Below are positions 1 through 64,000 of a stretch of 64,000 nt of DNA, one piece after another (the first letter of the stretch is position 1; the number at the start of each line of letters is the position of its first letter). Where the stretch lies: the NCBI RefSeq assembly GCF_001445575.1, contig NZ_CP013200.1, positions 4,258,480 through 4,322,479 of the forward strand. Reading direction: 5' to 3'. The DNA is from Arthrobacter alpinus (GTDB taxonomy: Bacteria > Actinomycetota > Actinomycetes > Actinomycetales > Micrococcaceae). The notes below the pieces were generated by a model. It was given only the letters and a program-made list of their open reading frames with translations, was not told the origin of the DNA and made no database searches. A program made the position numbers and the translations under genes.

Positions 1-1573
1 GGTCCCCCGAAGCACCAGGACGGCCACGATAGTAGTGGGCCGGGTACTCGTCCTCTTCCAAGGTAGTGACAGCAGTCCACTCTCCTGACGGAGACTGATA
101 TCCGAAGTTGACCGCCGACATGGTGTCGTCGATACGCAGGATCTGATCCTTCACACGCTTGCGACCCTCAATCGAAAACCGCAGAATCTCTTCGATCTCC
201 GCACCAGTTGCTTGCTCATGAGGGTAGAGCAATTTCATCAGACCCGAGAAGGTTTTGTGGATGCCGTCACGGTCGCGTGTAGAGATGTCCGCACCGAGAC
301 TGAAGTGGGGCTGGTAGCGGTCGGAGTAGTCTAGGTTTCGCATCGACTTGAGCACCTCTGCAATGTAGTCGACCACAAAGCCATAGCCGTTGGAGAACAT
401 CTCTCCGCGGATCGTGTCGATTTCCCATCCCGGGATGTAGAAGTGCAGTCGGTCGAGGTAAGCCGAGTCATGGTAGCTCTCGGGCAGCTCGTCAAAGAGG
501 TCGGAATGCTTGAGCATGTACGGCACAGTCCTGGAGGTGTTGCCGACGAACACCATGGATGCTTCAGCGCCGTGAGGCTCCACGCCACGGGAGAACGACT
601 TGTTCGCCATGTAGTTCTTCATGATGTCCACTAACGCTTTGTCGGTACGCTTCTTCTTGCCAGCAAATTCGTCGAATGCCACGACATCCCAGTAGCCGAC
701 GAGTCCGATGCGGCCGTTGGCGTTGTTGACGAAGAGCTTAGGCACAGTGATCTCACCGCCAGAAATTAACATCCCGTGGGGAGAAAACTCCGAGTAGATG
801 TGCGACTTTCCGGTACCCTTGGGTCCTAGCTCTACAAGGTTGTAGTTGCGCTCAACGAACGGGATAAGACGGACAAGTTGGAGCAGTTTGGCCCGACGTC
901 CAAACTGATCGGGATTGAAACCGATCGACTGGATCAGCAGATCGATCCACTCGTCAGTGCTAAATTTCGCCCTCGCCTCGAGGTAGCCATCGTAGTCGAA
1001 GCTCGACATTTGGATGGGCTTCAGGCTCCCGAGAATCCACGGCACCACCTTCGCGTTGTCACTATGGAAGTATTCGATGTCGCACATGCACCATACGCCG
1101 CTGACGAGCAGCTTCTGGTTGGCGTTGACCGTGTGCGGGTCAACGAGAACACCGTTTATACCGAGGTTCGAGAAAGATGCCTCGTAGGTGTCGTCTTTCT
1201 CATTCAGTGTCACACTGACGCGGTCGATGACGCGGAAACGCCCCTTCTCGCGGATTTTCGACTTGATCAGCTCGTTCTCATTGCGGTGCACGTAATGCTC
1301 CGCAAGAATCCGCCTCACTGTCTCGATACCCTCCTGAATCCCGGCCTCGACGTCGGTCGCGGCATACTGCCCCAGCAGGTACTCCAATACATAGGAAGGT
1401 ACTATCGCGTTGCCCTTGACAGTCTTGACGAGGTCCTTACGGACCACGGCACCTGCAAAGTGCTCGTTGATCTTGCGGTCCAAGTCGCTCTGCGGCACCT
1501 TCGACTGTGGGAAAACATCATCCAAGTCGTCGGCAACCATCGCCTGGAAGATCAGATCGATCTCGTCGCTCAT
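1..1573 (-). CDS. brxL: BrxL, Lon-like AAA+ ATPase of type 1 BREX (partial, 3' end off window)
   Basis: About 524 codons are visible; the gene continues past position 1, and the family is usually near 680 residues, so roughly the last quarter is missing. The start is the ATG at 1571-1573, which overlaps the pglZ stop in an ATGA arrangement. The N-terminus contains the family hallmark VVRKDLVKTVKGNAIVPSYV, followed by LEYLLGQY. A Walker A motif (GPKGTGKS) lies around 790-830, followed by SGGEITVPKLFVNN and a VAFDEFAGK Walker B-like stretch. BrxL is the AAA+ effector of type 1 BREX, structurally related to MCM-like and Lon ATPases, and is required for phage exclusion but not for host methylation. 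It is the last gene of the operon, as is usual for the type 1 order. Confidence 0.95.
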   Translation of the reverse strand, partial: MSDEIDLIFQAMVADDLDDVFPQSKVPQSDLDRKINEHFAGAVVRKDLVKTVKGNAIVPSYVLEYLLGQYAATDVEAGIQEGIETVRRILAEHYVHRNENELIKSKIREKGRFRVIDRVSVTLNEKDDTYEASFSNLGINGVLVDPHTVNANQKLLVSGVWCMCDIEYFHSDNAKVVPWILGSLKPIQMSSFDYDGYLEARAKFSTDEWIDLLIQSIGFNPDQFGRRAKLLQLVRLIPFVERNYNLVELGPKGTGKSHIYSEFSPHGMLISGGEITVPKLFVNNANGRIGLVGYWDVVAFDEFAGKKKRTDKALVDIMKNYMANKSFSRGVEPHGAEASMVFVGNTSRTVPYMLKHSDLFDELPESYHDSAYLDRLHFYIPGWEIDTIRGEMFSNGYGFVVDYIAEVLKSMRNLDYSDRYQPHFSLGADISTRDRDGIHKTFSGLMKLLYPHEQATGAEIEEILRFSIEGRKRVKDQILRIDDTMSAVNFGYQSPSGEWTAVTTLEEDEYPAHYYRGRPGASGD

Positions 1574-4080
1574 CAGAAGTCCCACCCGTCGTCGCTCGTG
1601 AAGGCGCGTTTGACCGCGTACGGCGCACCCTTATATTTCTTCCACTGGTCGGTGCCTTCGATCGGCTCCAACAGGCGGAACTCAACGCTCTGGTTGTTCG
1701 CCGCGTCTGCGTCCTTACTCAGCAGAAGCCGGACGATCTGGAAACGATCCCGTCCCTCACCGCTCTCTGAATCAAAGACCATCTCCTGTTCATTGGAGAT
1801 CAGTTGCTCTCCGAAGTAAAGTCCCGCGCGCAGGCGCCTAGCAGTGACCTTGGGTTCAACTTTCATCGACTGGTAGAGCTTCACCACGATCTGGCCGGTG
1901 GTGATCTTGTCAGACTCCGGGTGAATGTCGACGTTGACCCTCTCTACCGTCGTGGAACGGCCCTTGTTGATCGAGACGACTGGCACCACGATCTCCTGCA
2001 GCGAAGCACCACCGTGCACGAACTGAAACCCGGAACCCGGCTTGACGATCCGGTGGATCGAGTTCGGGATCTGCACCTCCAGATCACTGGACAACCCAAC
2101 CTGGTGAGGCTGGAAGGTTCGGAACGCGGCGTCTTCCTTCAGCCCCCGGCCAAGCACGTATCGACGCTTCTCGGCCACGATCTGGTCACCCTGCGGTTTG
2201 ACTGTGAGGTTGAACTGCGTCGCGAGTTTGGAACGCTGGTATAGGAACCCGTGGTCGGCAGTGACGAAAATGTTCGTCGCGTTGGCGTTGGCAAGTTTCT
2301 TCACGATATCTACAAGGTGATCCAGCGATTCAGACACTGCTGCGAACGTGCGGTGTTCCGACTTCGAACTGTCACCCGTAGCATCAATCGTGTCGTGGTA
2401 GACGTACAGCACCTGATTCGACGAGTACAGATCACGTCGTTCAGCTGGCTTCATCTCGACGAAATCCTTCGCCTGGATGGCCGTTCCCCCGACAGCCTCA
2501 AGGATCTTGCTGCGATTGGCAGAGCCATCAGACCTCAACCCGTCAACGAGGACCGGGTCACCGTTCATCGAATGGGCAAGCGTTTTGTGCGGCAGGAGAG
2601 CAGCCATCCCCAGCTGGGTGTAGCTCGGGAGCACGCCAAGCATGGCATCGGTCTTTGCGTCGAACTTGTCCAGGCCAAGGATTCGGGTTTCAAGTTCCTT
2701 GGCGACCTCGAACCGCATGGCATCGGAGATCACCACGACGGCTTTCTTGTTCCCGCCCTTGGTGAGCTTCGCGACGTACTTCTCGTAGAATTCAGACTGC
2801 GAGGTCGCTTCCGGTGTGCGCCACCGCTGCACCGCATCGACCTGTTCCTGCCACGACATGCCCAGGGGCGCCACGAAGTCCGTCACGTACGCGGCTTCGA
2901 CCTGTTCGGCAAGTTCATCGAGCGGCTGCTTGAACTCCGCAGTCAGGTATGCGTATGTGAACTGGCGGTATCGCTGATCGATACGGAACAAGTCGTCCCT
3001 GTACCGGGTCAAGCCTTCATCGAAACTTGCGAATTCAAGGCGCGCGGCGCGGATTGCAGGGATGAGTTCCGCAGCAGCAGTTAGCGCCTCATAGAGCATG
3101 GCGTAGTCCTCGAACCAGAAGCTGCCATGACGCCGAACACCGATGGTCTCGAGGATCTCACGCTGCGGCATCGTCTGGTTGACGATGCCGTCGACCAGAC
3201 GACGGATGATCTCTCTCTCGGCGGCCTCGAAAATGTCGGCATCCCTGAGAGTCTCCCACGGGAGCCCGGCTACCTGTTCCTCGTATGCGAGGTCACCTTC
3301 AGCCTTGCGGGCCAAGATCTTAATCGCGGAGGCACTTCGCTTCGAGTCACGGAAGCTGCGGAAGTCGATTGCGAGATTACGCGCGCCCTTCGAAGACGTG
3401 ACGTCGAAACCATCACGGGCCTGCTGGAACATCCACAGCACGAATCCCGGAATGGTCGGAGCCGCCGACAGGTAACCGTAGATGTGCTCAGCGCCACTCC
3501 AGTGGAACTCTGCGAGTCCGAGTTTGCTCAGGGCGTCCCAACCAGAGGTCTCGCCCTGTGCGTGATGAGACAGCAGCGTGCGCGTGAGATCAGAGAAGCT
3601 GTGTTCCTTCTGACAGATCGCGACGGCGGACATTTTCGCCTGCACCGTCACCAAATCGTCGCTGGGCAGTAGCAGTATCTTCAGACTCTCGACTAGCTTG
3701 GAGTCGGAGAAGAACGCAGGGTGCTCAGTGACCAGCGCGTCCGAGCCAGGCTCGGCTAGGCCCAAGCCCGCACGCAGGAGTGCACCACGGTCTGCTGTGA
3801 AGACAGGACCGTAAGCGAGCTCCACGTCGAGTAACCAGTTATTGGTGCCTTCAGTCGCCGCGCCCGAGCGATAGATCAGGAACTGTGATGCAGTGTCCTC
3901 GCGGAGCACACGGTGCTTTATCGCGAATTCGTCATCTGCGACCCTCAGCACCGAGACGCCGTCGGGCACTTGGCTATCCAGTTCAGCCGCGTAACCGCCG
4001 TCGGAGTCTTGCCACACAACGATGCGCTGATTTGCAAAGCGGACTGCAAGATGATCATGGATTGACGGCGCCTTGCTCAC
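1573..4080 (-). CDS. pglZ: PglZ, alkaline-phosphatase-superfamily protein of BREX
   Basis: The product has 835 residues, the usual size for type 1 PglZ (type A). Metal-site motifs of the alkaline phosphatase superfamily are visible: VVVISDAMRFE (Asp at about residue 453) and IFVTADHGF (about 604-612), with YHDTID between them near 561. PglZ is a core BREX component needed for defence; its target in the cell is not settled. Its start overlaps the stop of the PglX C-terminal ORF (ATGA at 4077-4080) and its stop overlaps the brxL start, so the three are translationally coupled. The N-terminus MSKAPSIHDHL fits the family, so the start is secure. Confidence 0.96.
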   Translation of the reverse strand: MSKAPSIHDHLAVRFANQRIVVWQDSDGGYAAELDSQVPDGVSVLRVADDEFAIKHRVLREDTASQFLIYRSGAATEGTNNWLLDVELAYGPVFTADRGALLRAGLGLAEPGSDALVTEHPAFFSDSKLVESLKILLLPSDDLVTVQAKMSAVAICQKEHSFSDLTRTLLSHHAQGETSGWDALSKLGLAEFHWSGAEHIYGYLSAAPTIPGFVLWMFQQARDGFDVTSSKGARNLAIDFRSFRDSKRSASAIKILARKAEGDLAYEEQVAGLPWETLRDADIFEAAEREIIRRLVDGIVNQTMPQREILETIGVRRHGSFWFEDYAMLYEALTAAAELIPAIRAARLEFASFDEGLTRYRDDLFRIDQRYRQFTYAYLTAEFKQPLDELAEQVEAAYVTDFVAPLGMSWQEQVDAVQRWRTPEATSQSEFYEKYVAKLTKGGNKKAVVVISDAMRFEVAKELETRILGLDKFDAKTDAMLGVLPSYTQLGMAALLPHKTLAHSMNGDPVLVDGLRSDGSANRSKILEAVGGTAIQAKDFVEMKPAERRDLYSSNQVLYVYHDTIDATGDSSKSEHRTFAAVSESLDHLVDIVKKLANANATNIFVTADHGFLYQRSKLATQFNLTVKPQGDQIVAEKRRYVLGRGLKEDAAFRTFQPHQVGLSSDLEVQIPNSIHRIVKPGSGFQFVHGGASLQEIVVPVVSINKGRSTTVERVNVDIHPESDKITTGQIVVKLYQSMKVEPKVTARRLRAGLYFGEQLISNEQEMVFDSESGEGRDRFQIVRLLLSKDADAANNQSVEFRLLEPIEGTDQWKKYKGAPYAVKRAFTSDDGWDF

Positions 4081-5057
4081 TCAGATGCCTCCAGACCTTT
4101 GATTGGGCGCAGCGCCGGGTAAAAATTCGGGTAATTTACCTTTACACCGTCATCGAGGTTGATCTCGACCTTCTGGATGTCCAGCGGATAGAGCACGTCA
4201 TGCTCGTAGTCCCGCAGCTCAGCCAGAACAGCGCGCAGCCGGTCGGCTTCATTCTGATCCTGTGCTGACGCACCGCCGGCGGCAGCTTCCTCAGCACGCT
4301 GAAGGCCGACTTCGAGCTTGGCGCGGTACTCGCGCAGGTATTCGTTCAACACCGTCGAGACCGTCGCCGGGGTGTAGCGGTGCAAGTAGATCAAAGCGTT
4401 GAACGAGCCCTTGGGTGAGGAGAACATCCAGTAGATAGGGCGCTTTTTGTAGCGCTGCACGTGATCGTCGTAGAACTTCGAGCGTGAGATGCTCCGACCC
4501 GATGGGTTCGACTTCATGATGAAGTAGTCACGGATGGTCTTCACACCCAATGATTCCTCGACGAACCGCAGGTTCTCTTCGAAGCACTCAACGCCGAACG
4601 CGACGCGCAGGAACTGACGGAAACGCTCAACTATGTCGTCCTCGAACCAGCCATCGTCAACGAACGGGATGACGTTATCAGCGTCAGGCATGAACGTCGG
4701 CGACTGCACGTTCGTGAGGTAGTCCTGAAGCGTTGAACTCTGATCCGCAAGGATCAGGCCCGGCTTGTCCAGACTGTAGCGACCGAACATGCAGCCGACC
4801 GCATACGAGATGAGGTCGACGACGGCGGACTCCGCGAACTGGACATCGCGCTCCTCGGGCGTCTTGTTTGGCCACCGAAACGCGGAGTTGTTGGTGAGCG
4901 ATACACGCTCGAGCGGTACGTGCGAGCCAACCTCGTCCTCGAGTCCGTAGAGCTTCGCGACGGCTTCGTTGTTCTCGATCTCCAGCTGTTGCTGAGCGTG
5001 CGAGCGCGCCGCCCACTCTTCTCGATGTTGCGCAACGGTCTGTTCAAGCGTCTTCAA
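4077..5057 (-). CDS. pglX: C-terminal third of the BREX methyltransferase PglX, encoded as a separate ORF
   Basis: The 326 residues match the conserved C-terminal part of type 1 PglX, not a whole protein: LYGLEDEV near the start, then LISYAVGCMFGRYSLDKPGL, later IYWMFSSPKGSFNALIYLHRY, and YEHDVLYPL with LDDGVKVNYP at the end. In ordinary PglX (about 1200 residues) this follows directly after the target-recognition region ending in an RNPL-like motif. Here that region ends at 7651, and an inverted cassette and a recombinase gene lie between. Translation probably starts at TTG 5055-5057: an AAGGA sits 6 bases upstream and an in-frame TAA lies just before it, so it cannot be fused to anything upstream. 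Inference: the protein assembles in trans with the 843-residue N-terminal part. It could also be a gene broken by insertion, but the tight ATGA coupling to pglZ and the intact frame argue for function. Confidence 0.85.
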   Translation of the reverse strand: MKTLEQTVAQHREEWAARSHAQQQLEIENNEAVAKLYGLEDEVGSHVPLERVSLTNNSAFRWPNKTPEERDVQFAESAVVDLISYAVGCMFGRYSLDKPGLILADQSSTLQDYLTNVQSPTFMPDADNVIPFVDDGWFEDDIVERFRQFLRVAFGVECFEENLRFVEESLGVKTIRDYFIMKSNPSGRSISRSKFYDDHVQRYKKRPIYWMFSSPKGSFNALIYLHRYTPATVSTVLNEYLREYRAKLEVGLQRAEEAAAGGASAQDQNEADRLRAVLAELRDYEHDVLYPLDIQKVEINLDDGVKVNYPNFYPALRPIKGLEASE

Positions 5058-5118
5058 CGGGGTTCCTTACGAGAGTTCGCCGAGGTATCGATTTTCACCG
5101 CCGACCGGTTCCCCGGCA

Positions 5119-5149
5119 CAGCAGGGTAGCCATTGGGATAGCCGAAGTG
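5119..5149 (+). repeat. putative recombinase site, left of the integrase gene
   Basis: The stretch GCAGGGTAGCCAT, then GGATAGCC and GAAGTGA, closely resembles the sequence on the other side of the integrase gene (6410-6446: GCAGGGTAGTCAT, GGGTAGCC, GAAATGA), in the same orientation. Each site carries two imperfect direct copies of a GGGTAGCCAT-like decamer. Paired similar sites immediately flanking a tyrosine recombinase gene suggest attachment or accessory binding sites, but this is inference from similarity only. Confidence 0.45.
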
Positions 5150-5161
5150 ATTCTTCTCAGT

Positions 5162-6379
5162 CTACCGGCCAAGTCCGAGCATTTCCGCGGATGCCGCGAG
5201 TGCCGCTCGGGTCCTCGTGTTATCAGAGTGCAGGTAGGACTGCGTGCTCAGCATAGAGGAGTGCCCAAGAACGGCCTTAATCGTGGTCTCGTCGATCCCG
5301 CTGGCGAGCAGCAGAGTGGCTGCTGTATGACGTGCCTCGTACAGCAAGGGCCTCCTACTACTGCCATCCGGAAGAGTGACCGTTACCTCTGCTTCCGCCA
5401 CGATCTCGTACCACAGCCGGCGGTCCAGCTCTGCCGATCGTGGGGCGCCGTCGTCTCGGGGCCAGACGAGTCCGCACGGGGACGATGGCGCACAGTCTGC
5501 CCAAGAGGAGAGCGCATCGACGAGCCAAGGCACCAGCGGGATAACGCGGCTCCCGGCACGGGTCTTAGGCCGGACCAGATGGTAGGCGCCATGGATCTGG
5601 CGGGACTCGAATCCGCGAGGGACCCGGAATCCACTCTCGGGTTTTCTGGCCTCGACGTACGGCAGTGCCTTGAGTTGCCAGGCAAGCGTAATCGTCTCAG
5701 CTGCAAGGTCTACCATGTCCCAGGTCAGCCCCAGTGCCTCCGCGGGGCGCAGCCCTTCTACGAGCGCCGCGACCCATCGCGAGGCGTCTGGGCGGGTGGT
5801 AGCCACAGCGAGAATCTTCGCCGCGGCCCCTGCGTTCAGGGACTGCCGTGGGGAGCTCCCGGCACCAGGGCCACCCGCCTCCCGTGCGCGTTGTGGGACT
5901 CTGTACCCCTCGGCGACCGCGTCAGAGAGCATCTTGCTGAGCACCGCGTGTGTGCGCTGCATCGTGGCGAGTGCTAAACCGGCTTGTTCCTGGGCCGTCC
6001 TGACCTTCCGGATGTCTGCGGGCACGAGGGCATCGAGGCGCAGGTGCCCTATAGCCGGAACAATCCACTTGCTGATTCCAGAGCGATCAGAGACGTACGT
6101 GCCGGGTCGGATGATGTGCTGTCGCTCTTCGAGCCACCGATCGGCCCACCGCTTGACTGTGACGCTATCCCACGTCTGGTCGGTGTGCCCCTCGGCCGCA
6201 ATCCGCTGCTGTGCCTCAGCGAGTCGGGCCCGAACCACGGCCTTCGTATGCGCCTTCAAGGTGACGCGGCGACGCGTTCCGCGTTCCGTCCACCCGGCCT
6301 CAATCGAGGCTACCCACTGTCCCCGAGAGTTCTGGTAGACCGAGCCGGTTCCTTTGCTGCGCTGCTTGGCCGTAGGCAT
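5162..6379 (-). CDS. tyrosine recombinase (phage-integrase family) inside the pglX locus
   Basis: The 405-residue protein has the full layout of a site-specific integrase: a basic N-terminal segment resembling an arm-binding domain (KGTGSVYQNSRGQWVASIE), a core-binding domain around residues 70-150, and a catalytic domain with the first Arg in EGLRPAEALGLTW, the box II signature EARHTAATLLLASG, and the LGHSS ... YLH segment carrying His and the Tyr nucleophile. It looks intact. It lies between the inverted pglX cassette and the PglX C-terminal ORF and reads in the BREX direction, 104 bases upstream of that ORF. Recombinases beside duplicated, inverted pglX segments are known for some type 1 BREX loci, so a role in switching the cassette is the best inference. 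It could instead be a solo integrase that inserted itself here, since similar short repeats flank it. Confidence 0.9.
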   Translation of the reverse strand: MPTAKQRSKGTGSVYQNSRGQWVASIEAGWTERGTRRRVTLKAHTKAVVRARLAEAQQRIAAEGHTDQTWDSVTVKRWADRWLEERQHIIRPGTYVSDRSGISKWIVPAIGHLRLDALVPADIRKVRTAQEQAGLALATMQRTHAVLSKMLSDAVAEGYRVPQRAREAGGPGAGSSPRQSLNAGAAAKILAVATTRPDASRWVAALVEGLRPAEALGLTWDMVDLAAETITLAWQLKALPYVEARKPESGFRVPRGFESRQIHGAYHLVRPKTRAGSRVIPLVPWLVDALSSWADCAPSSPCGLVWPRDDGAPRSAELDRRLWYEIVAEAEVTVTLPDGSSRRPLLYEARHTAATLLLASGIDETTIKAVLGHSSMLSTQSYLHSDNTRTRAALAASAEMLGLGR

Positions 6380-6409
6380 GGCTCAATGATAAGTGAGACT
6401 ATGCCGGCT

Positions 6410-6446
6410 GGCAGGGTAGTCATCAGGGTAGCCATCCGAAATGACA
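6410..6446 (+). repeat. putative recombinase site, right of the integrase gene
   Basis: Partner of the site at 5119-5149: GCAGGGTAGTCAT, CAGGGTAGCCAT and GAAATGA in the same order and orientation. It lies between the integrase start codon and the left 691-bp inverted repeat. Confidence 0.45.
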
Positions 6447-6515
6447 ACTGAAGCGGGACGAAGTGGTTAGGAGAGCCGGAAGCCGACATCAATGCGCGGC
6501 GACTCCTGAACACAA

Positions 6516-7206
6516 CACAGTTTATGAAGGATCAATACCCCACCGGCAAGGCCGACCTCATGACGGCGTTTATGATCCGCGCCCAGGAACTTACGGTTCA
6601 TGGTGGAACCTGGGCAATGATCAATCTCCCGTCGTGGATGTCATTGAAGTCGTTCGAAGACCTGCGGCACGACCTTATTGAAAACCAACGAATCGTGTCC
6701 ATGGTCCACCTTGGGCGTGGCGTCTTTGGCTCGGACTTCGGATCCGTCGCCTTCGTGATCGACAACGTTTCGGCAAAGTCGTCACGTGGCGTATATAGGC
6801 GGCTCTTTGAGAAGCACGTGGATGTCCGGTCGGTGTCTACGATCGAGGCTCTGTTCAGCGACTCTTCGTACAACCGTTACGAGGTATTACAGGAGGATTT
6901 TGCGGCGATCCCGGGCTCCCCGATTGTCTACTGGCTTAGTGAGAAGATGCGGGGAGCCTTCGCAACTGGTCGTCCTCTCAGCGACGTCGCCAATCTCCGG
7001 CAGGGATTGGCGACCGCTGACAACAACCGTTTCCTTCGCCTGTGGTGGGAGGTCTCGGATAACCGCACCGCGCTTACTTGCACGTCACGTGAAGAGGCCG
7101 CGTCAAGTGGTGCACGTTGGTTCCCGTACAACAAGGGCGGTGAATTCCGAAAGTGGTACGGCAACCATGAGTACGTGCTCAACTGGGAACACGACGGCGC
7201 AGAGAT
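6516..7206 (+). repeat. 691-bp inverted repeat, left arm of the invertible pglX cassette
   Basis: This segment is the reverse complement of 8063-8753. The boundaries were read base by base: the outer end is CACAGTTTATGAAGG and the inner end is GGCGCAGAGAT, after which the copies diverge. Both arms are exactly 691 bp. Their translations agree in the coding frame and in the shadow frames, so nucleotide identity is at or near 100 percent. The segment encodes about 230 residues of PglX, from just after the NPPY motif to the beginning of the variable target-recognition segment. Confidence 0.93.
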
Positions 7207-7615
7207 CGTCGATTTCAAGCCACGTTCGGTAATTCGTAACCCTGGGACATACTTTTCACCGTCAGTGTCATGGTCCAAGATCAGTAGCGGCGCCCCAGCT
7301 TTCAGGGCCTATCCAGCTGGTTTTATCTACGACGTCGCAGGCACCTCGATGTTCACGACGACGGATCGTGAGCGAGCTGGTTTGCTCTCCTTCGTAAATT
7401 CGCAGGTGGCACTTGAGCAGTTGGCTGCGGTCGCTCCGACGCTCAACTACGAGGTGGGGCAAGTCGCTGGCCTACCTGTGGCAGACGCGGCCGTGGACAA
7501 CGGAGTTGTTCGCGCCGCAATAGCGGTCGATGAGGCTAAGGAGGATTGGGACGACTTCGAGACCTCCTGGGAATTCGCGCGGAACCCGCTCGTCTCCCTC
7601 TTCGAACGTGGATAG
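6524..7615 (+). pseudogene. pglX: silent, inverted partial pglX carrying the alternative target-recognition 3' end
   Basis: An open frame of 363 codons beginning MKDQYPTG, corresponding to PglX residues 480 onward; the methyltransferase motifs DPACGSG and NPPY are absent, so it cannot work alone. Residues 1 to about 228 are identical to the expressed copy. The last ~136 residues (from 7207) are homologous but divergent: both versions keep TYFSPSVSWS, ISSG, APTLN, VG, LPV and a final W.F.RNPLV, but differ in much of the rest. The other copy runs the opposite way and ends at 7651, so the two stop codons face each other 35 bases apart. Inversion through the arms would join this 3' end in frame to the PglX N-terminus (AEI|VD here against AEI|RN in the expressed copy). 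No promoter or ribosome site is evident. Confidence 0.9.
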
Positions 7616-8062
7616 CCGACAATTCCACCTTGCCCTCAGTCCCCACATGGTCAGGCAAGTGCAACCAAGGGGTTACGTTCAAAGTTCCACGACATCTCGG
7701 AGAGGTCCCAATCCGTTCGAGACGTCTCAACCAGATTGCCCGTGTTCGCCGGAAGTCCATCAAATCCAGAGGCAACTGGAAGCTTTCCCACATCGCCAAC
7801 CTGGAAGTTGAGTGTCGGCGCGATGGCCTTGAGTACTTCGCGGGCGACACTGGAGTTCATTAGCACGGCAACTTGATCGAGTAGTCCTTCGCTTCCGAAC
7901 GCAGACATTCCCTTCACATCGTGGATGAACCCGCTCGGAAATCTCCGGAATGCGGCTTCACCGGATGAGATATCGGACCATGACACTGACGGTGAAAAGT
8001 ATGTTGAAGTGTTTTGAGCACGCGAGCGTGGTCGACCACCTTTCTCAGTACCGAAATTTCGT
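7207..8062. other. invertible segment with two alternative target-recognition ends of PglX, tail to tail
   Basis: The 856 bp between the inverted repeats hold the divergent 3' end of the silent copy (7207-7615, plus strand) and that of the expressed copy (7651-8062, minus strand). Recombination anywhere within the arms would reverse this unit and exchange the ends without disturbing either reading frame. Confidence 0.85.
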
Positions 8063-10182
8063 ATCTCTGCGCCGTCGTGTTCCCAGTTGAGCACGTACTC
8101 ATGGTTGCCGTACCACTTTCGGAATTCACCGCCCTTGTTGTACGGGAACCAACGTGCACCACTTGACGCGGCCTCTTCACGTGACGTGCAAGTAAGCGCG
8201 GTGCGGTTATCCGAGACCTCCCACCACAGGCGAAGGAAACGGTTGTTGTCAGCGGTCGCCAATCCCTGCCGGAGATTGGCGACGTCGCTGAGAGGACGAC
8301 CAGTTGCGAAGGCTCCCCGCATCTTCTCACTAAGCCAGTAGACAATCGGGGAGCCCGGGATCGCCGCAAAATCCTCCTGTAATACCTCGTAACGGTTGTA
8401 CGAAGAGTCGCTGAACAGAGCCTCGATCGTAGACACCGACCGGACATCCACGTGCTTCTCAAAGAGCCGCCTATATACGCCACGTGACGACTTTGCCGAA
8501 ACGTTGTCGATCACGAAGGCGACGGATCCGAAGTCCGAGCCAAAGACGCCACGCCCAAGGTGGACCATGGACACGATTCGTTGGTTTTCAATAAGGTCGT
8601 GCCGCAGGTCTTCGAACGACTTCAATGACATCCACGACGGGAGATTGATCATTGCCCAGGTTCCACCATGAACCGTAAGTTCCTGGGCGCGGATCATAAA
8701 CGCCGTCATGAGGTCGGCCTTGCCGGTGGGGTATTGATCCTTCATAAACTGTGAAAGGAGCGCACCCATCTGCTTCCCGCCCATGTACGGCGGGTTGGCA
8801 ATCACCACCGTGTACTTCGTCGAGAGCACCTCGGCCTGGTGCACCACCCGATGCGCATACTCCAATGTCTGGCCGTAGAGCAGATCGTCATCAAGGATCG
8901 ATAGAACCTCTGCTGCACCCTTTGCCATGTCACCATCCGGCTGGATCAGCGAACCGAGCGTGTCAGCATCGCGGAACTGATTCCAGAACGTCTCCTCCGT
9001 ATGGCGGTCGCCTGACTTGGTGACGAGGAAGTCCAATTCGTCAGGAGCGAAGGAGAGCGGCTCAATCACGCAGATCTGCGGATCGACGTCACGGGCAAAA
9101 AAGCGGCGATCCTTTGCGCGTGCCTTCATCGTGAGCGCAAACCCAGCGAGTGCTCCTGCACGAGGGTCAATTTCGGTGCCGTGCAAGTTATGCGCAAGGA
9201 TGAGGCTCGGGATCACCGACGGCGCGTAACCCTCCTCTTCGTAGATGGCATAGAGCAGGTCGAAAGCGTAAGTGAGCATGTGGCCTGAGCCGCAGGCCGG
9301 GTCGATCACGGTCAGTTCTTCCGGCTCGGTGATCTTTAGGACGGCAGTTTCTTCATCGACGGGAGCTATGTAGTAGTCCATCTGATCGACGAGCCGCGAG
9401 GTCGGGCGGTTGAGCATCCACAACCGGCCGAGAGAGTTCTCGACGAGGTAGCGGACGATCCAGTGCGGGGTGAACAGCTGGGTCGCTGCCGGGATCTCGT
9501 CTGCGCCAGCCTTCTTGTTCTTCTTGAATCCGGCGAAGACCTCGTCTTTCCGCTCGGATACATAGAACTGGTAGAGCCAGCCGATAACCTCGACGTCTTC
9601 ACACACCTCCGCGTTCAGCACCTCGTGAGCACGAGAGAGGAACGCACCGTCAGCAAGAAGCCCGGAAGGGACGAGAAGTTCGGTGTAGTCACCTTCGCGT
9701 TCGAACATGAATGGCATGGCCTTGTTCCAGAACCGGCAGTACTCGGTCAGGAGCAACGCGTATGCCTCCCCCTCAGCGTCTGTGCTGCGACGGGTACCCT
9801 CGAGGAGACCCATGACGGCCTCACGAGTGCGTGGGGTGGTAACCACCTCGGTGTCGAGGTGACCACGTTTGGCATCGGCAAGGATTTCGGGCTGGCCATG
9901 AGCGTGGCCTTGTGCAGGTGAGACGACTCGAGCGCTGGTGTAGCCGCGGGCATCCATGTAGCGCAGGGCGATGAGCCGGTTGAACCAGGTGTAGGCGACC
10001 TTGTCGATCACGTGCTTCTGGCCGTGCTGCGCGATCTCGGCTTCGAGCCGCTTCACTGTCTGGCCACGCTCGCTCCGCTCAACGGAACCTACAGCAAGTA
10101 CCGCGGCGGCTCGGGCCTCGACGGAGGCGATGAGTTCCCGGCGGGCTTGGGTGGCGAATCGCTCCAGGGGCTTGGTATCCAT
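7651..10182 (-). CDS. pglX: PglX N-terminal part: BREX adenine-specific DNA methyltransferase with switchable C-terminus
   Basis: The 843-residue protein contains the N6-adenine methyltransferase core: SAM-binding motif I DPACGSGH at 294-301 and catalytic NPPY at 463-466. Residues of about 478-708 are encoded by the right inverted repeat, and 709-843 by the invertible segment, ending ERNPLVALA. PglX methylates the non-palindromic host BREX sites and its C-terminal half sets sequence specificity. Ordinary type 1 PglX is about 1200 residues; the missing C-terminal third is at 4077-5057. The ATG at 10180-10182 lies 17 bases after the brxC stop. Changing the 3' end by inversion would probably change the recognised motif, giving phase-variable modification and defence. 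Confidence 0.94.
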   Translation of the reverse strand: MDTKPLERFATQARRELIASVEARAAAVLAVGSVERSERGQTVKRLEAEIAQHGQKHVIDKVAYTWFNRLIALRYMDARGYTSARVVSPAQGHAHGQPEILADAKRGHLDTEVVTTPRTREAVMGLLEGTRRSTDAEGEAYALLLTEYCRFWNKAMPFMFEREGDYTELLVPSGLLADGAFLSRAHEVLNAEVCEDVEVIGWLYQFYVSERKDEVFAGFKKNKKAGADEIPAATQLFTPHWIVRYLVENSLGRLWMLNRPTSRLVDQMDYYIAPVDEETAVLKITEPEELTVIDPACGSGHMLTYAFDLLYAIYEEEGYAPSVIPSLILAHNLHGTEIDPRAGALAGFALTMKARAKDRRFFARDVDPQICVIEPLSFAPDELDFLVTKSGDRHTEETFWNQFRDADTLGSLIQPDGDMAKGAAEVLSILDDDLLYGQTLEYAHRVVHQAEVLSTKYTVVIANPPYMGGKQMGALLSQFMKDQYPTGKADLMTAFMIRAQELTVHGGTWAMINLPSWMSLKSFEDLRHDLIENQRIVSMVHLGRGVFGSDFGSVAFVIDNVSAKSSRGVYRRLFEKHVDVRSVSTIEALFSDSSYNRYEVLQEDFAAIPGSPIVYWLSEKMRGAFATGRPLSDVANLRQGLATADNNRFLRLWWEVSDNRTALTCTSREEAASSGARWFPYNKGGEFRKWYGNHEYVLNWEHDGAEIRNFGTEKGGRPRSRAQNTSTYFSPSVSWSDISSGEAAFRRFPSGFIHDVKGMSAFGSEGLLDQVAVLMNSSVAREVLKAIAPTLNFQVGDVGKLPVASGFDGLPANTGNLVETSRTDWDLSEMSWNFERNPLVALA
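8063..8753 (-). repeat. 691-bp inverted repeat, right arm of the invertible pglX cassette
   Basis: Reverse complement of 6516-7206, lying inside the expressed pglX. The outer end falls within the codons for SQFMK just after the NPPY region; the inner end is at the codons for AEI. Confidence 0.93.
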
Positions 10183-10199
10183 GTGTATCTCTACCTGTC

Positions 10200-13100
10200 T
10201 TAGAGCGTGATGCGCTTGTTGTCGTTAATCGTGGTGAGGAGGGTCGCGCGGAGCTTGTCGAGATAAGCGTCGATGTCGTCCACGGTTTCGAGGACCTGGC
10301 CAGTGCCCGGCAGCACGAGCTTCTTGATGGAGACGGTCTGCTTGATCGGCGCAGGTTTGGGTTCCGGCTCCTTACCGGGGCCAGCCTGCGGGCTGGGTGC
10401 GGGAGCTGGCTTCGCTGCCGCCAGCTCGTCGAGAATCCACGGATAGACCGTGTCAGCGAACTGGTTCGCCTGGTTCCAAATGACCGGGATCTGCGTCTCG
10501 TGCTGCACACGGTCGAGCACGGCTTCCGCGCGCTGAGTCACCGACTGCTGTGCTGCCTCGGTTGCTGCCTCGTAGGTATTGCTACCAGGCACTTGCTGCC
10601 AATAGGCGTTGATCGATTCCGTGGCAACAGTGCGTTCGGCATTGATCAAACTCTGCAGCTGGTCTTCCAGCTCGTTCACCGCCTTGCCGAGTTGCTGGGT
10701 CTTATTGCCGCGGAAGATCTGTACATCTTCCAGAGCGAAGCTAACCATGTCCGCGGCACCAGCGGGTAGGTAGGCGATGTTGGATTGGTTGGTCTGCATG
10801 AAGGTCAACGCGTTCTCGAAGATACTGCGTTGGTTGCCGTTGAGGAACGCCTTAATCGGGTCGATCACGTTGTCTTTGGCATCGAGCAGATCGTCGGCAT
10901 CACGGAAGTCGGTGATGAACCAGTCTGCCTTGTGACCGCATAGTTCAGTGAGCATCTGGATCGGCTCATCGAGCTGGTCGATGAACGTGAACCCTGAAGC
11001 GGTGCGCAAAGCCTTCAGTTCGGCCAGCTTGACTTCCAGGTGTTCCTTGCCGGCGTGAGCCAGTTCCAGCGGGTCCTTGGCGATACCGCCGTCGTCGGTG
11101 AACTCCACGACGAACTTGCGGAAGGCGTTGACGATCTTCGGGTCGAACACACGCTGCGGTGCGACGACCATTGCAGAGTAGCTCTGCGTGTTGCGCAGCG
11201 CGCTGGTGATCTCTGTGCGAGCAAGGACCTTGCCGTTGAGTTGTATCTCGATCTTCGATTGTCCGGCCAGATACGCCACGACTGTGGCGATGGACCACTG
11301 GTCCCAGCCAAAGGGTTTCGCCGAGTACCGGTCGATGAGTTGGCGCATGGTGACCTGCTCGTGGCGGTTGCTGCGCAGCTCCAAATGACCGAGTACATCG
11401 GAACCCGGAACATCAAGGATGCTGGCAGTCTGCTCGAACAGGGCGTCCCCGTTTGGGTTCACGAGCCCGCCTAGTCCTTGCTCGGTGAAGGCTTTGCCGG
11501 CCAGCATGCCGAGATTCGTGTACGTCGCTGCGATGACTTTCTGGAAGCCTTCGTTGATGCGAGTCAGCGCATCGACGGAGTTGGCGTCGAGCACGGCCGC
11601 GTTGTGGATCAGCGTCGAGTTGCCCACCGCTGAGCGCAGGCGTTCGACGATCTCCTTCTCGCGTTCGGCGTTCTGGGTTCCCTTGGACTGCAGGATGGTC
11701 TGCTCGATCGCGGTGCGGCTCGACCCCTGAGCGCGCCTGACGTACTTCTCGGTTTTCAGCAGCAGCCGCAGCTCTCCGAGGACGCGGTTGGCCCCGGAGG
11801 GGAGTACTACACGCAGTTCGTCGAGGCCGGCACTGTGTGCCTTGATCTGTTCGAGGCTGAACTCGGTCTCAGGGCTGGTGACATGCAGTGACAGTTCGTG
11901 CTGCTTGCCGTACGAGGTGCCGTCAAGCTTGTACCCGAAGGTGAAGTTCTGTCCGGTCTTGTAGGCCGTCTTGTTCGTCTTGACAACTGACTCGGAGATC
12001 AGCTTGAAGAGCTTGCCGGAGATCTCGGAGTTGTCGATGTCGACGTTCTTGATCGCCTGCTCGATCTTCTGTTCTTCGTTGGTCAGGTAGTCGTACAGGT
12101 CACCGTTTCGCTGAATGTATGTCTGGGCTTCCAGAGCGTTCAGGGCCGCGTTGACGTCCTTACCCAGCTGCGCAACATCGGTGCCGAAGCAGTCATAAAC
12201 CAGTACGGTGAGGTTGCGGGCGGTGGCCTTGAACGTATCGACATACTTGACCAGAAACAGGGCCTTTAGCAGTCGAACCGCCAGCGGCGGCAAAGACGGA
12301 CTGCGCTCGGCATCATTGATGGCACGCTGGTTGGCGGACTTCAGCGAGGCCCGGATGCCCTCAAACATCTGATCGAAAGAAGCCAACGTGCCCAGCGGCT
12401 TGTCGGCAAGGCCAGTGGCGACCTGCTGGACGACGCCGAGCATGGAGCGCTCTCCGACAGAGCTGTTACGGCCTTCAAAGATGTTGTGGTCGCTGATGCC
12501 TTCGATCGCGGATTGGAACAACGGGAACTGGTAGCTCACGAACGGGTAGGTTCCTACGAAGTGTGCCTCGTCCCGGAAGTTCGGGTAGTGGCGTCCCTCG
12601 ACGAAGTCGAACAGAGTCTTGAAGTTCGTATGCTCGGCTCCGTAGATGGCGGCGACGTCACCGGCGCCAATATCGGTCTTAGCGAGCAGGCGCTTGCGGA
12701 TGACCTCTTCGACGTCCTGGCTGGTGAGCTTGAGGCGGTTCTTGAAGCGAGCCTGGATCTTCGAGAAGTCGTTGGCCTGTTGCTTGGTACGGTCTCCGCC
12801 GACCTTCTCCATATCCTCCTGCGAGGTGACAAAGATCCAAGCATGCCCCTGGCACTTGGTGGCCAGGGACTCGGCTATTGTCTGAAGGTTGAGCATCAGC
12901 TTGGTGTTGGTGCCGATGAACTGGCCGACTTCGTCGACGAAGAAGTTTAGCCGGTAGCCCTCCGGCTGCGCAGCCAGCCAGGCGGCGACCTCATCCGCGA
13001 AGTCCTCGATCGAGACCGAGTAGCTGATTGAGTATTGGCGGATGATGCCGGGGCTCTCGGCGCCATTGACCACGGCGAATGCCTTGTCAATGTTGCCAGC

Positions 13101-13709
13101 CTCTAGCGCGGACTGTTCACGCCCCTGCGACCACGGAATCCCAGCAACGCGCTCGAAGGCGTCCTTGAAAGCTGCATACTGGCCGCGGGCGTCAAGGTCG
13201 CGTTCGAAGCGTGCGATGTGGCCTTGGTTGCCGTAATAGCCACGGGACTCGTCGAAGATCTTCACGAACACCTTCAGCAAGGCGTCGTTTTGGTCTTTCG
13301 AGATCAGTGTGGCTTTCTGATCGATGTTGAACAGCAGGCTCTTGGCCGCGATCCGGTCGGCTTTTTCGATCAGGGCCGGCAGGAACGCATCGTCAGCCTT
13401 GGCCCTGAACTGATCAGAGACTTGAGCGCGTGGGTAGACGTGGCCGTCGATGTCGCCCAGCAGGTGCGCGAGCATCTTCAGGAGGTGGGACTTACCGGAA
13501 CCGAAGAAGCCGGAGATCCACACGCCATTGGCGTTGGTGTAGTTGGTGTAGGCCTCCAGGACGTGCTCGACGCCTTTGGCGGCCTCGTTTGTGAGTACGT
13601 ACTCCTCGACCTCGGTGGCCAACTGCGAGGTGTCATCGGCCTTGATGACGCCCTCGATCGTTCGGTCGATCCGCTTGGCGAAAATCTCGTTGATTAGGTT
13701 CACGCTCAT
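10200..13709 (-). CDS. brxC: BrxC, large P-loop ATPase of BREX
   Basis: The start is the ATG at 13707-13709 (MSVNLINEIF), preceded by GGAGG-like bases and overlapping the brxB stop by ATGA. A longer in-frame extension upstream reads as antisense-like sequence and is rejected. The 1169-residue product has a Walker A motif GFFGSGKS at 67-74 and FFVDEVGQFIG as a Walker B-like segment. It is the right size for the BrxC/PglY ATPases, which are core components of BREX needed with PglX for methylation and defence. A low-complexity Pro/Ala stretch (PAPAPSPQAGPGKEPEPKPAP) near the C-terminus looks like a linker before a short final domain. Confidence 0.96.
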   Translation of the reverse strand: MSVNLINEIFAKRIDRTIEGVIKADDTSQLATEVEEYVLTNEAAKGVEHVLEAYTNYTNANGVWISGFFGSGKSHLLKMLAHLLGDIDGHVYPRAQVSDQFRAKADDAFLPALIEKADRIAAKSLLFNIDQKATLISKDQNDALLKVFVKIFDESRGYYGNQGHIARFERDLDARGQYAAFKDAFERVAGIPWSQGREQSALEAGNIDKAFAVVNGAESPGIIRQYSISYSVSIEDFADEVAAWLAAQPEGYRLNFFVDEVGQFIGTNTKLMLNLQTIAESLATKCQGHAWIFVTSQEDMEKVGGDRTKQQANDFSKIQARFKNRLKLTSQDVEEVIRKRLLAKTDIGAGDVAAIYGAEHTNFKTLFDFVEGRHYPNFRDEAHFVGTYPFVSYQFPLFQSAIEGISDHNIFEGRNSSVGERSMLGVVQQVATGLADKPLGTLASFDQMFEGIRASLKSANQRAINDAERSPSLPPLAVRLLKALFLVKYVDTFKATARNLTVLVYDCFGTDVAQLGKDVNAALNALEAQTYIQRNGDLYDYLTNEEQKIEQAIKNVDIDNSEISGKLFKLISESVVKTNKTAYKTGQNFTFGYKLDGTSYGKQHELSLHVTSPETEFSLEQIKAHSAGLDELRVVLPSGANRVLGELRLLLKTEKYVRRAQGSSRTAIEQTILQSKGTQNAEREKEIVERLRSAVGNSTLIHNAAVLDANSVDALTRINEGFQKVIAATYTNLGMLAGKAFTEQGLGGLVNPNGDALFEQTASILDVPGSDVLGHLELRSNRHEQVTMRQLIDRYSAKPFGWDQWSIATVVAYLAGQSKIEIQLNGKVLARTEITSALRNTQSYSAMVVAPQRVFDPKIVNAFRKFVVEFTDDGGIAKDPLELAHAGKEHLEVKLAELKALRTASGFTFIDQLDEPIQMLTELCGHKADWFITDFRDADDLLDAKDNVIDPIKAFLNGNQRSIFENALTFMQTNQSNIAYLPAGAADMVSFALEDVQIFRGNKTQQLGKAVNELEDQLQSLINAERTVATESINAYWQQVPGSNTYEAATEAAQQSVTQRAEAVLDRVQHETQIPVIWNQANQFADTVYPWILDELAAAKPAPAPSPQAGPGKEPEPKPAPIKQTVSIKKLVLPGTGQVLETVDDIDAYLDKLRATLLTTINDNKRITL

Positions 13710-14314
13710 GCCTCCTGCTCCAGAATGTCTTTGGCCCGGTAGTAGCTGTCGCTGGCGCTGAGATTCAGCGCGCGTAACTGATGACCGGATGTCTGTGTGA
13801 ACTCGTAAATACCCGGAAACCATACGAGCATCGGCCGGCCAGTGACGACGCTCTGCAGGTTCTCCAGCACCGTGTGGGTGCGGATGAATGGGAAGACCTC
13901 ACCGATACCGGTGAGGAAAACCATGTCGCTGGGTTGATTATCCAGCAGTGCCCGGATGGCGGGTGCGAGGTGATCGTGGGGGTCAAGCATGCCCTGCAGC
14001 ACCTCGCGAAATCCCGCCTTATCCATCGTGGGTTCCAGGTCGAGGACTCGTTCCCACACGCCACGGTCCTTGAGTAGCCCTATGGCCAGGTCATAGAGAT
14101 TGATCTCCACGACACTCAGCCCGTCATCGCTCTGGAGCTTCGTCTTCACACGATCACACAAACCTTCAACGTCAAGTGCCCAAGCCGGCGGGAAGTGGTA
14201 GATGAAGAATGGGATTTCCTTGGACAGGCCCTCCATCTTCAAGAAGCGTTCGCTTCGAAGCACGTTATAGACGTGCTTCTCGTCGCTGACGAGGTCTCGC
14301 TGGGTGGAACTCAT
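13706..14314 (-). CDS. brxB: BrxB (DUF1788 family)
   Basis: 202 residues, typical for BrxB. Family features include the PFFIYHFPP stretch, VVEINLYDL, DMVFLTGIGEVFPFIRTHTVLENL and MLVWFPGIY. It is a core component of type 1 BREX without a settled biochemical role; it is needed for methylation and exclusion in studied systems. It overlaps brxA upstream (ATGA at 14311-14314) and brxC downstream, so it is translationally coupled on both sides. Confidence 0.95.
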   Translation of the reverse strand: MSSTQRDLVSDEKHVYNVLRSERFLKMEGLSKEIPFFIYHFPPAWALDVEGLCDRVKTKLQSDDGLSVVEINLYDLAIGLLKDRGVWERVLDLEPTMDKAGFREVLQGMLDPHDHLAPAIRALLDNQPSDMVFLTGIGEVFPFIRTHTVLENLQSVVTGRPMLVWFPGIYEFTQTSGHQLRALNLSASDSYYRAKDILEQEA

Positions 14315-14946
14315 TGCTGCACCTCGTTGTTAAACTGCGTGATCGGGGTCGTAGTCGGGAAGAACCGCAGGTCGCTCGGGCTTCGCGCTGCAAGGGTTTC
14401 GTATATACGTTCCGAAAGCACCGCGGGGTTGATGTTGTTCTTGTCGCCACGGAGACCCGCTTCGTGGAGCATCCGGAATATGTTCTGTCGAAGCTTTGCG
14501 CGAGTTGACGGCTTTAACTCGTCAAGCTCGGGGTGCCATAGGGATTTGCCAGTCATGAAACGTTCATAGTCTTCAAACTCGAGAGTTGGCGTCATCAGTA
14601 GGAACCGCTCTCGAACTACTTCTTCCGCGAAGTCGCCAATCAGCTCATAGCGTCGACACGCCGCAGCCCACATCAAGTGACACCGCTCGGTCAAGCTCGC
14701 TTCAGTCAGCAATTCAATCTCGTTATCCGTTAGGACCGCTAAACGTTGGATAGTCTCACGAGCTAAGCGATTATTCGACGACAATGTACGCGCTTGCAGG
14801 ACGTTGTTGTCAACAACCCGACGTCGGCTCGCTTGCCAATCATGGCAAGCGAGATAGATGGAGGCCACCACAAGGGCTTCGCGGGCTAGGAGGCCTCCGC
14901 TAGTGAAGGACAGCGCGAAGCGATCCTGTGCGTCAGATTCATTCAC
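14311..14946 (-). CDS. brxA: BrxA (DUF1819 family)
   Basis: The homologous part begins with FALSFTSGGLL and runs through ELIGDFAEEVVRER to KLRQNIFRMLHEAGL, characteristic of DUF1819/BrxA, a small helical DNA-binding protein. The frame is open up to 15093, but the upstream part overlaps the HTH gene and has no family resemblance. A very strong ribosome site, AAGGAGGAG at 14954-14962, points to the GTG at 14944-14946 (or the TTG three bases earlier), giving 211 residues, close to the usual size. First BREX core gene, coupled to brxB. Confidence 0.92.
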   Translation of the reverse strand: MNESDAQDRFALSFTSGGLLAREALVVASIYLACHDWQASRRRVVDNNVLQARTLSSNNRLARETIQRLAVLTDNEIELLTEASLTERCHLMWAAACRRYELIGDFAEEVVRERFLLMTPTLEFEDYERFMTGKSLWHPELDELKPSTRAKLRQNIFRMLHEAGLRGDKNNINPAVLSERIYETLAARSPSDLRFFPTTTPITQFNNEVQQ

Positions 14947-15037
14947 CAACAGGCTCCTCCTTCCGATTATTGGACCGTGGATCAGGATATGGGGAGCCAC
15001 CGACATAGGGGTCGAAGGCTCAGTGCGGCAGGATCGC

Positions 15038-15235
15038 TCAACTTGGCGCTGCGTCGCCTGAGGCAGCCGCACTTCCACGGCGAACCCAGTCATCGATCTC
15101 GCTTGCCTGAAACTTCCACAGGCGCCCGATCTTGTGGGCAGGCATGCCCTTCTCGCCGATCCATGTATAAACGGTGTCTTTGGTGACGCCGAGGTGAAGG
15201 GCGATGTCGTCGGCGGATAGCCATGGCTCGGTCAC
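15038..15235 (-). CDS. small excisionase/MerR-type HTH protein heading the BREX operon
   Basis: A 65-residue protein with one helix-turn-helix of the HTH_17/excisionase type: WLSADDIALHLGVTKDTVY, then IGRLWKFQASEIDDWV. The start is chosen as GTG 15233-15235 because AGGGAGGA at 15241-15248 sits six bases upstream; the longer frame to 15253 would place that site inside the gene. It precedes brxA by 91 bases on the same strand and probably regulates BREX expression. An excisionase role with the integrase at 5162-6379 is also possible. Confidence 0.85.
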   Translation of the reverse strand: MTEPWLSADDIALHLGVTKDTVYTWIGEKGMPAHKIGRLWKFQASEIDDWVRRGSAAASGDAAPS

Positions 15236-15511
15236 GTCGATCCTCCCTAGCACTGTGGCCAGGCAGCGGCCATTATCCCCATGCTACCGGATCTAGTCGG
15301 GTTTGTTCGGGGGTATCCCGGTATAGGCGGCCAGACTTCGACAACGTAGAAGCTAAGAGACATCGACGCAACTCGTTCAAAACTCAGCAGCCATTGCCCG
15401 TGAGGACTACTAACGCCTCTCCCCGCGAGACGAAATTTCAAGATCGTGTCCACCCGCACTGTGGCGAAACAGCTAATGGCACAGTGAATTACGTGATTCG
15501 CCATCGCGGCT

Positions 15512-16699
15512 TCACCCAATGACCGGCGGCACCCACCTATTGTTACGATGTGCGTTTTCCGCAGGTTGGACACTCAAATCTGGCGGCAAGTAATGTGCGG
15601 GCACGGTCTCCCAACTGATCACCGGCCGAGTTGGGCCCAGTCGCCCGCCGAACCCAGACGGATTTGTAGTCTCCAGAATCGTTTTAGCCACAGAGGTCAC
15701 GCGGCCCAGCGCCGACTTGGCAATGTCGACCCTGGACATGGGTTTCCTGTCACGGGTGCAGCGCAGAATTGAGTCGGCTTCGGCCTCGAGAACAGCGTCT
15801 GCCCATCCAACTAAGTAAGCAACTGATTGCTCACCGCGGTCTATACCGTGGGCACGTAGAACCACATATGCCACCGACTCAGCCTCGATCTCAGCAAGCC
15901 CCCGGTGTTCGGCGCTGCTGCCATATAGGGCTCCGATGGCATCACCCGGGACGTGGAGGGAGGCGTGGGCAAGTTCGTGCGCAAGCGTTGCAACACGATC
16001 TCCAGCATCCAGCCAGGACCCAACGCTGATAAGGCGACGTCCGTGGTCGGTGTAGCCGTCTGCCAAGCCTGCCTGTTTCTCCGAGATGACGATGTTGTAT
16101 CGCGCGTTTCGCGCCACTCCCGTGAGAGACTCCCACAGCTGCGTGCATGAATCCGCCTGGGGTGGCACCTCCACCTGACCGGCAACAGGAACAAGCAAAG
16201 GTTCCCCCTCGGTCTGCGACACGTCGAACACAGCTTGACCACGCCAGCCGACAATGCGAGACCTACTTATGCCGTCGCCCGGCTCAGCAAGGACCGGTTC
16301 GCGTGCTTCTGAAGCCCTGCCTTGTTCATCGTCAGGTGTGATTCGTGCTGTTCTTGGTGCAATCACATACAGCGCATGTTCACCCTTCAGCACATAGCGG
16401 CCATGCCGTTCCCACTCCTTGTAGCCGGCGACCAAGGTCGGCTTCACTGGACCTCGTTGGGCCATTTGCATGGTCAAAAGTGCGACATTACCTCCCGAAT
16501 ACCGCCACATGGTCGCCGAAGCGTCGAGAAGTCGGTACCATTGCTGCGGGTGGTCGACAGCCGCCGCCAGCAGCGCGTAGAGCCCTTCGGTGAGTCCAGC
16601 AACGCGCTGCTCGGGACTCGGGTGGGACGCTGGCGGCACTCCCTCGATTCCTTGAACTTCCGTCAGCCATCGTGGAGTTGGTTCTGGTGTAGCTTCCAT
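15512..16699 (-). CDS. ArdC-like antirestriction protein (ssDNA-binding domain plus zinc metallopeptidase-like domain)
   Basis: 395 residues. The N-terminal ~110 residues resemble the ArdC N-terminal domain (WRYSGGNVALLTMQMAQRG, then VAGYKEWERHGRYVLKGEHALYVIAP). The C-terminal part has the metal-binding HExxH-type motif TLAHELAHASLH and a downstream EIEAESVAYVV, as in M78/ImmA-like peptidases. ArdC proteins protect incoming conjugative DNA from host restriction. It lies at the distal end of the conjugation block, 15 bases after the DUF4913 gene, and directly beside BREX. An AAGGAA ribosome site precedes the ATG. Confidence 0.85.
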   Translation of the reverse strand: MEATPEPTPRWLTEVQGIEGVPPASHPSPEQRVAGLTEGLYALLAAAVDHPQQWYRLLDASATMWRYSGGNVALLTMQMAQRGPVKPTLVAGYKEWERHGRYVLKGEHALYVIAPRTARITPDDEQGRASEAREPVLAEPGDGISRSRIVGWRGQAVFDVSQTEGEPLLVPVAGQVEVPPQADSCTQLWESLTGVARNARYNIVISEKQAGLADGYTDHGRRLISVGSWLDAGDRVATLAHELAHASLHVPGDAIGALYGSSAEHRGLAEIEAESVAYVVLRAHGIDRGEQSVAYLVGWADAVLEAEADSILRCTRDRKPMSRVDIAKSALGRVTSVAKTILETTNPSGFGGRLGPTRPVISWETVPAHYLPPDLSVQPAENAHRNNRWVPPVIG

Positions 16700-16714
16700 G
16701 GCTTCATTCCTTCG

Positions 16715-17266
16715 CTACTGACCAGAGTCGGTGGCGTCTGAATCCGCACCACCGGGCGTTCCTGAATTGGGGCGGTTTGCCCCGTCCACTGTCGAATGCG
16801 GCAATCCCGTCGTCGCAGGGCCGTCGTCAGGCAATTTGCGCACTGGCGGCTCGCGGTGCTGCTGCAGGCTGACGCATCCAGCCGTCCTGGTCAGGTCCCT
16901 CAAACGGGCGATGCTGTGCTCGAGGCGTTCGTGAAAACCCAAGGGGCCGAAACCGCCGTCGTCCTCGGTGTAGGAAGCCTGCTCCGCCCGCTGCAGCGCA
17001 TACAGCTCAGCCACAATGTCAGAGTGCCGCCACCAACAGTCCGGAATCACGGAGGTGGGCAGGCGGTAGGTTTCCACGAGCCAGCGGACCCAGCTGTCGA
17101 GGTGCTTCCACACAGTTTCGGCGGTGCGGGGGTCCATGTCCCGCCACCGGTACGTCATGGGTACGCGCTCGGAGCGCAGTCCACGCGTTGAGCCGAAGAG
17201 CAGTGCCGCGAAGTTGTCTTCGGCACCGTTTTCAACGTCGTATTCAAATGATTCGTCCTCGTCCAT
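16715..17266 (-). CDS. DUF4913 protein of the conjugation module
   Basis: 183 residues starting MDEDESFEYD at ATG 17264-17266, with AGGAG upstream; the open frame extends further, but that part overlaps the coupling-protein gene. Residues from about 45 (TYRWRDMDPRTAETVWKHLD, WVRWLVETY, CWWRHSDIVAELYAL) are the DUF4913 signature found beside VirD4-like genes in actinobacterial mobile elements. Function unknown; the C-terminus is polar and low in complexity. Confidence 0.8.
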   Translation of the reverse strand: MDEDESFEYDVENGAEDNFAALLFGSTRGLRSERVPMTYRWRDMDPRTAETVWKHLDSWVRWLVETYRLPTSVIPDCWWRHSDIVAELYALQRAEQASYTEDDGGFGPLGFHERLEHSIARLRDLTRTAGCVSLQQHREPPVRKLPDDGPATTGLPHSTVDGANRPNSGTPGGADSDATDSGQ

Positions 17267-17268
17267 GG

Positions 17269-19089
17269 CTAAGACTCCTGTTCTTCTGCGGGGGTGGCCG
17301 TTTGTTGGTCGTGTTGTCGTTTGAGGTGGCCGGTGAGTAGCTCGAGCTCTGTTTGCTCCTTTGACCGGCCCAGCTGCGCTGCGTCTTTGCGTCTGTGCCA
17401 TTCGCGCAGGTCCAGCAGGATGGGGCGGCTACGGCGCCCGAGCATGATGGCAGTCCCGGCCGGGAGGCGGCGGATTTCATGGAGCGGGATCACTGGGGAC
17501 TCTCTGATTTGCTCGCCGTCTTGGCGTCCTTGTGCGGACCAGGAGCGGGTGTTGAACGTCAATGTCCGCTCCCCGATCAGCCCCGCGAGAGCTCGGAGGT
17601 CACGTTCGTCCGAGCCGCCGCCAAAGATGACCTTGATGATGGCCGCATCCCAGATGGTGGCTGCCTCGTCCATTGACCATCCGGAGCGGGCCTGGGACAG
17701 GGATTGCAGAACCACCAGTGTGGAGATGCCGATGCCGCCTCCGTCTGAAAGTGCCACTGGCAGGCCTGGCCAGGGAGAGAGGTTGGCGATCTCGTCGAGA
17801 ATGAGTGACAGCGGTGGATCAAGTCGGCCACCAGCCGAGACGAACGCCATCTCCCTGGCTGCATAGTCAATGTCGTCAATGAGCGCGGACAGGTAGGGGC
17901 CTGCGGCGGCGGCGCCACTCTTCGTTCCTATCAAGTACAAGGTGCCGCGTTGTTCGATGAAGGCTTTCGGGTCGAACTGTTCGCCGTTCCCTTTCGGGTT
18001 CAGTGCGGCGAGTACCTTCGGTGAGGACAAGGGCGCAGCTGCGGCCGTTACTCCAATCCATGAGTTGGAGGTGTTGCGTGGGTCGTCATCGATGATGCCC
18101 ATCAAGTCCGCCTGCCAACCCAGCGCAGCCTCTGGTCCCCCAAGTACGGCCAGTGCCTCCCTGGCAAGCACAGGGTTTGATGCCCAGCGGCGAAACGCCG
18201 TTACCCCCTCACCCGAGAGTGCCGCAGCGTGCAGCAAACACTGCAGCACTAGCTGCGAACGCTTTTGCCAGGCAGCGTTCTCGCCTTTGAGGGCAACGTC
18301 GGCTGAGATAACCAACGCGCGTCGCGTGGCGACGTCGGGATCTTGGCAGCCGCGCACAGGTGACCATCCCAGTGTTGAGGGCAGCCCGGACATTCCTTGC
18401 GGGTCGAAGACGGTGACGGGGCGACCATTGGTGGCGCGGGCTTTCATGGTGACAACGAGGTTGTCGGCGCGGGTTGAGGTGGTGACGACAGCACCGGGTG
18501 CGTCGAGAATTGCGTTGATGATGACGTACAGGCCTTTGCCGGAACGGGGTGCACCTTGGATGACGAGGGATTCTTCCGTGGAGACGTGGACCGTGACGCC
18601 TCGGGATTTTCCGATGGTCCAGGAGACTTCTTCAACTTTGGGGTCTTTGGTTCCCGGGCGGGTGTAGCGGCCTCGCTTCAGCGCAGCTTTGGCGCCAAAC
18701 TCGCGGGCGATCTCTGCCCGTCTGGCGACGCCGTCGCGGCCCAGGATGTCCTGCCGCAGCCAGGCACCTGATTGCCGCCATGTACGCAATCCGAGCGTGC
18801 CTGCGAGCGCAGCTACTGTCAGGACGATCAAGACGGGTGCGATGATGAGCCAGATTTGGCCGGTGCCGATGGTGCAGGCTCCCTGTGCGGGCAGTATCCA
18901 TTGGATCCGTCCGCTGAGGAGCCCGGGCAGGACGGCGGGGCTGAAGTCCCATGGGGCAGGTGCACCGCATTGTGATGAGTAGGCAAGGTGGGCGGCGGCC
19001 TGGATGAGAAGGCTCAGGACGATGTAGATGGACGTTGCGATCAGCCCGATGGAGACTATCGGGTTACCGTCGTCGAGGCCCCGCGACAT
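17269..19089 (-). CDS. VirD4/TraG-like type IV coupling protein
   Basis: 606 residues from MSRGLDDGN (ATG 19087-19089, overlapping the stop of the VirB4-like gene). Two N-terminal membrane segments (around residues 10-32 and 79-100) are followed by a cytosolic ATPase: Walker A GAPRSGKG and Walker B LSLILDEIANL. Such proteins bring the DNA-relaxase complex to the conjugation channel. An in-frame extension upstream of 19089 is rejected because it overlaps the VirB4-like gene. Confidence 0.88.
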   Translation of the reverse strand: MSRGLDDGNPIVSIGLIATSIYIVLSLLIQAAAHLAYSSQCGAPAPWDFSPAVLPGLLSGRIQWILPAQGACTIGTGQIWLIIAPVLIVLTVAALAGTLGLRTWRQSGAWLRQDILGRDGVARRAEIAREFGAKAALKRGRYTRPGTKDPKVEEVSWTIGKSRGVTVHVSTEESLVIQGAPRSGKGLYVIINAILDAPGAVVTTSTRADNLVVTMKARATNGRPVTVFDPQGMSGLPSTLGWSPVRGCQDPDVATRRALVISADVALKGENAAWQKRSQLVLQCLLHAAALSGEGVTAFRRWASNPVLAREALAVLGGPEAALGWQADLMGIIDDDPRNTSNSWIGVTAAAAPLSSPKVLAALNPKGNGEQFDPKAFIEQRGTLYLIGTKSGAAAAGPYLSALIDDIDYAAREMAFVSAGGRLDPPLSLILDEIANLSPWPGLPVALSDGGGIGISTLVVLQSLSQARSGWSMDEAATIWDAAIIKVIFGGGSDERDLRALAGLIGERTLTFNTRSWSAQGRQDGEQIRESPVIPLHEIRRLPAGTAIMLGRRSRPILLDLREWHRRKDAAQLGRSKEQTELELLTGHLKRQHDQQTATPAEEQES

Positions 19090-20549
19090 CAGAGCATCCT
19101 CTCGTCTGTGCCGAAGACGGCGAGCTCGTCGGTGGTGACTTCGTTCGCCACGATGAAGGACCTGTTGCCAACCTTCCACAGACCAACACCCTTGGGCAGC
19201 TTCTCGACATGCTCGCACTCCGCTTCGGTCAGACCCAGCGCTTCCTTGGTCAGGCGCATTGCGTCGTGCTTTTGTCTGTAAATGACTCTGGTGTCCGCTT
19301 CAGTGAGGAGGCCGAGAGCTTTCTGCCGAAGACCGCTGGTGCTGTCGCCAATCTCGTTGAGGTCGGCAATCTTGTGCATAATGAGCAGATTTGAAATGCC
19401 ATAACTACGGGCCAGGCGCCATTGCTCACTCATTTTTGCGAGCATGTAAGGATCCGCGAGCATTCGCCAGCCTTCGTCATAGACCACGATCCGCTTTGCC
19501 CCGTCGGGATTCGTCACAGCAGCTTCCAGCCATGTCGCACCGCAGGCTGCGGCCAAGGACAGGGCCTGTTCCGAGGCACCAATCAGCGCCGAAGTATCCA
19601 TGACCATAATGGGGGCATCGGCGTCGAAAGCTACGGTTGAAGGCGCATCGAACATGCCTTCAAGGTCACCTGAGACTGTTCTGCGTAGTGAATGTCCGAC
19701 GCCAGTCCCACCGTTGGGCCCGACGAGTGCGGCTGTCGCCGGGGTGGGGTTAAGCAAGTACTCCAGCACCATGGGCAGTGTCGGCGTGCTGTTGGCAGCT
19801 ACGGCATCCGTCAACGCCATATCCAGCGCCGTATGTTCCACCGGGCTCAGCGGAACACCCGGACGCATAAGCGAAACCAGAGCCACGAGCAGGTGCCGGC
19901 GTCGCTGCCGCACCACGGCCAGCCACTGTGCATCGGACAGCGCGCTGGAGCGGGGGCCGGCGTCGAGCGGGTTGACCCTAGTTGCCCGGCCGGGCCCTAC
20001 CGAAATGACCTTGCCACCCGGGATGGCGTTGGCAACGGGAACCCATTCTCCTTTGGGATCCGACGCCACAGCTGCTTTGCGTCCAAGGGTGATGGAGCGG
20101 GTGACCAGGGACTTCCCGCACATGGACTTGCCAGTGCCCACGGTACCGATGACAACGATGGACGGGCCACTGATGAACCCTTTGTCATACATGACCCACG
20201 GGTCATAGCAGAATGCTCCGGAGCCAAACAGGTCGGTGCCGATGTAGGTTCCCTCCGGGCCGAGCCCGGACTCGGTGAGGAACGGGTATGCGGCCGCCAT
20301 GGTCAGGGTCGAGGCCCGGTGCGGGGACGGGTGAACCCTGTGCGGGCCCCAGAGTGTGGATCCTTCCCGTTTGCCCCAATCCCCGGCCAGACCGCTGCCT
20401 CCGGTTTCCGCTGCTCGCTGCGCCCGCAACTCACGCAAGGAAAGCTTGGGCGAGGTGTCCAAGGAACGTTCGCGCCGCCGTCGTGCTTGCCGCTCGCTAT
20501 GAGTCTCCCCGGCGGGAGCAATACTGACTGAGGCAAGGTGCTTGCTCAT
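19089..20549 (-). CDS. VirB4-like conjugation ATPase
   Basis: 486 residues from MSKHLASVSI (ATG at 20549, overlapping the SCO6880-like stop). Walker A GTVGTGKS at about 135-142; Walker B in RIVVYDEGWRML; then LLIMHKIADLNEIGD, which resembles the VirB4/TraC motor domain. It powers assembly of the secretion channel. The N-terminal domain of classical VirB4 is short here, as is common in actinobacterial ICEs, where a separate SCO6880-like protein precedes it. Confidence 0.85.
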   Translation of the reverse strand: MSKHLASVSIAPAGETHSERQARRRRERSLDTSPKLSLRELRAQRAAETGGSGLAGDWGKREGSTLWGPHRVHPSPHRASTLTMAAAYPFLTESGLGPEGTYIGTDLFGSGAFCYDPWVMYDKGFISGPSIVVIGTVGTGKSMCGKSLVTRSITLGRKAAVASDPKGEWVPVANAIPGGKVISVGPGRATRVNPLDAGPRSSALSDAQWLAVVRQRRRHLLVALVSLMRPGVPLSPVEHTALDMALTDAVAANSTPTLPMVLEYLLNPTPATAALVGPNGGTGVGHSLRRTVSGDLEGMFDAPSTVAFDADAPIMVMDTSALIGASEQALSLAAACGATWLEAAVTNPDGAKRIVVYDEGWRMLADPYMLAKMSEQWRLARSYGISNLLIMHKIADLNEIGDSTSGLRQKALGLLTEADTRVIYRQKHDAMRLTKEALGLTEAECEHVEKLPKGVGLWKVGNRSFIVANEVTTDELAVFGTDERML

Positions 20550-22012
20550 TTCAGTCCCCTTCCCAAGGGCAGAGCCCCGGCGATAAACGCTGGCCACTGC
20601 TGCCCGGCCATGAGCCGCAACTCGACAAACGCTCCTGCTGCGGCCGATTCAAGTTCTTGCCGGCAGCGGGACAACTCATCGAGGGTGTCGGCTGTGATGG
20701 TTACATAGGCTGCGGGGCGGACATCCCCATGACCGGCGACGATCTCCTCCTCACGCTGGGCGACTTCGTCCTCTTCGGCTCGCTGTTCGCGGGTCAGGGG
20801 CCGGTCCAAGCGGCCATTGATTCGACGGCGGGTGTCATGTGCTTCCTGCGCCGAACGGATGTCCCGGAGCGCCTGGTCAGTGGGTACCGTCCGGATGACT
20901 TGGGAGATGGTGTGCCGGAACTCCCCGACATAGATCAGCGGTTGCAGGAACCCTGGATAGACCTGCTGGCGAGGCCACTCCGCGACCCAAAACGTTTGGT
21001 GGAAGCCGGAATCAGTGCGCAGGTACGTCCAATGCTCGTCAGTGGCCATCGGCCCCGGAGAAACAGGCGTGTTGCCCTTGCTGTCTCCTGTTGATGCCGC
21101 CCACTTCGCCACGGCCTCCGGATCAAAAGCGCCACGAACCACTGCCGTTATGGCGGTGTCTGACAGCCATTCGGTGACAATCACGCCGTGTGTTTTCAGC
21201 CCGGTACTGAAGGCCTCCACCTCGGAACGCAGGACATGCTCCAGACCAGCCATTGCTCCCCCGGCATCCTTGATCCGGTGTCGCGCCTTGGCCGTATCCA
21301 GGACGATCGTCATGATGATCTCGTGGCTCATGGCCGATCCGGCAGCTTCAATCAGGTCTAGATATGACAGGTCGCCCCACTGTGCATCTGCGATGCGCTC
21401 CGGTGGCACGGAACGCTCATAGTAGGCTCGCAGGGCGCTCGACGGGTAGGGCACGGTGTAGTCCTGAATCGCAATGCGCGCGACGGCAGGCCGACTGGCC
21501 ATGGACGCTTGAACCCTGGACCAAGATTGGCCGGCGTACGCTTTGTCGTCACTGTCCATCAGGGCAAACGACGTCGTGGTGCAACGAAGCGAGACCATCG
21601 CCTCGTTCCCGCCCCGGTCCAGGACGAATCCTTCACCTTTTGTTGTTTTGAAGAGTTCTAGGCTGCCCAGCCCTCCCGGCAACGCCATGGTTCCAGCTTT
21701 TTGCGGTTGCTCCGGTCGCGCCAGGTACAGGGTCTCGTTCAACACCGAGCGCAGGAAGAATATTGAGGCGGTCAATGCCCACACCGGGTACGGGATCCTC
21801 GCATACTGCAGGACGCCGAACAGCATCAGCCCCGCCCAAACGGGTGCCGTCAGCACGAAGGCAAGGGGCCCTCCGGTCGCTGACGAGAGCGCAGCGATCA
21901 GCATTCCCAGAGCAACCAGTGAAAGCTGGTACCACTGCAGTCCCATGAACAGACCATGCCGTTCGTGCCGAGGGAAGCGGACGGGCTGCAGAATGCGGGT
22001 GTCTTCAGTCAT
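20546..22012 (-). CDS. SCO6880-family membrane protein of the conjugation apparatus
   Basis: 488 residues when started at ATG 22010-22012 (MTEDTRILQPV), which overlaps the stop at 22005 of the preceding frame in ATGACTGA. The N-terminus has the PrgI-like pattern of two close hydrophobic segments (residues ~30-75), followed by a large soluble part. The open frame runs on upstream to 23557 and joins a TrbL-like protein, but the joining segment (about 22030-22440) is a Pro/Arg/His-rich out-of-frame reading, so one 1003-residue fusion is unlikely. Family function is unknown beyond association with VirB4-like ATPases. Confidence 0.8.
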   Translation of the reverse strand: MTEDTRILQPVRFPRHERHGLFMGLQWYQLSLVALGMLIAALSSATGGPLAFVLTAPVWAGLMLFGVLQYARIPYPVWALTASIFFLRSVLNETLYLARPEQPQKAGTMALPGGLGSLELFKTTKGEGFVLDRGGNEAMVSLRCTTTSFALMDSDDKAYAGQSWSRVQASMASRPAVARIAIQDYTVPYPSSALRAYYERSVPPERIADAQWGDLSYLDLIEAAGSAMSHEIIMTIVLDTAKARHRIKDAGGAMAGLEHVLRSEVEAFSTGLKTHGVIVTEWLSDTAITAVVRGAFDPEAVAKWAASTGDSKGNTPVSPGPMATDEHWTYLRTDSGFHQTFWVAEWPRQQVYPGFLQPLIYVGEFRHTISQVIRTVPTDQALRDIRSAQEAHDTRRRINGRLDRPLTREQRAEEDEVAQREEEIVAGHGDVRPAAYVTITADTLDELSRCRQELESAAAGAFVELRLMAGQQWPAFIAGALPLGRGLK

Positions 22013-23557
22013 GGTGACCATCTCCATTGCTGGGAGGATTCTTCGGTAAGTACTTGGACGGGGTAACAGGTCGCGTGGGGTTGACTGGTGCCGAGCGGGG
22101 TGGTTGGTTGGTGGGGCCCGCCGGCGGTGTTGGCTTTGGACGGCTAACTGGTGGCACGGCCGGACTGGATGGAGTTTGCCTGGACGGGCCGGTTGGGGAG
22201 CCGGGGATCTTGCCCGAGTAGCGGGACGTGCTTGGCTCCCTACCCGATGACGGCGGTGTTGAGGCTGGGCTGCCTGATTGAGTACCCGGCTGGTGTTCAT
22301 TTTTGGCGGTGCCTGCGTGTCCGCCTTTGGCCGACGGTCCCGGCGGCATAGGCCAGGCCGTTGATGATGCCGACCCGGGCCTCTGTTCTCCTCCGGAAGC
22401 CGAACTCTGGGCCTTAGGGCTTGATGCCGATGGTCCCCAGCCTGTGCCGGGTTTCCAATCCACGCCTTACTTGCACCAGCATGCATGGCGGTGGGGCCCA
22501 AGTGCGCTGCAGAGTGGCTGGACGCAACCGGCGTCGGCCCTTTACCGCCGACACCTGGCATGTGCAGCTTCCCGCCGAACTGGCGGCCGAGCTGTCTGCT
22601 CGTGAAGCTTCCAGCTCGGCTGGCAACATGGCCACCGCCCGCCATTTGCGCGGCCCCCGCAATCTCGCCGCCCGCAAAGCTAACGAGCTTGAGAGCCATT
22701 AATGGTGCTGCGCAGGCCAAGACCATTCCGACGGCGCCAGACGCAAGTCCGCTGAACGACGTCGAATCCGCAAAAAGTTTCACGGCAACTGCCAGAACGG
22801 TTGCGGCGAGCGGTTTCGCAATCAAAAGCGCAATGACGGTTTCGCACCAAATCCTGGTCCACGATTTTGTTCTTTCCCATGGCAGAAGCATGATGGCCAC
22901 CGGCGCGACCGCTGCCAAGACAATCAAGGCAAACGACCGGAAGATCATTGAGCACATGAGGATGAACGACAGTATCCACACAACGAGGACGGCGATGGCT
23001 GTGACAACAACGGCCCCGGTCGGTCCACCAGTTGTTCCGCTGCTGAGCGAAACGACATCCCAGTCCCGCCCTGAACCAGCTTCCGCCTTTTGGAAGCCGA
23101 ACAGTCTCATGAACACGACATAGGGATCTTTGCCGAGCGTGCTCAACAGGGCCGTGGAGGCCGAATCCGTAAAGCTGGATAGTTTGCTCATGAGGCCTGT
23201 CGCCAGGTAGACCATCGGGACTGCAAGCGCACCACCGAGCAGTGCCCGGCCGATGCGGCGCGGCTGTTGACTGACTAGGCCAGCGATGAGCTGGACGATC
23301 ATGACAACCACGAGCGGCGTCATCATAACGACAACCCACCAATTGGTTAGGCCACTGACAATGCTCCATTCCGACGCATCAATGTCTGAGACCCCGAATG
23401 CGCCAGAGATGAACGACCACATCCACGACGCCATGCTCTCGAGGATGCTGGCGATGTAAGAGGTGACTGAGGCAGCGAAGTCGTCGTTGGCTTGGGAGAC
23501 GATCCCACAGCCGGGCGGCCACCAGCCACTCAAGTTACATTTGACCGTCGGTAACAT
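22005..23557 (-). CDS. TrbL/VirB6-like multispanning conjugation protein, with an apparent 1-base frameshift
   Basis: The N-terminal ~300 residues have six or more hydrophobic spans (WWVVVMMTPLVVVMIVQLIA, VVVTAIAVLVVWILSFILM, FALIVLAAVAPVAIMLLPW) typical of TrbL/VirB6, followed by a Gly/Ala-rich tail. The tail continues sensibly (Pro/Ser-rich, ending NGDGHHD) only in the frame that stops at 22005. Adding one base in the run CCCC at 22435-22438 restores a continuous 517-residue protein whose stop overlaps the next start. As written the frame instead runs into the SCO6880-like gene. Either a real lesion or a homopolymer error; error is likely given the indels in the rRNA copies. It starts 9 bases after the pilin-like gene. 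Confidence 0.75.
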
Positions 23558-23566
23558 GGCCGAGAC

Positions 23567-23857
23567 CTAGAATCCGAGGTTGAACGCGTTCTGCGACCAC
23601 AGGATGTAACCGTTGATGCCGCCCAGAATGGCGGCCACGGGTCCAGTCCAGAGCAAGATCATTCCGCCGCCAGACGCCAGACGTGAGGACTGGCTGAGCT
23701 TGCCAGCCAACAGCATGGCGGCACCGATGATCGCCACGATGGCGATCACGATGAACGCGCCGACGAGGATTCCGCCGCCAATTTCTTTGAGGGACTCGAG
23801 GAATGGGAAGTTGGTGTTCGGGGTGATCCCGGGATCCACCGCTGCCAGATACAACAT
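23567..23857 (-). CDS. small pilin-like (VirB2/TrbC-type) membrane protein
   Basis: 96 residues from MLYLAAVDPG; GGAG lies 7 bases before this ATG (23855-23857), so the longer frame from 23914 is rejected. Two hydrophobic spans (ILVGAFIVIAIVAIIGAAML, then ILLWTGPVAAILGGINGYIL) are separated by a short polar loop (SQSSRLASGGG), the layout of small conjugation pilin or inner-membrane subunits in actinobacterial ICEs. First gene of the conjugation block; the identification rests on topology and position. Confidence 0.65.
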   Translation of the reverse strand: MLYLAAVDPGITPNTNFPFLESLKEIGGGILVGAFIVIAIVAIIGAAMLLAGKLSQSSRLASGGGMILLWTGPVAAILGGINGYILWSQNAFNLGF

Positions 23858-24100
23858 TGTGAACTCCAATCGCTGGTTGCCCACATGCGTGGACGTTTTG
23901 TTCACATGCTTCATGGCTACGGGGAGGGAAAACTACATGACCAAGCAGTCGATGCGTCAATTTCCGCCGATTTTCTTGACTATTGCCCGACCGGTCAGAT
24001 GAGACCACAACGCTCTGATGGGCAAGATGGGTACTGAAGAACCCATCAGCACGTAGGCTGAGCTCATAAAGGATGTTCCGGCGAATGTGGCAGAATTCAA
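23858..24100. promoter_or_regulatory. divergent intergenic region between the conjugation block and the NACHT gene
   Basis: About 240 bases without a supported gene. The conjugation genes leave to the left and the STAND/NACHT gene to the right, so both promoters should lie here. I cannot name convincing -35/-10 pairs. Confidence 0.35.
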
Positions 24101-27100
24101 TTGCCCAGATCGGTGCCCGACATCCAAGCTAAATGGGGGCCGAACAACCACCATGGTCTGAATATTGGCTTGAGTCGACTGAGAGTAGGTACGCCAACCG
24201 TGGAGGCTGATATTCCACATCAAACCGCATCGATTCCAGCAGTCGAAGAAGGTAGCGCGTGGTTATGGTCTCCGCCTGAAGCGATCGTTGCCGAACTACC
24301 GTCCACCACGGAGCTCGAATCCCTTCCGCTAGACATGCTCGGGTACCGTGATGCCGAACGACTATTTCTATGCCTACTAAGCTTGGTTGCGGACGTTAGT
24401 TTTGCAAAGTCCTACGGCGTGCCTGGCCAGGCGCAGGAAGGCATCGACGTTTATGGTCGCCTGAAGCCCCAAGTTGCGGCTAGGGTCGCTTCGCGTCATA
24501 GATTCCCGGCTTTGGAGCGGGACCCTTCTCCGCTAGCTTCACCGACTGAACACCAGCAGTATGTAACCCTGCAATCAAAACGTGTCCAACGCGTGAGCCC
24601 AAGCGACATAAAGGATGCTGTTTCGAAGTTTTTGGAAGGTAGTTGGGCTGGGCGTAGCCTCCAGTTCTACTACGCAACTACATTCGATTTCCGAGGCACG
24701 GGCTTGGACGAAGCCATTCGTGAGCAAGCGGACCGCCTCGAATCCATGGGGGTCGAATTCATCCCGTGGGATGCAGAGCGAATCAATGAACTACTACGCG
24801 ATCAACCTCGCTTGGTGGCTAGGTTCTTCGGCGAACAATGGGTCGCACCTTTCTGTGGTCAAGCCCACGCTTCTAGTGTGCCCGATTCCCAGTTGAGCCA
24901 AATCGAATTTCGGTTCCTGCGCACCGAGTTGCATTCGTTGTACCAGGCCGCCTTTGTCGCAGTTGCTTCCCTACGACCGAACGACGGCGCTCAGCTAGTC
25001 ATGCTGGATGCAGTCCCAAGGCCAGAAGATACTGCTGACTACTGGGCCGAAGTTGGTAGCTCTATAGACGCGGTGGTTCAGGATTCCTCGAGCGAAGATG
25101 CAGCTAACTCAAGTGAATCGCCGCCTAACGTGTTATCCGCTACATACCGCTCGAGACGCTCCCTGCGGTCAATCCGTCTCCTCCTGAGTGACCGACGTGG
25201 CCTCCCTGAAATCAACGGTGCCATGCCGGCAGATGACTGGTTCGCAGGGGGAAATCGCAACTTGCTTATCGGAGCCCCGGGCGCCGGAAAATCCAGCCTA
25301 TTGCGATACATTGCAACAGACCTATTGGCCGATGAGCCAACCTCAGTTGCCATGCAGCGAAGCCACGGTGATCGACTCCCCGTATGGCTTCCCTTCGGGT
25401 TCCTTTGTCATCACCTCGATGCCAACGATTCGAATTCCTTGGCAACGGCTGTCGAAGCCTGGCTTACAAGCCACGCGCGGCCGGACCTCTATCCCCTCGT
25501 AGCAAGGGCCCTCGAAGATGATCGCCTACTTCTTCTCATTGACGGTATCGATGAGTGGACCACAGAATCGACTGCAGGCAATGCGCTTGCGAAATTGGAG
25601 ACATTCCTCGGACATACAGAAGCCGCGGTTATTCTCACTTCGCGCCCTTACGCGGTGGCACGCCTTCCTTTTAATCTGATCTGGCGCAAAGCTGACCTAG
25701 CTCCTCTTGACTCAGGCCAGCAGTTCCTCATCGCGCAACAACATTTAGTACCCGGCAATTACACGAGAGAATCAGAATCACCAAGCGTTCATTCGTGGTC
25801 GAAATCAAACGTCCAGCCGTTCATCGCCCAGATTTCGGCCGTTCCTGAACTGGAAGCCTTCGCGAGGACCCCCCTCCTGCTCGCTCTGTTAGCACGGATA
25901 TGGCGGGGGGAGCCGTTGCCTGGCCGCCGATTCGATCTTTACGACCTCATCATCAGGATGTTGGTCGATACACACCCCAAGATGCGCGCTCGTGCATCTA
26001 CCGCCGCCACCCGGCCACTCCATTCTAAAGATTTCCTTGTCCTCATCCAGGCGGTGGCGTACAGACTAAAAGTTGACGAAGTTCCGCATCCTATCCCTGC
26101 AAAGACGATGCAGAAGTTTATGGTGGATGCTCTCGCCGATGAGGAAATACTCGGCTACGACAAACGCGACGCGTACCTGATTGCAGCATGTGCCATGGAA
26201 ATGGCGGAGGATGAATTTGGTCTTCTAGTCCCTCAAGGTGCGAAGCACGTCGGATTTGTCCACCGAATAGTGGGGGACCATCTTGCCGGCCGCCATTTGG
26301 CAGAACTATCCACAGAAATCCAACTCGACGCTTTCGTTGAGATGCACGGCGATCCCGCTTGGTCCGATGTGCTGCTTGCTGCCCTCAACTCGCAACCGAA
26401 CAAGCATATTGTCGCTCAATTCGTCGATTCCATTGTCAATAGAGCGACAACTTCACGAGCGGAACCTTGGCCACGAGGCATCGAGGCGTCGCATGCAGTT
26501 TGGGAGTTCATCGGCGCCACGCTCGCTTCGGACGTGAACTTAGCACCGAGGAAGACCCGGGAGTTACTCGGCTTTGTCGTGGACGAAATCGAATCCTCGC
26601 CGTTCCTTTCCTATCGCGCGTCGCTCATCTCGATTCTTGTCGATGCCGCAGTGATCCCCTCCAACTGGGGAGATCTGCTCCCCATATTCCGTCGCTGGCT
26701 GGATGTGACACGACCCAACCCCAGTGAGGCCGTGTGGGCCATGGCTGAGCTGCCGGAGGAACTCAACGATAGAGTCCGCAAGATCACTATTCAAAGCATG
26801 CGACATGAGGATAGTTCAGTTCGTTCCGCGGCAGTAAAGACGTTTGCAGTGAGATACGGGACTGTTCGCTCGACAGGCACGGAGGTCTGCTCAGCCAACA
26901 ATCGGCCGGTGGACGCCGACTTGGTCGAGGTTATTAGGTCCGGCCCTGATGCCCGAACACAAACAGCGGCCCTAATGGCGCTCGTCGATGGCTGGCCCGA
27001 GGATGAGGTTACATGGGAGCACGTCGAATGGGCTCGCACCACATCGAAATCGAATCTACGTACAGGAGCCTTGTTCGCAATCGCCAATCGTGATCAGGTG

Positions 27101-29641
27101 ACTCCCTTGCGAGAGCTCTTTGATGCAAGAGATTTCGGCTTCGTGATGAACTATTTGCGCCATGAAAGGGAACTTGTCGACGACCATGATTGGACCGCGA
27201 TGAACTCAACTCTTGTCACGCGAGCTGTCACCGAGTCGTCAGATGAGCAGAAAGGCGAATTCGCCGAATTTGCCCTCACGACCCTTCGCCAACGACCCCT
27301 CGGTGAGGGAAACCGGCAAATGTGCTGGCAGCTGGCCTGCGGTCCTCTCAACAGCCACAATGAACTTCGAGATTGGGTTATCGGGGAGCTAAATCCTGAG
27401 GACGGTCGCACCCCCTTGGTGCTCTACAACCTAAATCTGATTCCCGACGCGTGGCTCGAACATGAACCAATGGTCAGGGCCCTCACCGACCAAGCGGATA
27501 CACTACTGCAGCGGTCCTGGCGAGGCTATTTCGAGCTCTCCCGTAGGCTGCCCGCCGTACCCGTGCGTGACGCCCTAATGGGAGCATTGAATGGATTCCG
27601 TCCGATTAGGGCTGCGCGAGAACTAGTTGAACGGTTCGGGCAAGACCCAAAAGTCGTCCAAGAAATCGAAAATCGCTTCGAGGCAGATGAAAGCGCATCC
27701 GCGCTTGCACCGATTGCGATCAAGTGCCTCGGCCCCAAGTCTGGTTTTGCGCGCGTCTACGAACTCCTGAGAAGTTTCAACGTGCGGAACCCGGAAACTG
27801 CGGACGAACCACATGTAGTCGTTGCCGTGGCGGTGGCTCAGGGCTGGTACGAGCTAAGGCAAATAGCCAATCAGACAGAAAACAACCCGCTCATTGAACC
27901 TGGGCTGGCCGCGAGCATACTCAAGGAATACAACGAGAAGGACGTGGCTGCCGCCTGCATGGCTGTACCCACGAGGAAGGGCTTGGGGTGGCACATCTCT
28001 GAAATCATACGCACTTGGCCAAGCCATTGCATTGACTACACCCTTGAGGTACTCCACCGAAGCGACCACATCACCAACGGGCTCGCTGACCCCATTCATT
28101 CCATGGCCTTGCGCGCCCACGCAAACCAGCCAAGCCCAAGGTCTGCTGAAGTGCTTGAGCTTGCTATCGACCTGCTCACCCCATTGCCCCCTGAATTACG
28201 CGAAGTTTTGGCCCACGATCTTTGTCGCGCATCCATAACTCCTGCCCAACTCATCCAAGCTGCCCACACATGGATGAACGATCCTGATCAGGGGGTGCGT
28301 CGAACAATTGCAGTGGGTACCACTCAAGCATTCCTTAGCGAATATCAACAGGGTGACTACCCATCTCCTGAATTCGCCAGCTGGAAAAATTTGGTTCGAG
28401 CTCAGCTGTGTGCGTACGGGCCAAATTACGAAGAAGACCGCCAGATCGCTTGGATTTGCATGCTCCTTCTTAGGGCACCTGAACTCCTTGACGGACAATT
28501 CGAGACCGTTGGTGAAGCAACGCCGCCTGCAGTACGCCTGACCGATGTATTCGGAAATCCGGATGAGTTGTTGGTCGATCTGATCCTCCAAGAATGGGAC
28601 CTACTTTCACGTCACCTCGGAGAGCCTCCTCTTCAGCGGCTCTCAAGTGCACGCGCAACGACCGAAACCGATGAGAGCAAGGTACTCCTCAACCTCATGG
28701 CCGCAGTTTCAGTTTCCCCGGCCTTCGCCGAATTTATTGAGCAGAGAATCGCTGCAGAGGAATCCAAAGATACGATCAGCAGCACACGCCAACTGGTTTC
28801 GACAACGCCAGGATATGTGGGTCACCTCATCGCTACGCAGGGTCAGACTACCGCTAACTACCGTCGGGTCTTCAAGGCTTCGTGCGAAGGATCAAACGGC
28901 AACCACTTCAGCAATCGCGAACGTTGGGCTTTTACTCATCTGATCGATCATTGGGACATAACAGACGCGGATAAACAAGCAATCCTTCGCCAGGCTGAAA
29001 CAACGAACGACGGTTCGAGCGATCACATGCATTCCGATGGACTAGGCGAATTCGGGGATGGCTCAGTGGCCCGAGCCGCTCATGATGTCCTTTATCCGCA
29101 CAGTAACGTAGCTCAACGTCGCCTTCACCTGCTGATCCAGTGGTTTGGCCAGTCCAGTTCCGCACAACCCGACTCTGAGCCGTTCACATGGCTGGAAGCC
29201 ATTGTTTTGACTTTCATGAGCACGCCGGCTGAACACCTCCCACTGCTAATCGAACGCGTCTTTCATCTACGTAGGCTTGAAGTCTCCCGTGAGCCGATGT
29301 GGAAATTCACTACGCCGCTGCTGCGGCGGCTTGCAACCGATGCGGAAGCAGTAGAGTCCCTCATCTCCGCTCTCAATGGTCTACCGTCGATCGAATCTTC
29401 GCCACTCTTCAACGACCCGGCCCTGGTTCCGGGGCAGGAACTTGCCGCTGCCACAAGGCGGACGTTCCTCTTTGCGCGTTTCCTCAAGGAAGCCGGAAAG
29501 CTCACATCGGAACATCTCTCCACTGCTATCGCTGGTCTTCGTACGGGAGATCCTCGTACAGTTGTTGCCGATCCCTTTGCCAGTTGCGCTGGCCCCGTTT
29601 CGACTCTTGGCGCAGCCTTAACAGATGGCCTGACTGACTAG
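24101..29641 (+). CDS. large STAND/NACHT NTPase with N-terminal PD-(D/E)XK nuclease-like domain (probable antiphage protein)
   Basis: 1846 codons. Residues ~75-240 look like a restriction-endonuclease fold: GQAQEGIDVYGRL (Asp about 116), then YVTLQSKRV with a QxK pair at about 158-160, and SPSDIKDAVSKFLEGSW. A NACHT-type NTPase follows: Walker A IGAPGAGKSSLL near 390-400, Walker B LLLLIDGIDEW near 478, sensor ILTSRPYA, and ARTPLLLALLARIW. The remaining ~1200 residues are helical, repeat-like and without a known domain by eye, as expected for a sensor. This order, nuclease-NTPase-repeats, is that of Avs/bNACHT-type defence proteins. The start is uncertain: TTG 24101 is the first possible, but in-frame GTG 24113 and GTG 24200 are alternatives and no clear ribosome site is seen. 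Codon use is less GC-biased than that of the neighbours, and the gene reads against them, so it is probably acquired cargo. Confidence 0.85.
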   Translation: MPRSVPDIQAKWGPNNHHGLNIGLSRLRVGTPTVEADIPHQTASIPAVEEGSAWLWSPPEAIVAELPSTTELESLPLDMLGYRDAERLFLCLLSLVADVSFAKSYGVPGQAQEGIDVYGRLKPQVAARVASRHRFPALERDPSPLASPTEHQQYVTLQSKRVQRVSPSDIKDAVSKFLEGSWAGRSLQFYYATTFDFRGTGLDEAIREQADRLESMGVEFIPWDAERINELLRDQPRLVARFFGEQWVAPFCGQAHASSVPDSQLSQIEFRFLRTELHSLYQAAFVAVASLRPNDGAQLVMLDAVPRPEDTADYWAEVGSSIDAVVQDSSSEDAANSSESPPNVLSATYRSRRSLRSIRLLLSDRRGLPEINGAMPADDWFAGGNRNLLIGAPGAGKSSLLRYIATDLLADEPTSVAMQRSHGDRLPVWLPFGFLCHHLDANDSNSLATAVEAWLTSHARPDLYPLVARALEDDRLLLLIDGIDEWTTESTAGNALAKLETFLGHTEAAVILTSRPYAVARLPFNLIWRKADLAPLDSGQQFLIAQQHLVPGNYTRESESPSVHSWSKSNVQPFIAQISAVPELEAFARTPLLLALLARIWRGEPLPGRRFDLYDLIIRMLVDTHPKMRARASTAATRPLHSKDFLVLIQAVAYRLKVDEVPHPIPAKTMQKFMVDALADEEILGYDKRDAYLIAACAMEMAEDEFGLLVPQGAKHVGFVHRIVGDHLAGRHLAELSTEIQLDAFVEMHGDPAWSDVLLAALNSQPNKHIVAQFVDSIVNRATTSRAEPWPRGIEASHAVWEFIGATLASDVNLAPRKTRELLGFVVDEIESSPFLSYRASLISILVDAAVIPSNWGDLLPIFRRWLDVTRPNPSEAVWAMAELPEELNDRVRKITIQSMRHEDSSVRSAAVKTFAVRYGTVRSTGTEVCSANNRPVDADLVEVIRSGPDARTQTAALMALVDGWPEDEVTWEHVEWARTTSKSNLRTGALFAIANRDQVTPLRELFDARDFGFVMNYLRHERELVDDHDWTAMNSTLVTRAVTESSDEQKGEFAEFALTTLRQRPLGEGNRQMCWQLACGPLNSHNELRDWVIGELNPEDGRTPLVLYNLNLIPDAWLEHEPMVRALTDQADTLLQRSWRGYFELSRRLPAVPVRDALMGALNGFRPIRAARELVERFGQDPKVVQEIENRFEADESASALAPIAIKCLGPKSGFARVYELLRSFNVRNPETADEPHVVVAVAVAQGWYELRQIANQTENNPLIEPGLAASILKEYNEKDVAAACMAVPTRKGLGWHISEIIRTWPSHCIDYTLEVLHRSDHITNGLADPIHSMALRAHANQPSPRSAEVLELAIDLLTPLPPELREVLAHDLCRASITPAQLIQAAHTWMNDPDQGVRRTIAVGTTQAFLSEYQQGDYPSPEFASWKNLVRAQLCAYGPNYEEDRQIAWICMLLLRAPELLDGQFETVGEATPPAVRLTDVFGNPDELLVDLILQEWDLLSRHLGEPPLQRLSSARATTETDESKVLLNLMAAVSVSPAFAEFIEQRIAAEESKDTISSTRQLVSTTPGYVGHLIATQGQTTANYRRVFKASCEGSNGNHFSNRERWAFTHLIDHWDITDADKQAILRQAETTNDGSSDHMHSDGLGEFGDGSVARAAHDVLYPHSNVAQRRLHLLIQWFGQSSSAQPDSEPFTWLEAIVLTFMSTPAEHLPLLIERVFHLRRLEVSREPMWKFTTPLLRRLATDAEAVESLISALNGLPSIESSPLFNDPALVPGQELAAATRRTFLFARFLKEAGKLTSEHLSTAIAGLRTGDPRTVVADPFASCAGPVSTLGAALTDGLTD

Positions 29642-29701
29642 CGCCAATCCCATAGACCGCCATAATTCCACGCTCTGTACCCCCTAGGTCTGACCGGTTA
29701 A

Positions 29702-30799
29702 TCATGGGATGACCCGAAAGTACGTCGACGTACTGTTCCACGACACGGGATGCAGAAGTGTGCCCGCAGCCGGGTTAAGTGCGCTGTACATCATCCCGTT
29801 GCCAGCATAGATGCCTACGTGGCCCCAGTGATTCGGGCCATCTGGATTCTGCACAACCAAGTCACCCGGCTGAGGGTCGGTGGTGGGCGTTCCCGCTGTC
29901 CACTGTTCCGTCCGGGGCAGCTGAATTCCGGCTTTCCCGTACACCCATTGGACGTACCCGGAGCAGTCCCATGCTTTAAATGCTGTTCCGCCCCAGACAT
30001 ACGCGCCACCGACTCCTTCCTGGGCGTAGGCGAGGATTTCACGCCTGAGCAGACTCAAATCAGAGGGTATCGCGGGCTGGGAGACGTCAGTTGTGTCGGG
30101 ATTGCAAGCAACCGGCGCAGTTGATGCCCCAAGCCCCTCCAAGATTGCTTCAGCTTCAGGCTGCCACTTGGCATACCGCTCCGGAAACGCAGATCCCTGG
30201 ACCGCTTGGGCAGCTGCGCCTTTATCCAGCCCCTGCCATCCCGGTATATCCAAGAGACCCCGCGGTGATCCACGGTTGGGCCCCTGAGGCCCACCATAGA
30301 AGGCTTCGGCGTTGTAGGCCGGTTGCATGAGCTCCTCCACACTCCCCCACCCCGCGGACGGGCGCTGCTGAGCACTGCCAACGGAATCATGGTCGCTGCC
30401 GACGCCGTCGTGGGGAAAATTCAGGGACTCGGGCACTGAAGCGTTGGCCAACATCTGCATCCCCGATTCTTGGAACCCCATCATCAACGCAATCACAATG
30501 CCGCCGTTTGGCACGCCCCTCGCTCGGCCGACAGCAATGTAGGTCTTTGCTACCTTCGTTTGGGATTCGCTCAGTTTGGTCGGCGCTTGATCCGGCACCG
30601 GAATGGATACAGCCACACCCGGACCAACGGCAGCAACAGTGCACGCCGCCGTCGATCTTTGGGATGCGAAGGCCACCAATGCGATTGAGCCGCAAAATCC
30701 CATGACACAGCACAACACCAACGCGCTACCTGCCGCGCCGATTAGTCGCAGCGCTGCACGTTTCTTGACCAGCCCCAAGAGGAGCGCCGGGGCTGGCAT
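29702..30799 (-). CDS. NlpC/P60 (C40) peptidoglycan hydrolase of the conjugation module
   Basis: 365 residues. One N-terminal membrane segment (about 20-45) anchors it. The middle part (IVIALMMGFQESGMQMLANA, then YNAEAFYGG) resembles a lytic transglycosylase-like region. The C-terminal ~125 residues are an NlpC/P60 domain: catalytic Cys in WDCSGYVQWVYGKAG, His in GHVGIYAGNG. Such proteins open the cell wall for the conjugation channel. The ATG overlaps the stop of the upstream gene (ATGA). It converges with the NACHT gene, with 60 bases between. Confidence 0.88.
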   Translation of the reverse strand: MPAPALLLGLVKKRAALRLIGAAGSALVLCCVMGFCGSIALVAFASQRSTAACTVAAVGPGVAVSIPVPDQAPTKLSESQTKVAKTYIAVGRARGVPNGGIVIALMMGFQESGMQMLANASVPESLNFPHDGVGSDHDSVGSAQQRPSAGWGSVEELMQPAYNAEAFYGGPQGPNRGSPRGLLDIPGWQGLDKGAAAQAVQGSAFPERYAKWQPEAEAILEGLGASTAPVACNPDTTDVSQPAIPSDLSLLRREILAYAQEGVGGAYVWGGTAFKAWDCSGYVQWVYGKAGIQLPRTEQWTAGTPTTDPQPGDLVVQNPDGPNHWGHVGIYAGNGMMYSALNPAAGTLLHPVSWNSTSTYFRVIP

Positions 30800-31524
30800 C
30801 AGTAGACGATTCTGTCGGGGGACGCGTAGAACGCCACCATTTCACAGCGATTGGCTGGGGCAGTCACAGCAGGCGGACAGTTCACGACAACGCTAATGGG
30901 CGCCGTGTAGCTGTTCGTACCCGAGGTTGCATGCTCCGTCACAGCCAAGGTCACCGTACAGACATGCAGTCCTTCCCATGGCGCGGGAAATTGGACAAAT
31001 TGTGCCAGTTGCTCGTCGCACGTGTTCGTCTCTACCTTGGCCGTACGATAACCATGCGCACCGGTGAGAGACGCATATGCTGCCGCGTTGGTCCCTGTGG
31101 CCTCGAACTGGTCGGCAAAAACGGTCAAGGGATTCGAGCCGTCGGGAAGCACATGCCACCAGGCTCGTATCCTTCCGTAGGTTTCCGAATAGGTGTCCTT
31201 GCGCGTATCCCACGTGTAAATGGTGGCAGCCGCTGTGGTGGCCAGATGACGGAAGTCCAGCGTGACAGGTTCATCGACAGAAACGAGCTGCGGGTTTGGC
31301 GGCGAACTTGTAGCCGGTGACACCGCGGCAGTCGGCGCAGCAGATGACGGTGAGATCGCGGGCGGACTCGGCGGAGCCTGACTATTTCCTTCAGGCGCCA
31401 CTGCTGGGGTTCTGAGAGATAACACCACTGCGATTCCGGCCACAGCCAGAACTGTGGCTAGCAAGAGCAGCCAAGCTCGTCGTCGGCTTGGCCTGCCCCT
31501 GGATGTCAGCCATCTCGTGTTCAT
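30799..31524 (-). CDS. membrane-anchored protein of the conjugation module, function unknown
   Basis: 241 residues: basic N-terminus, one membrane segment at about 17-36 (AWLLLLATVLAVAGIAVVL), a Pro/Ser/Ala-rich linker (~45-75), then an extracellular domain of ~165 residues with several Cys. GAGGTGG lies just upstream of ATG 31522-31524. It sits between the sigma-like gene (27 bases) and the NlpC/P60 gene (overlap), so the three form an operon. The shape is compatible with a VirB8/TcpC-like channel subunit, but I cannot recognise the family. Confidence 0.7.
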   Translation of the reverse strand: MNTRWLTSRGRPSRRRAWLLLLATVLAVAGIAVVLSLRTPAVAPEGNSQAPPSPPAISPSSAAPTAAVSPATSSPPNPQLVSVDEPVTLDFRHLATTAAATIYTWDTRKDTYSETYGRIRAWWHVLPDGSNPLTVFADQFEATGTNAAAYASLTGAHGYRTAKVETNTCDEQLAQFVQFPAPWEGLHVCTVTLAVTEHATSGTNSYTAPISVVVNCPPAVTAPANRCEMVAFYASPDRIVY

Positions 31525-31551
31525 GCGTCCACCTCATCGCTGCACTACTGC

Positions 31552-32475
31552 TCAGGCGGCGGAAACTGCGGAAGGCATAAGACTCAGCCGCTTTTCAATG
31601 ACCGAGCCTTCCACCGAGGTGCCAGCCCGAAGTACTTCCTCCGCCGCCAGGATAAGGTCGCGTACCAATCCGACTTGAACCTTGACGTATCGCACGCTCA
31701 CACCAGACTTTTCCGCGACCTGTGAAACTGCGGCAGCACGGGCCTGCTTGAGCACCGCCGGCATGACTACGTCGCTGGCGATGAGCCGGAACAGCGGCGT
31801 CGGCAGGACAGCAACGGTGGCACATCGCAGAGCCGCCAGATCGTCAATCTGATGCGGTTCAACGTCCAGTGCGTGGCTTACGGTAAGTGCCATCTGGCGC
31901 ACCACGAATATGGCGTGCCAGCGCGTCCGAGACGACGCGTCCATGGTCACCTCCGCAGCGGGCTGGTCCTTCCATTCAGACAGGCTGCTCACGGCCAGGT
32001 CCCAAACGTGTTCGGGCACATGTGTCTTGACGAGTTGGAGAATCTCCAAAGCCCAGAGGCGGTTGATGGACTGCTCCTCAACGCTCGACACCTGCATGTC
32101 CATGACCCTGTTGATGGTGGACCCAAACTGCCCATCCAGCGACAGCGCGGACTTAGCAATACTCCGCCGTGAGTGATGAGCACACAGGTTGCAAGCGATC
32201 CCCTGCACCCACGCATCAAACTTCACCCCCGGAACTGCCTGGTAGCTCCCGCGAATTGTCCCTCGCCAGGCGGCGAACCTAATATCCTGCAGCACATCGT
32301 CAACATCGCTACTGAGACCAAACCTGCCCAAGTGAATCTTCACGTAGGGCCGAACGCCTTCGACGGCCCTCATCAGCTGATCGACGGGAATGTTGTAATC
32401 AGGGGGACGGGTGAAGGCCGGATCCGCCGTGATGGTGCCAAATGTTTCAAAAGTTTCGCTGGTCCTGAGACCCAT
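31552..32475 (-). CDS. sigma-70-like regulatory protein of the ICE
   Basis: Starting at MGLRTSETFE (ATG 32473-32475) the product has 307 residues; the frame is open to 32625, so the start is not certain. A segment near residues 65-120 (SSDVDDVLQDIRFAAWRG, then FDAWVQGIACNLCAHHSRR) resembles sigma region 2 of ECF-type factors. The C-terminal part (SQVAEKSGVSVRYVKVQVGLVRDLI) could be an HTH of region 4. It probably controls the genes that follow on the same strand. Divergent from the ArsR-like gene. Confidence 0.6.
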   Translation of the reverse strand: MGLRTSETFETFGTITADPAFTRPPDYNIPVDQLMRAVEGVRPYVKIHLGRFGLSSDVDDVLQDIRFAAWRGTIRGSYQAVPGVKFDAWVQGIACNLCAHHSRRSIAKSALSLDGQFGSTINRVMDMQVSSVEEQSINRLWALEILQLVKTHVPEHVWDLAVSSLSEWKDQPAAEVTMDASSRTRWHAIFVVRQMALTVSHALDVEPHQIDDLAALRCATVAVLPTPLFRLIASDVVMPAVLKQARAAAVSQVAEKSGVSVRYVKVQVGLVRDLILAAEEVLRAGTSVEGSVIEKRLSLMPSAVSAA

Positions 32476-32672
32476 GATGATCACCGCTTTGTGGATTGCT
32501 GGACTATCAAGTGCGACGCCGTTGGGCGCTGCTTGGAGAACCTTGCGGGCGCCTTTGGCGGCGACAAGATCGTGCCGGCGGGAGCCGGACCCAGCGGGTT
32601 GGGCGTGGTCAACAATCGCGGACAACCCTCTTTAAAATGTAATATTTCTATTGTGCAAGTATCAAAATAATA

Positions 32673-32704
32673 TTGTCAAGGGGTCAGTCTTACACTGTTG
32701 ACAA
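32673..32704. promoter_or_regulatory. candidate operator: TTGTCAA and TTGACAA in inverted orientation
   Basis: TTGTCAA (32673-32679) and its reverse complement TTGACAA (32698-32704) are separated by 18 bases in the AT-rich divergent region between the sigma-like and ArsR-like genes. The position suits autoregulation, but the palindrome is short and could be chance. Confidence 0.3.
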
Positions 32705-32724
32705 CTATGGGGCAGAATGAAGAC

Positions 32725-33054
32725 ATGGCAAGAAACACTCATCCAAAAGTCAGGGATTGGTCACCCGAGGCTGAGATTGCCATGACCACATTCGGCAACC
32801 GAACGCGCAATGAGATCATTCTCTATTTGCTTGAGCACGGCCCGGAGCCCCGTGGGGAAATTGTCGCCAATGTGGACGCCAGTGATGCCAGCATCGCCAA
32901 GCACTTAGTACTCCTGGAAGACGCCGGAATCGTAGGTGCCGATGTCGAACCAGGGCGCCGGCACGGCCGCGCACCAAGATACTTCGTCAACCCCGATCGC
33001 ATTAAGGTTCTTTTCGAGGCCCATCTTCAGTATTTGACGACTCCAAAGCCGTAG
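32725..33054 (+). CDS. ArsR-type winged-helix regulator
   Basis: 109 residues from MARNTHPKVRD (ATG 32725); an upstream in-frame start at 32698 would add nine residues. Winged-helix features: TRNEIILYLLEHGPEPRGEIV, then ASIAKHLVLLEDAGIVGADVE and a basic wing (GRRHGRAPRYFV). No metal-binding ELxVCDL motif is seen, so metal sensing is not implied. Its 3' end overlaps that of the convergent XRE-type gene by about 50 bases. Part of the regulator cluster beside the integrase. Confidence 0.75.
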   Translation: MARNTHPKVRDWSPEAEIAMTTFGNRTRNEIILYLLEHGPEPRGEIVANVDASDASIAKHLVLLEDAGIVGADVEPGRRHGRAPRYFVNPDRIKVLFEAHLQYLTTPKP

Positions 33055-33451
33055 TTCGGTCATCAGGTGCGGGGATGCCATGATTCAAAAACTCTGCGAT
33101 CGCGTTCAAGGTTTCCGGTGTAACGTCATCCAACGTACGTGCGGCGAAGGCCTGGATCCGGGCAACCCGCAGCGCTTTGACGAATTCAAGCCGGGCCTGG
33201 ATATTCTCGGGAAGTTCGTTGGAATCCAAATCGAGCAGATATGACGGATCAACATCGAACATGCCACAAATGGCCGTCAAGACCGTCGCATCCTTAACCA
33301 GGGGCCCGGTGCCATCCTTCATGTAAAACCATCGGGCACGCGACATGCCCACGCCGCGTGCCGCTAGTTCGGCCTTGATCTCAGGAAAAAGCACTGCAGA
33401 ACCGCGCTTCTCTGCGGCGGCGTCCAAGAGCAGGTTGATGCGCTTACCCAT
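33002..33451 (-). CDS. XRE/EspR-like HTH regulator
   Basis: 149 residues from MGKRINLLLDAA (ATG 33449-33451, AGGTGG just upstream); the frame is open to 33601 but that extension has no homology-like features. The N-terminal domain (LFPEIKAELAARGVGMSRARWFYMKDG, read in two parts, then LTAICGMFDVDPSYLLD) looks like the XRE-type HTH of EspR and related actinobacterial regulators. The C-terminus is polar. It may act as a repressor in the excision/transfer decision. Confidence 0.7.
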   Translation of the reverse strand: MGKRINLLLDAAAEKRGSAVLFPEIKAELAARGVGMSRARWFYMKDGTGPLVKDATVLTAICGMFDVDPSYLLDLDSNELPENIQARLEFVKALRVARIQAFAARTLDDVTPETLNAIAEFLNHGIPAPDDRTTALESSNTEDGPRKEP

Positions 33452-34049
33452 GACCACCTGAGGTGTTGGTAGCTCGGATACATTGCCGTCGCGCCCAGCG
33501 TTCAAGACGGACTCCTCACGATGGCGGGACCGGCTGGCCAATAGAAATCGGCCGCACCGTTTTGTCACCTCCAGTATTGTCTGCAGCGTCCAGCCCTGCA
33601 AGGGATCGTTAAATCCTCTTGCCTACCTCTGACACGAGCACCAATTCAGCACTGGCACCGGCCCCCGGCACACATCCCTGAATTTCAGCCGCCGTAGCAA
33701 AAGCGGCCAGCGCCGCGGGGTCCAGGACACATTCAAGATCAGGATGGAAGCAAACTTCAGTCATCGCATCACAGAGCGCGCCAAGAAACGACGCTTACTC
33801 ACTTGGGCTTCTTGTCCAGTGCCGATTCACGCGCATGATGGATGCAGCCTTCACAAAGGCCTCGAATTGAGGATGCTCATTCGCGGGTTCCACCTTCTTG
33901 CCACTGCAGCCAGGATGCCCTTTGACCACGCATCCATTTATCTCGGTCATGTCGTTTAGTCACATTTACACCATGGTTAAGTGAGAGTAGATTTTTCGTT
34001 AGACAGATCCAATCTGCGCGCGACGTGTGCGCTGCCGGGGAGCGTTTCC
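33452..34049. other. intergenic region in the ICE regulator cluster
   Basis: About 600 bases between the XRE-type gene (leaving left) and the small wHTH gene (leaving right). I see short open frames of fewer than 75 codons with no features of real genes, and no strong hairpins. Promoters for both neighbours are expected here. Confidence 0.4.
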
Positions 34050-34319
34050 ATGGAACCTTCAATTTTGATGAATCTGAGGCGTGGCCGAATCGTCCATATG
34101 TTGGCGAGCCTCGGGCCTGCAACCGCCGAAGACCTCGCTATCGCGCTGTCCACAAATCAAGCCACGTTAATCAGGGAACTCAGCATCCTGTCAGACGCCG
34201 GCATCATCCGCGTTACTAGATCACCTACCGTCGATTCCCGGCAAATATTTGCCGTGGACCCACCCGCAATTGCAGCCGAAATGGCACAGGCGCGCCAATT
34301 CTTTTCACCCTGGCTGTGA
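34050..34319 (+). CDS. small winged-helix DNA-binding protein
   Basis: 89 residues from MEPSILMNLRRGRI (ATG 34050-34052, GGGGAG eight bases upstream); an earlier in-frame start at 33981 is less likely. HTH pattern: LGPATAEDLAIALSTNQATL, IRELSILSDAGIIRV, and a wing ending FAVDP. It resembles the ArsR-like gene at 32725 in shape and may bind related operators. Lies 120 bases upstream of the excisionase gene. Confidence 0.65.
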   Translation: MEPSILMNLRRGRIVHMLASLGPATAEDLAIALSTNQATLIRELSILSDAGIIRVTRSPTVDSRQIFAVDPPAIAAEMAQARQFFSPWL

Positions 34320-34439
34320 GCCGGGGAGACCTCGCAAAGATTGCGGTCACGTAGTAAAAGTCATTTCCAGCCATGGTTAGGTATCGAATCCATCCTTCCG
34401 GCACTCAGCCGCCGGCAAGATTGAAGGCAAGGTACCGAC

Positions 34440-34655
34440 ATGAGCATCTCCACCCAGAACAGCCGTCACATCGATTCCGACACCACTCAGTGGCTCTCCC
34501 CCACGGAGATCTGCAGCGAATTGCAAATCCCACTGCAGACCTTCTACCAGTGGCGCGCGAAGGGCATCGGTCCGCATGCCTACCGGATCGGTCGTCACCT
34601 GCGCGTCAGCAAGGAAGACTTTGAAGCTTGGCTCTCGCTCCGGTCGGATCCGTAA
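34440..34655 (+). CDS. excisionase-like HTH_17 protein
   Basis: 71 residues: WLSPTEICSELQIPLQTFYQW, then GIGPHAYRIGRHLRVSKEDFEAWL, the winged-helix form of excisionase/AlpA proteins. AAGG lies close upstream of the ATG. It ends 25 bases before the integrase start, a standard xis-int pair, and should control the direction of integrase action at the tRNA-Thr site. Confidence 0.85.
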   Translation: MSISTQNSRHIDSDTTQWLSPTEICSELQIPLQTFYQWRAKGIGPHAYRIGRHLRVSKEDFEAWLSLRSDP

Positions 34656-34680
34656 GCTCTGCGGGATCGACGGCATCATC

Positions 34681-35922
34681 ATGGCCAGATTGCCCATCCC
34701 TTTGGGAAATTGGGGTGTTATTCAGACAAAGCGGATGACACCCCATTCTTGGCGCGCCCGCGCCTATTATCGCGATATGGATGGTGTGCTGCGGCTGGTT
34801 GAAGCACGTGGTACTTCTTCCGCGGATGCCCGGCGCAACATCCAAATCAAGTTGAAGGAACGTCAGACTCCTCGCTATGGATTAGTCACAGCAACTGACC
34901 GGATCAACAAACTCATTGAGGTTTTTCTGGTTGAAATGGAAGCCTCCGACAAAGCGGATCGGACGAAAGACAAATACTCGTATTGCGTCAAAAAATACAT
35001 TAAGCCTGCCCTCGGCTCGGTTCGTATCAGCGAAGTTACCTCTGGCGTAGTCGACCATTTCATCCGGACACTGGTCACAGATGTAGGCTCCTCCACCGCC
35101 AGATCGTGTGGTGCCGTGCTGTCGTGGATGTTCAAGGTGGCACTCCGCCACGACGCAGTGCAGGTCAATCCGGTGGTCGGCGTTTCAATCCCCAAGAACT
35201 CAACAGCAAAACCCAAGGCGCTCGATATGACGCAATATGGTGACCTACGCAGAAAGCTAATTGCGTGGGAGCGGGCACCTGCCCTCGGCCGACCTCGCAT
35301 GCAAGATCTCCATGAAATCGCGGATTTCCTCGTTGGCACAGGGCTGCGCCCAGGCGAACTCCTCGCGCTTCACTGGGAGGACATCGACCTCGACTCGGAG
35401 CCGCCCACAGTGTCGATCAATGCCACAGTTATTAGAACCTCCAGCGGCGGTGTTCGGATCCAAGACCATCCGAAATCCAGACACGGCGTCCGCCGTCTGA
35501 CTCTCCCGGCTTATCTCGTCCTCGAACTTCGCGAGAGGATCAAGCATCAGGAAAGCACCAGTTCACCAAATCCACTGAATCTTGTCTTCCCGTCATCCAC
35601 AGGAACGCTCTGCGATGCAAACAACGTCGGCAAAGTCTGGCGCAAGGCCGCAAATTCCATCAGCTACGACTGGGTGACATTCAGGACACTGAGGAAGTCA
35701 AACGCAACCGTCATTGCCAGAACGATGGGCGCGGAAGCTGCTGCGTATCAGCTTGGGCATTCAAAGATCGCTATGACCCAAGAGCACTACATCGAGGAAT
35801 ATAAAGACGCTTTGGATACGCGCGCTGTTCTCGACGGCTTCGGCTCCCCCCTGGCCATCGAAGCGAAGAAGCCGCTTCAAGCGGGGCAGTCCGAAGCCTC
35901 CGACTCGGACGCCATGGGATGA
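34681..35922 (+). CDS. tyrosine integrase of the ICE
   Basis: 413 residues from MARLPIPLGNW (ATG 34681); the open frame begins earlier but that part overlaps the excisionase gene. It has an N-terminal arm-binding-like domain, a core-binding SAM-like domain (IEVFLVEMEASDKADRTKDKY), and a catalytic domain: GTGLRPGELLALHW with the first Arg, TFRTLRKSNATVIARTMG in place of the usual HxLR box (His replaced by Arg), and QLGHSKIAMTQEHYIEE with His and the Tyr nucleophile. It lies 180 bases from the 3' end of tRNA-Thr, the probable attachment site. Confidence 0.93.
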   Translation: MARLPIPLGNWGVIQTKRMTPHSWRARAYYRDMDGVLRLVEARGTSSADARRNIQIKLKERQTPRYGLVTATDRINKLIEVFLVEMEASDKADRTKDKYSYCVKKYIKPALGSVRISEVTSGVVDHFIRTLVTDVGSSTARSCGAVLSWMFKVALRHDAVQVNPVVGVSIPKNSTAKPKALDMTQYGDLRRKLIAWERAPALGRPRMQDLHEIADFLVGTGLRPGELLALHWEDIDLDSEPPTVSINATVIRTSSGGVRIQDHPKSRHGVRRLTLPAYLVLELRERIKHQESTSSPNPLNLVFPSSTGTLCDANNVGKVWRKAANSISYDWVTFRTLRKSNATVIARTMGAEAAAYQLGHSKIAMTQEHYIEEYKDALDTRAVLDGFGSPLAIEAKKPLQAGQSEASDSDAMG

Positions 35923-36013
35923 TTCGTTTTGCCGCGCTGAGGCTCAAAATCTTCGACGACTGTCGGCAAACAGCGGTAATCAGCGGACCCTCAACAGCAA
36001 AAAGAAGCGTCAA

Positions 36014-36037
36014 TTTAATGAGTTTTTAATGAGTTAA
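36014..36037. repeat. short direct repeats near the attachment site
   Basis: TTTAATGAG is followed by TTTTTAATGAG between the integrase stop and the tRNA. Such short direct repeats near an att core can be integrase or excisionase arm sites; no test is possible from this window alone. Confidence 0.3.
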
Positions 36038-36045
36038 GTTGAAAA

Positions 36046-36065
36046 TGGCCCCTTTCGGGGCCATT
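36046..36065 (-). terminator. hairpin terminator downstream of tRNA-Thr
   Basis: An 8-bp stem ATGGCCCC/GGGGCCAT with a four-base loop. On the minus strand it is followed by TTTTCAACTT, so it best serves the tRNA transcript; on the plus strand it could end the integrase transcript. Confidence 0.65.
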
Positions 36066-36102
36066 CTCACTTCCAAAATCCCTGTAAATCCGGGCTTTTT
36101 GG

Positions 36103-36175
36103 GCCCCCTATCAGATTCGAACTGATGACCCCCGCTTTACAAGAGCGGTGCTCTGGCCAGCTGAGCTAAGGAGGC
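36103..36175 (-). tRNA. tRNA-Thr (anticodon TGT); probable ICE attachment site
   Basis: 73-nt cloverleaf: acceptor stem GCCTCCT/AGGGGGC (one G-T pair), D-arm TAGCTCAGCTGGC..AGAGC, anticodon stem CCGCT/AGCGG around loop CTTGTAA with anticodon TGT, and T-arm with GTTCGAATC. The 3' end faces the integrase gene, the usual arrangement when an element integrates into a tRNA gene and rebuilds its 3' end. Confidence 0.93.
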
Positions 36176-36226
36176 AAACGCAATCAAGCGCTTCACAAGG
36201 TTACCGCAGGAGCACAGAAAACAAAA

Positions 36227-36269
36227 AACCGGCTCCCCCAGGTAGCAAAGCCACCCGGGAAAGCCGGTT
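36227..36269 (-). terminator. intrinsic terminator of the DsbA-like gene
   Basis: Stem AACCGGCT/AGCCGGTT with an inner GC-rich part. On the minus strand it ends in TTTTTTGTTTT, a typical rho-independent terminator about 60 bases after the stop of the gene at 36331-37230. Confidence 0.8.
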
Positions 36270-36330
36270 TCACGCCGTCGTACAAACGCCAGCAACTGCG
36301 AGCGCGGCCCGCGAGCGAGCAGACAGAGAC

Positions 36331-37230
36331 TTACTTCTTAGCCGCCAAGATGCGTGCTGAGAAGTCGTCGAACGATTCAGTGGAAACCCACTGCTCGCCA
36401 TCCATGAATACCGTGGGCGTCGAGGCCACGCTGTGGGCCGAGGCCAGCAACGTGGTGTGCGCCTGGTACGGGCGGTACGTCTTGTTGTCAACGCAGCTGG
36501 CGATGTCGCCCACGCCAACTTCAGTCGCGTACTTCACCAGTGTGGCGTTGTTCAGCCCCTTGCTGTTCTCTGCAGGCTGCTCCGCGAAGAGCTTGTCCAG
36601 GTAGGCCTGGTACTTATCCGGGGAAACCTCGGCAACACACGCTGCCGCTGCGCCCGCACGTGAGGAGTAGTTGGTTCCACCGGAGAGGCGGTCCAGGAAG
36701 CCCAGTGAGCGGTACTCAACGGTAACCTTTTTTTCGCTGGCAAGAGCCTTCAGCTTCGCACCGTATTTGGTCTCGAACTGGTTGCAGAACGGGCACAGGA
36801 AATCGAAGTAGATCACGGTCTGCACGGGCTGGCCGGCAGCGCTTGCCTTGATGCCGATCTTGTCCAGATCGGTAGCCTTCTCAATCTTCTCCGTGGGAAG
36901 CGCCGGAACCGTGTTGATGTCAACAGTGGTCTCGGTGGTGGTCGGCTTCACCACCGCACCGTCCTTGCCCAAAGTGATGCCACCGTAGGCGTTCATGTTC
37001 GTCGGCACCGGACCGGTCTCCGCCACAGGCTCATTGGACTTCTGCGTGTTAATAACAATCAGAGCAATAATGACGATGACCGCCACAGCTGCAAGCAAAA
37101 CACCGCCACGGATCAGCCAGCCATTGCGCTTTTCCTTCTTCAGCTGAGCATCGCGAATAACCTTCGCCTGCTCGCGCGCCTGTGACGTGCGCTCTGCCTT
37201 ACTTAACCGCGGTTCGTTTTTAGAGCTCAT
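36331..37230 (-). CDS. membrane-anchored DsbA-like thiol:disulfide oxidoreductase
   Basis: 299 residues: polar N-terminus, one membrane segment at about 42-63 (GGVLLAAVAVIVIIALIVI), then an extracytoplasmic thioredoxin-fold domain with the redox motif FLCPFCNQF at about 145-153 and a cis-Pro region at VASTPTVFMDG. This is the form common in actinobacteria, anchored at the N-terminus and active in disulfide formation in exported proteins. GAGGAAT precedes the ATG. Divergent from otsA and outside the ICE. Confidence 0.9.
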   Translation of the reverse strand: MSSKNEPRLSKAERTSQAREQAKVIRDAQLKKEKRNGWLIRGGVLLAAVAVIVIIALIVINTQKSNEPVAETGPVPTNMNAYGGITLGKDGAVVKPTTTETTVDINTVPALPTEKIEKATDLDKIGIKASAAGQPVQTVIYFDFLCPFCNQFETKYGAKLKALASEKKVTVEYRSLGFLDRLSGGTNYSSRAGAAAACVAEVSPDKYQAYLDKLFAEQPAENSKGLNNATLVKYATEVGVGDIASCVDNKTYRPYQAHTTLLASAHSVASTPTVFMDGEQWVSTESFDDFSARILAAKK

Positions 37231-37413
37231 AATTCCTCAAGTTCTTTGGGCATGAAAAAAGCCGTGGTACGGCCGGTTATGGCTAATCTTAGGAGACGAA
37301 CCTTGGAGAAGTCCGAATGATGACTCTCCTCCCCCAAAGAGACTCACTATGACGACGCGCACGCCCACCAGATAAGCTGGCATCAACCCGAGTTCTAGCA
37401 AAGGGAGCTGCAC

Positions 37414-38871
37414 GTGCCTCACAAATCCTCTGCCAAGGCCACCACACCTACTGGCAATTCAGACTTCATTGTCGTCTCCAACCGTCTGCCGGTTGACCGC
37501 GTCATTAACGAAGGGTCCGACGACGGCTGGCGGCGTTCTCCTGGCGGGCTCGTCACCGCATTGGCTCCCGTCATGGCCGCCCGCGAGGGAGCCTGGGTGG
37601 GCTGGCATGGTGCCGCCGATGAAACCCTAGAGCCTTTCCACCACGACAACATGGACCTGTTCCCCGTTGCCCTCACGGCCGAGGAAGTCGAGCTGTACTA
37701 CGAGGGTTTCTCCAACTCCACCCTGTGGCCGCTCTACCACGATGTCATTGCCACCCCCGAGTTCCACCGAACCTGGTGGGATTCCTATCAGCTGATCAAC
37801 AAGCGGTTCGCCCACGCCGCAGCTGACGCCGCCGCCCACAACGCCACCGTGTGGGTTCAGGACTACCAGCTGCAGCTGGTCCCTCAATACCTGCGCGAAT
37901 TGCGCCCGGACCTCCGCATCGGCTTCTTCAACCACATCCCCTTCCCCTCCCCGGAAATCTTCGCCCAAATGCCCTGGCGCAAACCCATCCTGGAGGGCCT
38001 GCTGGGCGCTGACCTCATTGGTTTCCAGCGCCCCAATGATTCCGCCAACTTCCTGCGCTCCGCCCGCCGCTTCCTCGGCGCCGGAGTCAAGGCCAAGCAG
38101 GTCCACGTCAAGGACGCCTCCGGGAAGATCACCCACATTGCCCGCGCCGAACCGTTCCCCATCTCCATCGACGTCAACCAAATCCAAACCCTGGCGCGGC
38201 GCCCCGACGTCATTGCCCGCTCCCAGCAGATTCGCGAAGAACTCGGCAACCCCACCACCTTGCTGCTGGGTGTAGACCGGCTCGATTACACCAAGGGCAT
38301 CACGCACCGCCTAAAGGCCTACGGCGAACTGCTCGAAGACGGCGTGGTCACGGTTGAAGACGCCGCCCTCATTCAGGTGGCCAGCCCCAGCCGCGAGCGC
38401 GTGGAAACCTACAAGCAGCTCCGCGAGGATGTGGAGGGCATGGTTGGGCGCATCAACGGCCAGCACGACACCATTCAAAACACCGCCGTGCGCTACCTTC
38501 ACCACAGCTACCCCGTGGAAGAGATGGTTGCCCTCTACCTCGCAGCGGACGTCATGCTGGTCACCGCTCTGCGCGACGGCATGAACCTGGTCGCCAAGGA
38601 ATATGTTGCGGCCCGGGGCGATAACACCGGCGCCTTGGTCCTGAGCGAGTTCACCGGCGCCGCCGATCAGCTCAAGCAAGCGCTCCTCATCAATCCGCAC
38701 GACATTGACGGCCTCAAGGCTGTCATCCTGCGCGCCATCAACTTGCCCAAGGCCGAATCCGCCCGCCGCATGCGTGCCATGCGCCGGCAAATCCTCGATC
38801 ACGACGTCCAGCGCTGGAGCGAGGACTTCCTGTCCACCCTGGCGCAAAAGGCCGTCCGCGATGACAGCTGA
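37414..38871 (+). CDS. otsA: trehalose-6-phosphate synthase
   Basis: 485 residues, GT20 family; makes trehalose 6-phosphate from UDP- (or GDP-) glucose and glucose 6-phosphate in the cytoplasm. Visible motifs: [12 protein letters not shown] at the N-terminus with [48 protein letters not shown], and [18 protein letters not shown] near the C-terminus. The GTG start has AAGGGAG seven bases upstream. Overlaps otsB by 11 bases, so the pair is translationally coupled. Confidence 0.96.
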
Positions 38872-39646
38872 GCTACCAGCAGCTCTTCACGCGGCGATCC
38901 TGCACGCTGCCGCCACACCTCACCTGCTCGTAGCACTGGACTTCGACGGCACCATGTCACCTTTGGTGGATCATGCCCAAGATGCCCGCCCGCTCCCCCG
39001 CTCGGCAGCATCCTTGGCTGCCTTGGCATCCCTGCCACGTACGACGACGGCCCTCGTCTCAGGGCGGGCCCTGGCCAGTTTGCGGCTGGTCGCCGCCCCT
39101 CCGGAACCGACACTCTTAGTGGGCAGCCACGGTGCCGAAACCTGGCTCGGACCAGACTCCCCGCCCTTGGAACTGACAGCGGAACAGGCGGCCGCGCTGG
39201 AACTGGCCCGCGCCGCCGTCACCCGAGTCACCTCCCTTATAAAGGGGACGGTTGTGGAGAACAAGCCAGCCGGCGTCGTACTTCACTACCGGCTGGCCGA
39301 AGAGCAAGACGCACGGGCCGCCGTCGAACTCGTCATGGACGAGCTCAACGAGAATCCCGCGCTGCACGTGAGCACGGGAAAAATGGTGCTGGAAATTTCG
39401 GCCGTCAAGGCCAACAAGGGCCAGAGCCTGACCCTGCTGCGCGAGCTCACCGGCGCCACGGCCACGCTCTTTGCCGGGGATGACGTCACGGACGAACACG
39501 CCTTTGCCGCGCTGCGCCCGGGCGATCTCGGCATCAAGGTGGGGCCGGGCGTTACGGCCGCCGAATTCCGCATTGGCGGCCCCGATGAGCTGCCGCAGGT
39601 ACTGGAGCTGCTGCTGGCGGCCCGTACCACGAACCTGTCCCCGTAA
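38861..39646 (+). CDS. otsB: trehalose-6-phosphate phosphatase
   Basis: 261 residues, HAD superfamily; removes phosphate from trehalose 6-phosphate to give trehalose, a compatible solute and storage sugar. Motif I LVALDFDGTMSPL with the nucleophilic Asp, SGRALASL as motif II region, and FAGDDVTDEHAF as motif IV. Start ATG 38861 lies inside the end of otsA; the open frame further upstream is only the otsA shadow. Confidence 0.95.
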   Translation: MTAELPAALHAAILHAAATPHLLVALDFDGTMSPLVDHAQDARPLPRSAASLAALASLPRTTTALVSGRALASLRLVAAPPEPTLLVGSHGAETWLGPDSPPLELTAEQAAALELARAAVTRVTSLIKGTVVENKPAGVVLHYRLAEEQDARAAVELVMDELNENPALHVSTGKMVLEISAVKANKGQSLTLLRELTGATATLFAGDDVTDEHAFAALRPGDLGIKVGPGVTAAEFRIGGPDELPQVLELLLAARTTNLSP

Positions 39647-39653
39647 TGTGACC

Positions 39654-39682
39654 TTGACCATGCTCGGAATGTGTCATACTTC
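39654..39682 (+). promoter_or_regulatory. candidate promoter of the ABC ATPase gene
   Basis: TTGACC at 39654-39659 is followed after 17 bases by TACTTC at 39677-39682. It lies just after otsB and about 105 bases before the GTG start of the next gene, leaving a ~100-base leader. Confidence 0.45.
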
Positions 39683-39788
39683 ATATGTCGGTCCGTTCGC
39701 TGCCTAGGCAATGCGTGGACCGCTGATACACCAACCATTCACTTGAGGATCGTTCGGCACGTACCTGCCGATGAAGGGACTTATTACT

Positions 39789-40889
<1,101 letters not shown>

Positions 40890-40901
40890 TCCCCAGCTCC
40901 T

Positions 40902-40937
40902 CCCAACTTTTGGATCGCTAGCGATCTAAAAGTTGGG
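40902..40937. terminator. 36-bp near-perfect palindrome after the ABC ATPase gene
   Basis: The arms CCCAACTTTTGGATCGCT and AGCGATCTAAAAGTTGGG pair over 18 bases with one mismatch. It lies 13 bases after the stop. No U-run follows, so it may act as a transcript-end stabiliser or a bidirectional terminator. Confidence 0.5.
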
Positions 40938-40949
40938 TCCCTCGGAGCT

Positions 40950-41115
40950 GTGGGCCCAGACGCTTGGGTTCATTGCTCGGGCGCGTGGGCCCAACACTTG
41001 GGTTCACTTCTCAGACGCGTGGGCCCAACACTTCCGGATAGTTTTGCGCATGTGGGACCAGACGCTTGGGTTCGTTGCCTGCGCGAGCGGGCCCAAACTT
41101 CCGGGCTTGATGCCC
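40950..41115 (+). repeat. five imperfect tandem repeats of about 35 bp
   Basis: Units begin at 40950, 40985, 41019, 41052 and 41087, each with GTGGGCCCARACRCTTGGGT or a close variant, followed by a variable ~14 bases. No gene is seen in this 323-base gap. The repeat may be a local expansion of a family-specific intergenic element. Confidence 0.7.
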
Positions 41116-41146
41116 GGCTGCGCGGGATCGCGTTTTGGTATTTAGA

Positions 41147-41185
41147 GCGCGGCTGCCTGTTGGACTTTCCAGCAGGCAGCCGCGC
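41147..41185. terminator. strong 13-bp hairpin upstream of the DUF4032 gene
   Basis: GCGCGGCTGCCTG pairs perfectly with CAGGCAGCCGCGC around a 13-base loop, followed by TTCACCTTTTAA. It is placed between the repeats and the DUF4032 start, 27 bases before the ATG, so it may also lie in that gene's leader. Confidence 0.55.
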
Positions 41186-41212
41186 TTCACCTTTTAAGAG
41201 AGAATTTGAACC

Positions 41213-42580
41213 ATGACTGAACATCCAGGCGCCAAGTGGAACCACGAGCCCACCGACTTTGACCAGCGCGGCAAGCTGCCGCGCATGAGCGCACCTCCGG
41301 CACCGGTCATGGGGTCGCTGAACATCACCGCGGCGGCCGCCGATCCCGGACTGCTGGACCTGCCCTGGCACATCCGCCTGGAGGAATGGCCGTCCGAGAA
41401 CCTGGCCGCGCTCCCCCGCGGTATATCCCGTCACGTGGTCCGCTTTGCGCACCTGGACGGTTCGGTCATTGCCATCAAGGAAACCTCCGAACACGTGGCC
41501 CGCCACGAATACCACATGCTGCGCAAGCTGGCCCGGCTCGATGTGCCCTGCGTAGAGCCGGTCGCCGTTATCAGCGGCCGCACCACACCCAACGGCGAAC
41601 CGCTGGACCCGGTACTGGTCACCCGGCACCTGAAGTTCTCCCTCCCGTACCGGGCCCTGTTCTCCCAGAAGCTGCGCCGCGACACCCTGACGCGTCTCAT
41701 TGACGCCCAGGCACTGCTGCTGGTGCGGCTGCACCTGGTGGGCTTTTACTGGGGAGATGTTTCCCTCTCCAACACCTTGTTCCGCCGTGACGCGGGCGCC
41801 TTCGCCGCCTACTTGGTGGACGCCGAAACCGGTGAACTCTACCCGGACCTGTCCACGGGCCAACGCGAATACGATCTTGAGATCGCCCGCGTCAACATTG
41901 CCGGGGAACTCATGGATCTGCTTGAAGGCGGACTCATTGAGGAAAAAGTGGACCCCGTGGCCACCAGCGAACTCATCATGGAAAGCTACCGCCGCCTGTG
42001 GGCCGAGCTGACCGAGAAGGAATCGTTCGAGCTGGAGGACCGCTGGCGAGTCGGTGCCCGCATCCGTCGCCTGAACGAGCTCGGCTTCGATGTTGAGGAA
42101 TACGCCATCAAGACCACCCCCGACGGCGCCACCATCCAGCTCCAGCCCAAGGTGGTCGACGCCGGACACCACCAGCGCAGGCTGCTGCGACTGACAGGCA
42201 TTGACGCTCAGGAGAACCAGGCCCGGCGCCTGCTCAACGACATGGACTCCTTCCGCAACGACGTCACCCCTGCCAAGGATGAGGAGATCAGCGCGCACGA
42301 ATGGGTCAGCTCCATCTTCGAACCCATCGTCCGCTCCATCCCGCGCGAGCTCGGCGGGAAGCTGGAACCGGCCGAGGTGGTGCACGAGGTCCTGGAGCAT
42401 CGCTGGTTCCGCTCCCAGGATGAGGAACGCAACGTTCCGCTGGCCGAGGCAGTGCAGTCCTACGTGGACGACATTCTGCGCTTCCGCCGCGACGAAGACG
42501 CCATCATGCTCAGCACCGACACCGCAACCATCAAAATGCTAGAAAGCGGCGTGCTCCCCGAAACCGCTTTCGAAGACTAG
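41213..42580 (+). CDS. DUF4032 protein, kinase-like fold
   Basis: 455 residues, starting at ATG 41213 after AGAGAG. The N-terminal half looks like a lipopolysaccharide/aminoglycoside-kinase-like domain: IAIKETSEHVARHEYHML with a Lys, LVRLHLVGFYWGDVSLSNTLF as the catalytic-loop-like segment, and AYLVDAETGEL as the metal-binding-like Asp segment. The C-terminal part is the DUF4032 region, common in actinobacteria. Substrate and role are unknown. Confidence 0.85.
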   Translation: MTEHPGAKWNHEPTDFDQRGKLPRMSAPPAPVMGSLNITAAAADPGLLDLPWHIRLEEWPSENLAALPRGISRHVVRFAHLDGSVIAIKETSEHVARHEYHMLRKLARLDVPCVEPVAVISGRTTPNGEPLDPVLVTRHLKFSLPYRALFSQKLRRDTLTRLIDAQALLLVRLHLVGFYWGDVSLSNTLFRRDAGAFAAYLVDAETGELYPDLSTGQREYDLEIARVNIAGELMDLLEGGLIEEKVDPVATSELIMESYRRLWAELTEKESFELEDRWRVGARIRRLNELGFDVEEYAIKTTPDGATIQLQPKVVDAGHHQRRLLRLTGIDAQENQARRLLNDMDSFRNDVTPAKDEEISAHEWVSSIFEPIVRSIPRELGGKLEPAEVVHEVLEHRWFRSQDEERNVPLAEAVQSYVDDILRFRRDEDAIMLSTDTATIKMLESGVLPETAFED

Positions 42581-42588
42581 CCCCACCG

Positions 42589-42684
42589 ACCCTCCCTCAC
42601 CGATTGGGGTGTTTTGGCCAACCCTCCCTCACCTTTTGGGCGTTTTCCCGAAACCCTCCCTCATCGATTGGGCACTTTCCCGAA
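42589..42684 (+). repeat. three tandem 32-bp intergenic repeats
   Basis: Units at 42589-42620, 42621-42652 and 42653-42684 each start ACCCTCCCTCA and continue with a variant of CGATTGGGCNNTTTYCCNNA. Two more copies in inverted orientation lie on the other side of the small gene that follows. Confidence 0.8.
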
Positions 42685-42718
42685 ACGCCCGTTCGCATGC
42701 AACGTTAGGAGTCGCCGC

Positions 42719-43114
42719 ATGGCAGCTATTTCCAGGTTTGTGAGCATCGCCGATGTCCACGAGGGCGCCCAGTCTGAACAGGTTTCAGTCTCGGTGCTGT
42801 TTCAGGCTGAGCTCCACGACGGGCAGTCGGTCTTGCTGTTGGACGATCGCGGCTGGAACTCCAGCCAGCCATGGGCAGAGGCTAGTCAGGAAGAGATTGA
42901 GTCGACGGCACGAGTTGTGGTGGGCCCCGATGAACCGTACGGAGATCAGACCGCCACCGGCGCAGTCACAGCTTATTGGAACTACATTCAGAACATCCTG
43001 GCCCAAAATGGTGTGGAAATCAGCCCCGCCGTGCTGCCGGCAATTCCCCATGACGTGGTCCTCGGCCAGAGCATCATTGAACGTCTGGGCAGCAAGTACA
43101 GCGCATCTGAATGA
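42719..43114 (+). CDS. hypothetical protein between inverted intergenic repeats
   Basis: 131 residues from MAAISRFVSIADV (ATG 42719, TAGGAG upstream); the open frame from 42614 would cross the tandem repeats and is rejected. The protein is acidic, with alternating strands (QVSVSVLFQAELHDGQSVLLLDDRGW) and no recognisable family. It is bracketed by direct repeats on the left and inverted copies on the right. Confidence 0.65.
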   Translation: MAAISRFVSIADVHEGAQSEQVSVSVLFQAELHDGQSVLLLDDRGWNSSQPWAEASQEEIESTARVVVGPDEPYGDQTATGAVTAYWNYIQNILAQNGVEISPAVLPAIPHDVVLGQSIIERLGSKYSASE

Positions 43115-43173
43115 ACCGGCATGCCTGCCGCAAAGATCGTTTGCGCGGCATGCGCGCCCGCCGACAGAGCGTC

Positions 43174-43234
43174 CGGAAAATCCCCAATCGCTGATGGAGG
43201 GTTGCCCAAAACACCCCAAAAGATGAGGGAGCGT
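43174..43234 (-). repeat. two inverted copies of the 32-bp repeat
   Basis: Read on the minus strand these are GCTCCCTCATCTTTTGGGG followed by GTGTTTTGGGCA, and ACCCTCCATCAGCGATTGGGG, the same element as at 42589-42684 but in the opposite orientation. Confidence 0.7.
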
Positions 43235-43235
43235 C

Positions 43236-44629
43236 CTACGGACGGGCGGGGATGGCCTTCCCCGGGTTGAGGATGCCCTGCGGGTCAAATAGCGCCTTGA
43301 TGGAGCGCTGCAGATCCAGCACCTGCTCGGACTGTTCCAGCCCCAGCCAGCGCAGCTTGTACTGCCCAATCCCGTGTTCGCCAGTGATGGTGCCGCCCAG
43401 CTCAAGCGCCTTGTCGATGGACTCATCCAGCGCCGCATTCAGTGCGGCAATGCCGGTCGGCTCAAAGGTAGGCACAGAGAATGTGGGGTGCAGATTGCCG
43501 TCGCCGGCATGCGCGATGACCGCCAGGTCCACACCGTGCCGCACCGCCATCTCCTCCAGCGCCGTAATGTAATGCACCAGCTGCGAGCGCGGCACGGCCA
43601 CATCCTCACCCACCCGATTCTCGGCGTCCACGTCCAACCCCCGGTTGTTGCGGCGCAGCTCCACCAGCCATTGCGCCTCCTGCGGGTCTTCCCTGCTGAC
43701 AGTGCCGCCAATCTTTTCAAGTTCGACGGCGGCCACCGCCTCTTCCGCCTCGGCCGCCAATCCGTCGAATTGGATCAGCAGCAGCGCCGTCCTCTTAACG
43801 CGAGATTGCTGCCATTACGGCGGTCCAGTTCCGTAAGCGAGGGCCCGTCCAGTAGTTCCAGGATGCAGGGCTGCACACGGGCCGCGCCGAGAGCCAGCAC
43901 GCCGGCTGCGGCCTGCTGCACGGAGGGGAAGAATACGGCGAGGGTACGCACAATAGTGGGCAGGTACTTCAGTCGCACGGTGGCGCCCACGACAATGCCC
44001 AGAGTGCCCTCCGATCCAACAAAAAGACTGGTGAGGTCGTAACCGGCAACTCCCTTGAACGTCCGGTGACCGGTATGAATCAAGGAACCGTCGGCCAAAA
44101 CCACATCAAGGGCCAACACAGCATCGCGTGTGACTCCGTACTTGGCGCAGCGCAGCCCACCAGCGTTCGTGGCGATGTTCCCGCCAATCGTGGAAATCTT
44201 GAAACTGGCCGGATCCGGGGCAAACATCAGCCCATGAACTGCCACGGCTGTGTTGAGGTCACCGTTGATGACGCCGGGTTCAACGCGGGCAATCTCATCG
44301 GCTGGGTTGATCTCCAGGATCTGGTTCATGCGCGTCAGGTTCAGCACCACGCACCCGGCAGTGGCGTGTGCCCCGCCCGACACCCCGGTACCGGCTCCCC
44401 TGGTCACCAATGGAACGCCGAATGCAGCGGCCGCACGCACAACTGACTGCACGTCAGCGACCGATTCCGCCCACACCACCGCCAACGGTAGCTGGTAGTC
44501 GGTGACAGGCCCTTGGTCAATGGCAAAGGTCGTCAGATCCGCGTCGGCAACACTGACCTGGTCCTCCCGCAAGAACTTCAGCAGCTCAGACATGAAGCCA
44601 GCCGCCATCGGCTCCTTTTCCCTACTCAT
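43236..44629 (-). pseudogene. FAD-linked oxidase, GlcD/D-lactate dehydrogenase type, with a 1-base frameshift
   Basis: Two frames together make one FAD-binding oxidase: residues up to 43775 carry the FAD-binding PCMH domain (VPLVTRGAGTGVSGGA, ISTIGGNIATNAGGLRCAKYG, LFVGSEGTLGIVV), and 43236-43760 carries the C-terminal domain (VIAHAGDGNLHP, GEHGIGQYK, LFDPQGILNPGK). The break lies at about 43795-43803 (NLAL|RTALLLIQFDG); one extra base gives a normal ~464-residue protein. The family oxidises 2-hydroxy acids such as glycolate or D-lactate. Its start overlaps the stop of the amylase gene, so it is the last gene of the mal operon. True lesion or sequence error cannot be told here; error is plausible. 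Confidence 0.8.
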
Positions 44630-46503
44630 ATCCGCAGCCTCTCAGGCAGGAGCCGTGACTCCGGCCAGTCGCCACACAAAAGCCCCGGGCCATCGAGCTG
44701 CAACTTCTCTTCGGTGGCACCGAACTCGGCCGTGGCGAACGCCGGCGCCAAAGTCAAGGCCTGCGCGTCCACAGCGGAGAGCCCCAACTCAGCCACCGGG
44801 AACAACGCTGGCGCGCGCGTGGCCAAAACCAGCAACGACTCCTCCGGCGACTCGCGCACAAAAGCCAGCACATCGCCGTCGGCCATCAACCACCGCATCC
44901 CGCCGTCAGCCACCGCCGGGCTGGTGTGCCGCAACTCCGTCAGCGCGGCGTAGGCAGAACGCAGATCCGTGACCACACGCGACGGCGATTCCCACGGCAT
45001 GGGCGTGCGCGAATCCTCGCCATTCCACCCCTCCATACCAAACTCATCGCCGGCAAAAACCACCGCGATCCCCGGCACCAGCATGGACAGCGCGGCGGCA
45101 ACCAGCGGCCCGCCCTCAATCATGACGCTCGCAGCCCGTGCCGTGTCATGGGTGTTCAGTGCGTTCATGGTCGCCTTGCGCACGGGCCAGGAAAACGCGC
45201 TGGAAAGGTCCTTATAGGTCTCAAGCACGACGTCGGCCGTCACCTTGGGCGGGCCAGCCAGCGGGGTGCCGAAAAAGTCCACGCGCGCGGCCGGGTTGCC
45301 CAGCCACTGCCACAAGGGGCGGGTGAAGTTGGAGTACGTCATGGCGCCCTGCCAGCCGAAACCGTCCACATCGGCGCCGGCATCGGAGGTTTCCTCGCCC
45401 AGGAGCAGCGCGTTGGGGTTGATCTCCAGGATGCGATCCTGGATGAGCGCGGCTACTTCCTTGTTGATGTTCTGGGCGCCCAAGCGGCCAGTCATATTAC
45501 CCACGTCAATGCGCCAGCCATCCAGATTAAACGGGGGTTTGAGCCAGTGCGCCACCACGGAATCTTCACCGGTGACGAAGGCTTCGCGCAAAGCCTCAGA
45601 GGCCCAGTTCAGCTTGGGCAGCGACGGCACGCCCCACCAAGACTCGTACTCGGTGCGGTCCTCGTTGAAGTAGTAGAAGCCGGCTTCCACACTGTTCGGG
45701 TCGGCCGCAGCGCGCTGGAACCATTCGTGGGCATCGCCGGTGTGGTTGGAAGTCAGATCCCCCATGACCTTCATGCCGCGGGCGTGCGCTGCCTCGACCA
45801 GCCGGATGAGCGCCGCATCCCCGCCGAGCAGCGGATCCACTTCCATGAACGTTGAGGCGTCATAGCGGTGATTGGAACGTGCGGGGAAGAACGGTGTCAG
45901 GTAGACGATGTCCGCACCCAGAGCCGCCAGCTCATCAAGTTTTTCGGTAACGCCATCCAGATCGCCCCCATAGAACTGCCGGGCCACATCGGGACCACTG
46001 CCCTGCACGGGGGTGTCCCAATCGCAGGCCACGCCCCACTCCGGAGTGGCCCGCCCATCCGCCGCGGCGGAGCGGGCAAAGCGGTCCGGGAACACCTGGT
46101 ACATGACGGCATCGTGCGACCACGCCGGAGCAGCCTTGGCGGTGGTCACCCGGAAATCGTTGTAATCGGAGGTGTCCCGGTTGTGCAGGCCCGCATTGTT
46201 CAGGAACGAATAGCTGGGACCGTCGTCCTCGCTGGCCGCCGTCTCAATGACAAAGCGGTACAGGGCCACGGGATTCACATGCAACATGGTGGCTTCCCAC
46301 CACACCCAACCGGCTGACTCCCCCACCACGGTGGCTTCGTCATAGCGCGGCTCGGCGTCCTGCACACTACGGACCCACACACGCGAGGCCGTCCCCCAGT
46401 CCTGAGGGACGCGCAGCCGCAGGGTCACACGTTCGCCAAGTTCCGGCGTCGAACTTCCCAGATAGAGAGCCGAACCATCGTGGTGCGGTTGATTGCCTGC
46501 CAT
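44626..46503 (-). CDS. GH13 alpha-amylase family enzyme, neopullulanase/cyclomaltodextrinase-like
   Basis: 625 residues. The N-terminal ~120 residues form a beta-rich CBM34-like domain (RVWVRSVQDAEPRY, WWEATM, YRFVIET). The catalytic barrel shows the four GH13 regions: DLTSNHT, GWRIDVGN (nucleophile Asp), LLLGEETS (acid/base Glu), and NTHDTAR. No signal peptide, so it acts in the cytoplasm on imported maltodextrins or cyclodextrins. Two bases separate its start from the malG-like stop; it overlaps the glcD-like gene. Confidence 0.9.
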   Translation of the reverse strand: MAGNQPHHDGSALYLGSSTPELGERVTLRLRVPQDWGTASRVWVRSVQDAEPRYDEATVVGESAGWVWWEATMLHVNPVALYRFVIETAASEDDGPSYSFLNNAGLHNRDTSDYNDFRVTTAKAAPAWSHDAVMYQVFPDRFARSAAADGRATPEWGVACDWDTPVQGSGPDVARQFYGGDLDGVTEKLDELAALGADIVYLTPFFPARSNHRYDASTFMEVDPLLGGDAALIRLVEAAHARGMKVMGDLTSNHTGDAHEWFQRAAADPNSVEAGFYYFNEDRTEYESWWGVPSLPKLNWASEALREAFVTGEDSVVAHWLKPPFNLDGWRIDVGNMTGRLGAQNINKEVAALIQDRILEINPNALLLGEETSDAGADVDGFGWQGAMTYSNFTRPLWQWLGNPAARVDFFGTPLAGPPKVTADVVLETYKDLSSAFSWPVRKATMNALNTHDTARAASVMIEGGPLVAAALSMLVPGIAVVFAGDEFGMEGWNGEDSRTPMPWESPSRVVTDLRSAYAALTELRHTSPAVADGGMRWLMADGDVLAFVRESPEESLLVLATRAPALFPVAELGLSAVDAQALTLAPAFATAEFGATEEKLQLDGPGLLCGDWPESRLLPERLRI

Positions 46504-46505
46504 GT

Positions 46506-47432
46506 TTACCCCTTTACTCCACCTTGAACCAAACCACTCACAATGTACCGCTGCAGGAACAAGAACAGCGCCATGACAGGCACGGCGGCCAAGACTGCGC
46601 CCGCGGAGAAGATGCCCCAGTTCTTCGAACGGGTGTCAGCCACGAAGGAATAGAGGCCGACGGCGAGCGTCTGGGAGTCCGGATCGGTCAGCACCACGGA
46701 GGCGATCACGAACTCGCTAGAGATGCTGATGAAGGACAGTAGCGCCACCACGGCCAGGATGGGGGTGACCAGCCGCAAAATGATGCCGAAGAAGATCTGC
46801 ACATGGGAGGCGCCGTCGATCTTGGCAGCCTCATCGAGCTCCTGCGGAATCGTGTTGAAGAAGCCGTACATGAGGTAGGTGTTCACGCCCAGCGCACCGC
46901 CCAGGTAGACCATGATCAGGCCCAGCTGGCTGCCCAGACCCAACGCCGGGATGACGTCGGAGATGCCGCTGAGCAACAAGAAAATTGCGACGACGGCCAA
47001 TAGTTGGGGGAACATCTGCAGCAGGAGCAGCGAAAGTAGGCCCATGCGGCGGCCTTTGAAGCGCATACGTGAGAACGCGTAAGCGGCCATGGCGCCCAGG
47101 AATACGGTGGCTGCCGAGGTCACCACGCCAATGACCAGGGTGTTGATGAACCAGCGGCCAAAGGGACGGGCCGGATCATTGAACAGATTGATGAAGTTGA
47201 CGAAGTCGATCTTGGTGAACAGACCCTTGGTGCCGGCCAGCGTACCGTTGGAGTTCAAAGCTGCCGAGAGGACGTAGAGCAGCGGGAAGATGGCGAAGAG
47301 GGTAACCACTACGCCCACCAGATGGCGCCAGCCCTTGTCCTTGAACCAGACGCCGAAGGGTCGGCGCTTGACGGCAAAGAGCTCGGTGGGGGTCTCTGGT
47401 GTGGGCCGAACGGGAACGGTGGTGGTGCTCAT
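46506..47432 (-). CDS. malG: maltose/maltodextrin ABC permease, MalG type
   Basis: 308 residues with six membrane spans after a ~35-residue cytosolic N-terminus. The EAA loop contacting the ATPase is seen as ELDEAAKIDGASHVQIFFGI, followed by ILRLVTPILAVV. Pairs with the MalF-type permease, whose stop it overlaps (ATGA at 47429-47432). Confidence 0.92.
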   Translation of the reverse strand: MSTTTVPVRPTPETPTELFAVKRRPFGVWFKDKGWRHLVGVVVTLFAIFPLLYVLSAALNSNGTLAGTKGLFTKIDFVNFINLFNDPARPFGRWFINTLVIGVVTSAATVFLGAMAAYAFSRMRFKGRRMGLLSLLLLQMFPQLLAVVAIFLLLSGISDVIPALGLGSQLGLIMVYLGGALGVNTYLMYGFFNTIPQELDEAAKIDGASHVQIFFGIILRLVTPILAVVALLSFISISSEFVIASVVLTDPDSQTLAVGLYSFVADTRSKNWGIFSAGAVLAAVPVMALFLFLQRYIVSGLVQGGVKG

Positions 47433-49099
47433 CGGTTCACTTCCTCAAGTGCTTTGGTCTGCTTGAAGCTCACGGCGGAAACAGTGGCCACAATGATGAA
47501 GATGACAATGGCCAAGGCGCTGGCCAAGCCGTAATCACGGCCCGTTCCCTGCCCGAACGCCACCTTGTACACGAGCGTGATCAGGATGTCTGTGGAGCCG
47601 ATGTCGCGGGTGGTGTCCTCGAAGCGGGGTCCGCCACCTGTCAGCATGTAGATGACGTTGAAGTTGTTGAAGTTGAACGCGAAGGAGGCAATCAACAACG
47701 GTGCAATCGAGACCAGCAGCAGCGGCAATTTGATGGAGCGGAACACTCGCCACGCGCCGGCACCGTCCATGCGTGCAGCCTCATCCAGCTCGGCGGGCAA
47801 CGATTGCAAGGCGCCGGTGCAGACCAGGAACATATACGGGAAGCCTAGCCAGAGGTTCACCACCAGGACGCTGATCTTGGCCAGGATGGGGTCCGTGAGC
47901 CAGCCGATCTCTGCCCCGCCTAGCAACGTTTGGTTTAGCCAGCCGAATTGCGGGTTGAGGATACCGGACCACACCAGGCCGGAGAGGAATGCCGGGAACG
48001 CGTACGGCAAGATCATCAGCACCCGGTAGATCTTCTTGCCGCGCAGATCATCCCTGTTGAAGGTGATGGCCAGGAACAAGCCCAAGCCGAAGGTCAGGAT
48101 CACGGAGGCGATGGCGAACATGAACGTCCAGGCGATCACGTTCAGCAGCGGTGCCCGCAGATTGGGATCGGTGAAGGCCCGGACAAAGTTGTCGAAGCCA
48201 ACGTTGATCTTCCAACCGGTGGCCAGCCGTTCGCCGTCCGCGGAGGCGAAGGCGCCTTCGCCGTTGTCAGTAAAGGTGGTGCCGGTTTCGACGTCGGTGA
48301 AGGTGTCGGTGGCTTTGTCGAAGACCATGCTGGGTTTGAACGCGTAAGCCGTGCTGCCGTCGGCGGTGCGCAGGCTGCCTTGGGCGGCATCCTCGGACAC
48401 GGGGACGGAGATGCTCAGGATGTCATTCTGGTTGGCCACGATTTGGGCGAAGTTCAAGGTGTCATAGCCGGGAACGGACACGGCCTTGCCGGTGCCATCG
48501 AGCGTTGCGTCGGTGACAGTTGAGAGTGGCCGGGTGGAGGAGCCCATGGTGACGGTGCCGTCAGGGTTGGTGAAGAGCAGGAACAGCTCATCGTTTTGTT
48601 TCAGCACAGATGTCTTAAATGAGGGGGAATCCGGCACGCGCTTTTGCGCCGTGATTTGGATGGCTGAGATGGCATCGGCTTTGGTGCTGTTATGCCCGTC
48701 GCCGTAGTTGGTGAAAGCGATGTAGCCGGAATACAGCACCACAAACACTTGGAAAACCACCAAGAAGAACACGCCCGGCGCCAAGTACTTGGCGGGCAGT
48801 CCGCCCTTGCGCAGGTAAATCCAGTTGATCAGCAGCGTGACTACGGCGGCGATGACCAAAATGGTCCAGGACTCACTCAGGAACAGCGTGATCATCACGA
48901 ACACCGCAAAGGCATCGACCAGACCCAACAGCACCACCTTGACCATGGTGGACTTCAGCGATTCCACGCCGTGGCTGCGCTTGGGTAGGCCCGGCTTCCC
49001 TGAGCCATTCTTCGTTGCAGGGCCATCGGGAGAATTGGTGCCGCTTTTCACCCGTGGTACGGGTCCGGCGTCGTTGGTTGATTCTGGAACTCGCATCAC
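47429..49099 (-). CDS. malF: maltose/maltodextrin ABC permease, MalF type
   Basis: 556 residues, longer than most sugar permeases because of a large extracytoplasmic insertion between the first spans (about residues 130-290), as in MalF. A polar N-terminal tail (~50 residues) precedes three early spans. EAA loop: ELDEAARMDGAGAWRVFRSI. The ATG is followed by MMRVPES; a start three bases in is equally possible. Confidence 0.92.
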   Translation of the reverse strand: MMRVPESTNDAGPVPRVKSGTNSPDGPATKNGSGKPGLPKRSHGVESLKSTMVKVVLLGLVDAFAVFVMITLFLSESWTILVIAAVVTLLINWIYLRKGGLPAKYLAPGVFFLVVFQVFVVLYSGYIAFTNYGDGHNSTKADAISAIQITAQKRVPDSPSFKTSVLKQNDELFLLFTNPDGTVTMGSSTRPLSTVTDATLDGTGKAVSVPGYDTLNFAQIVANQNDILSISVPVSEDAAQGSLRTADGSTAYAFKPSMVFDKATDTFTDVETGTTFTDNGEGAFASADGERLATGWKINVGFDNFVRAFTDPNLRAPLLNVIAWTFMFAIASVILTFGLGLFLAITFNRDDLRGKKIYRVLMILPYAFPAFLSGLVWSGILNPQFGWLNQTLLGGAEIGWLTDPILAKISVLVVNLWLGFPYMFLVCTGALQSLPAELDEAARMDGAGAWRVFRSIKLPLLLVSIAPLLIASFAFNFNNFNVIYMLTGGGPRFEDTTRDIGSTDILITLVYKVAFGQGTGRDYGLASALAIVIFIIVATVSAVSFKQTKALEEVNR

Positions 49100-49137
49100 G
49101 TGGCTATCCTCTTGCAGTGCTTCACAGGCGACGATAC

Positions 49138-49177
49138 GGTGCGTGGCGCCCAGCCGTGTGGCCGGGCACCACGCACC
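49138..49177 (-). terminator. hairpin between malE and malF
   Basis: GGTGCGTGGCGCCC pairs with GGGCACCACGCACC (one G-T pair) in the 135-base gap between the binding-protein and first permease genes. No U-run follows. Hairpins here commonly give partial termination or protect the upstream message, so that more binding protein than permease is made. Confidence 0.55.
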
Positions 49178-49234
49178 TCTACTTACTGGTCTTACAGGTA
49201 CTACTGGCGGTGCAGATCTTGCTCGAACGTGCGC

Positions 49235-50533
49235 TTACGCGCCGATCTTGGACTTGATGGTCTCAGCCATCTTGGGCCAGTCAGTTGCCGGATCGCCCTT
49301 GCCCTTGATCATGTCCAACTCGGTAGCGCCCCAGTCGTTCCAGACGGCATCCATTTCGGGGATTGCGGGCATGGGCACGCCGTTGTCGCCAATCTTGCCG
49401 AAGGCCGCAACGATGGGATCCGAGGAAGCCTTTTCGAAGGACGCGGTCAACGCCGGAGGACGCCCGCCAGCCGTGAACATGGAGTCCTGGGCGGCCTCTG
49501 TGGTCAGGTAGTTGGTGACGAACTCGGTGGTGGCCAGGGCATTGGCGCTCTTGGCGCTGATGAAGAAGCCGTTGACGCCGACGAACGGCTGCGCGGGTTT
49601 GTCTCCTGCGGTGGGCAGCGGGTCAACGGCGACCTTGATGCCAGCCTTCTGCAGATCCGGGACATTCCACGGGCCGGTGAGGAAGTACGGGCTCTTGCCG
49701 TTCTTGAACTCTTCCTTGGCAATGTCGCCGGTGATGTTGGAGTTGAGTACCTTGGAACCGGTATCTCCCCATTCCACGAGCTTCTTGGCAAATTCGACGC
49801 CGGCCGGCTCACCTAGGATGAGCTGCTTGGGATCGTAGCCGCCGTCTGCGTCCAGGCCGAAGACGGCCGAACCCATGGAGGTCTGTAGCGGGTAGAGGTG
49901 ATAGGGATCGCCCTGCTTGGGATCCAGACCCACCAGGAACGCGTACTGGGCCTTGCCGGAATCGACAACACCCTTACCTGCGGCGATGACCTCGTCGAAG
50001 GTGGTGACTGCGGCCGGCAGCAAGTCCGTGTTGCGCAGCAAAGCAATGTTTTCTACTGAGTACGGGACACCGTAAGTGGAGCCGTTGAAGGTCATGGCCT
50101 TGATGGAGGTCTTGGAGAACGCGGAGGTCTTATCACCGAGCTCAACCGGTGCGATCACACCGTTCTGGACGAACTTGCCTACCCAGTCATGCGGGCCAAC
50201 AATCAAATCCGGGCCCTTGCCGGTGGGAACCTGGGTGATGAAGTCATCGCGCACTGCGGCGAAGTCCTTGATGACGAGCTTTACTTCAATGCCGGTATCG
50301 GCCTTGAACTTCGCTGCAATGTCCTTCAGCGCCGGTGAGCGCTCAGCGTCAACCCACATGGTGATGGTGGTGGCTCCGCCAGCCGCCAAATCCGAGGTGG
50401 TGGGCGATGCGGAGGTGGTGGGCTTGGTATCGCCGCCGCAGGCACTGAGCGCGAGTGCGCCCACTGCCGACAACGCGCCAACGGCAAAGACGCGACGACT
50501 GACGGGGGTGGCACTGGTATTTGGCAACTTCAT
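49235..50533 (-). CDS. malE: maltose/maltodextrin-binding lipoprotein, MalE type
   Basis: 432 residues with an N-terminal export signal: twin Arg (SRRVFAVGAL) and lipobox LSAC with Cys at about 31. Followed by a Thr/Ser/Ala linker and a solute-binding protein fold (TITMWVDAERSPALKDIAAKF, GPDLIVGPHDWVGKFVQNGVI, GKSPYFLTGPWNVPDLQKAG). Captures maltose or maltodextrins outside the membrane. AAGGG lies just upstream of the ATG. First gene of the minus-strand mal operon. Confidence 0.93.
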   Translation of the reverse strand: MKLPNTSATPVSRRVFAVGALSAVGALALSACGGDTKPTTSASPTTSDLAAGGATTITMWVDAERSPALKDIAAKFKADTGIEVKLVIKDFAAVRDDFITQVPTGKGPDLIVGPHDWVGKFVQNGVIAPVELGDKTSAFSKTSIKAMTFNGSTYGVPYSVENIALLRNTDLLPAAVTTFDEVIAAGKGVVDSGKAQYAFLVGLDPKQGDPYHLYPLQTSMGSAVFGLDADGGYDPKQLILGEPAGVEFAKKLVEWGDTGSKVLNSNITGDIAKEEFKNGKSPYFLTGPWNVPDLQKAGIKVAVDPLPTAGDKPAQPFVGVNGFFISAKSANALATTEFVTNYLTTEAAQDSMFTAGGRPPALTASFEKASSDPIVAAFGKIGDNGVPMPAIPEMDAVWNDWGATELDMIKGKGDPATDWPKMAETIKSKIGA

Positions 50534-50634
50534 TGGTGTCCCTTTCTTGAGCCCAGCGCCTCAGTGGAGGAGCATCCGGGCAAAAATCACATAAGTGGCC
50601 TACCTCACAAAGCGTAAGCAATCTCAAACATACA

Positions 50635-50648
50635 TGAAAGCGGTTCCA
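50635..50648. promoter_or_regulatory. LacI-family operator upstream of malE
   Basis: On the minus strand the sequence is TGGAACCGCTTTCA, an exact fit to the LacI-family pattern TGNAANCGNTNNCA. It lies about 100 bases upstream of the malE start, where the LacI regulator at 52722-53753 would be expected to bind. Confidence 0.65.
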
Positions 50649-50800
50649 AAATGAAAGTCCTGTTCCGCCAATTTTTCAGCTGATCCGAAAATTCCCTCCA
50701 TTCCAGGGGACCTTGAGATACTGGAGACAACCCGCCAGCTCACGTCTTTCCAGTCTTTTTGGCTCAACTCGAACCACTTCACAGCATTTGGCAACAGTTT

Positions 50801-50814
50801 TGAGAACGTTTACA
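50801..50814. promoter_or_regulatory. LacI-family operator upstream of the alpha-glucosidase gene
   Basis: TGAGAACGTTTACA fits the pattern TGWNANCGNTNWCA with the central CG and an AACGTT core. It is about 30 bases before the alpha-glucosidase ATG, overlapping the likely promoter. Confidence 0.6.
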
Positions 50815-50844
50815 TTTTGCCTCCGACTCTCTAAGGTTGTACCC

Positions 50845-52698
50845 ATGTCTGTCACCTCATCGGAACTCCGCGCCTCCTCGGCCACCCTTGCGCCGGCCGC
50901 CCTTGTGCCCGCTGCCTCTGCCTCTGCCTCAGCGCCTTCTACGGTCTCCACGCCCGCCACTGCCTCGCTTGCTGGCGCCCTGACGCCGATCCATGCGGCA
51001 GCGCCCCAGGGTGCACAGCATTGGTCTGCCGACTCCGTGATTTACCAGATCTACCCGCGGTCCTTCCGCGACAGCAACGGCGACGGCGTTGGAGACTTGG
51101 CAGGCATCACGCTCGAGTTGGGTCAGCTCGCACAGTTGGGCGTGGACGCCGTGTGGCTCTCACCGTTCTTCCGCTCCCCGCAGCGCGACGCCGGCTACGA
51201 CGTTTCTGACTACCGCCAGGTGGATCCGCTCTTTGGCACGCTGGCGGACTTCGACCACATGGTGGAAACAGCCACGGGGCTGAACTTGCGCGTCATTATC
51301 GATCTGGTCCCCAACCACTGCTCCGATCAGCATCAGCTCTTCCAAACGGCACTCGCGGGTGCCCCCGGCAGCAACGAGCGGGACGTGTTCATCTTCCGCG
51401 ATGGCAAGGGACCTGACGGCGCCTTGCCGCCGAACAACTGGCAGTCGCACTTTGGTGGCCCCGCCTGGACACGCATCACTGAGGCCAATGGTGACGCCGG
51501 TCAGTGGTTCTTGCACCTGTTCGATTCCACGCAGCCCGACTTCAACTGGGACAACCCCGCTGTCCACGCAGAATTCGAGCAAACCTTGCGATTCTGGCTC
51601 GATCGCGGCGTGCACGGCTTCCGCGTGGACGTAGCCCACGCCCTTGTCAAAGCCGCCGGCCTGCCCGATTGGGGCGGCACTGCCTGGGGCGGCAGCTCCG
51701 AGGGTTTCCCCGGACATCTGGCTCCCATGTTCGGCCAGCCTGCCCTGCACGACATCTACCGCCGCTGGCGCGAAGTCCTCGCCGAGTACGGCCCGGAGCG
51801 AATCCTGTGCGCCGAGGCGAACGTGGATCCGCTGGAACGCATGGCCGATTGGGTACGCCCGGACCAAATGCACCAAGCCTTCAACTTCCCCTACCTGGCC
51901 ACCGGGTTCTCCGCTCCCGCCTTGCGCAACGTGGTCGAAGAATCCCTGCGGGCTTTTGATGCCGTCGGTGCCCCCAGCACGTGGGTGCTCTCTAATCACG
52001 ATGTGGTCCGGCACGCCACCCGCTTCGGGTACGACGGCGGTAGCCCTCGCGACGGCGATGGCGTTGGCGCCAATGACGAACAGCCCAACGCCGCTCTGGG
52101 CCGCCAACGTGCGGCTGCGGCGTCGTTGTTCATGCTGGCGCTGCCCGGCGCATGCTACCTCTACCAAGGCGAAGAACTGGGCCTCCCGGACCACACCACG
52201 CTGCCGAATGACGCGCGCCAAGATCCCACCTTTGCCCGCACCGGCGGCGAACGGATTGGTCGCGACGGCTGTCGAGTGCCGCTCCCCTGGGTGGCTGGCA
52301 GCCCCGCTGCCGGCTTCAGTGACGGCGCTGGCACAGGCGCTGCTGGCACCAAAATAGACGGCGCTACCCCGGCTGCACCGTGGCTCCCCCAACCCTTGGA
52401 CTGGTCAAGTTACGCCCGTGATTCTCAAGCCAACGATCCGGCGTCGCACTTGTCCTTGTACCGCAAGGCGCTAGCGCTGCGGCGTGAACTCCAGCTGGGC
52501 ACAGGATCGCTGCAATGGGCTGAAGAATACTGCTCGGAGGACTCCCTGGCGTTCCTGAACGGATCCACCTTGGTGCTCATCAACACCGGCAATGAACCCC
52601 TGCGATTGCCCGCTGGAACCGTCATCGCGCGGTCCCTACCTAACCTCGGCGACAACGCTGAACTAGAATCGTCCGAGGCTATTTGGCTAGAACTGTGA
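50845..52698 (+). CDS. GH13 alpha-glucosidase
   Basis: 617 residues from MSVTSSELRA (ATG 50845, AAGG upstream); the earlier in-frame start at 50713 would run through the operator and promoter. An Ala/Ser-rich N-terminal stretch (~50 residues) precedes the barrel: VIYQIYPRSFRDSNGDGVGD, DLVPNHCSDQH, GFRVDVAHAL (nucleophile Asp), ILCAEANV (Glu), and VLSNHDVVRH. It releases glucose from maltose and short maltodextrins in the cytoplasm. Divergent from malE and followed after 23 bases by the LacI regulator gene. Confidence 0.92.
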   Translation: MSVTSSELRASSATLAPAALVPAASASASAPSTVSTPATASLAGALTPIHAAAPQGAQHWSADSVIYQIYPRSFRDSNGDGVGDLAGITLELGQLAQLGVDAVWLSPFFRSPQRDAGYDVSDYRQVDPLFGTLADFDHMVETATGLNLRVIIDLVPNHCSDQHQLFQTALAGAPGSNERDVFIFRDGKGPDGALPPNNWQSHFGGPAWTRITEANGDAGQWFLHLFDSTQPDFNWDNPAVHAEFEQTLRFWLDRGVHGFRVDVAHALVKAAGLPDWGGTAWGGSSEGFPGHLAPMFGQPALHDIYRRWREVLAEYGPERILCAEANVDPLERMADWVRPDQMHQAFNFPYLATGFSAPALRNVVEESLRAFDAVGAPSTWVLSNHDVVRHATRFGYDGGSPRDGDGVGANDEQPNAALGRQRAAAASLFMLALPGACYLYQGEELGLPDHTTLPNDARQDPTFARTGGERIGRDGCRVPLPWVAGSPAAGFSDGAGTGAAGTKIDGATPAAPWLPQPLDWSSYARDSQANDPASHLSLYRKALALRRELQLGTGSLQWAEEYCSEDSLAFLNGSTLVLINTGNEPLRLPAGTVIARSLPNLGDNAELESSEAIWLEL

Positions 52699-52721
52699 CG
52701 CAAGGACTGAGGGGCAAAAAA

Positions 52722-53753
52722 GTGGCGGGCATCAAAGAGGTTGCGGAACTTTCCGGGCTGTCGATCGCCACGGTGTCGCGCGCTTTGGGCGGCAAAGGGA
52801 GCGTCTCTGCAAAGAGCCGCAAACTGGCCCAGGACGCGGCCGCGGAGCTAGGCTTCGTGTTGTCGTACGCCGCCTCCAGTCTGGCCTCTGGCCGTAATCA
52901 CAACATTGGGATCGTAGTTCCCGGCGTCAACCGCTGGTTCTATTCTTCGGTGATCGACGGCGCCGCCGCGGTCCTGCTCGAGGCCGGTTACGATCTCACG
53001 CTCTACACCACCAGCCAAAATGAGAGTCACCGCGCCACCATCTTGACCGATTTCCTCCTGCGAAAGAGGCTCGACGCCGTTATCGCCGTTTCGCTGGAGC
53101 TCACCGAGTCTGAGGTAAGCCAGCTGTTGGCGATTCACCGCCCCGTGTTGGGGATCGGTGGGCCGCTGCCTGGTGCCGACAGCCTTCGCGTCAATGACTT
53201 TGAATTGGCCAAACGGGCTACCGATCACCTGATCGGGCTCGGCCACACCCGGATCGCGCATATTGGCGGCGATCATGAGTATGACTCTGACTTCAAATTG
53301 CCCGGGACAAGGCGAAGCGGATATCAGATGGCCATGGAGCAGGCTCAGCTGCCTACTTCGGAGGCCTGGCAGCGGAGGTCCGACTTTACCGTCCAGGGCG
53401 CTTACGTCACCGCCCGCGCCCTGCTGGCTGATGGTCTGTTGCGGCCCACTGCAGTCTTCGCTGCTTCCGACGAAATGGCCATCGGCACCATCCTCGCCGC
53501 CAGAGACTTTGGCCTGCGGGTTCCGGAAGAATTGTCGGTGATTGGCATTGACGGGCACGAGCTAGGCGAAGTCTTTGGGCTTACTACCTTTGATCAGAAA
53601 CCTCGTGAACAGGGGGCCCTCGCTGCGCGCCGCATCTTGGCCCGGCTGGATCAGTCCTCTCAGGACGCCGCTGTGGCGTACCAGCCGGTGGCAGAAGAGT
53701 TTCCTACCGAGTTGGTAGTGCGTAGGAGTACTGCGGTGCCGGTGGTGGGGTAG
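52722..53753 (+). CDS. LacI-family regulator, probable repressor of the maltose genes
   Basis: 343 residues from MAGIKEVAELSGLSIATVSR, the standard LacI HTH; GTG 52722 has GAGGGG upstream, while the earlier in-frame start at 52683 would overlap the glucosidase gene. After the hinge (AASSLASGRNHNIGIVVPG) comes a periplasmic-binding-protein-like sensor domain. Its place beside mal genes and two LacI-type operators points to maltose control. The last 18 bases of the gene recur at 62155-62172. Confidence 0.9.
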   Translation: MAGIKEVAELSGLSIATVSRALGGKGSVSAKSRKLAQDAAAELGFVLSYAASSLASGRNHNIGIVVPGVNRWFYSSVIDGAAAVLLEAGYDLTLYTTSQNESHRATILTDFLLRKRLDAVIAVSLELTESEVSQLLAIHRPVLGIGGPLPGADSLRVNDFELAKRATDHLIGLGHTRIAHIGGDHEYDSDFKLPGTRRSGYQMAMEQAQLPTSEAWQRRSDFTVQGAYVTARALLADGLLRPTAVFAASDEMAIGTILAARDFGLRVPEELSVIGIDGHELGEVFGLTTFDQKPREQGALAARRILARLDQSSQDAAVAYQPVAEEFPTELVVRRSTAVPVVG

Positions 53754-53785
53754 CTGCTGCTGGGGTGAGCAGAGCGGCTTTAAAT
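53734..53785 (+). repeat. lacI 3' end plus downstream DNA, duplicated at 62155-62207
   Basis: The sequence from GCGGTGCCGGTGGTGGGGTAG to CTTTAAAT recurs 8.4 kb away, and the match continues beyond the insertion sequence into the 5S-23S region. It marks the left edge of a tandem-duplicated unit. Confidence 0.8.
53778..53785 (+). repeat. 8-bp target-site duplication, left copy
   Basis: CTTTAAAT directly before the left inverted repeat; the same eight bases follow the right one at 55231-55238. The uninterrupted copy at 62200-62207 has CTTTAAAT once. Confidence 0.9.
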
Positions 53786-55230
53786 GGCTCTCCGTGGTTC
53801 GTGGTGAATTCTGGTTTCGTGTCCTTGAACAAAGGTGGCTCGTAGCCCTGTTGTGATGGATGTTCTGACGCATTCATCGATGACAGGACTACGAGCCTTG
53901 AATGAGCTTACTTTGGTGCACCCTGATGCTGCCACCACGATATTCAATCTGGACGACTACCGTGTCCTAGAAACCCAGACGCTGAGTTTTGGCCAACGCA
54001 GGATCCATATTGAAAGCACCGTTGAATCCGGGTGCCCAGGATGCGGCGTCATCAGCACCCGTCGCCATTCCGGCCGGCAACAACGCGTCCGCGATATCCC
54101 TGTGGCTGGTCCGGTGGAAGTTGTCTGGGCCAAGCGCCGGCTGTTTTGCGACGAGTCATTGTGCCCGCGCAAAACGTTCTTTGAAGCCACGATAGAGGTC
54201 CCGGCCAGGTCACGTACTACGAGCCGGCTCCGTAGCGCTCTCGTGCGAGCAGTCATTGACTCTGGCCGCGCCGCAACGGAAACCGCCACCGCTCACGGCG
54301 TCTCCTGGTGGTTGGTGCAAAAGGCGCTGAACTTGGCTGCAACGAAGCTTCCCAGCGTGGATCTGCTGCGCCCGCGGATGCTGGGGATCGATGAACACCG
54401 TTTCCGGTCCGTCCGTTTCTTCAAGGACCCGGAAACTAAGCTATGGCAGCGGATTGAACCGTGGATGACCACGATTGTTGACCTAGATACGAGCCAGATC
54501 CTTGGCGTTGTTGACGGCCGTGACCACACAGGAGTCGGAGCATGGCTGATCAAACGCCCCCTGGAGTGGCGGCTCGGAGTTCAAGTCGTCGCCATTGATC
54601 CCTCAGCAGCATTCCGCAAAGCCTTGAGGATGTGGCTACCCCGAACCGCCGTTTCTGTTGACCATTTCCACTTGATCCAGCTGGCGAATCAGGCCCTGAC
54701 CGAGGTCCGCCAGCAACTCTCCCATCAGGTGCGGGGTCGTCGTGGCCGGGCTGTGGATCCGGCGTGGGCGCACCGGATGCTGCTCCTACGCGCCGGCGAT
54801 TCACTTTCCGATCAGGCCCGGGCCCGGTTGGAGAAAGTCTTCGCCACCGACGATCCGACCGGGAAACTCAAGGCAGCGTGGGATGTGAAGGAACAAGTGC
54901 GGACACTGCTGCGTACCGGCTCCTTGGAAGACGCCGAACTAGCCAAGGAAGACCTCGAGCGGCTGGTGAAGGAATCAAAGCAGCCCGAGACGACCAGGCT
55001 GTGGCGGACCATCTGCCGCTGGTGGAAAGAGATCGAGGTCCTCATCGTCACCGGTGCCACTACAGGAAAAGTCGAAGCCAACAACACCAGCATCAAACAC
55101 ATCAAGAGGACCGGGCGTGGCTTCGTCAATAGCACCAACTACACAACTCGTATTATGCTCAGGAGCGCCGCCCGAACAGCGGTGAATCATCCATGACAAC
55201 AATGGAATTCACCACGAACCGCGGAGAGCC
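53786..55230 (+). mobile_element. ISL3-family insertion sequence, complete
   Basis: 1445 bp bounded by 26-bp inverted repeats (53786-53811, beginning GGCTCTCCGTGGTTCG; and 55205-55230) that differ at one base, and flanked by the 8-bp duplication CTTTAAAT. One transposase gene. Family assignment rests on the transposase and the 8-bp duplication. The empty target is present in the second rRNA unit, so insertion came after the duplication. Confidence 0.93.
53835..55196 (+). CDS. ISL3-family transposase
   Basis: 453 residues, full length. N-terminal zinc-finger-like part (CPGCGVISTRRHSG ... LFCDESLCPRKTF), a HTH region near 150, and a DDE catalytic core: MLGIDEHRFR, VVAIDPSAAFRKAL, and GKVEANNTSIKHIKR with the Glu. 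No frame breaks, so the element is probably still active. Confidence 0.93.
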   Translation: MARSPVVMDVLTHSSMTGLRALNELTLVHPDAATTIFNLDDYRVLETQTLSFGQRRIHIESTVESGCPGCGVISTRRHSGRQQRVRDIPVAGPVEVVWAKRRLFCDESLCPRKTFFEATIEVPARSRTTSRLRSALVRAVIDSGRAATETATAHGVSWWLVQKALNLAATKLPSVDLLRPRMLGIDEHRFRSVRFFKDPETKLWQRIEPWMTTIVDLDTSQILGVVDGRDHTGVGAWLIKRPLEWRLGVQVVAIDPSAAFRKALRMWLPRTAVSVDHFHLIQLANQALTEVRQQLSHQVRGRRGRAVDPAWAHRMLLLRAGDSLSDQARARLEKVFATDDPTGKLKAAWDVKEQVRTLLRTGSLEDAELAKEDLERLVKESKQPETTRLWRTICRWWKEIEVLIVTGATTGKVEANNTSIKHIKRTGRGFVNSTNYTTRIMLRSAARTAVNHP

Positions 55231-55314
55231 CTTTAAATAGTGGTGGCCACCTTGGGTGGGGGTGGCCTTGAATAGTGGTGTTGGGGGTGTTGTGGTTGTG
55301 GTGTTAAATGTGGG

Positions 55315-55346
55315 GAGGCCCCACACCAGTGTTGGTGTGGGGCCTC
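55315..55346 (-). terminator. terminator hairpin after 5S rRNA, first rrn operon
   Basis: GAGGCCCCACACCA pairs with TGGTGTGGGGCCTC around ACAC, about 18 bases after the 5S end. The same hairpin follows the second 5S gene at 62284-62315. Confidence 0.75.
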
Positions 55347-55363
55347 GACCCTTTTTTACGTGT

Positions 55364-55483
55364 TGTCCGGCGGTGTCCTACTCTCCCACATCCTCACGAA
55401 TGCAGTACCATCGGCGCTGTGGGTCTTAGCTTCCGGGTTCGGAATGGGACCGGGCGTTTCCCCCACGCTATGACCACCGTAAC
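55364..55483 (-). rRNA. rrf: 5S ribosomal RNA, first operon
   Basis: About 120 nt. On the minus strand it starts GTTACGGTGGTCATAGCG, contains CCCATTCCGAACCCGGAAG, and ends with GAGTAGGACACCGCCGGACA. The ends are set by similarity and may be off by a few bases. Confidence 0.93.
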
Positions 55484-55714
55484 TCGTTCCCCAGTTCCAG
55501 TTTCCTGGTTGGGTGGCTTGTTGGGTGCTCTTGGAGCAACAGTATTTTATTATACAGGCTCTTCGTGTTTCTCTTTTCACCAGGAACTGGTGGGTAGAGT
55601 CACAGTAAAGGAACCTGTTTTTTTTGGTTTCAACTTAACAAATCCTTGATGGGTTTGTTGGTTGGGAACCACATAGTGAACGCGAGCATACTCATGTCAT
55701 ATAAGAGTGTGTGT
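55484..55714 (-). other. 23S-5S spacer
   Basis: No tRNA gene seen. Bases 55666-55689 are complementary, with one mismatch, to 59044-59067 beyond the other end of 23S, so the two would form the processing stem of pre-23S RNA. Confidence 0.7.
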
Positions 55715-60965
<5,251 letters not shown>

Positions 60966-62154
60966 AATAACTAAACAGACACACACAATCACACCGGAAA
61001 AAGGTAATGAAAGCATGCACTAAATTCGAAACCAGCTAAACGATCATGCATCACCACAGGGGCGGCAACACACAACCAAATAACCAATTCAATATAAATA
61101 AATTGGTATCAATAAAACTTGGCACACTATTGAGTTCTCAAACAACAACTGCATTCGAGTACTTACTAATCAATATTTCATCATTAGTTTTCATCGTTGC
61201 GATATCCATACTTTATTTCATTTGTATTCATTTTGTCCACTCCGCACCATGTGCGGCTGGTCACTCCATGAATTCCATAAACCCTTATTTCTCATCATTA
61301 TTTAGAACTCAAAAGAGTCATCAAAATCAATGAATTATTTAGGTTGGATACCTGCGAGATGGGAGACTATGAAACTTTGCTTCTTTCGAAGCGGCTCAAC
61401 CTTGCGCAAGCAACAGATAGTAACAATACACAGATACTCGCCCCCACGCAAATCCAGGACGGGCACCCCCACCACCAACGCCAGCGGCCCCGTCATAGCC
61501 ACGGCACAGCCACCCCTTTAAACCCCGCAGTACCGCCGCTTTCAACCCACCACCACCAAGACCCACACACCTAGCGACGAGAACCAACACGCCCGCACTC
61601 CCCCGCACCAGGAACGAACCAGAGAACGATCAAGCCATGGCAACAAGCAACCCCAGCACCTGAATAACCATCACCTAGCCGGCCGGCATTGCTGACTTCC
61701 ACTAAAGAAAACATCCACTAAAGAATGAGGTGGCATGCCACACGGAGAAAATCATCCACCCCTAAAGAGGAATTCCACCCTCACTCCACACACCATGAGG
61801 CCCGATACCTGCCAACTACCCACTACCCTCTACCCACTGGTCACTGGTCACTGGTCACTGGGCCGATTCTTGCCGCCCACTCATCGCAGTACCTCCAGCA
61901 GAGGAACATCCTGGTATGAACAGAACTACGGATTCCACGCCGCTGTACTCCACAGATCCGCCCCGAGCGTCCTGGCCGGCCACCCTGTTGCTTGTGTAGC
62001 TTGAACCCACAGACAACCAAGAAGTACGACGCTCCTTAGCACCCATGACAGCACGGCCTCCACCACGGACTTTAAACAGCAATGGCCACCTAGGCGGGGT
62101 GGCCATCAACGGTGTTGCTCGAAAGAGCCATCACCCGGGTCTGCTTCGGCACAG
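60966..62154 (-). promoter_or_regulatory. 16S leader and upstream region of the first rrn operon
   Basis: About 1.2 kb without a supported gene. Nearest 16S is an AT-rich leader with the conserved actinobacterial element TTGAGAACTCAATAGTGTGC on the minus strand (61114-61146), probably for antitermination or processing. Promoters should lie at 61180-61450, but I cannot fix one. Farther up are a short tandem repeat (CACTGGT, about four copies, 61835-61861) and a hairpin ATGGCCACC/GGGTGGCCAT at 62082-62106. Confidence 0.55.
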
Positions 62155-62207
62155 GCGGTGCCGGTGGTGGGGTAGCTGCTGCTGGGGTGAGCAGAGCGGC
62201 TTTAAAT
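62155..62207 (+). repeat. second copy of the lacI 3' end and empty IS target
   Basis: Matches 53734-53785 and carries CTTTAAAT without the insertion sequence; the match then continues through the 5S terminator, 5S and 23S. Only the last 18 bases of lacI coding sequence are included, so it is a duplication junction rather than a gene. Confidence 0.82.
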
Positions 62208-62283
62208 AGTGGTGGCCACCTTGGGTGGGGGTGGCCTTGAATAGTGGTGTTGGGGGTGTTGTGGTTGTGGTGTTAAATGTGGG

Positions 62284-62315
62284 GAGGCCCCACACCAGTG
62301 TTGGTGTGGGGCCTC
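62284..62315 (-). terminator. terminator hairpin after 5S rRNA, second rrn operon
   Basis: Same GAGGCCCCACACCA/TGGTGTGGGGCCTC stem as at 55315-55346. Confidence 0.75.
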
Positions 62316-62334
62316 GACCCTTTTTTTTACGTGT

Positions 62335-62454
62335 TGTCCGGCGGTGTCCTACTCTCCCACATCCTCACGAATGCAGTACCATCGGCGCTGTGGGTCTTAG
62401 CTTCCGGGTTCGGAATGGGACCGGGCGTTTCCCCCACGCTATGACCACCGTAAC
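62335..62454 (-). rRNA. rrf: 5S ribosomal RNA, second operon
   Basis: Apparently identical to the first 5S copy over its ~120 nt. Confidence 0.93.
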
Positions 62455-62681
62455 TCGTTCCCCAGTTCCAGTTTCCTGGTTGGGTGGCTTGTTGGGTGCT
62501 CTTGGAGCAACAGTATTTTATTATACAGGCTCTTCGTGTTTCTCTTTTCACAGGAACTGGTGGGTAGAGTCACAGTAAAGGAACCTGTTTTTTTTGGTTT
62601 CAACTTAACAAATCCTTGATGGGTTTTGTTGGGAACCACATAGTGAACGCGAGCATACTCATGTCATATAAGAGTGTGTGT

Positions 62682-64000
<1,319 letters not shown>

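Follow-up and report, generated by a model that had tools for sequence, protein, structure and literature searches.

The BREX locus of Arthrobacter alpinus examined here lies in a stretch of 64,000 nucleotides (the window) and raises the question of what an opposite, partial copy of the methyltransferase gene pglX does beside the gene itself. A repeat search of positions 1-20000 (direct and inverted, minimum 25) yielded a sole inverted pair, with arms of 691 nt spaced by 856 nt (Table 1), and the identity of the arms is far above chance expectation. The arms sit in pglX 3' ends arranged tail to tail, the in-place gene at 7651-10182 (-) and the opposite copy at 6524-7615 (+), with 35 nt separating their stop codons. 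The reading frame is identical over both junctions and each cassette brings its own stop codon at the same place. Counted from codon 479 the cassettes measure 365 and 364 aa, so that the inverted product would have, by arithmetic, 478 + 364 = 842 aa versus 843 aa. Their first ~230 residues are identical, their tails are 48% identical, and both match PglX models across an equal span. These results bear out the first-pass annotation as to the complementary repeats and their boundaries, the facing 3' ends, the common frame, the exchange of the last ~135 residues (here 137 and 136) and the BREX setting of pglX. A chimeric assembly of the arms is possible in the window. Searches of the genome for further cassette copies, by cassette DNA and by N-part protein, found none.

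Table 1. Features of the BREX locus, in positions of the window
Feature	Position	Strand	Remarks
brxL	2..1585	-	runs past window start
pglZ	1573..4080	-	
PglX C-part gene	4077..5057	-	326 aa; remaining spacer-helix region + C-terminal domain
Tyrosine recombinase	5162..6379	-	405 aa; phage-integrase type
Left repeat arm	6516..7206	+	691 nt; start of silent cassette; 100% complementary to 8063-8753
Putative recombination core, silent side	6516..6531	+	CACAGTTTATGAAGGA; outer boundary
Silent cassette	6521..7615	+	364 aa; types V1 T and TRD B; faces in-place cassette tail to tail
Differing tail, silent state	7203..7615	+	136 aa + stop
pglX N-part	7651..10182	-	843 aa; N-terminal domain + methyltransferase domain + TRD
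In-place cassette	7651..8748	-	365 aa; types V1 T and TRD A
Differing tail, in-place state	7651..8064	-	137 aa + stop
Right repeat arm	8063..8753	-	within in-place pglX; from repeat search
Putative recombination core, pglX side	8738..8753	-	outer boundary
brxC	10200..13823	-	
brxB	13706..14314	-	
brxA	14311..15093	-	

The BREX type 1 gene set is complete (brxA, brxB, brxC, pglX, pglZ and brxL), with pglX in two pieces. The model NF033452 is matched by these at positions 1-900 and 905-1208; the N-part can be aligned to Salmonella PglX (8c45) as far as residue 886, and N-part and C-part align in tandem with full-length PglX. The C-part begins at a TTG codon, with AAGGA upstream at 5064-5068. As judged from these alignments PglX is two proteins, an N-protein with methyltransferase and TRD, and a constant C-protein. 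Because of the split, the N-protein of either state would have to cooperate with the constant C-protein. A type IIG or MmeI-like restriction enzyme was considered and rejected, as Pfam assigned no nuclease family to the 843-aa protein at E 0.001. The separate C-terminal gene and the integrase gene at the left arm were both absent from the first-pass annotation.

The integrase gene adjoins the left arm, between the silent cassette and the C-part gene, and lies outside the invertible segment. Inverted repeats around alternative in-frame coding ends and a linked site-specific recombinase gene are marks of an inversion switch, and the window holds both, the second by linkage. Residues R211, K272, R350, H351, H373 and Y382, which we take to be the catalytic residues of the window recombinase, are unchanged across 13 aligned recombinases. 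The enzymes of 11 relatives are 69-84% identical to that of the window, and the integrase clusters among the matches listed (at least 120, the window's own included) reach at least 72% identity. A scan of plasmids with the integrase gave two records at about 31%.

The same architecture occurs in nine complete and three contig-cut loci, the window included, from several actinobacterial families. Among 89 pglX loci compared, the C-piece is split off in all 12 with the integrase and was seen split in 0 of the 77 without it, one of these (L113) being truncated by a contig edge and impossible to call. Among at least 120 C-piece clusters listed, 27 share their longest-contig size with an integrase cluster, as matched by eye. 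Fixed actinobacterial BrxX/PglX proteins, in contrast, have a single frame, mostly of about 1150-1330 aa, and no such integrase in the stretch fetched. In an unconstrained quick tree of the C-domain, the long-branched fixed loci L021 and L022 nest among the 12 switch loci; grouping the 12 as one clade was narrowly not rejected (p-AU 0.059), so a single origin of them is possible on this tree. Viral contigs gave no match to the N-part, and their scan with the C-piece alignment returned 30 loci with a best segment identity of at most 52%.

Comparison of the loci indicates where recombination would take place. A 13-bp core, CACRGTTYATGAA, sits at the outer end of both window cassettes, where it overlaps the QFMK codons that follow the NPPY motif, and its 16-bp form has two copies only in the whole 4.33-Mb genome. 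Two inverted copies of the core are found in each of the nine complete switch loci, and the core is absent from all 42 fixed pglX loci checked. In the eight other complete loci the cassettes (360-386 residues, the frameshifted in-place one of L066 aside) share only the short core and a partly homogenised middle segment, and their first segments are merely 33-42% identical in protein within a locus. Hence the 691-bp arms of the first-pass annotation are real, but from this comparison they are probably not the recombination site proper.

Consequences for base reading can be predicted from the Escherichia coli BrxX, in which, according to the available part of PMC11842806, the TRD reads bases 1-4 and a loop of the methyltransferase (587-601) reads base 6. 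The exchanged part includes the residues equivalent to both sets of readers; those holding the target adenine lie partly outside it. Since the first ~230 cassette residues are identical, only the TRD tail changes in the window genome, and the base-6-reading loop is the same in both states. The base-reading position 751 differs between the tails (Q/R), and at 784 and 823 the two states have identical residues. As a rough prediction, base 1 of the motif would differ between the two states, bases 2 and 6 would be common, and the adenine would stand at position 5.

TRD types A and B are paired in seven of the nine complete loci, with A in place in five and B in place in two (L016 and L066, the in-place tail of the latter typed through an 80% tblastn match). 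Homologous TRDs are thus oppositely oriented between genera, 5 versus 2 loci, a comparison of seven typed loci with one assembly per species in which the B tail of L077 is marginal (55-64% against the remaining B tails). The silent cassette has an open frame in 9/9 complete loci. The dN/dS values are 0.12, 0.15 and 0.27 for silent/silent cassette pairs, 0.15, 0.15, 0.17 and 0.31 for silent/expressed pairs and 0.18 for the sole expressed/expressed pair; on these ratios, purifying selection acts in the seven pairs involving silent cassettes. The first-pass annotation had proposed to look for the same arms in opposite orientation in related genomes; the opposite orientations of homologous TRDs between genera, together with the conserved outer cores, the selection and the exchange of base-reading residues, support the specificity switch proposed there.

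The locus is therefore read, with considerable confidence although from sequence comparisons, as a type 1 BREX system whose specificity is switched site-specifically between two states. The recombinase probably acts on the inverted cores of ~13-16 bp; the segment 6516-8753 would invert, and the opposite cassette, with its own stop, would take the place of the final ~365 codons in the N-protein gene. Since the readers of bases 1-4 and of base 6 lie inside the exchanged stretch, a flip should change the motif that is methylated and attacked. The remaining complex would stay constant, the N-protein pairing in either state with the C-protein, made of the spacer region and the C-terminal domain. 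We infer that the segment inverts within the window strain and that both states are active, so that the strain would methylate two motifs and exclude two ranges of phages.

A further step is tentative, its probability being put at somewhat under one half: V1 (base 6) and TRD (bases 1-4) may behave as modules of a combinatorial switch, two cassettes giving up to four motifs. Site-specific inversion at the core would swap V1 and TRD together, and the TRD alone would be moved by homologous exchange within the middle segment, which could be possible because the C-terminal domain is split off as a constant subunit. Mixed V1/TRD pairings are compatible with it: both TRD A and TRD B are found with V1 T, and beyond that V1 S goes with TRD A, and V1 K and one single V1 type with TRD B. 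So is the homogenised look of the cassettes' middle segments, those of the in-place and silent copies being closest within their own locus in 8/9 loci, although these stretches were picked as within-locus matches, a choice that favours such likeness.

Other explanations were weighed, not all of them mutually exclusive or exclusive of a specificity switch. Arms of 691 bp that are identical are enough for homologous recombination, and in the window the whole arm could recombine; the segment might thus be inverted by a RecA-type route with the integrase as a passenger. The likeness of the middle segments within loci makes it probable that homologous exchange happens, and, as stated in the accessible part of PMC6620402, pneumococcal spnIII inverts without the help of any known site-specific recombinase of pneumococci. 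Nevertheless, first segments have diverged down to 33-42% in the eight other loci, yet the boundary core and the integrase are kept, and homologous recombination is an unlikely source of the inversion. Equally, the unit might mainly capture or exchange cassettes among BREX loci, in an integron-like manner or by gene conversion, with inversion secondary. Cassette types common to different families, the varied V1/TRD combinations and an integrase related to those of actinophages (about 35%) would fit such traffic. However, every one of the nine complete loci has two cassettes only, no extra copy was met in the genome searches, and an inverted core pair predicts inversion rather than insertion, which makes this quite improbable.

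The function of the silent cassette bears on two more readings. The in-place cassette of L066 is frameshifted, which may mean that one of its states is off or that the assembly is in error; moreover, the literature mentions phase-variable pglX, through a homopolymer tract and in Streptomyces. On/off variation, with one cassette active and the other orientation turning BREX off, is very improbable all the same, because in the window both cassettes are complete, stop at the same place and span the PglX model equally, and because pairs with silent cassettes are under apparent purifying selection. That the silent copy is a never-expressed leftover of a dead duplication would be consistent with orientations known from one assembly per species, but is hardly credible given open silent cassettes throughout, dN/dS of 0.12-0.31 in the seven pairs with silent ones, relatives with opposite orientations and a conserved core and integrase.

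The specificity switch has precedents. An inverted partial pglX with a recombinase was reportedly described by Goldfarb et al. 2015 in type 1 BREX of lactobacilli. The same arrangement is given for L. rhamnosus in the part of PMC7513527 available. We examined one example, the Lactiplantibacillus plantarum plasmid NZ_CP035176.1 (L181), which resembles the window in its BREX type 1, opposite partial pglX, adjoining tyrosine recombinase and short inverted homologous stretches. However, its pglX is full length and unsplit (1184 aa), whereas the window PglX is split with a constant C-terminal gene; its recombinase lies between the copies, within the would-be inverting segment, and is 25% identical to that of the window over 252 aa; its partial copy matches BrxX residues 159-872 only, and its longest inverted match falls on residues 196-241 of PglX, whereas the window core lies behind NPPY. 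A Lactobacillus-type pglX inversion was thus rejected for the window, where PglX is split and the recombinase is outside the inverted pair. Inverted pglX pieces with a recombinase are known from lactobacilli, and the split PglX, the external integrase and the site differ. Two plasmid stretches of Ligilactobacillus salivarius have, by the annotation of the stretches examined, one ordinary pglX each.

Phase-variable HsdS systems have a linked tyrosine recombinase. In pneumococcal hsdS, DNA inversions exchange specificity parts of the methyltransferase complex (PMC4948785, PMC6620402, in the sections available), as is proposed for the window; HsdS is a separate specificity subunit, whereas the part that would be swapped here is a piece of a BREX protein in which methyltransferase and TRD are combined. 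Among the matches listed (at least 20), integrases of actinophages (Propionibacterium phages E6, Doucette and others) belong to the window-integrase family with about 34-36% identity over 95-99% of the protein, but the window-type enzymes sit inside BREX loci and form a distinct set. Neither a split PglX nor this actinobacterial arrangement was found in the literature searched, which did not cover the list of Goldfarb et al. 2015.

If the proposed switch is true, BREX would have a built-in means of target change, common to actinobacteria of several families. PglX, one protein elsewhere, would be splittable shortly behind the TRD, with the specificity part exchanged and the C-terminal part constant, and such a design could help to engineer BREX specificity in laboratory strains.

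The inverted pair described in the first-pass annotation is exact: its arms, 6516-7206 and 8063-8753, are fully complementary over 691 nt and enclose 856 nt. The pair is located in a BREX type 1 locus whose genes all read on the minus strand except for one plus-strand pglX 3' end; the genome as a whole has 2 contigs and 4.33 Mb.

Features in and around the BREX type 1 locus of the Arthrobacter alpinus window
Feature	Coordinates	Strand	Place
brxA	15093-14311	-	BREX type 1 locus
brxB	14314-13706	-	BREX type 1 locus
brxC	13823-10200	-	BREX type 1 locus
pglX N-part	10182-7651	-	BREX type 1 locus
second pglX 3' end (silent)	6524-7615	+	between N-part and integrase
tyrosine integrase	6379-5162	-	between silent pglX end and second pglX piece
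second pglX piece (C-part)	5057-4077	-	between integrase and pglZ
pglZ	4080-1573	-	BREX type 1 locus
brxL	1585-2	-	BREX type 1 locus
anti-restriction-type protein, ArdC N-terminal domain plus IrrE-like peptidase domain	15512-16699		upstream of brxA
coupling protein, conjugation-type (TraG/TraD)	17269-19218
ORF with weak AAA match	19089-20597		adjoins TraG/TraD-type coupling protein
1846-aa protein with NACHT domain	24101-29641
NlpC/P60 protein	29702-30799
second phage-type integrase	34576-35922		adjoins tRNA-Thr gene 36101-36175
two short tandem arrays, 32-34 bp units	40950-41033 and 42589-42686

To judge by the gene content of 17269-36175, the BREX locus is probably carried by an integrative conjugative element; a weak 26-nt match (88%) to the tRNA region is found roughly 27.8 kb to the left of the window. 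The NACHT protein, with zero matches in the PADLOC library, is possibly a further defence NTPase of the same element.

The BREX-1 PglX model is matched at positions 1-900 by the 843-aa N-part and at 905-1208 by the 326-aa C-part, and among solved structures the former can be aligned with Salmonella PglX (8c45) as far as residue 886, the latter with BrxX chains (8zek, 9ewz) from residue 902 on. By the published domain limits of Salmonella PglX (TRD 662-849, spacer helices 850-960; PMC11341690), the cut falls just past the TRD, early in the spacer region. Since 2.6 kb separate the N-part stop from the C-part start, the two are separate proteins. The C-part starts at a TTG with AAGGA upstream; over the nine complete loci with integrase and split PglX (switch loci) the start is TTG in 6 and GTG in 3, behind a TAAGGA or GAGG stretch. 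Standalone C-parts form a large family: 120 clusters listed from the database, some of them named after Gordonia, Rhodococcus, Microlunatus and Raineyella, measure 314-377 aa at 70-94% identity, and 7977 of the 7991 candidates scored reach E 0.001, in a search of similar-length proteins in which fragments are counted too. In genome G074, which belongs to the host's family, an additional 414-aa ORF (L016 12511-13755), absent from the window and with no NCBIfam match, lies between C-part and pglZ. In Pseudomonas benzenivorans (L119 2247-10981) and Rugamonas fusca (L135 5592-10975) pglX is cut elsewhere, with other genes between, among them an AAA ATPase-like protein (judged by eye); the N-parts of 602 and 606 aa and C-parts of 614 and 597 aa, the TRD being within the C-part, show PglX divided in a second, distinct manner.

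The comparison covered 89 loci. A contig scan, run with 17 aligned C-parts, contributed its best 80 out of 577 confirmed stretches; to these were added the window, G074 and further loci found by searching whole genomes, and two duplicates were removed. The integrase is present in 12 of the 89: the window and 11 others at 69-84% identity (L016 in G074, L062 in G750, L066 Speluncibacter, L067, L068, L070 Ruaniaceae, L071 Luteimicrobium, L072 Acidipropionibacterium, L073, L077 Actinomyces and L079). A standalone C-part stands behind the integrase in all 12, and a second cassette lies tail to tail with the first in all nine that escape contig-end cutting. Such a split occurs in none of the 77 integrase-free loci, the contig-cut L113 being outside judgement; shorter pglX frames in eight of them (L102, L119, L129, L135, L143, L064, L065, L104) still include sequence ahead of the C-part, as far as the TRD or past it. 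A quick C-domain tree places the 12 switch loci within a 14-row group (SH-aLRT 99) that also holds two long-branched loci with full-length pglX (fixed loci), and a one-clade constraint on the 12 is not rejected (p-AU 0.059). Relatives were sampled at one genome per species. In the even family sample of 395 genomes PglX is matched at E 1e-30 in 21, 14 of them below 1e-200, and is split in two of the 21 (G000, G074). The order sample gave a C-part match in 20 of 396 genomes, standalone in G000, G750 and G748, with a fourth short frame, in G486, that starts 55 bases from a contig start; in the class sample 6 of 394 genomes had a match at E 1e-60, and that of G000 alone is standalone.

Both cassettes of the nine complete loci share sequence from one point onward, CACRGTTYATGAA, in the form CACAGTTCATGAA in seven. 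This putative recombination core lies at the codons for QFMK (in L077, RFMK) that follow NPPYMGGKQM or a variant of it. Outside it the flanks of the two cassettes are unrelated, and inward the exact match runs 13-33 bp (manual count) in the 8 complete loci other than the window. There are two inverted copies in each complete locus and one in each of the 3 contig-cut loci; the CACRGTTYATGAARGA form has exactly two copies genome-wide, against 0 for the reversed control. The pattern was derived from the switch loci themselves and controlled on fixed loci, where it occurs in 0 of 42, these being members of the 77 picked for an actinobacterial origin and a long frame. In them the peptide at that place is variable, with FMK in 0 of 41 (L098 left out). 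Integrase residues R211, K272, R350, H351, H373 and Y382, which we take to be catalytic, are kept in 13 of 13 aligned members, and actinophage integrases are about 35% identical to that of the window. We infer activity for the window recombinase, for both switch states and for the two-part PglX enzyme.

The first cassette segment, V1, falls into types T, S, K and one single (61-87% identity within types, 100% for the window pair; 29-46% between), and the TRD tail into A and B (55-87% within, 38-53% A vs B); the window's A tail is 57-66% identical to other A's, and L077's B tail is marginal at 55-64%. The pairs, in place/silent, are T-A/T-B in the window, K-B/T-A in L016, T-B/S-A in L066 (in-place cassette frameshifted, tail typed separately), S-A/K-B in L070 and L071, S-A/T-B in L072 and S-A/single-B in L077; L062 and L067 have other TRDs. 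As evidence for inversion, homologous types lie in opposite orientations in different loci: A is in place in five, B in two.

In eight of the nine loci (exception L062) the in-place and silent copies of the middle segment resemble each other more than either resembles a copy from another locus, for example 99.5% over 188 bp vs 88.8% in L066 and 85.1 vs 83.4 in L071, in stretches selected as within-locus matches, which favours such likeness. This likeness and the pairing of V1 T with both A and B suggest that TRDs can be swapped alone as well, by homologous exchange. If so, the window's 691-bp arms, being 100% identical, would point to recent homogenisation; their identity may instead come from a chimeric assembly.

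A related arrangement of pglX with an integrase is already known from lactobacilli. In L. rhamnosus (PMC7513527) an integrase lies between a full-length PglX of 1198 aa and a partial one of 743 aa. One lactobacillar example, a Lactiplantibacillus plantarum plasmid (L181), has the order full pglX, integrase, partial inverted pglX, the partial copy matching BrxX 159-872; the inverted matches measure 138 bp (95.7%) and 62 bp (83.9%), and its integrase shares 25% identity with that of the window over 252 aa. In this arrangement (L181 6346-13392) the C-terminal domain is unmatched by the partial copy, so inversion at the 138-bp repeat would give a PglX without it. The two arrangements are alike in mode of working but differ in the split PglX, the places of integrase and site, and the recombinase itself; a literature search, with the founding BREX paper outside its scope, found no description of the window type.

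The cassettes extend from the methyltransferase segment that follows NPPY to a point past the TRD, with the NPPY motif and C-domain outside. In E. coli BrxX, base pairs 1-4 are read by the TRD and base pair 6 by methyltransferase loop 587-601; the cassette contains the equivalents of both. The two cassettes of the window do not differ before the position equivalent to BrxX residue 744, hence the loop and the K681/D684 equivalents (base pair 2) are common to both. Further on, residue matching is rough, the tails being 48% identical: the R751 equivalent (base pair 1) is Q in place and R in the silent cassette, and those of 784 and 823 are V and N in both, which gives no sign of change at base pairs 3 and 4.

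Silent cassettes have an open frame in nine of nine loci and in-place ones in eight. Speluncibacter jeojiensis (L066 6279-7400) has a frameshift near residue 617 of its in-place cassette and an open silent one; the frameshift may be an off state, a sequencing error or decay. Values of dN/dS (NG86; approximate, at dS 0.7-1.8) are 0.12, 0.15 and 0.27 where both cassettes are silent, 0.15, 0.15, 0.17 and 0.31 where one is silent and one expressed, and 0.18 for the single expressed/expressed pair; they are 0.07-0.11 for the C-part, 0.13-0.15 for the integrase and 0.11 for the constant N-part; in the window only the tail of the silent copy is unique, the remainder being identical to the in-place copy. 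Sequence without any expression would not be maintained like this, and switching is the simplest reason for the upkeep of the silent cassettes.
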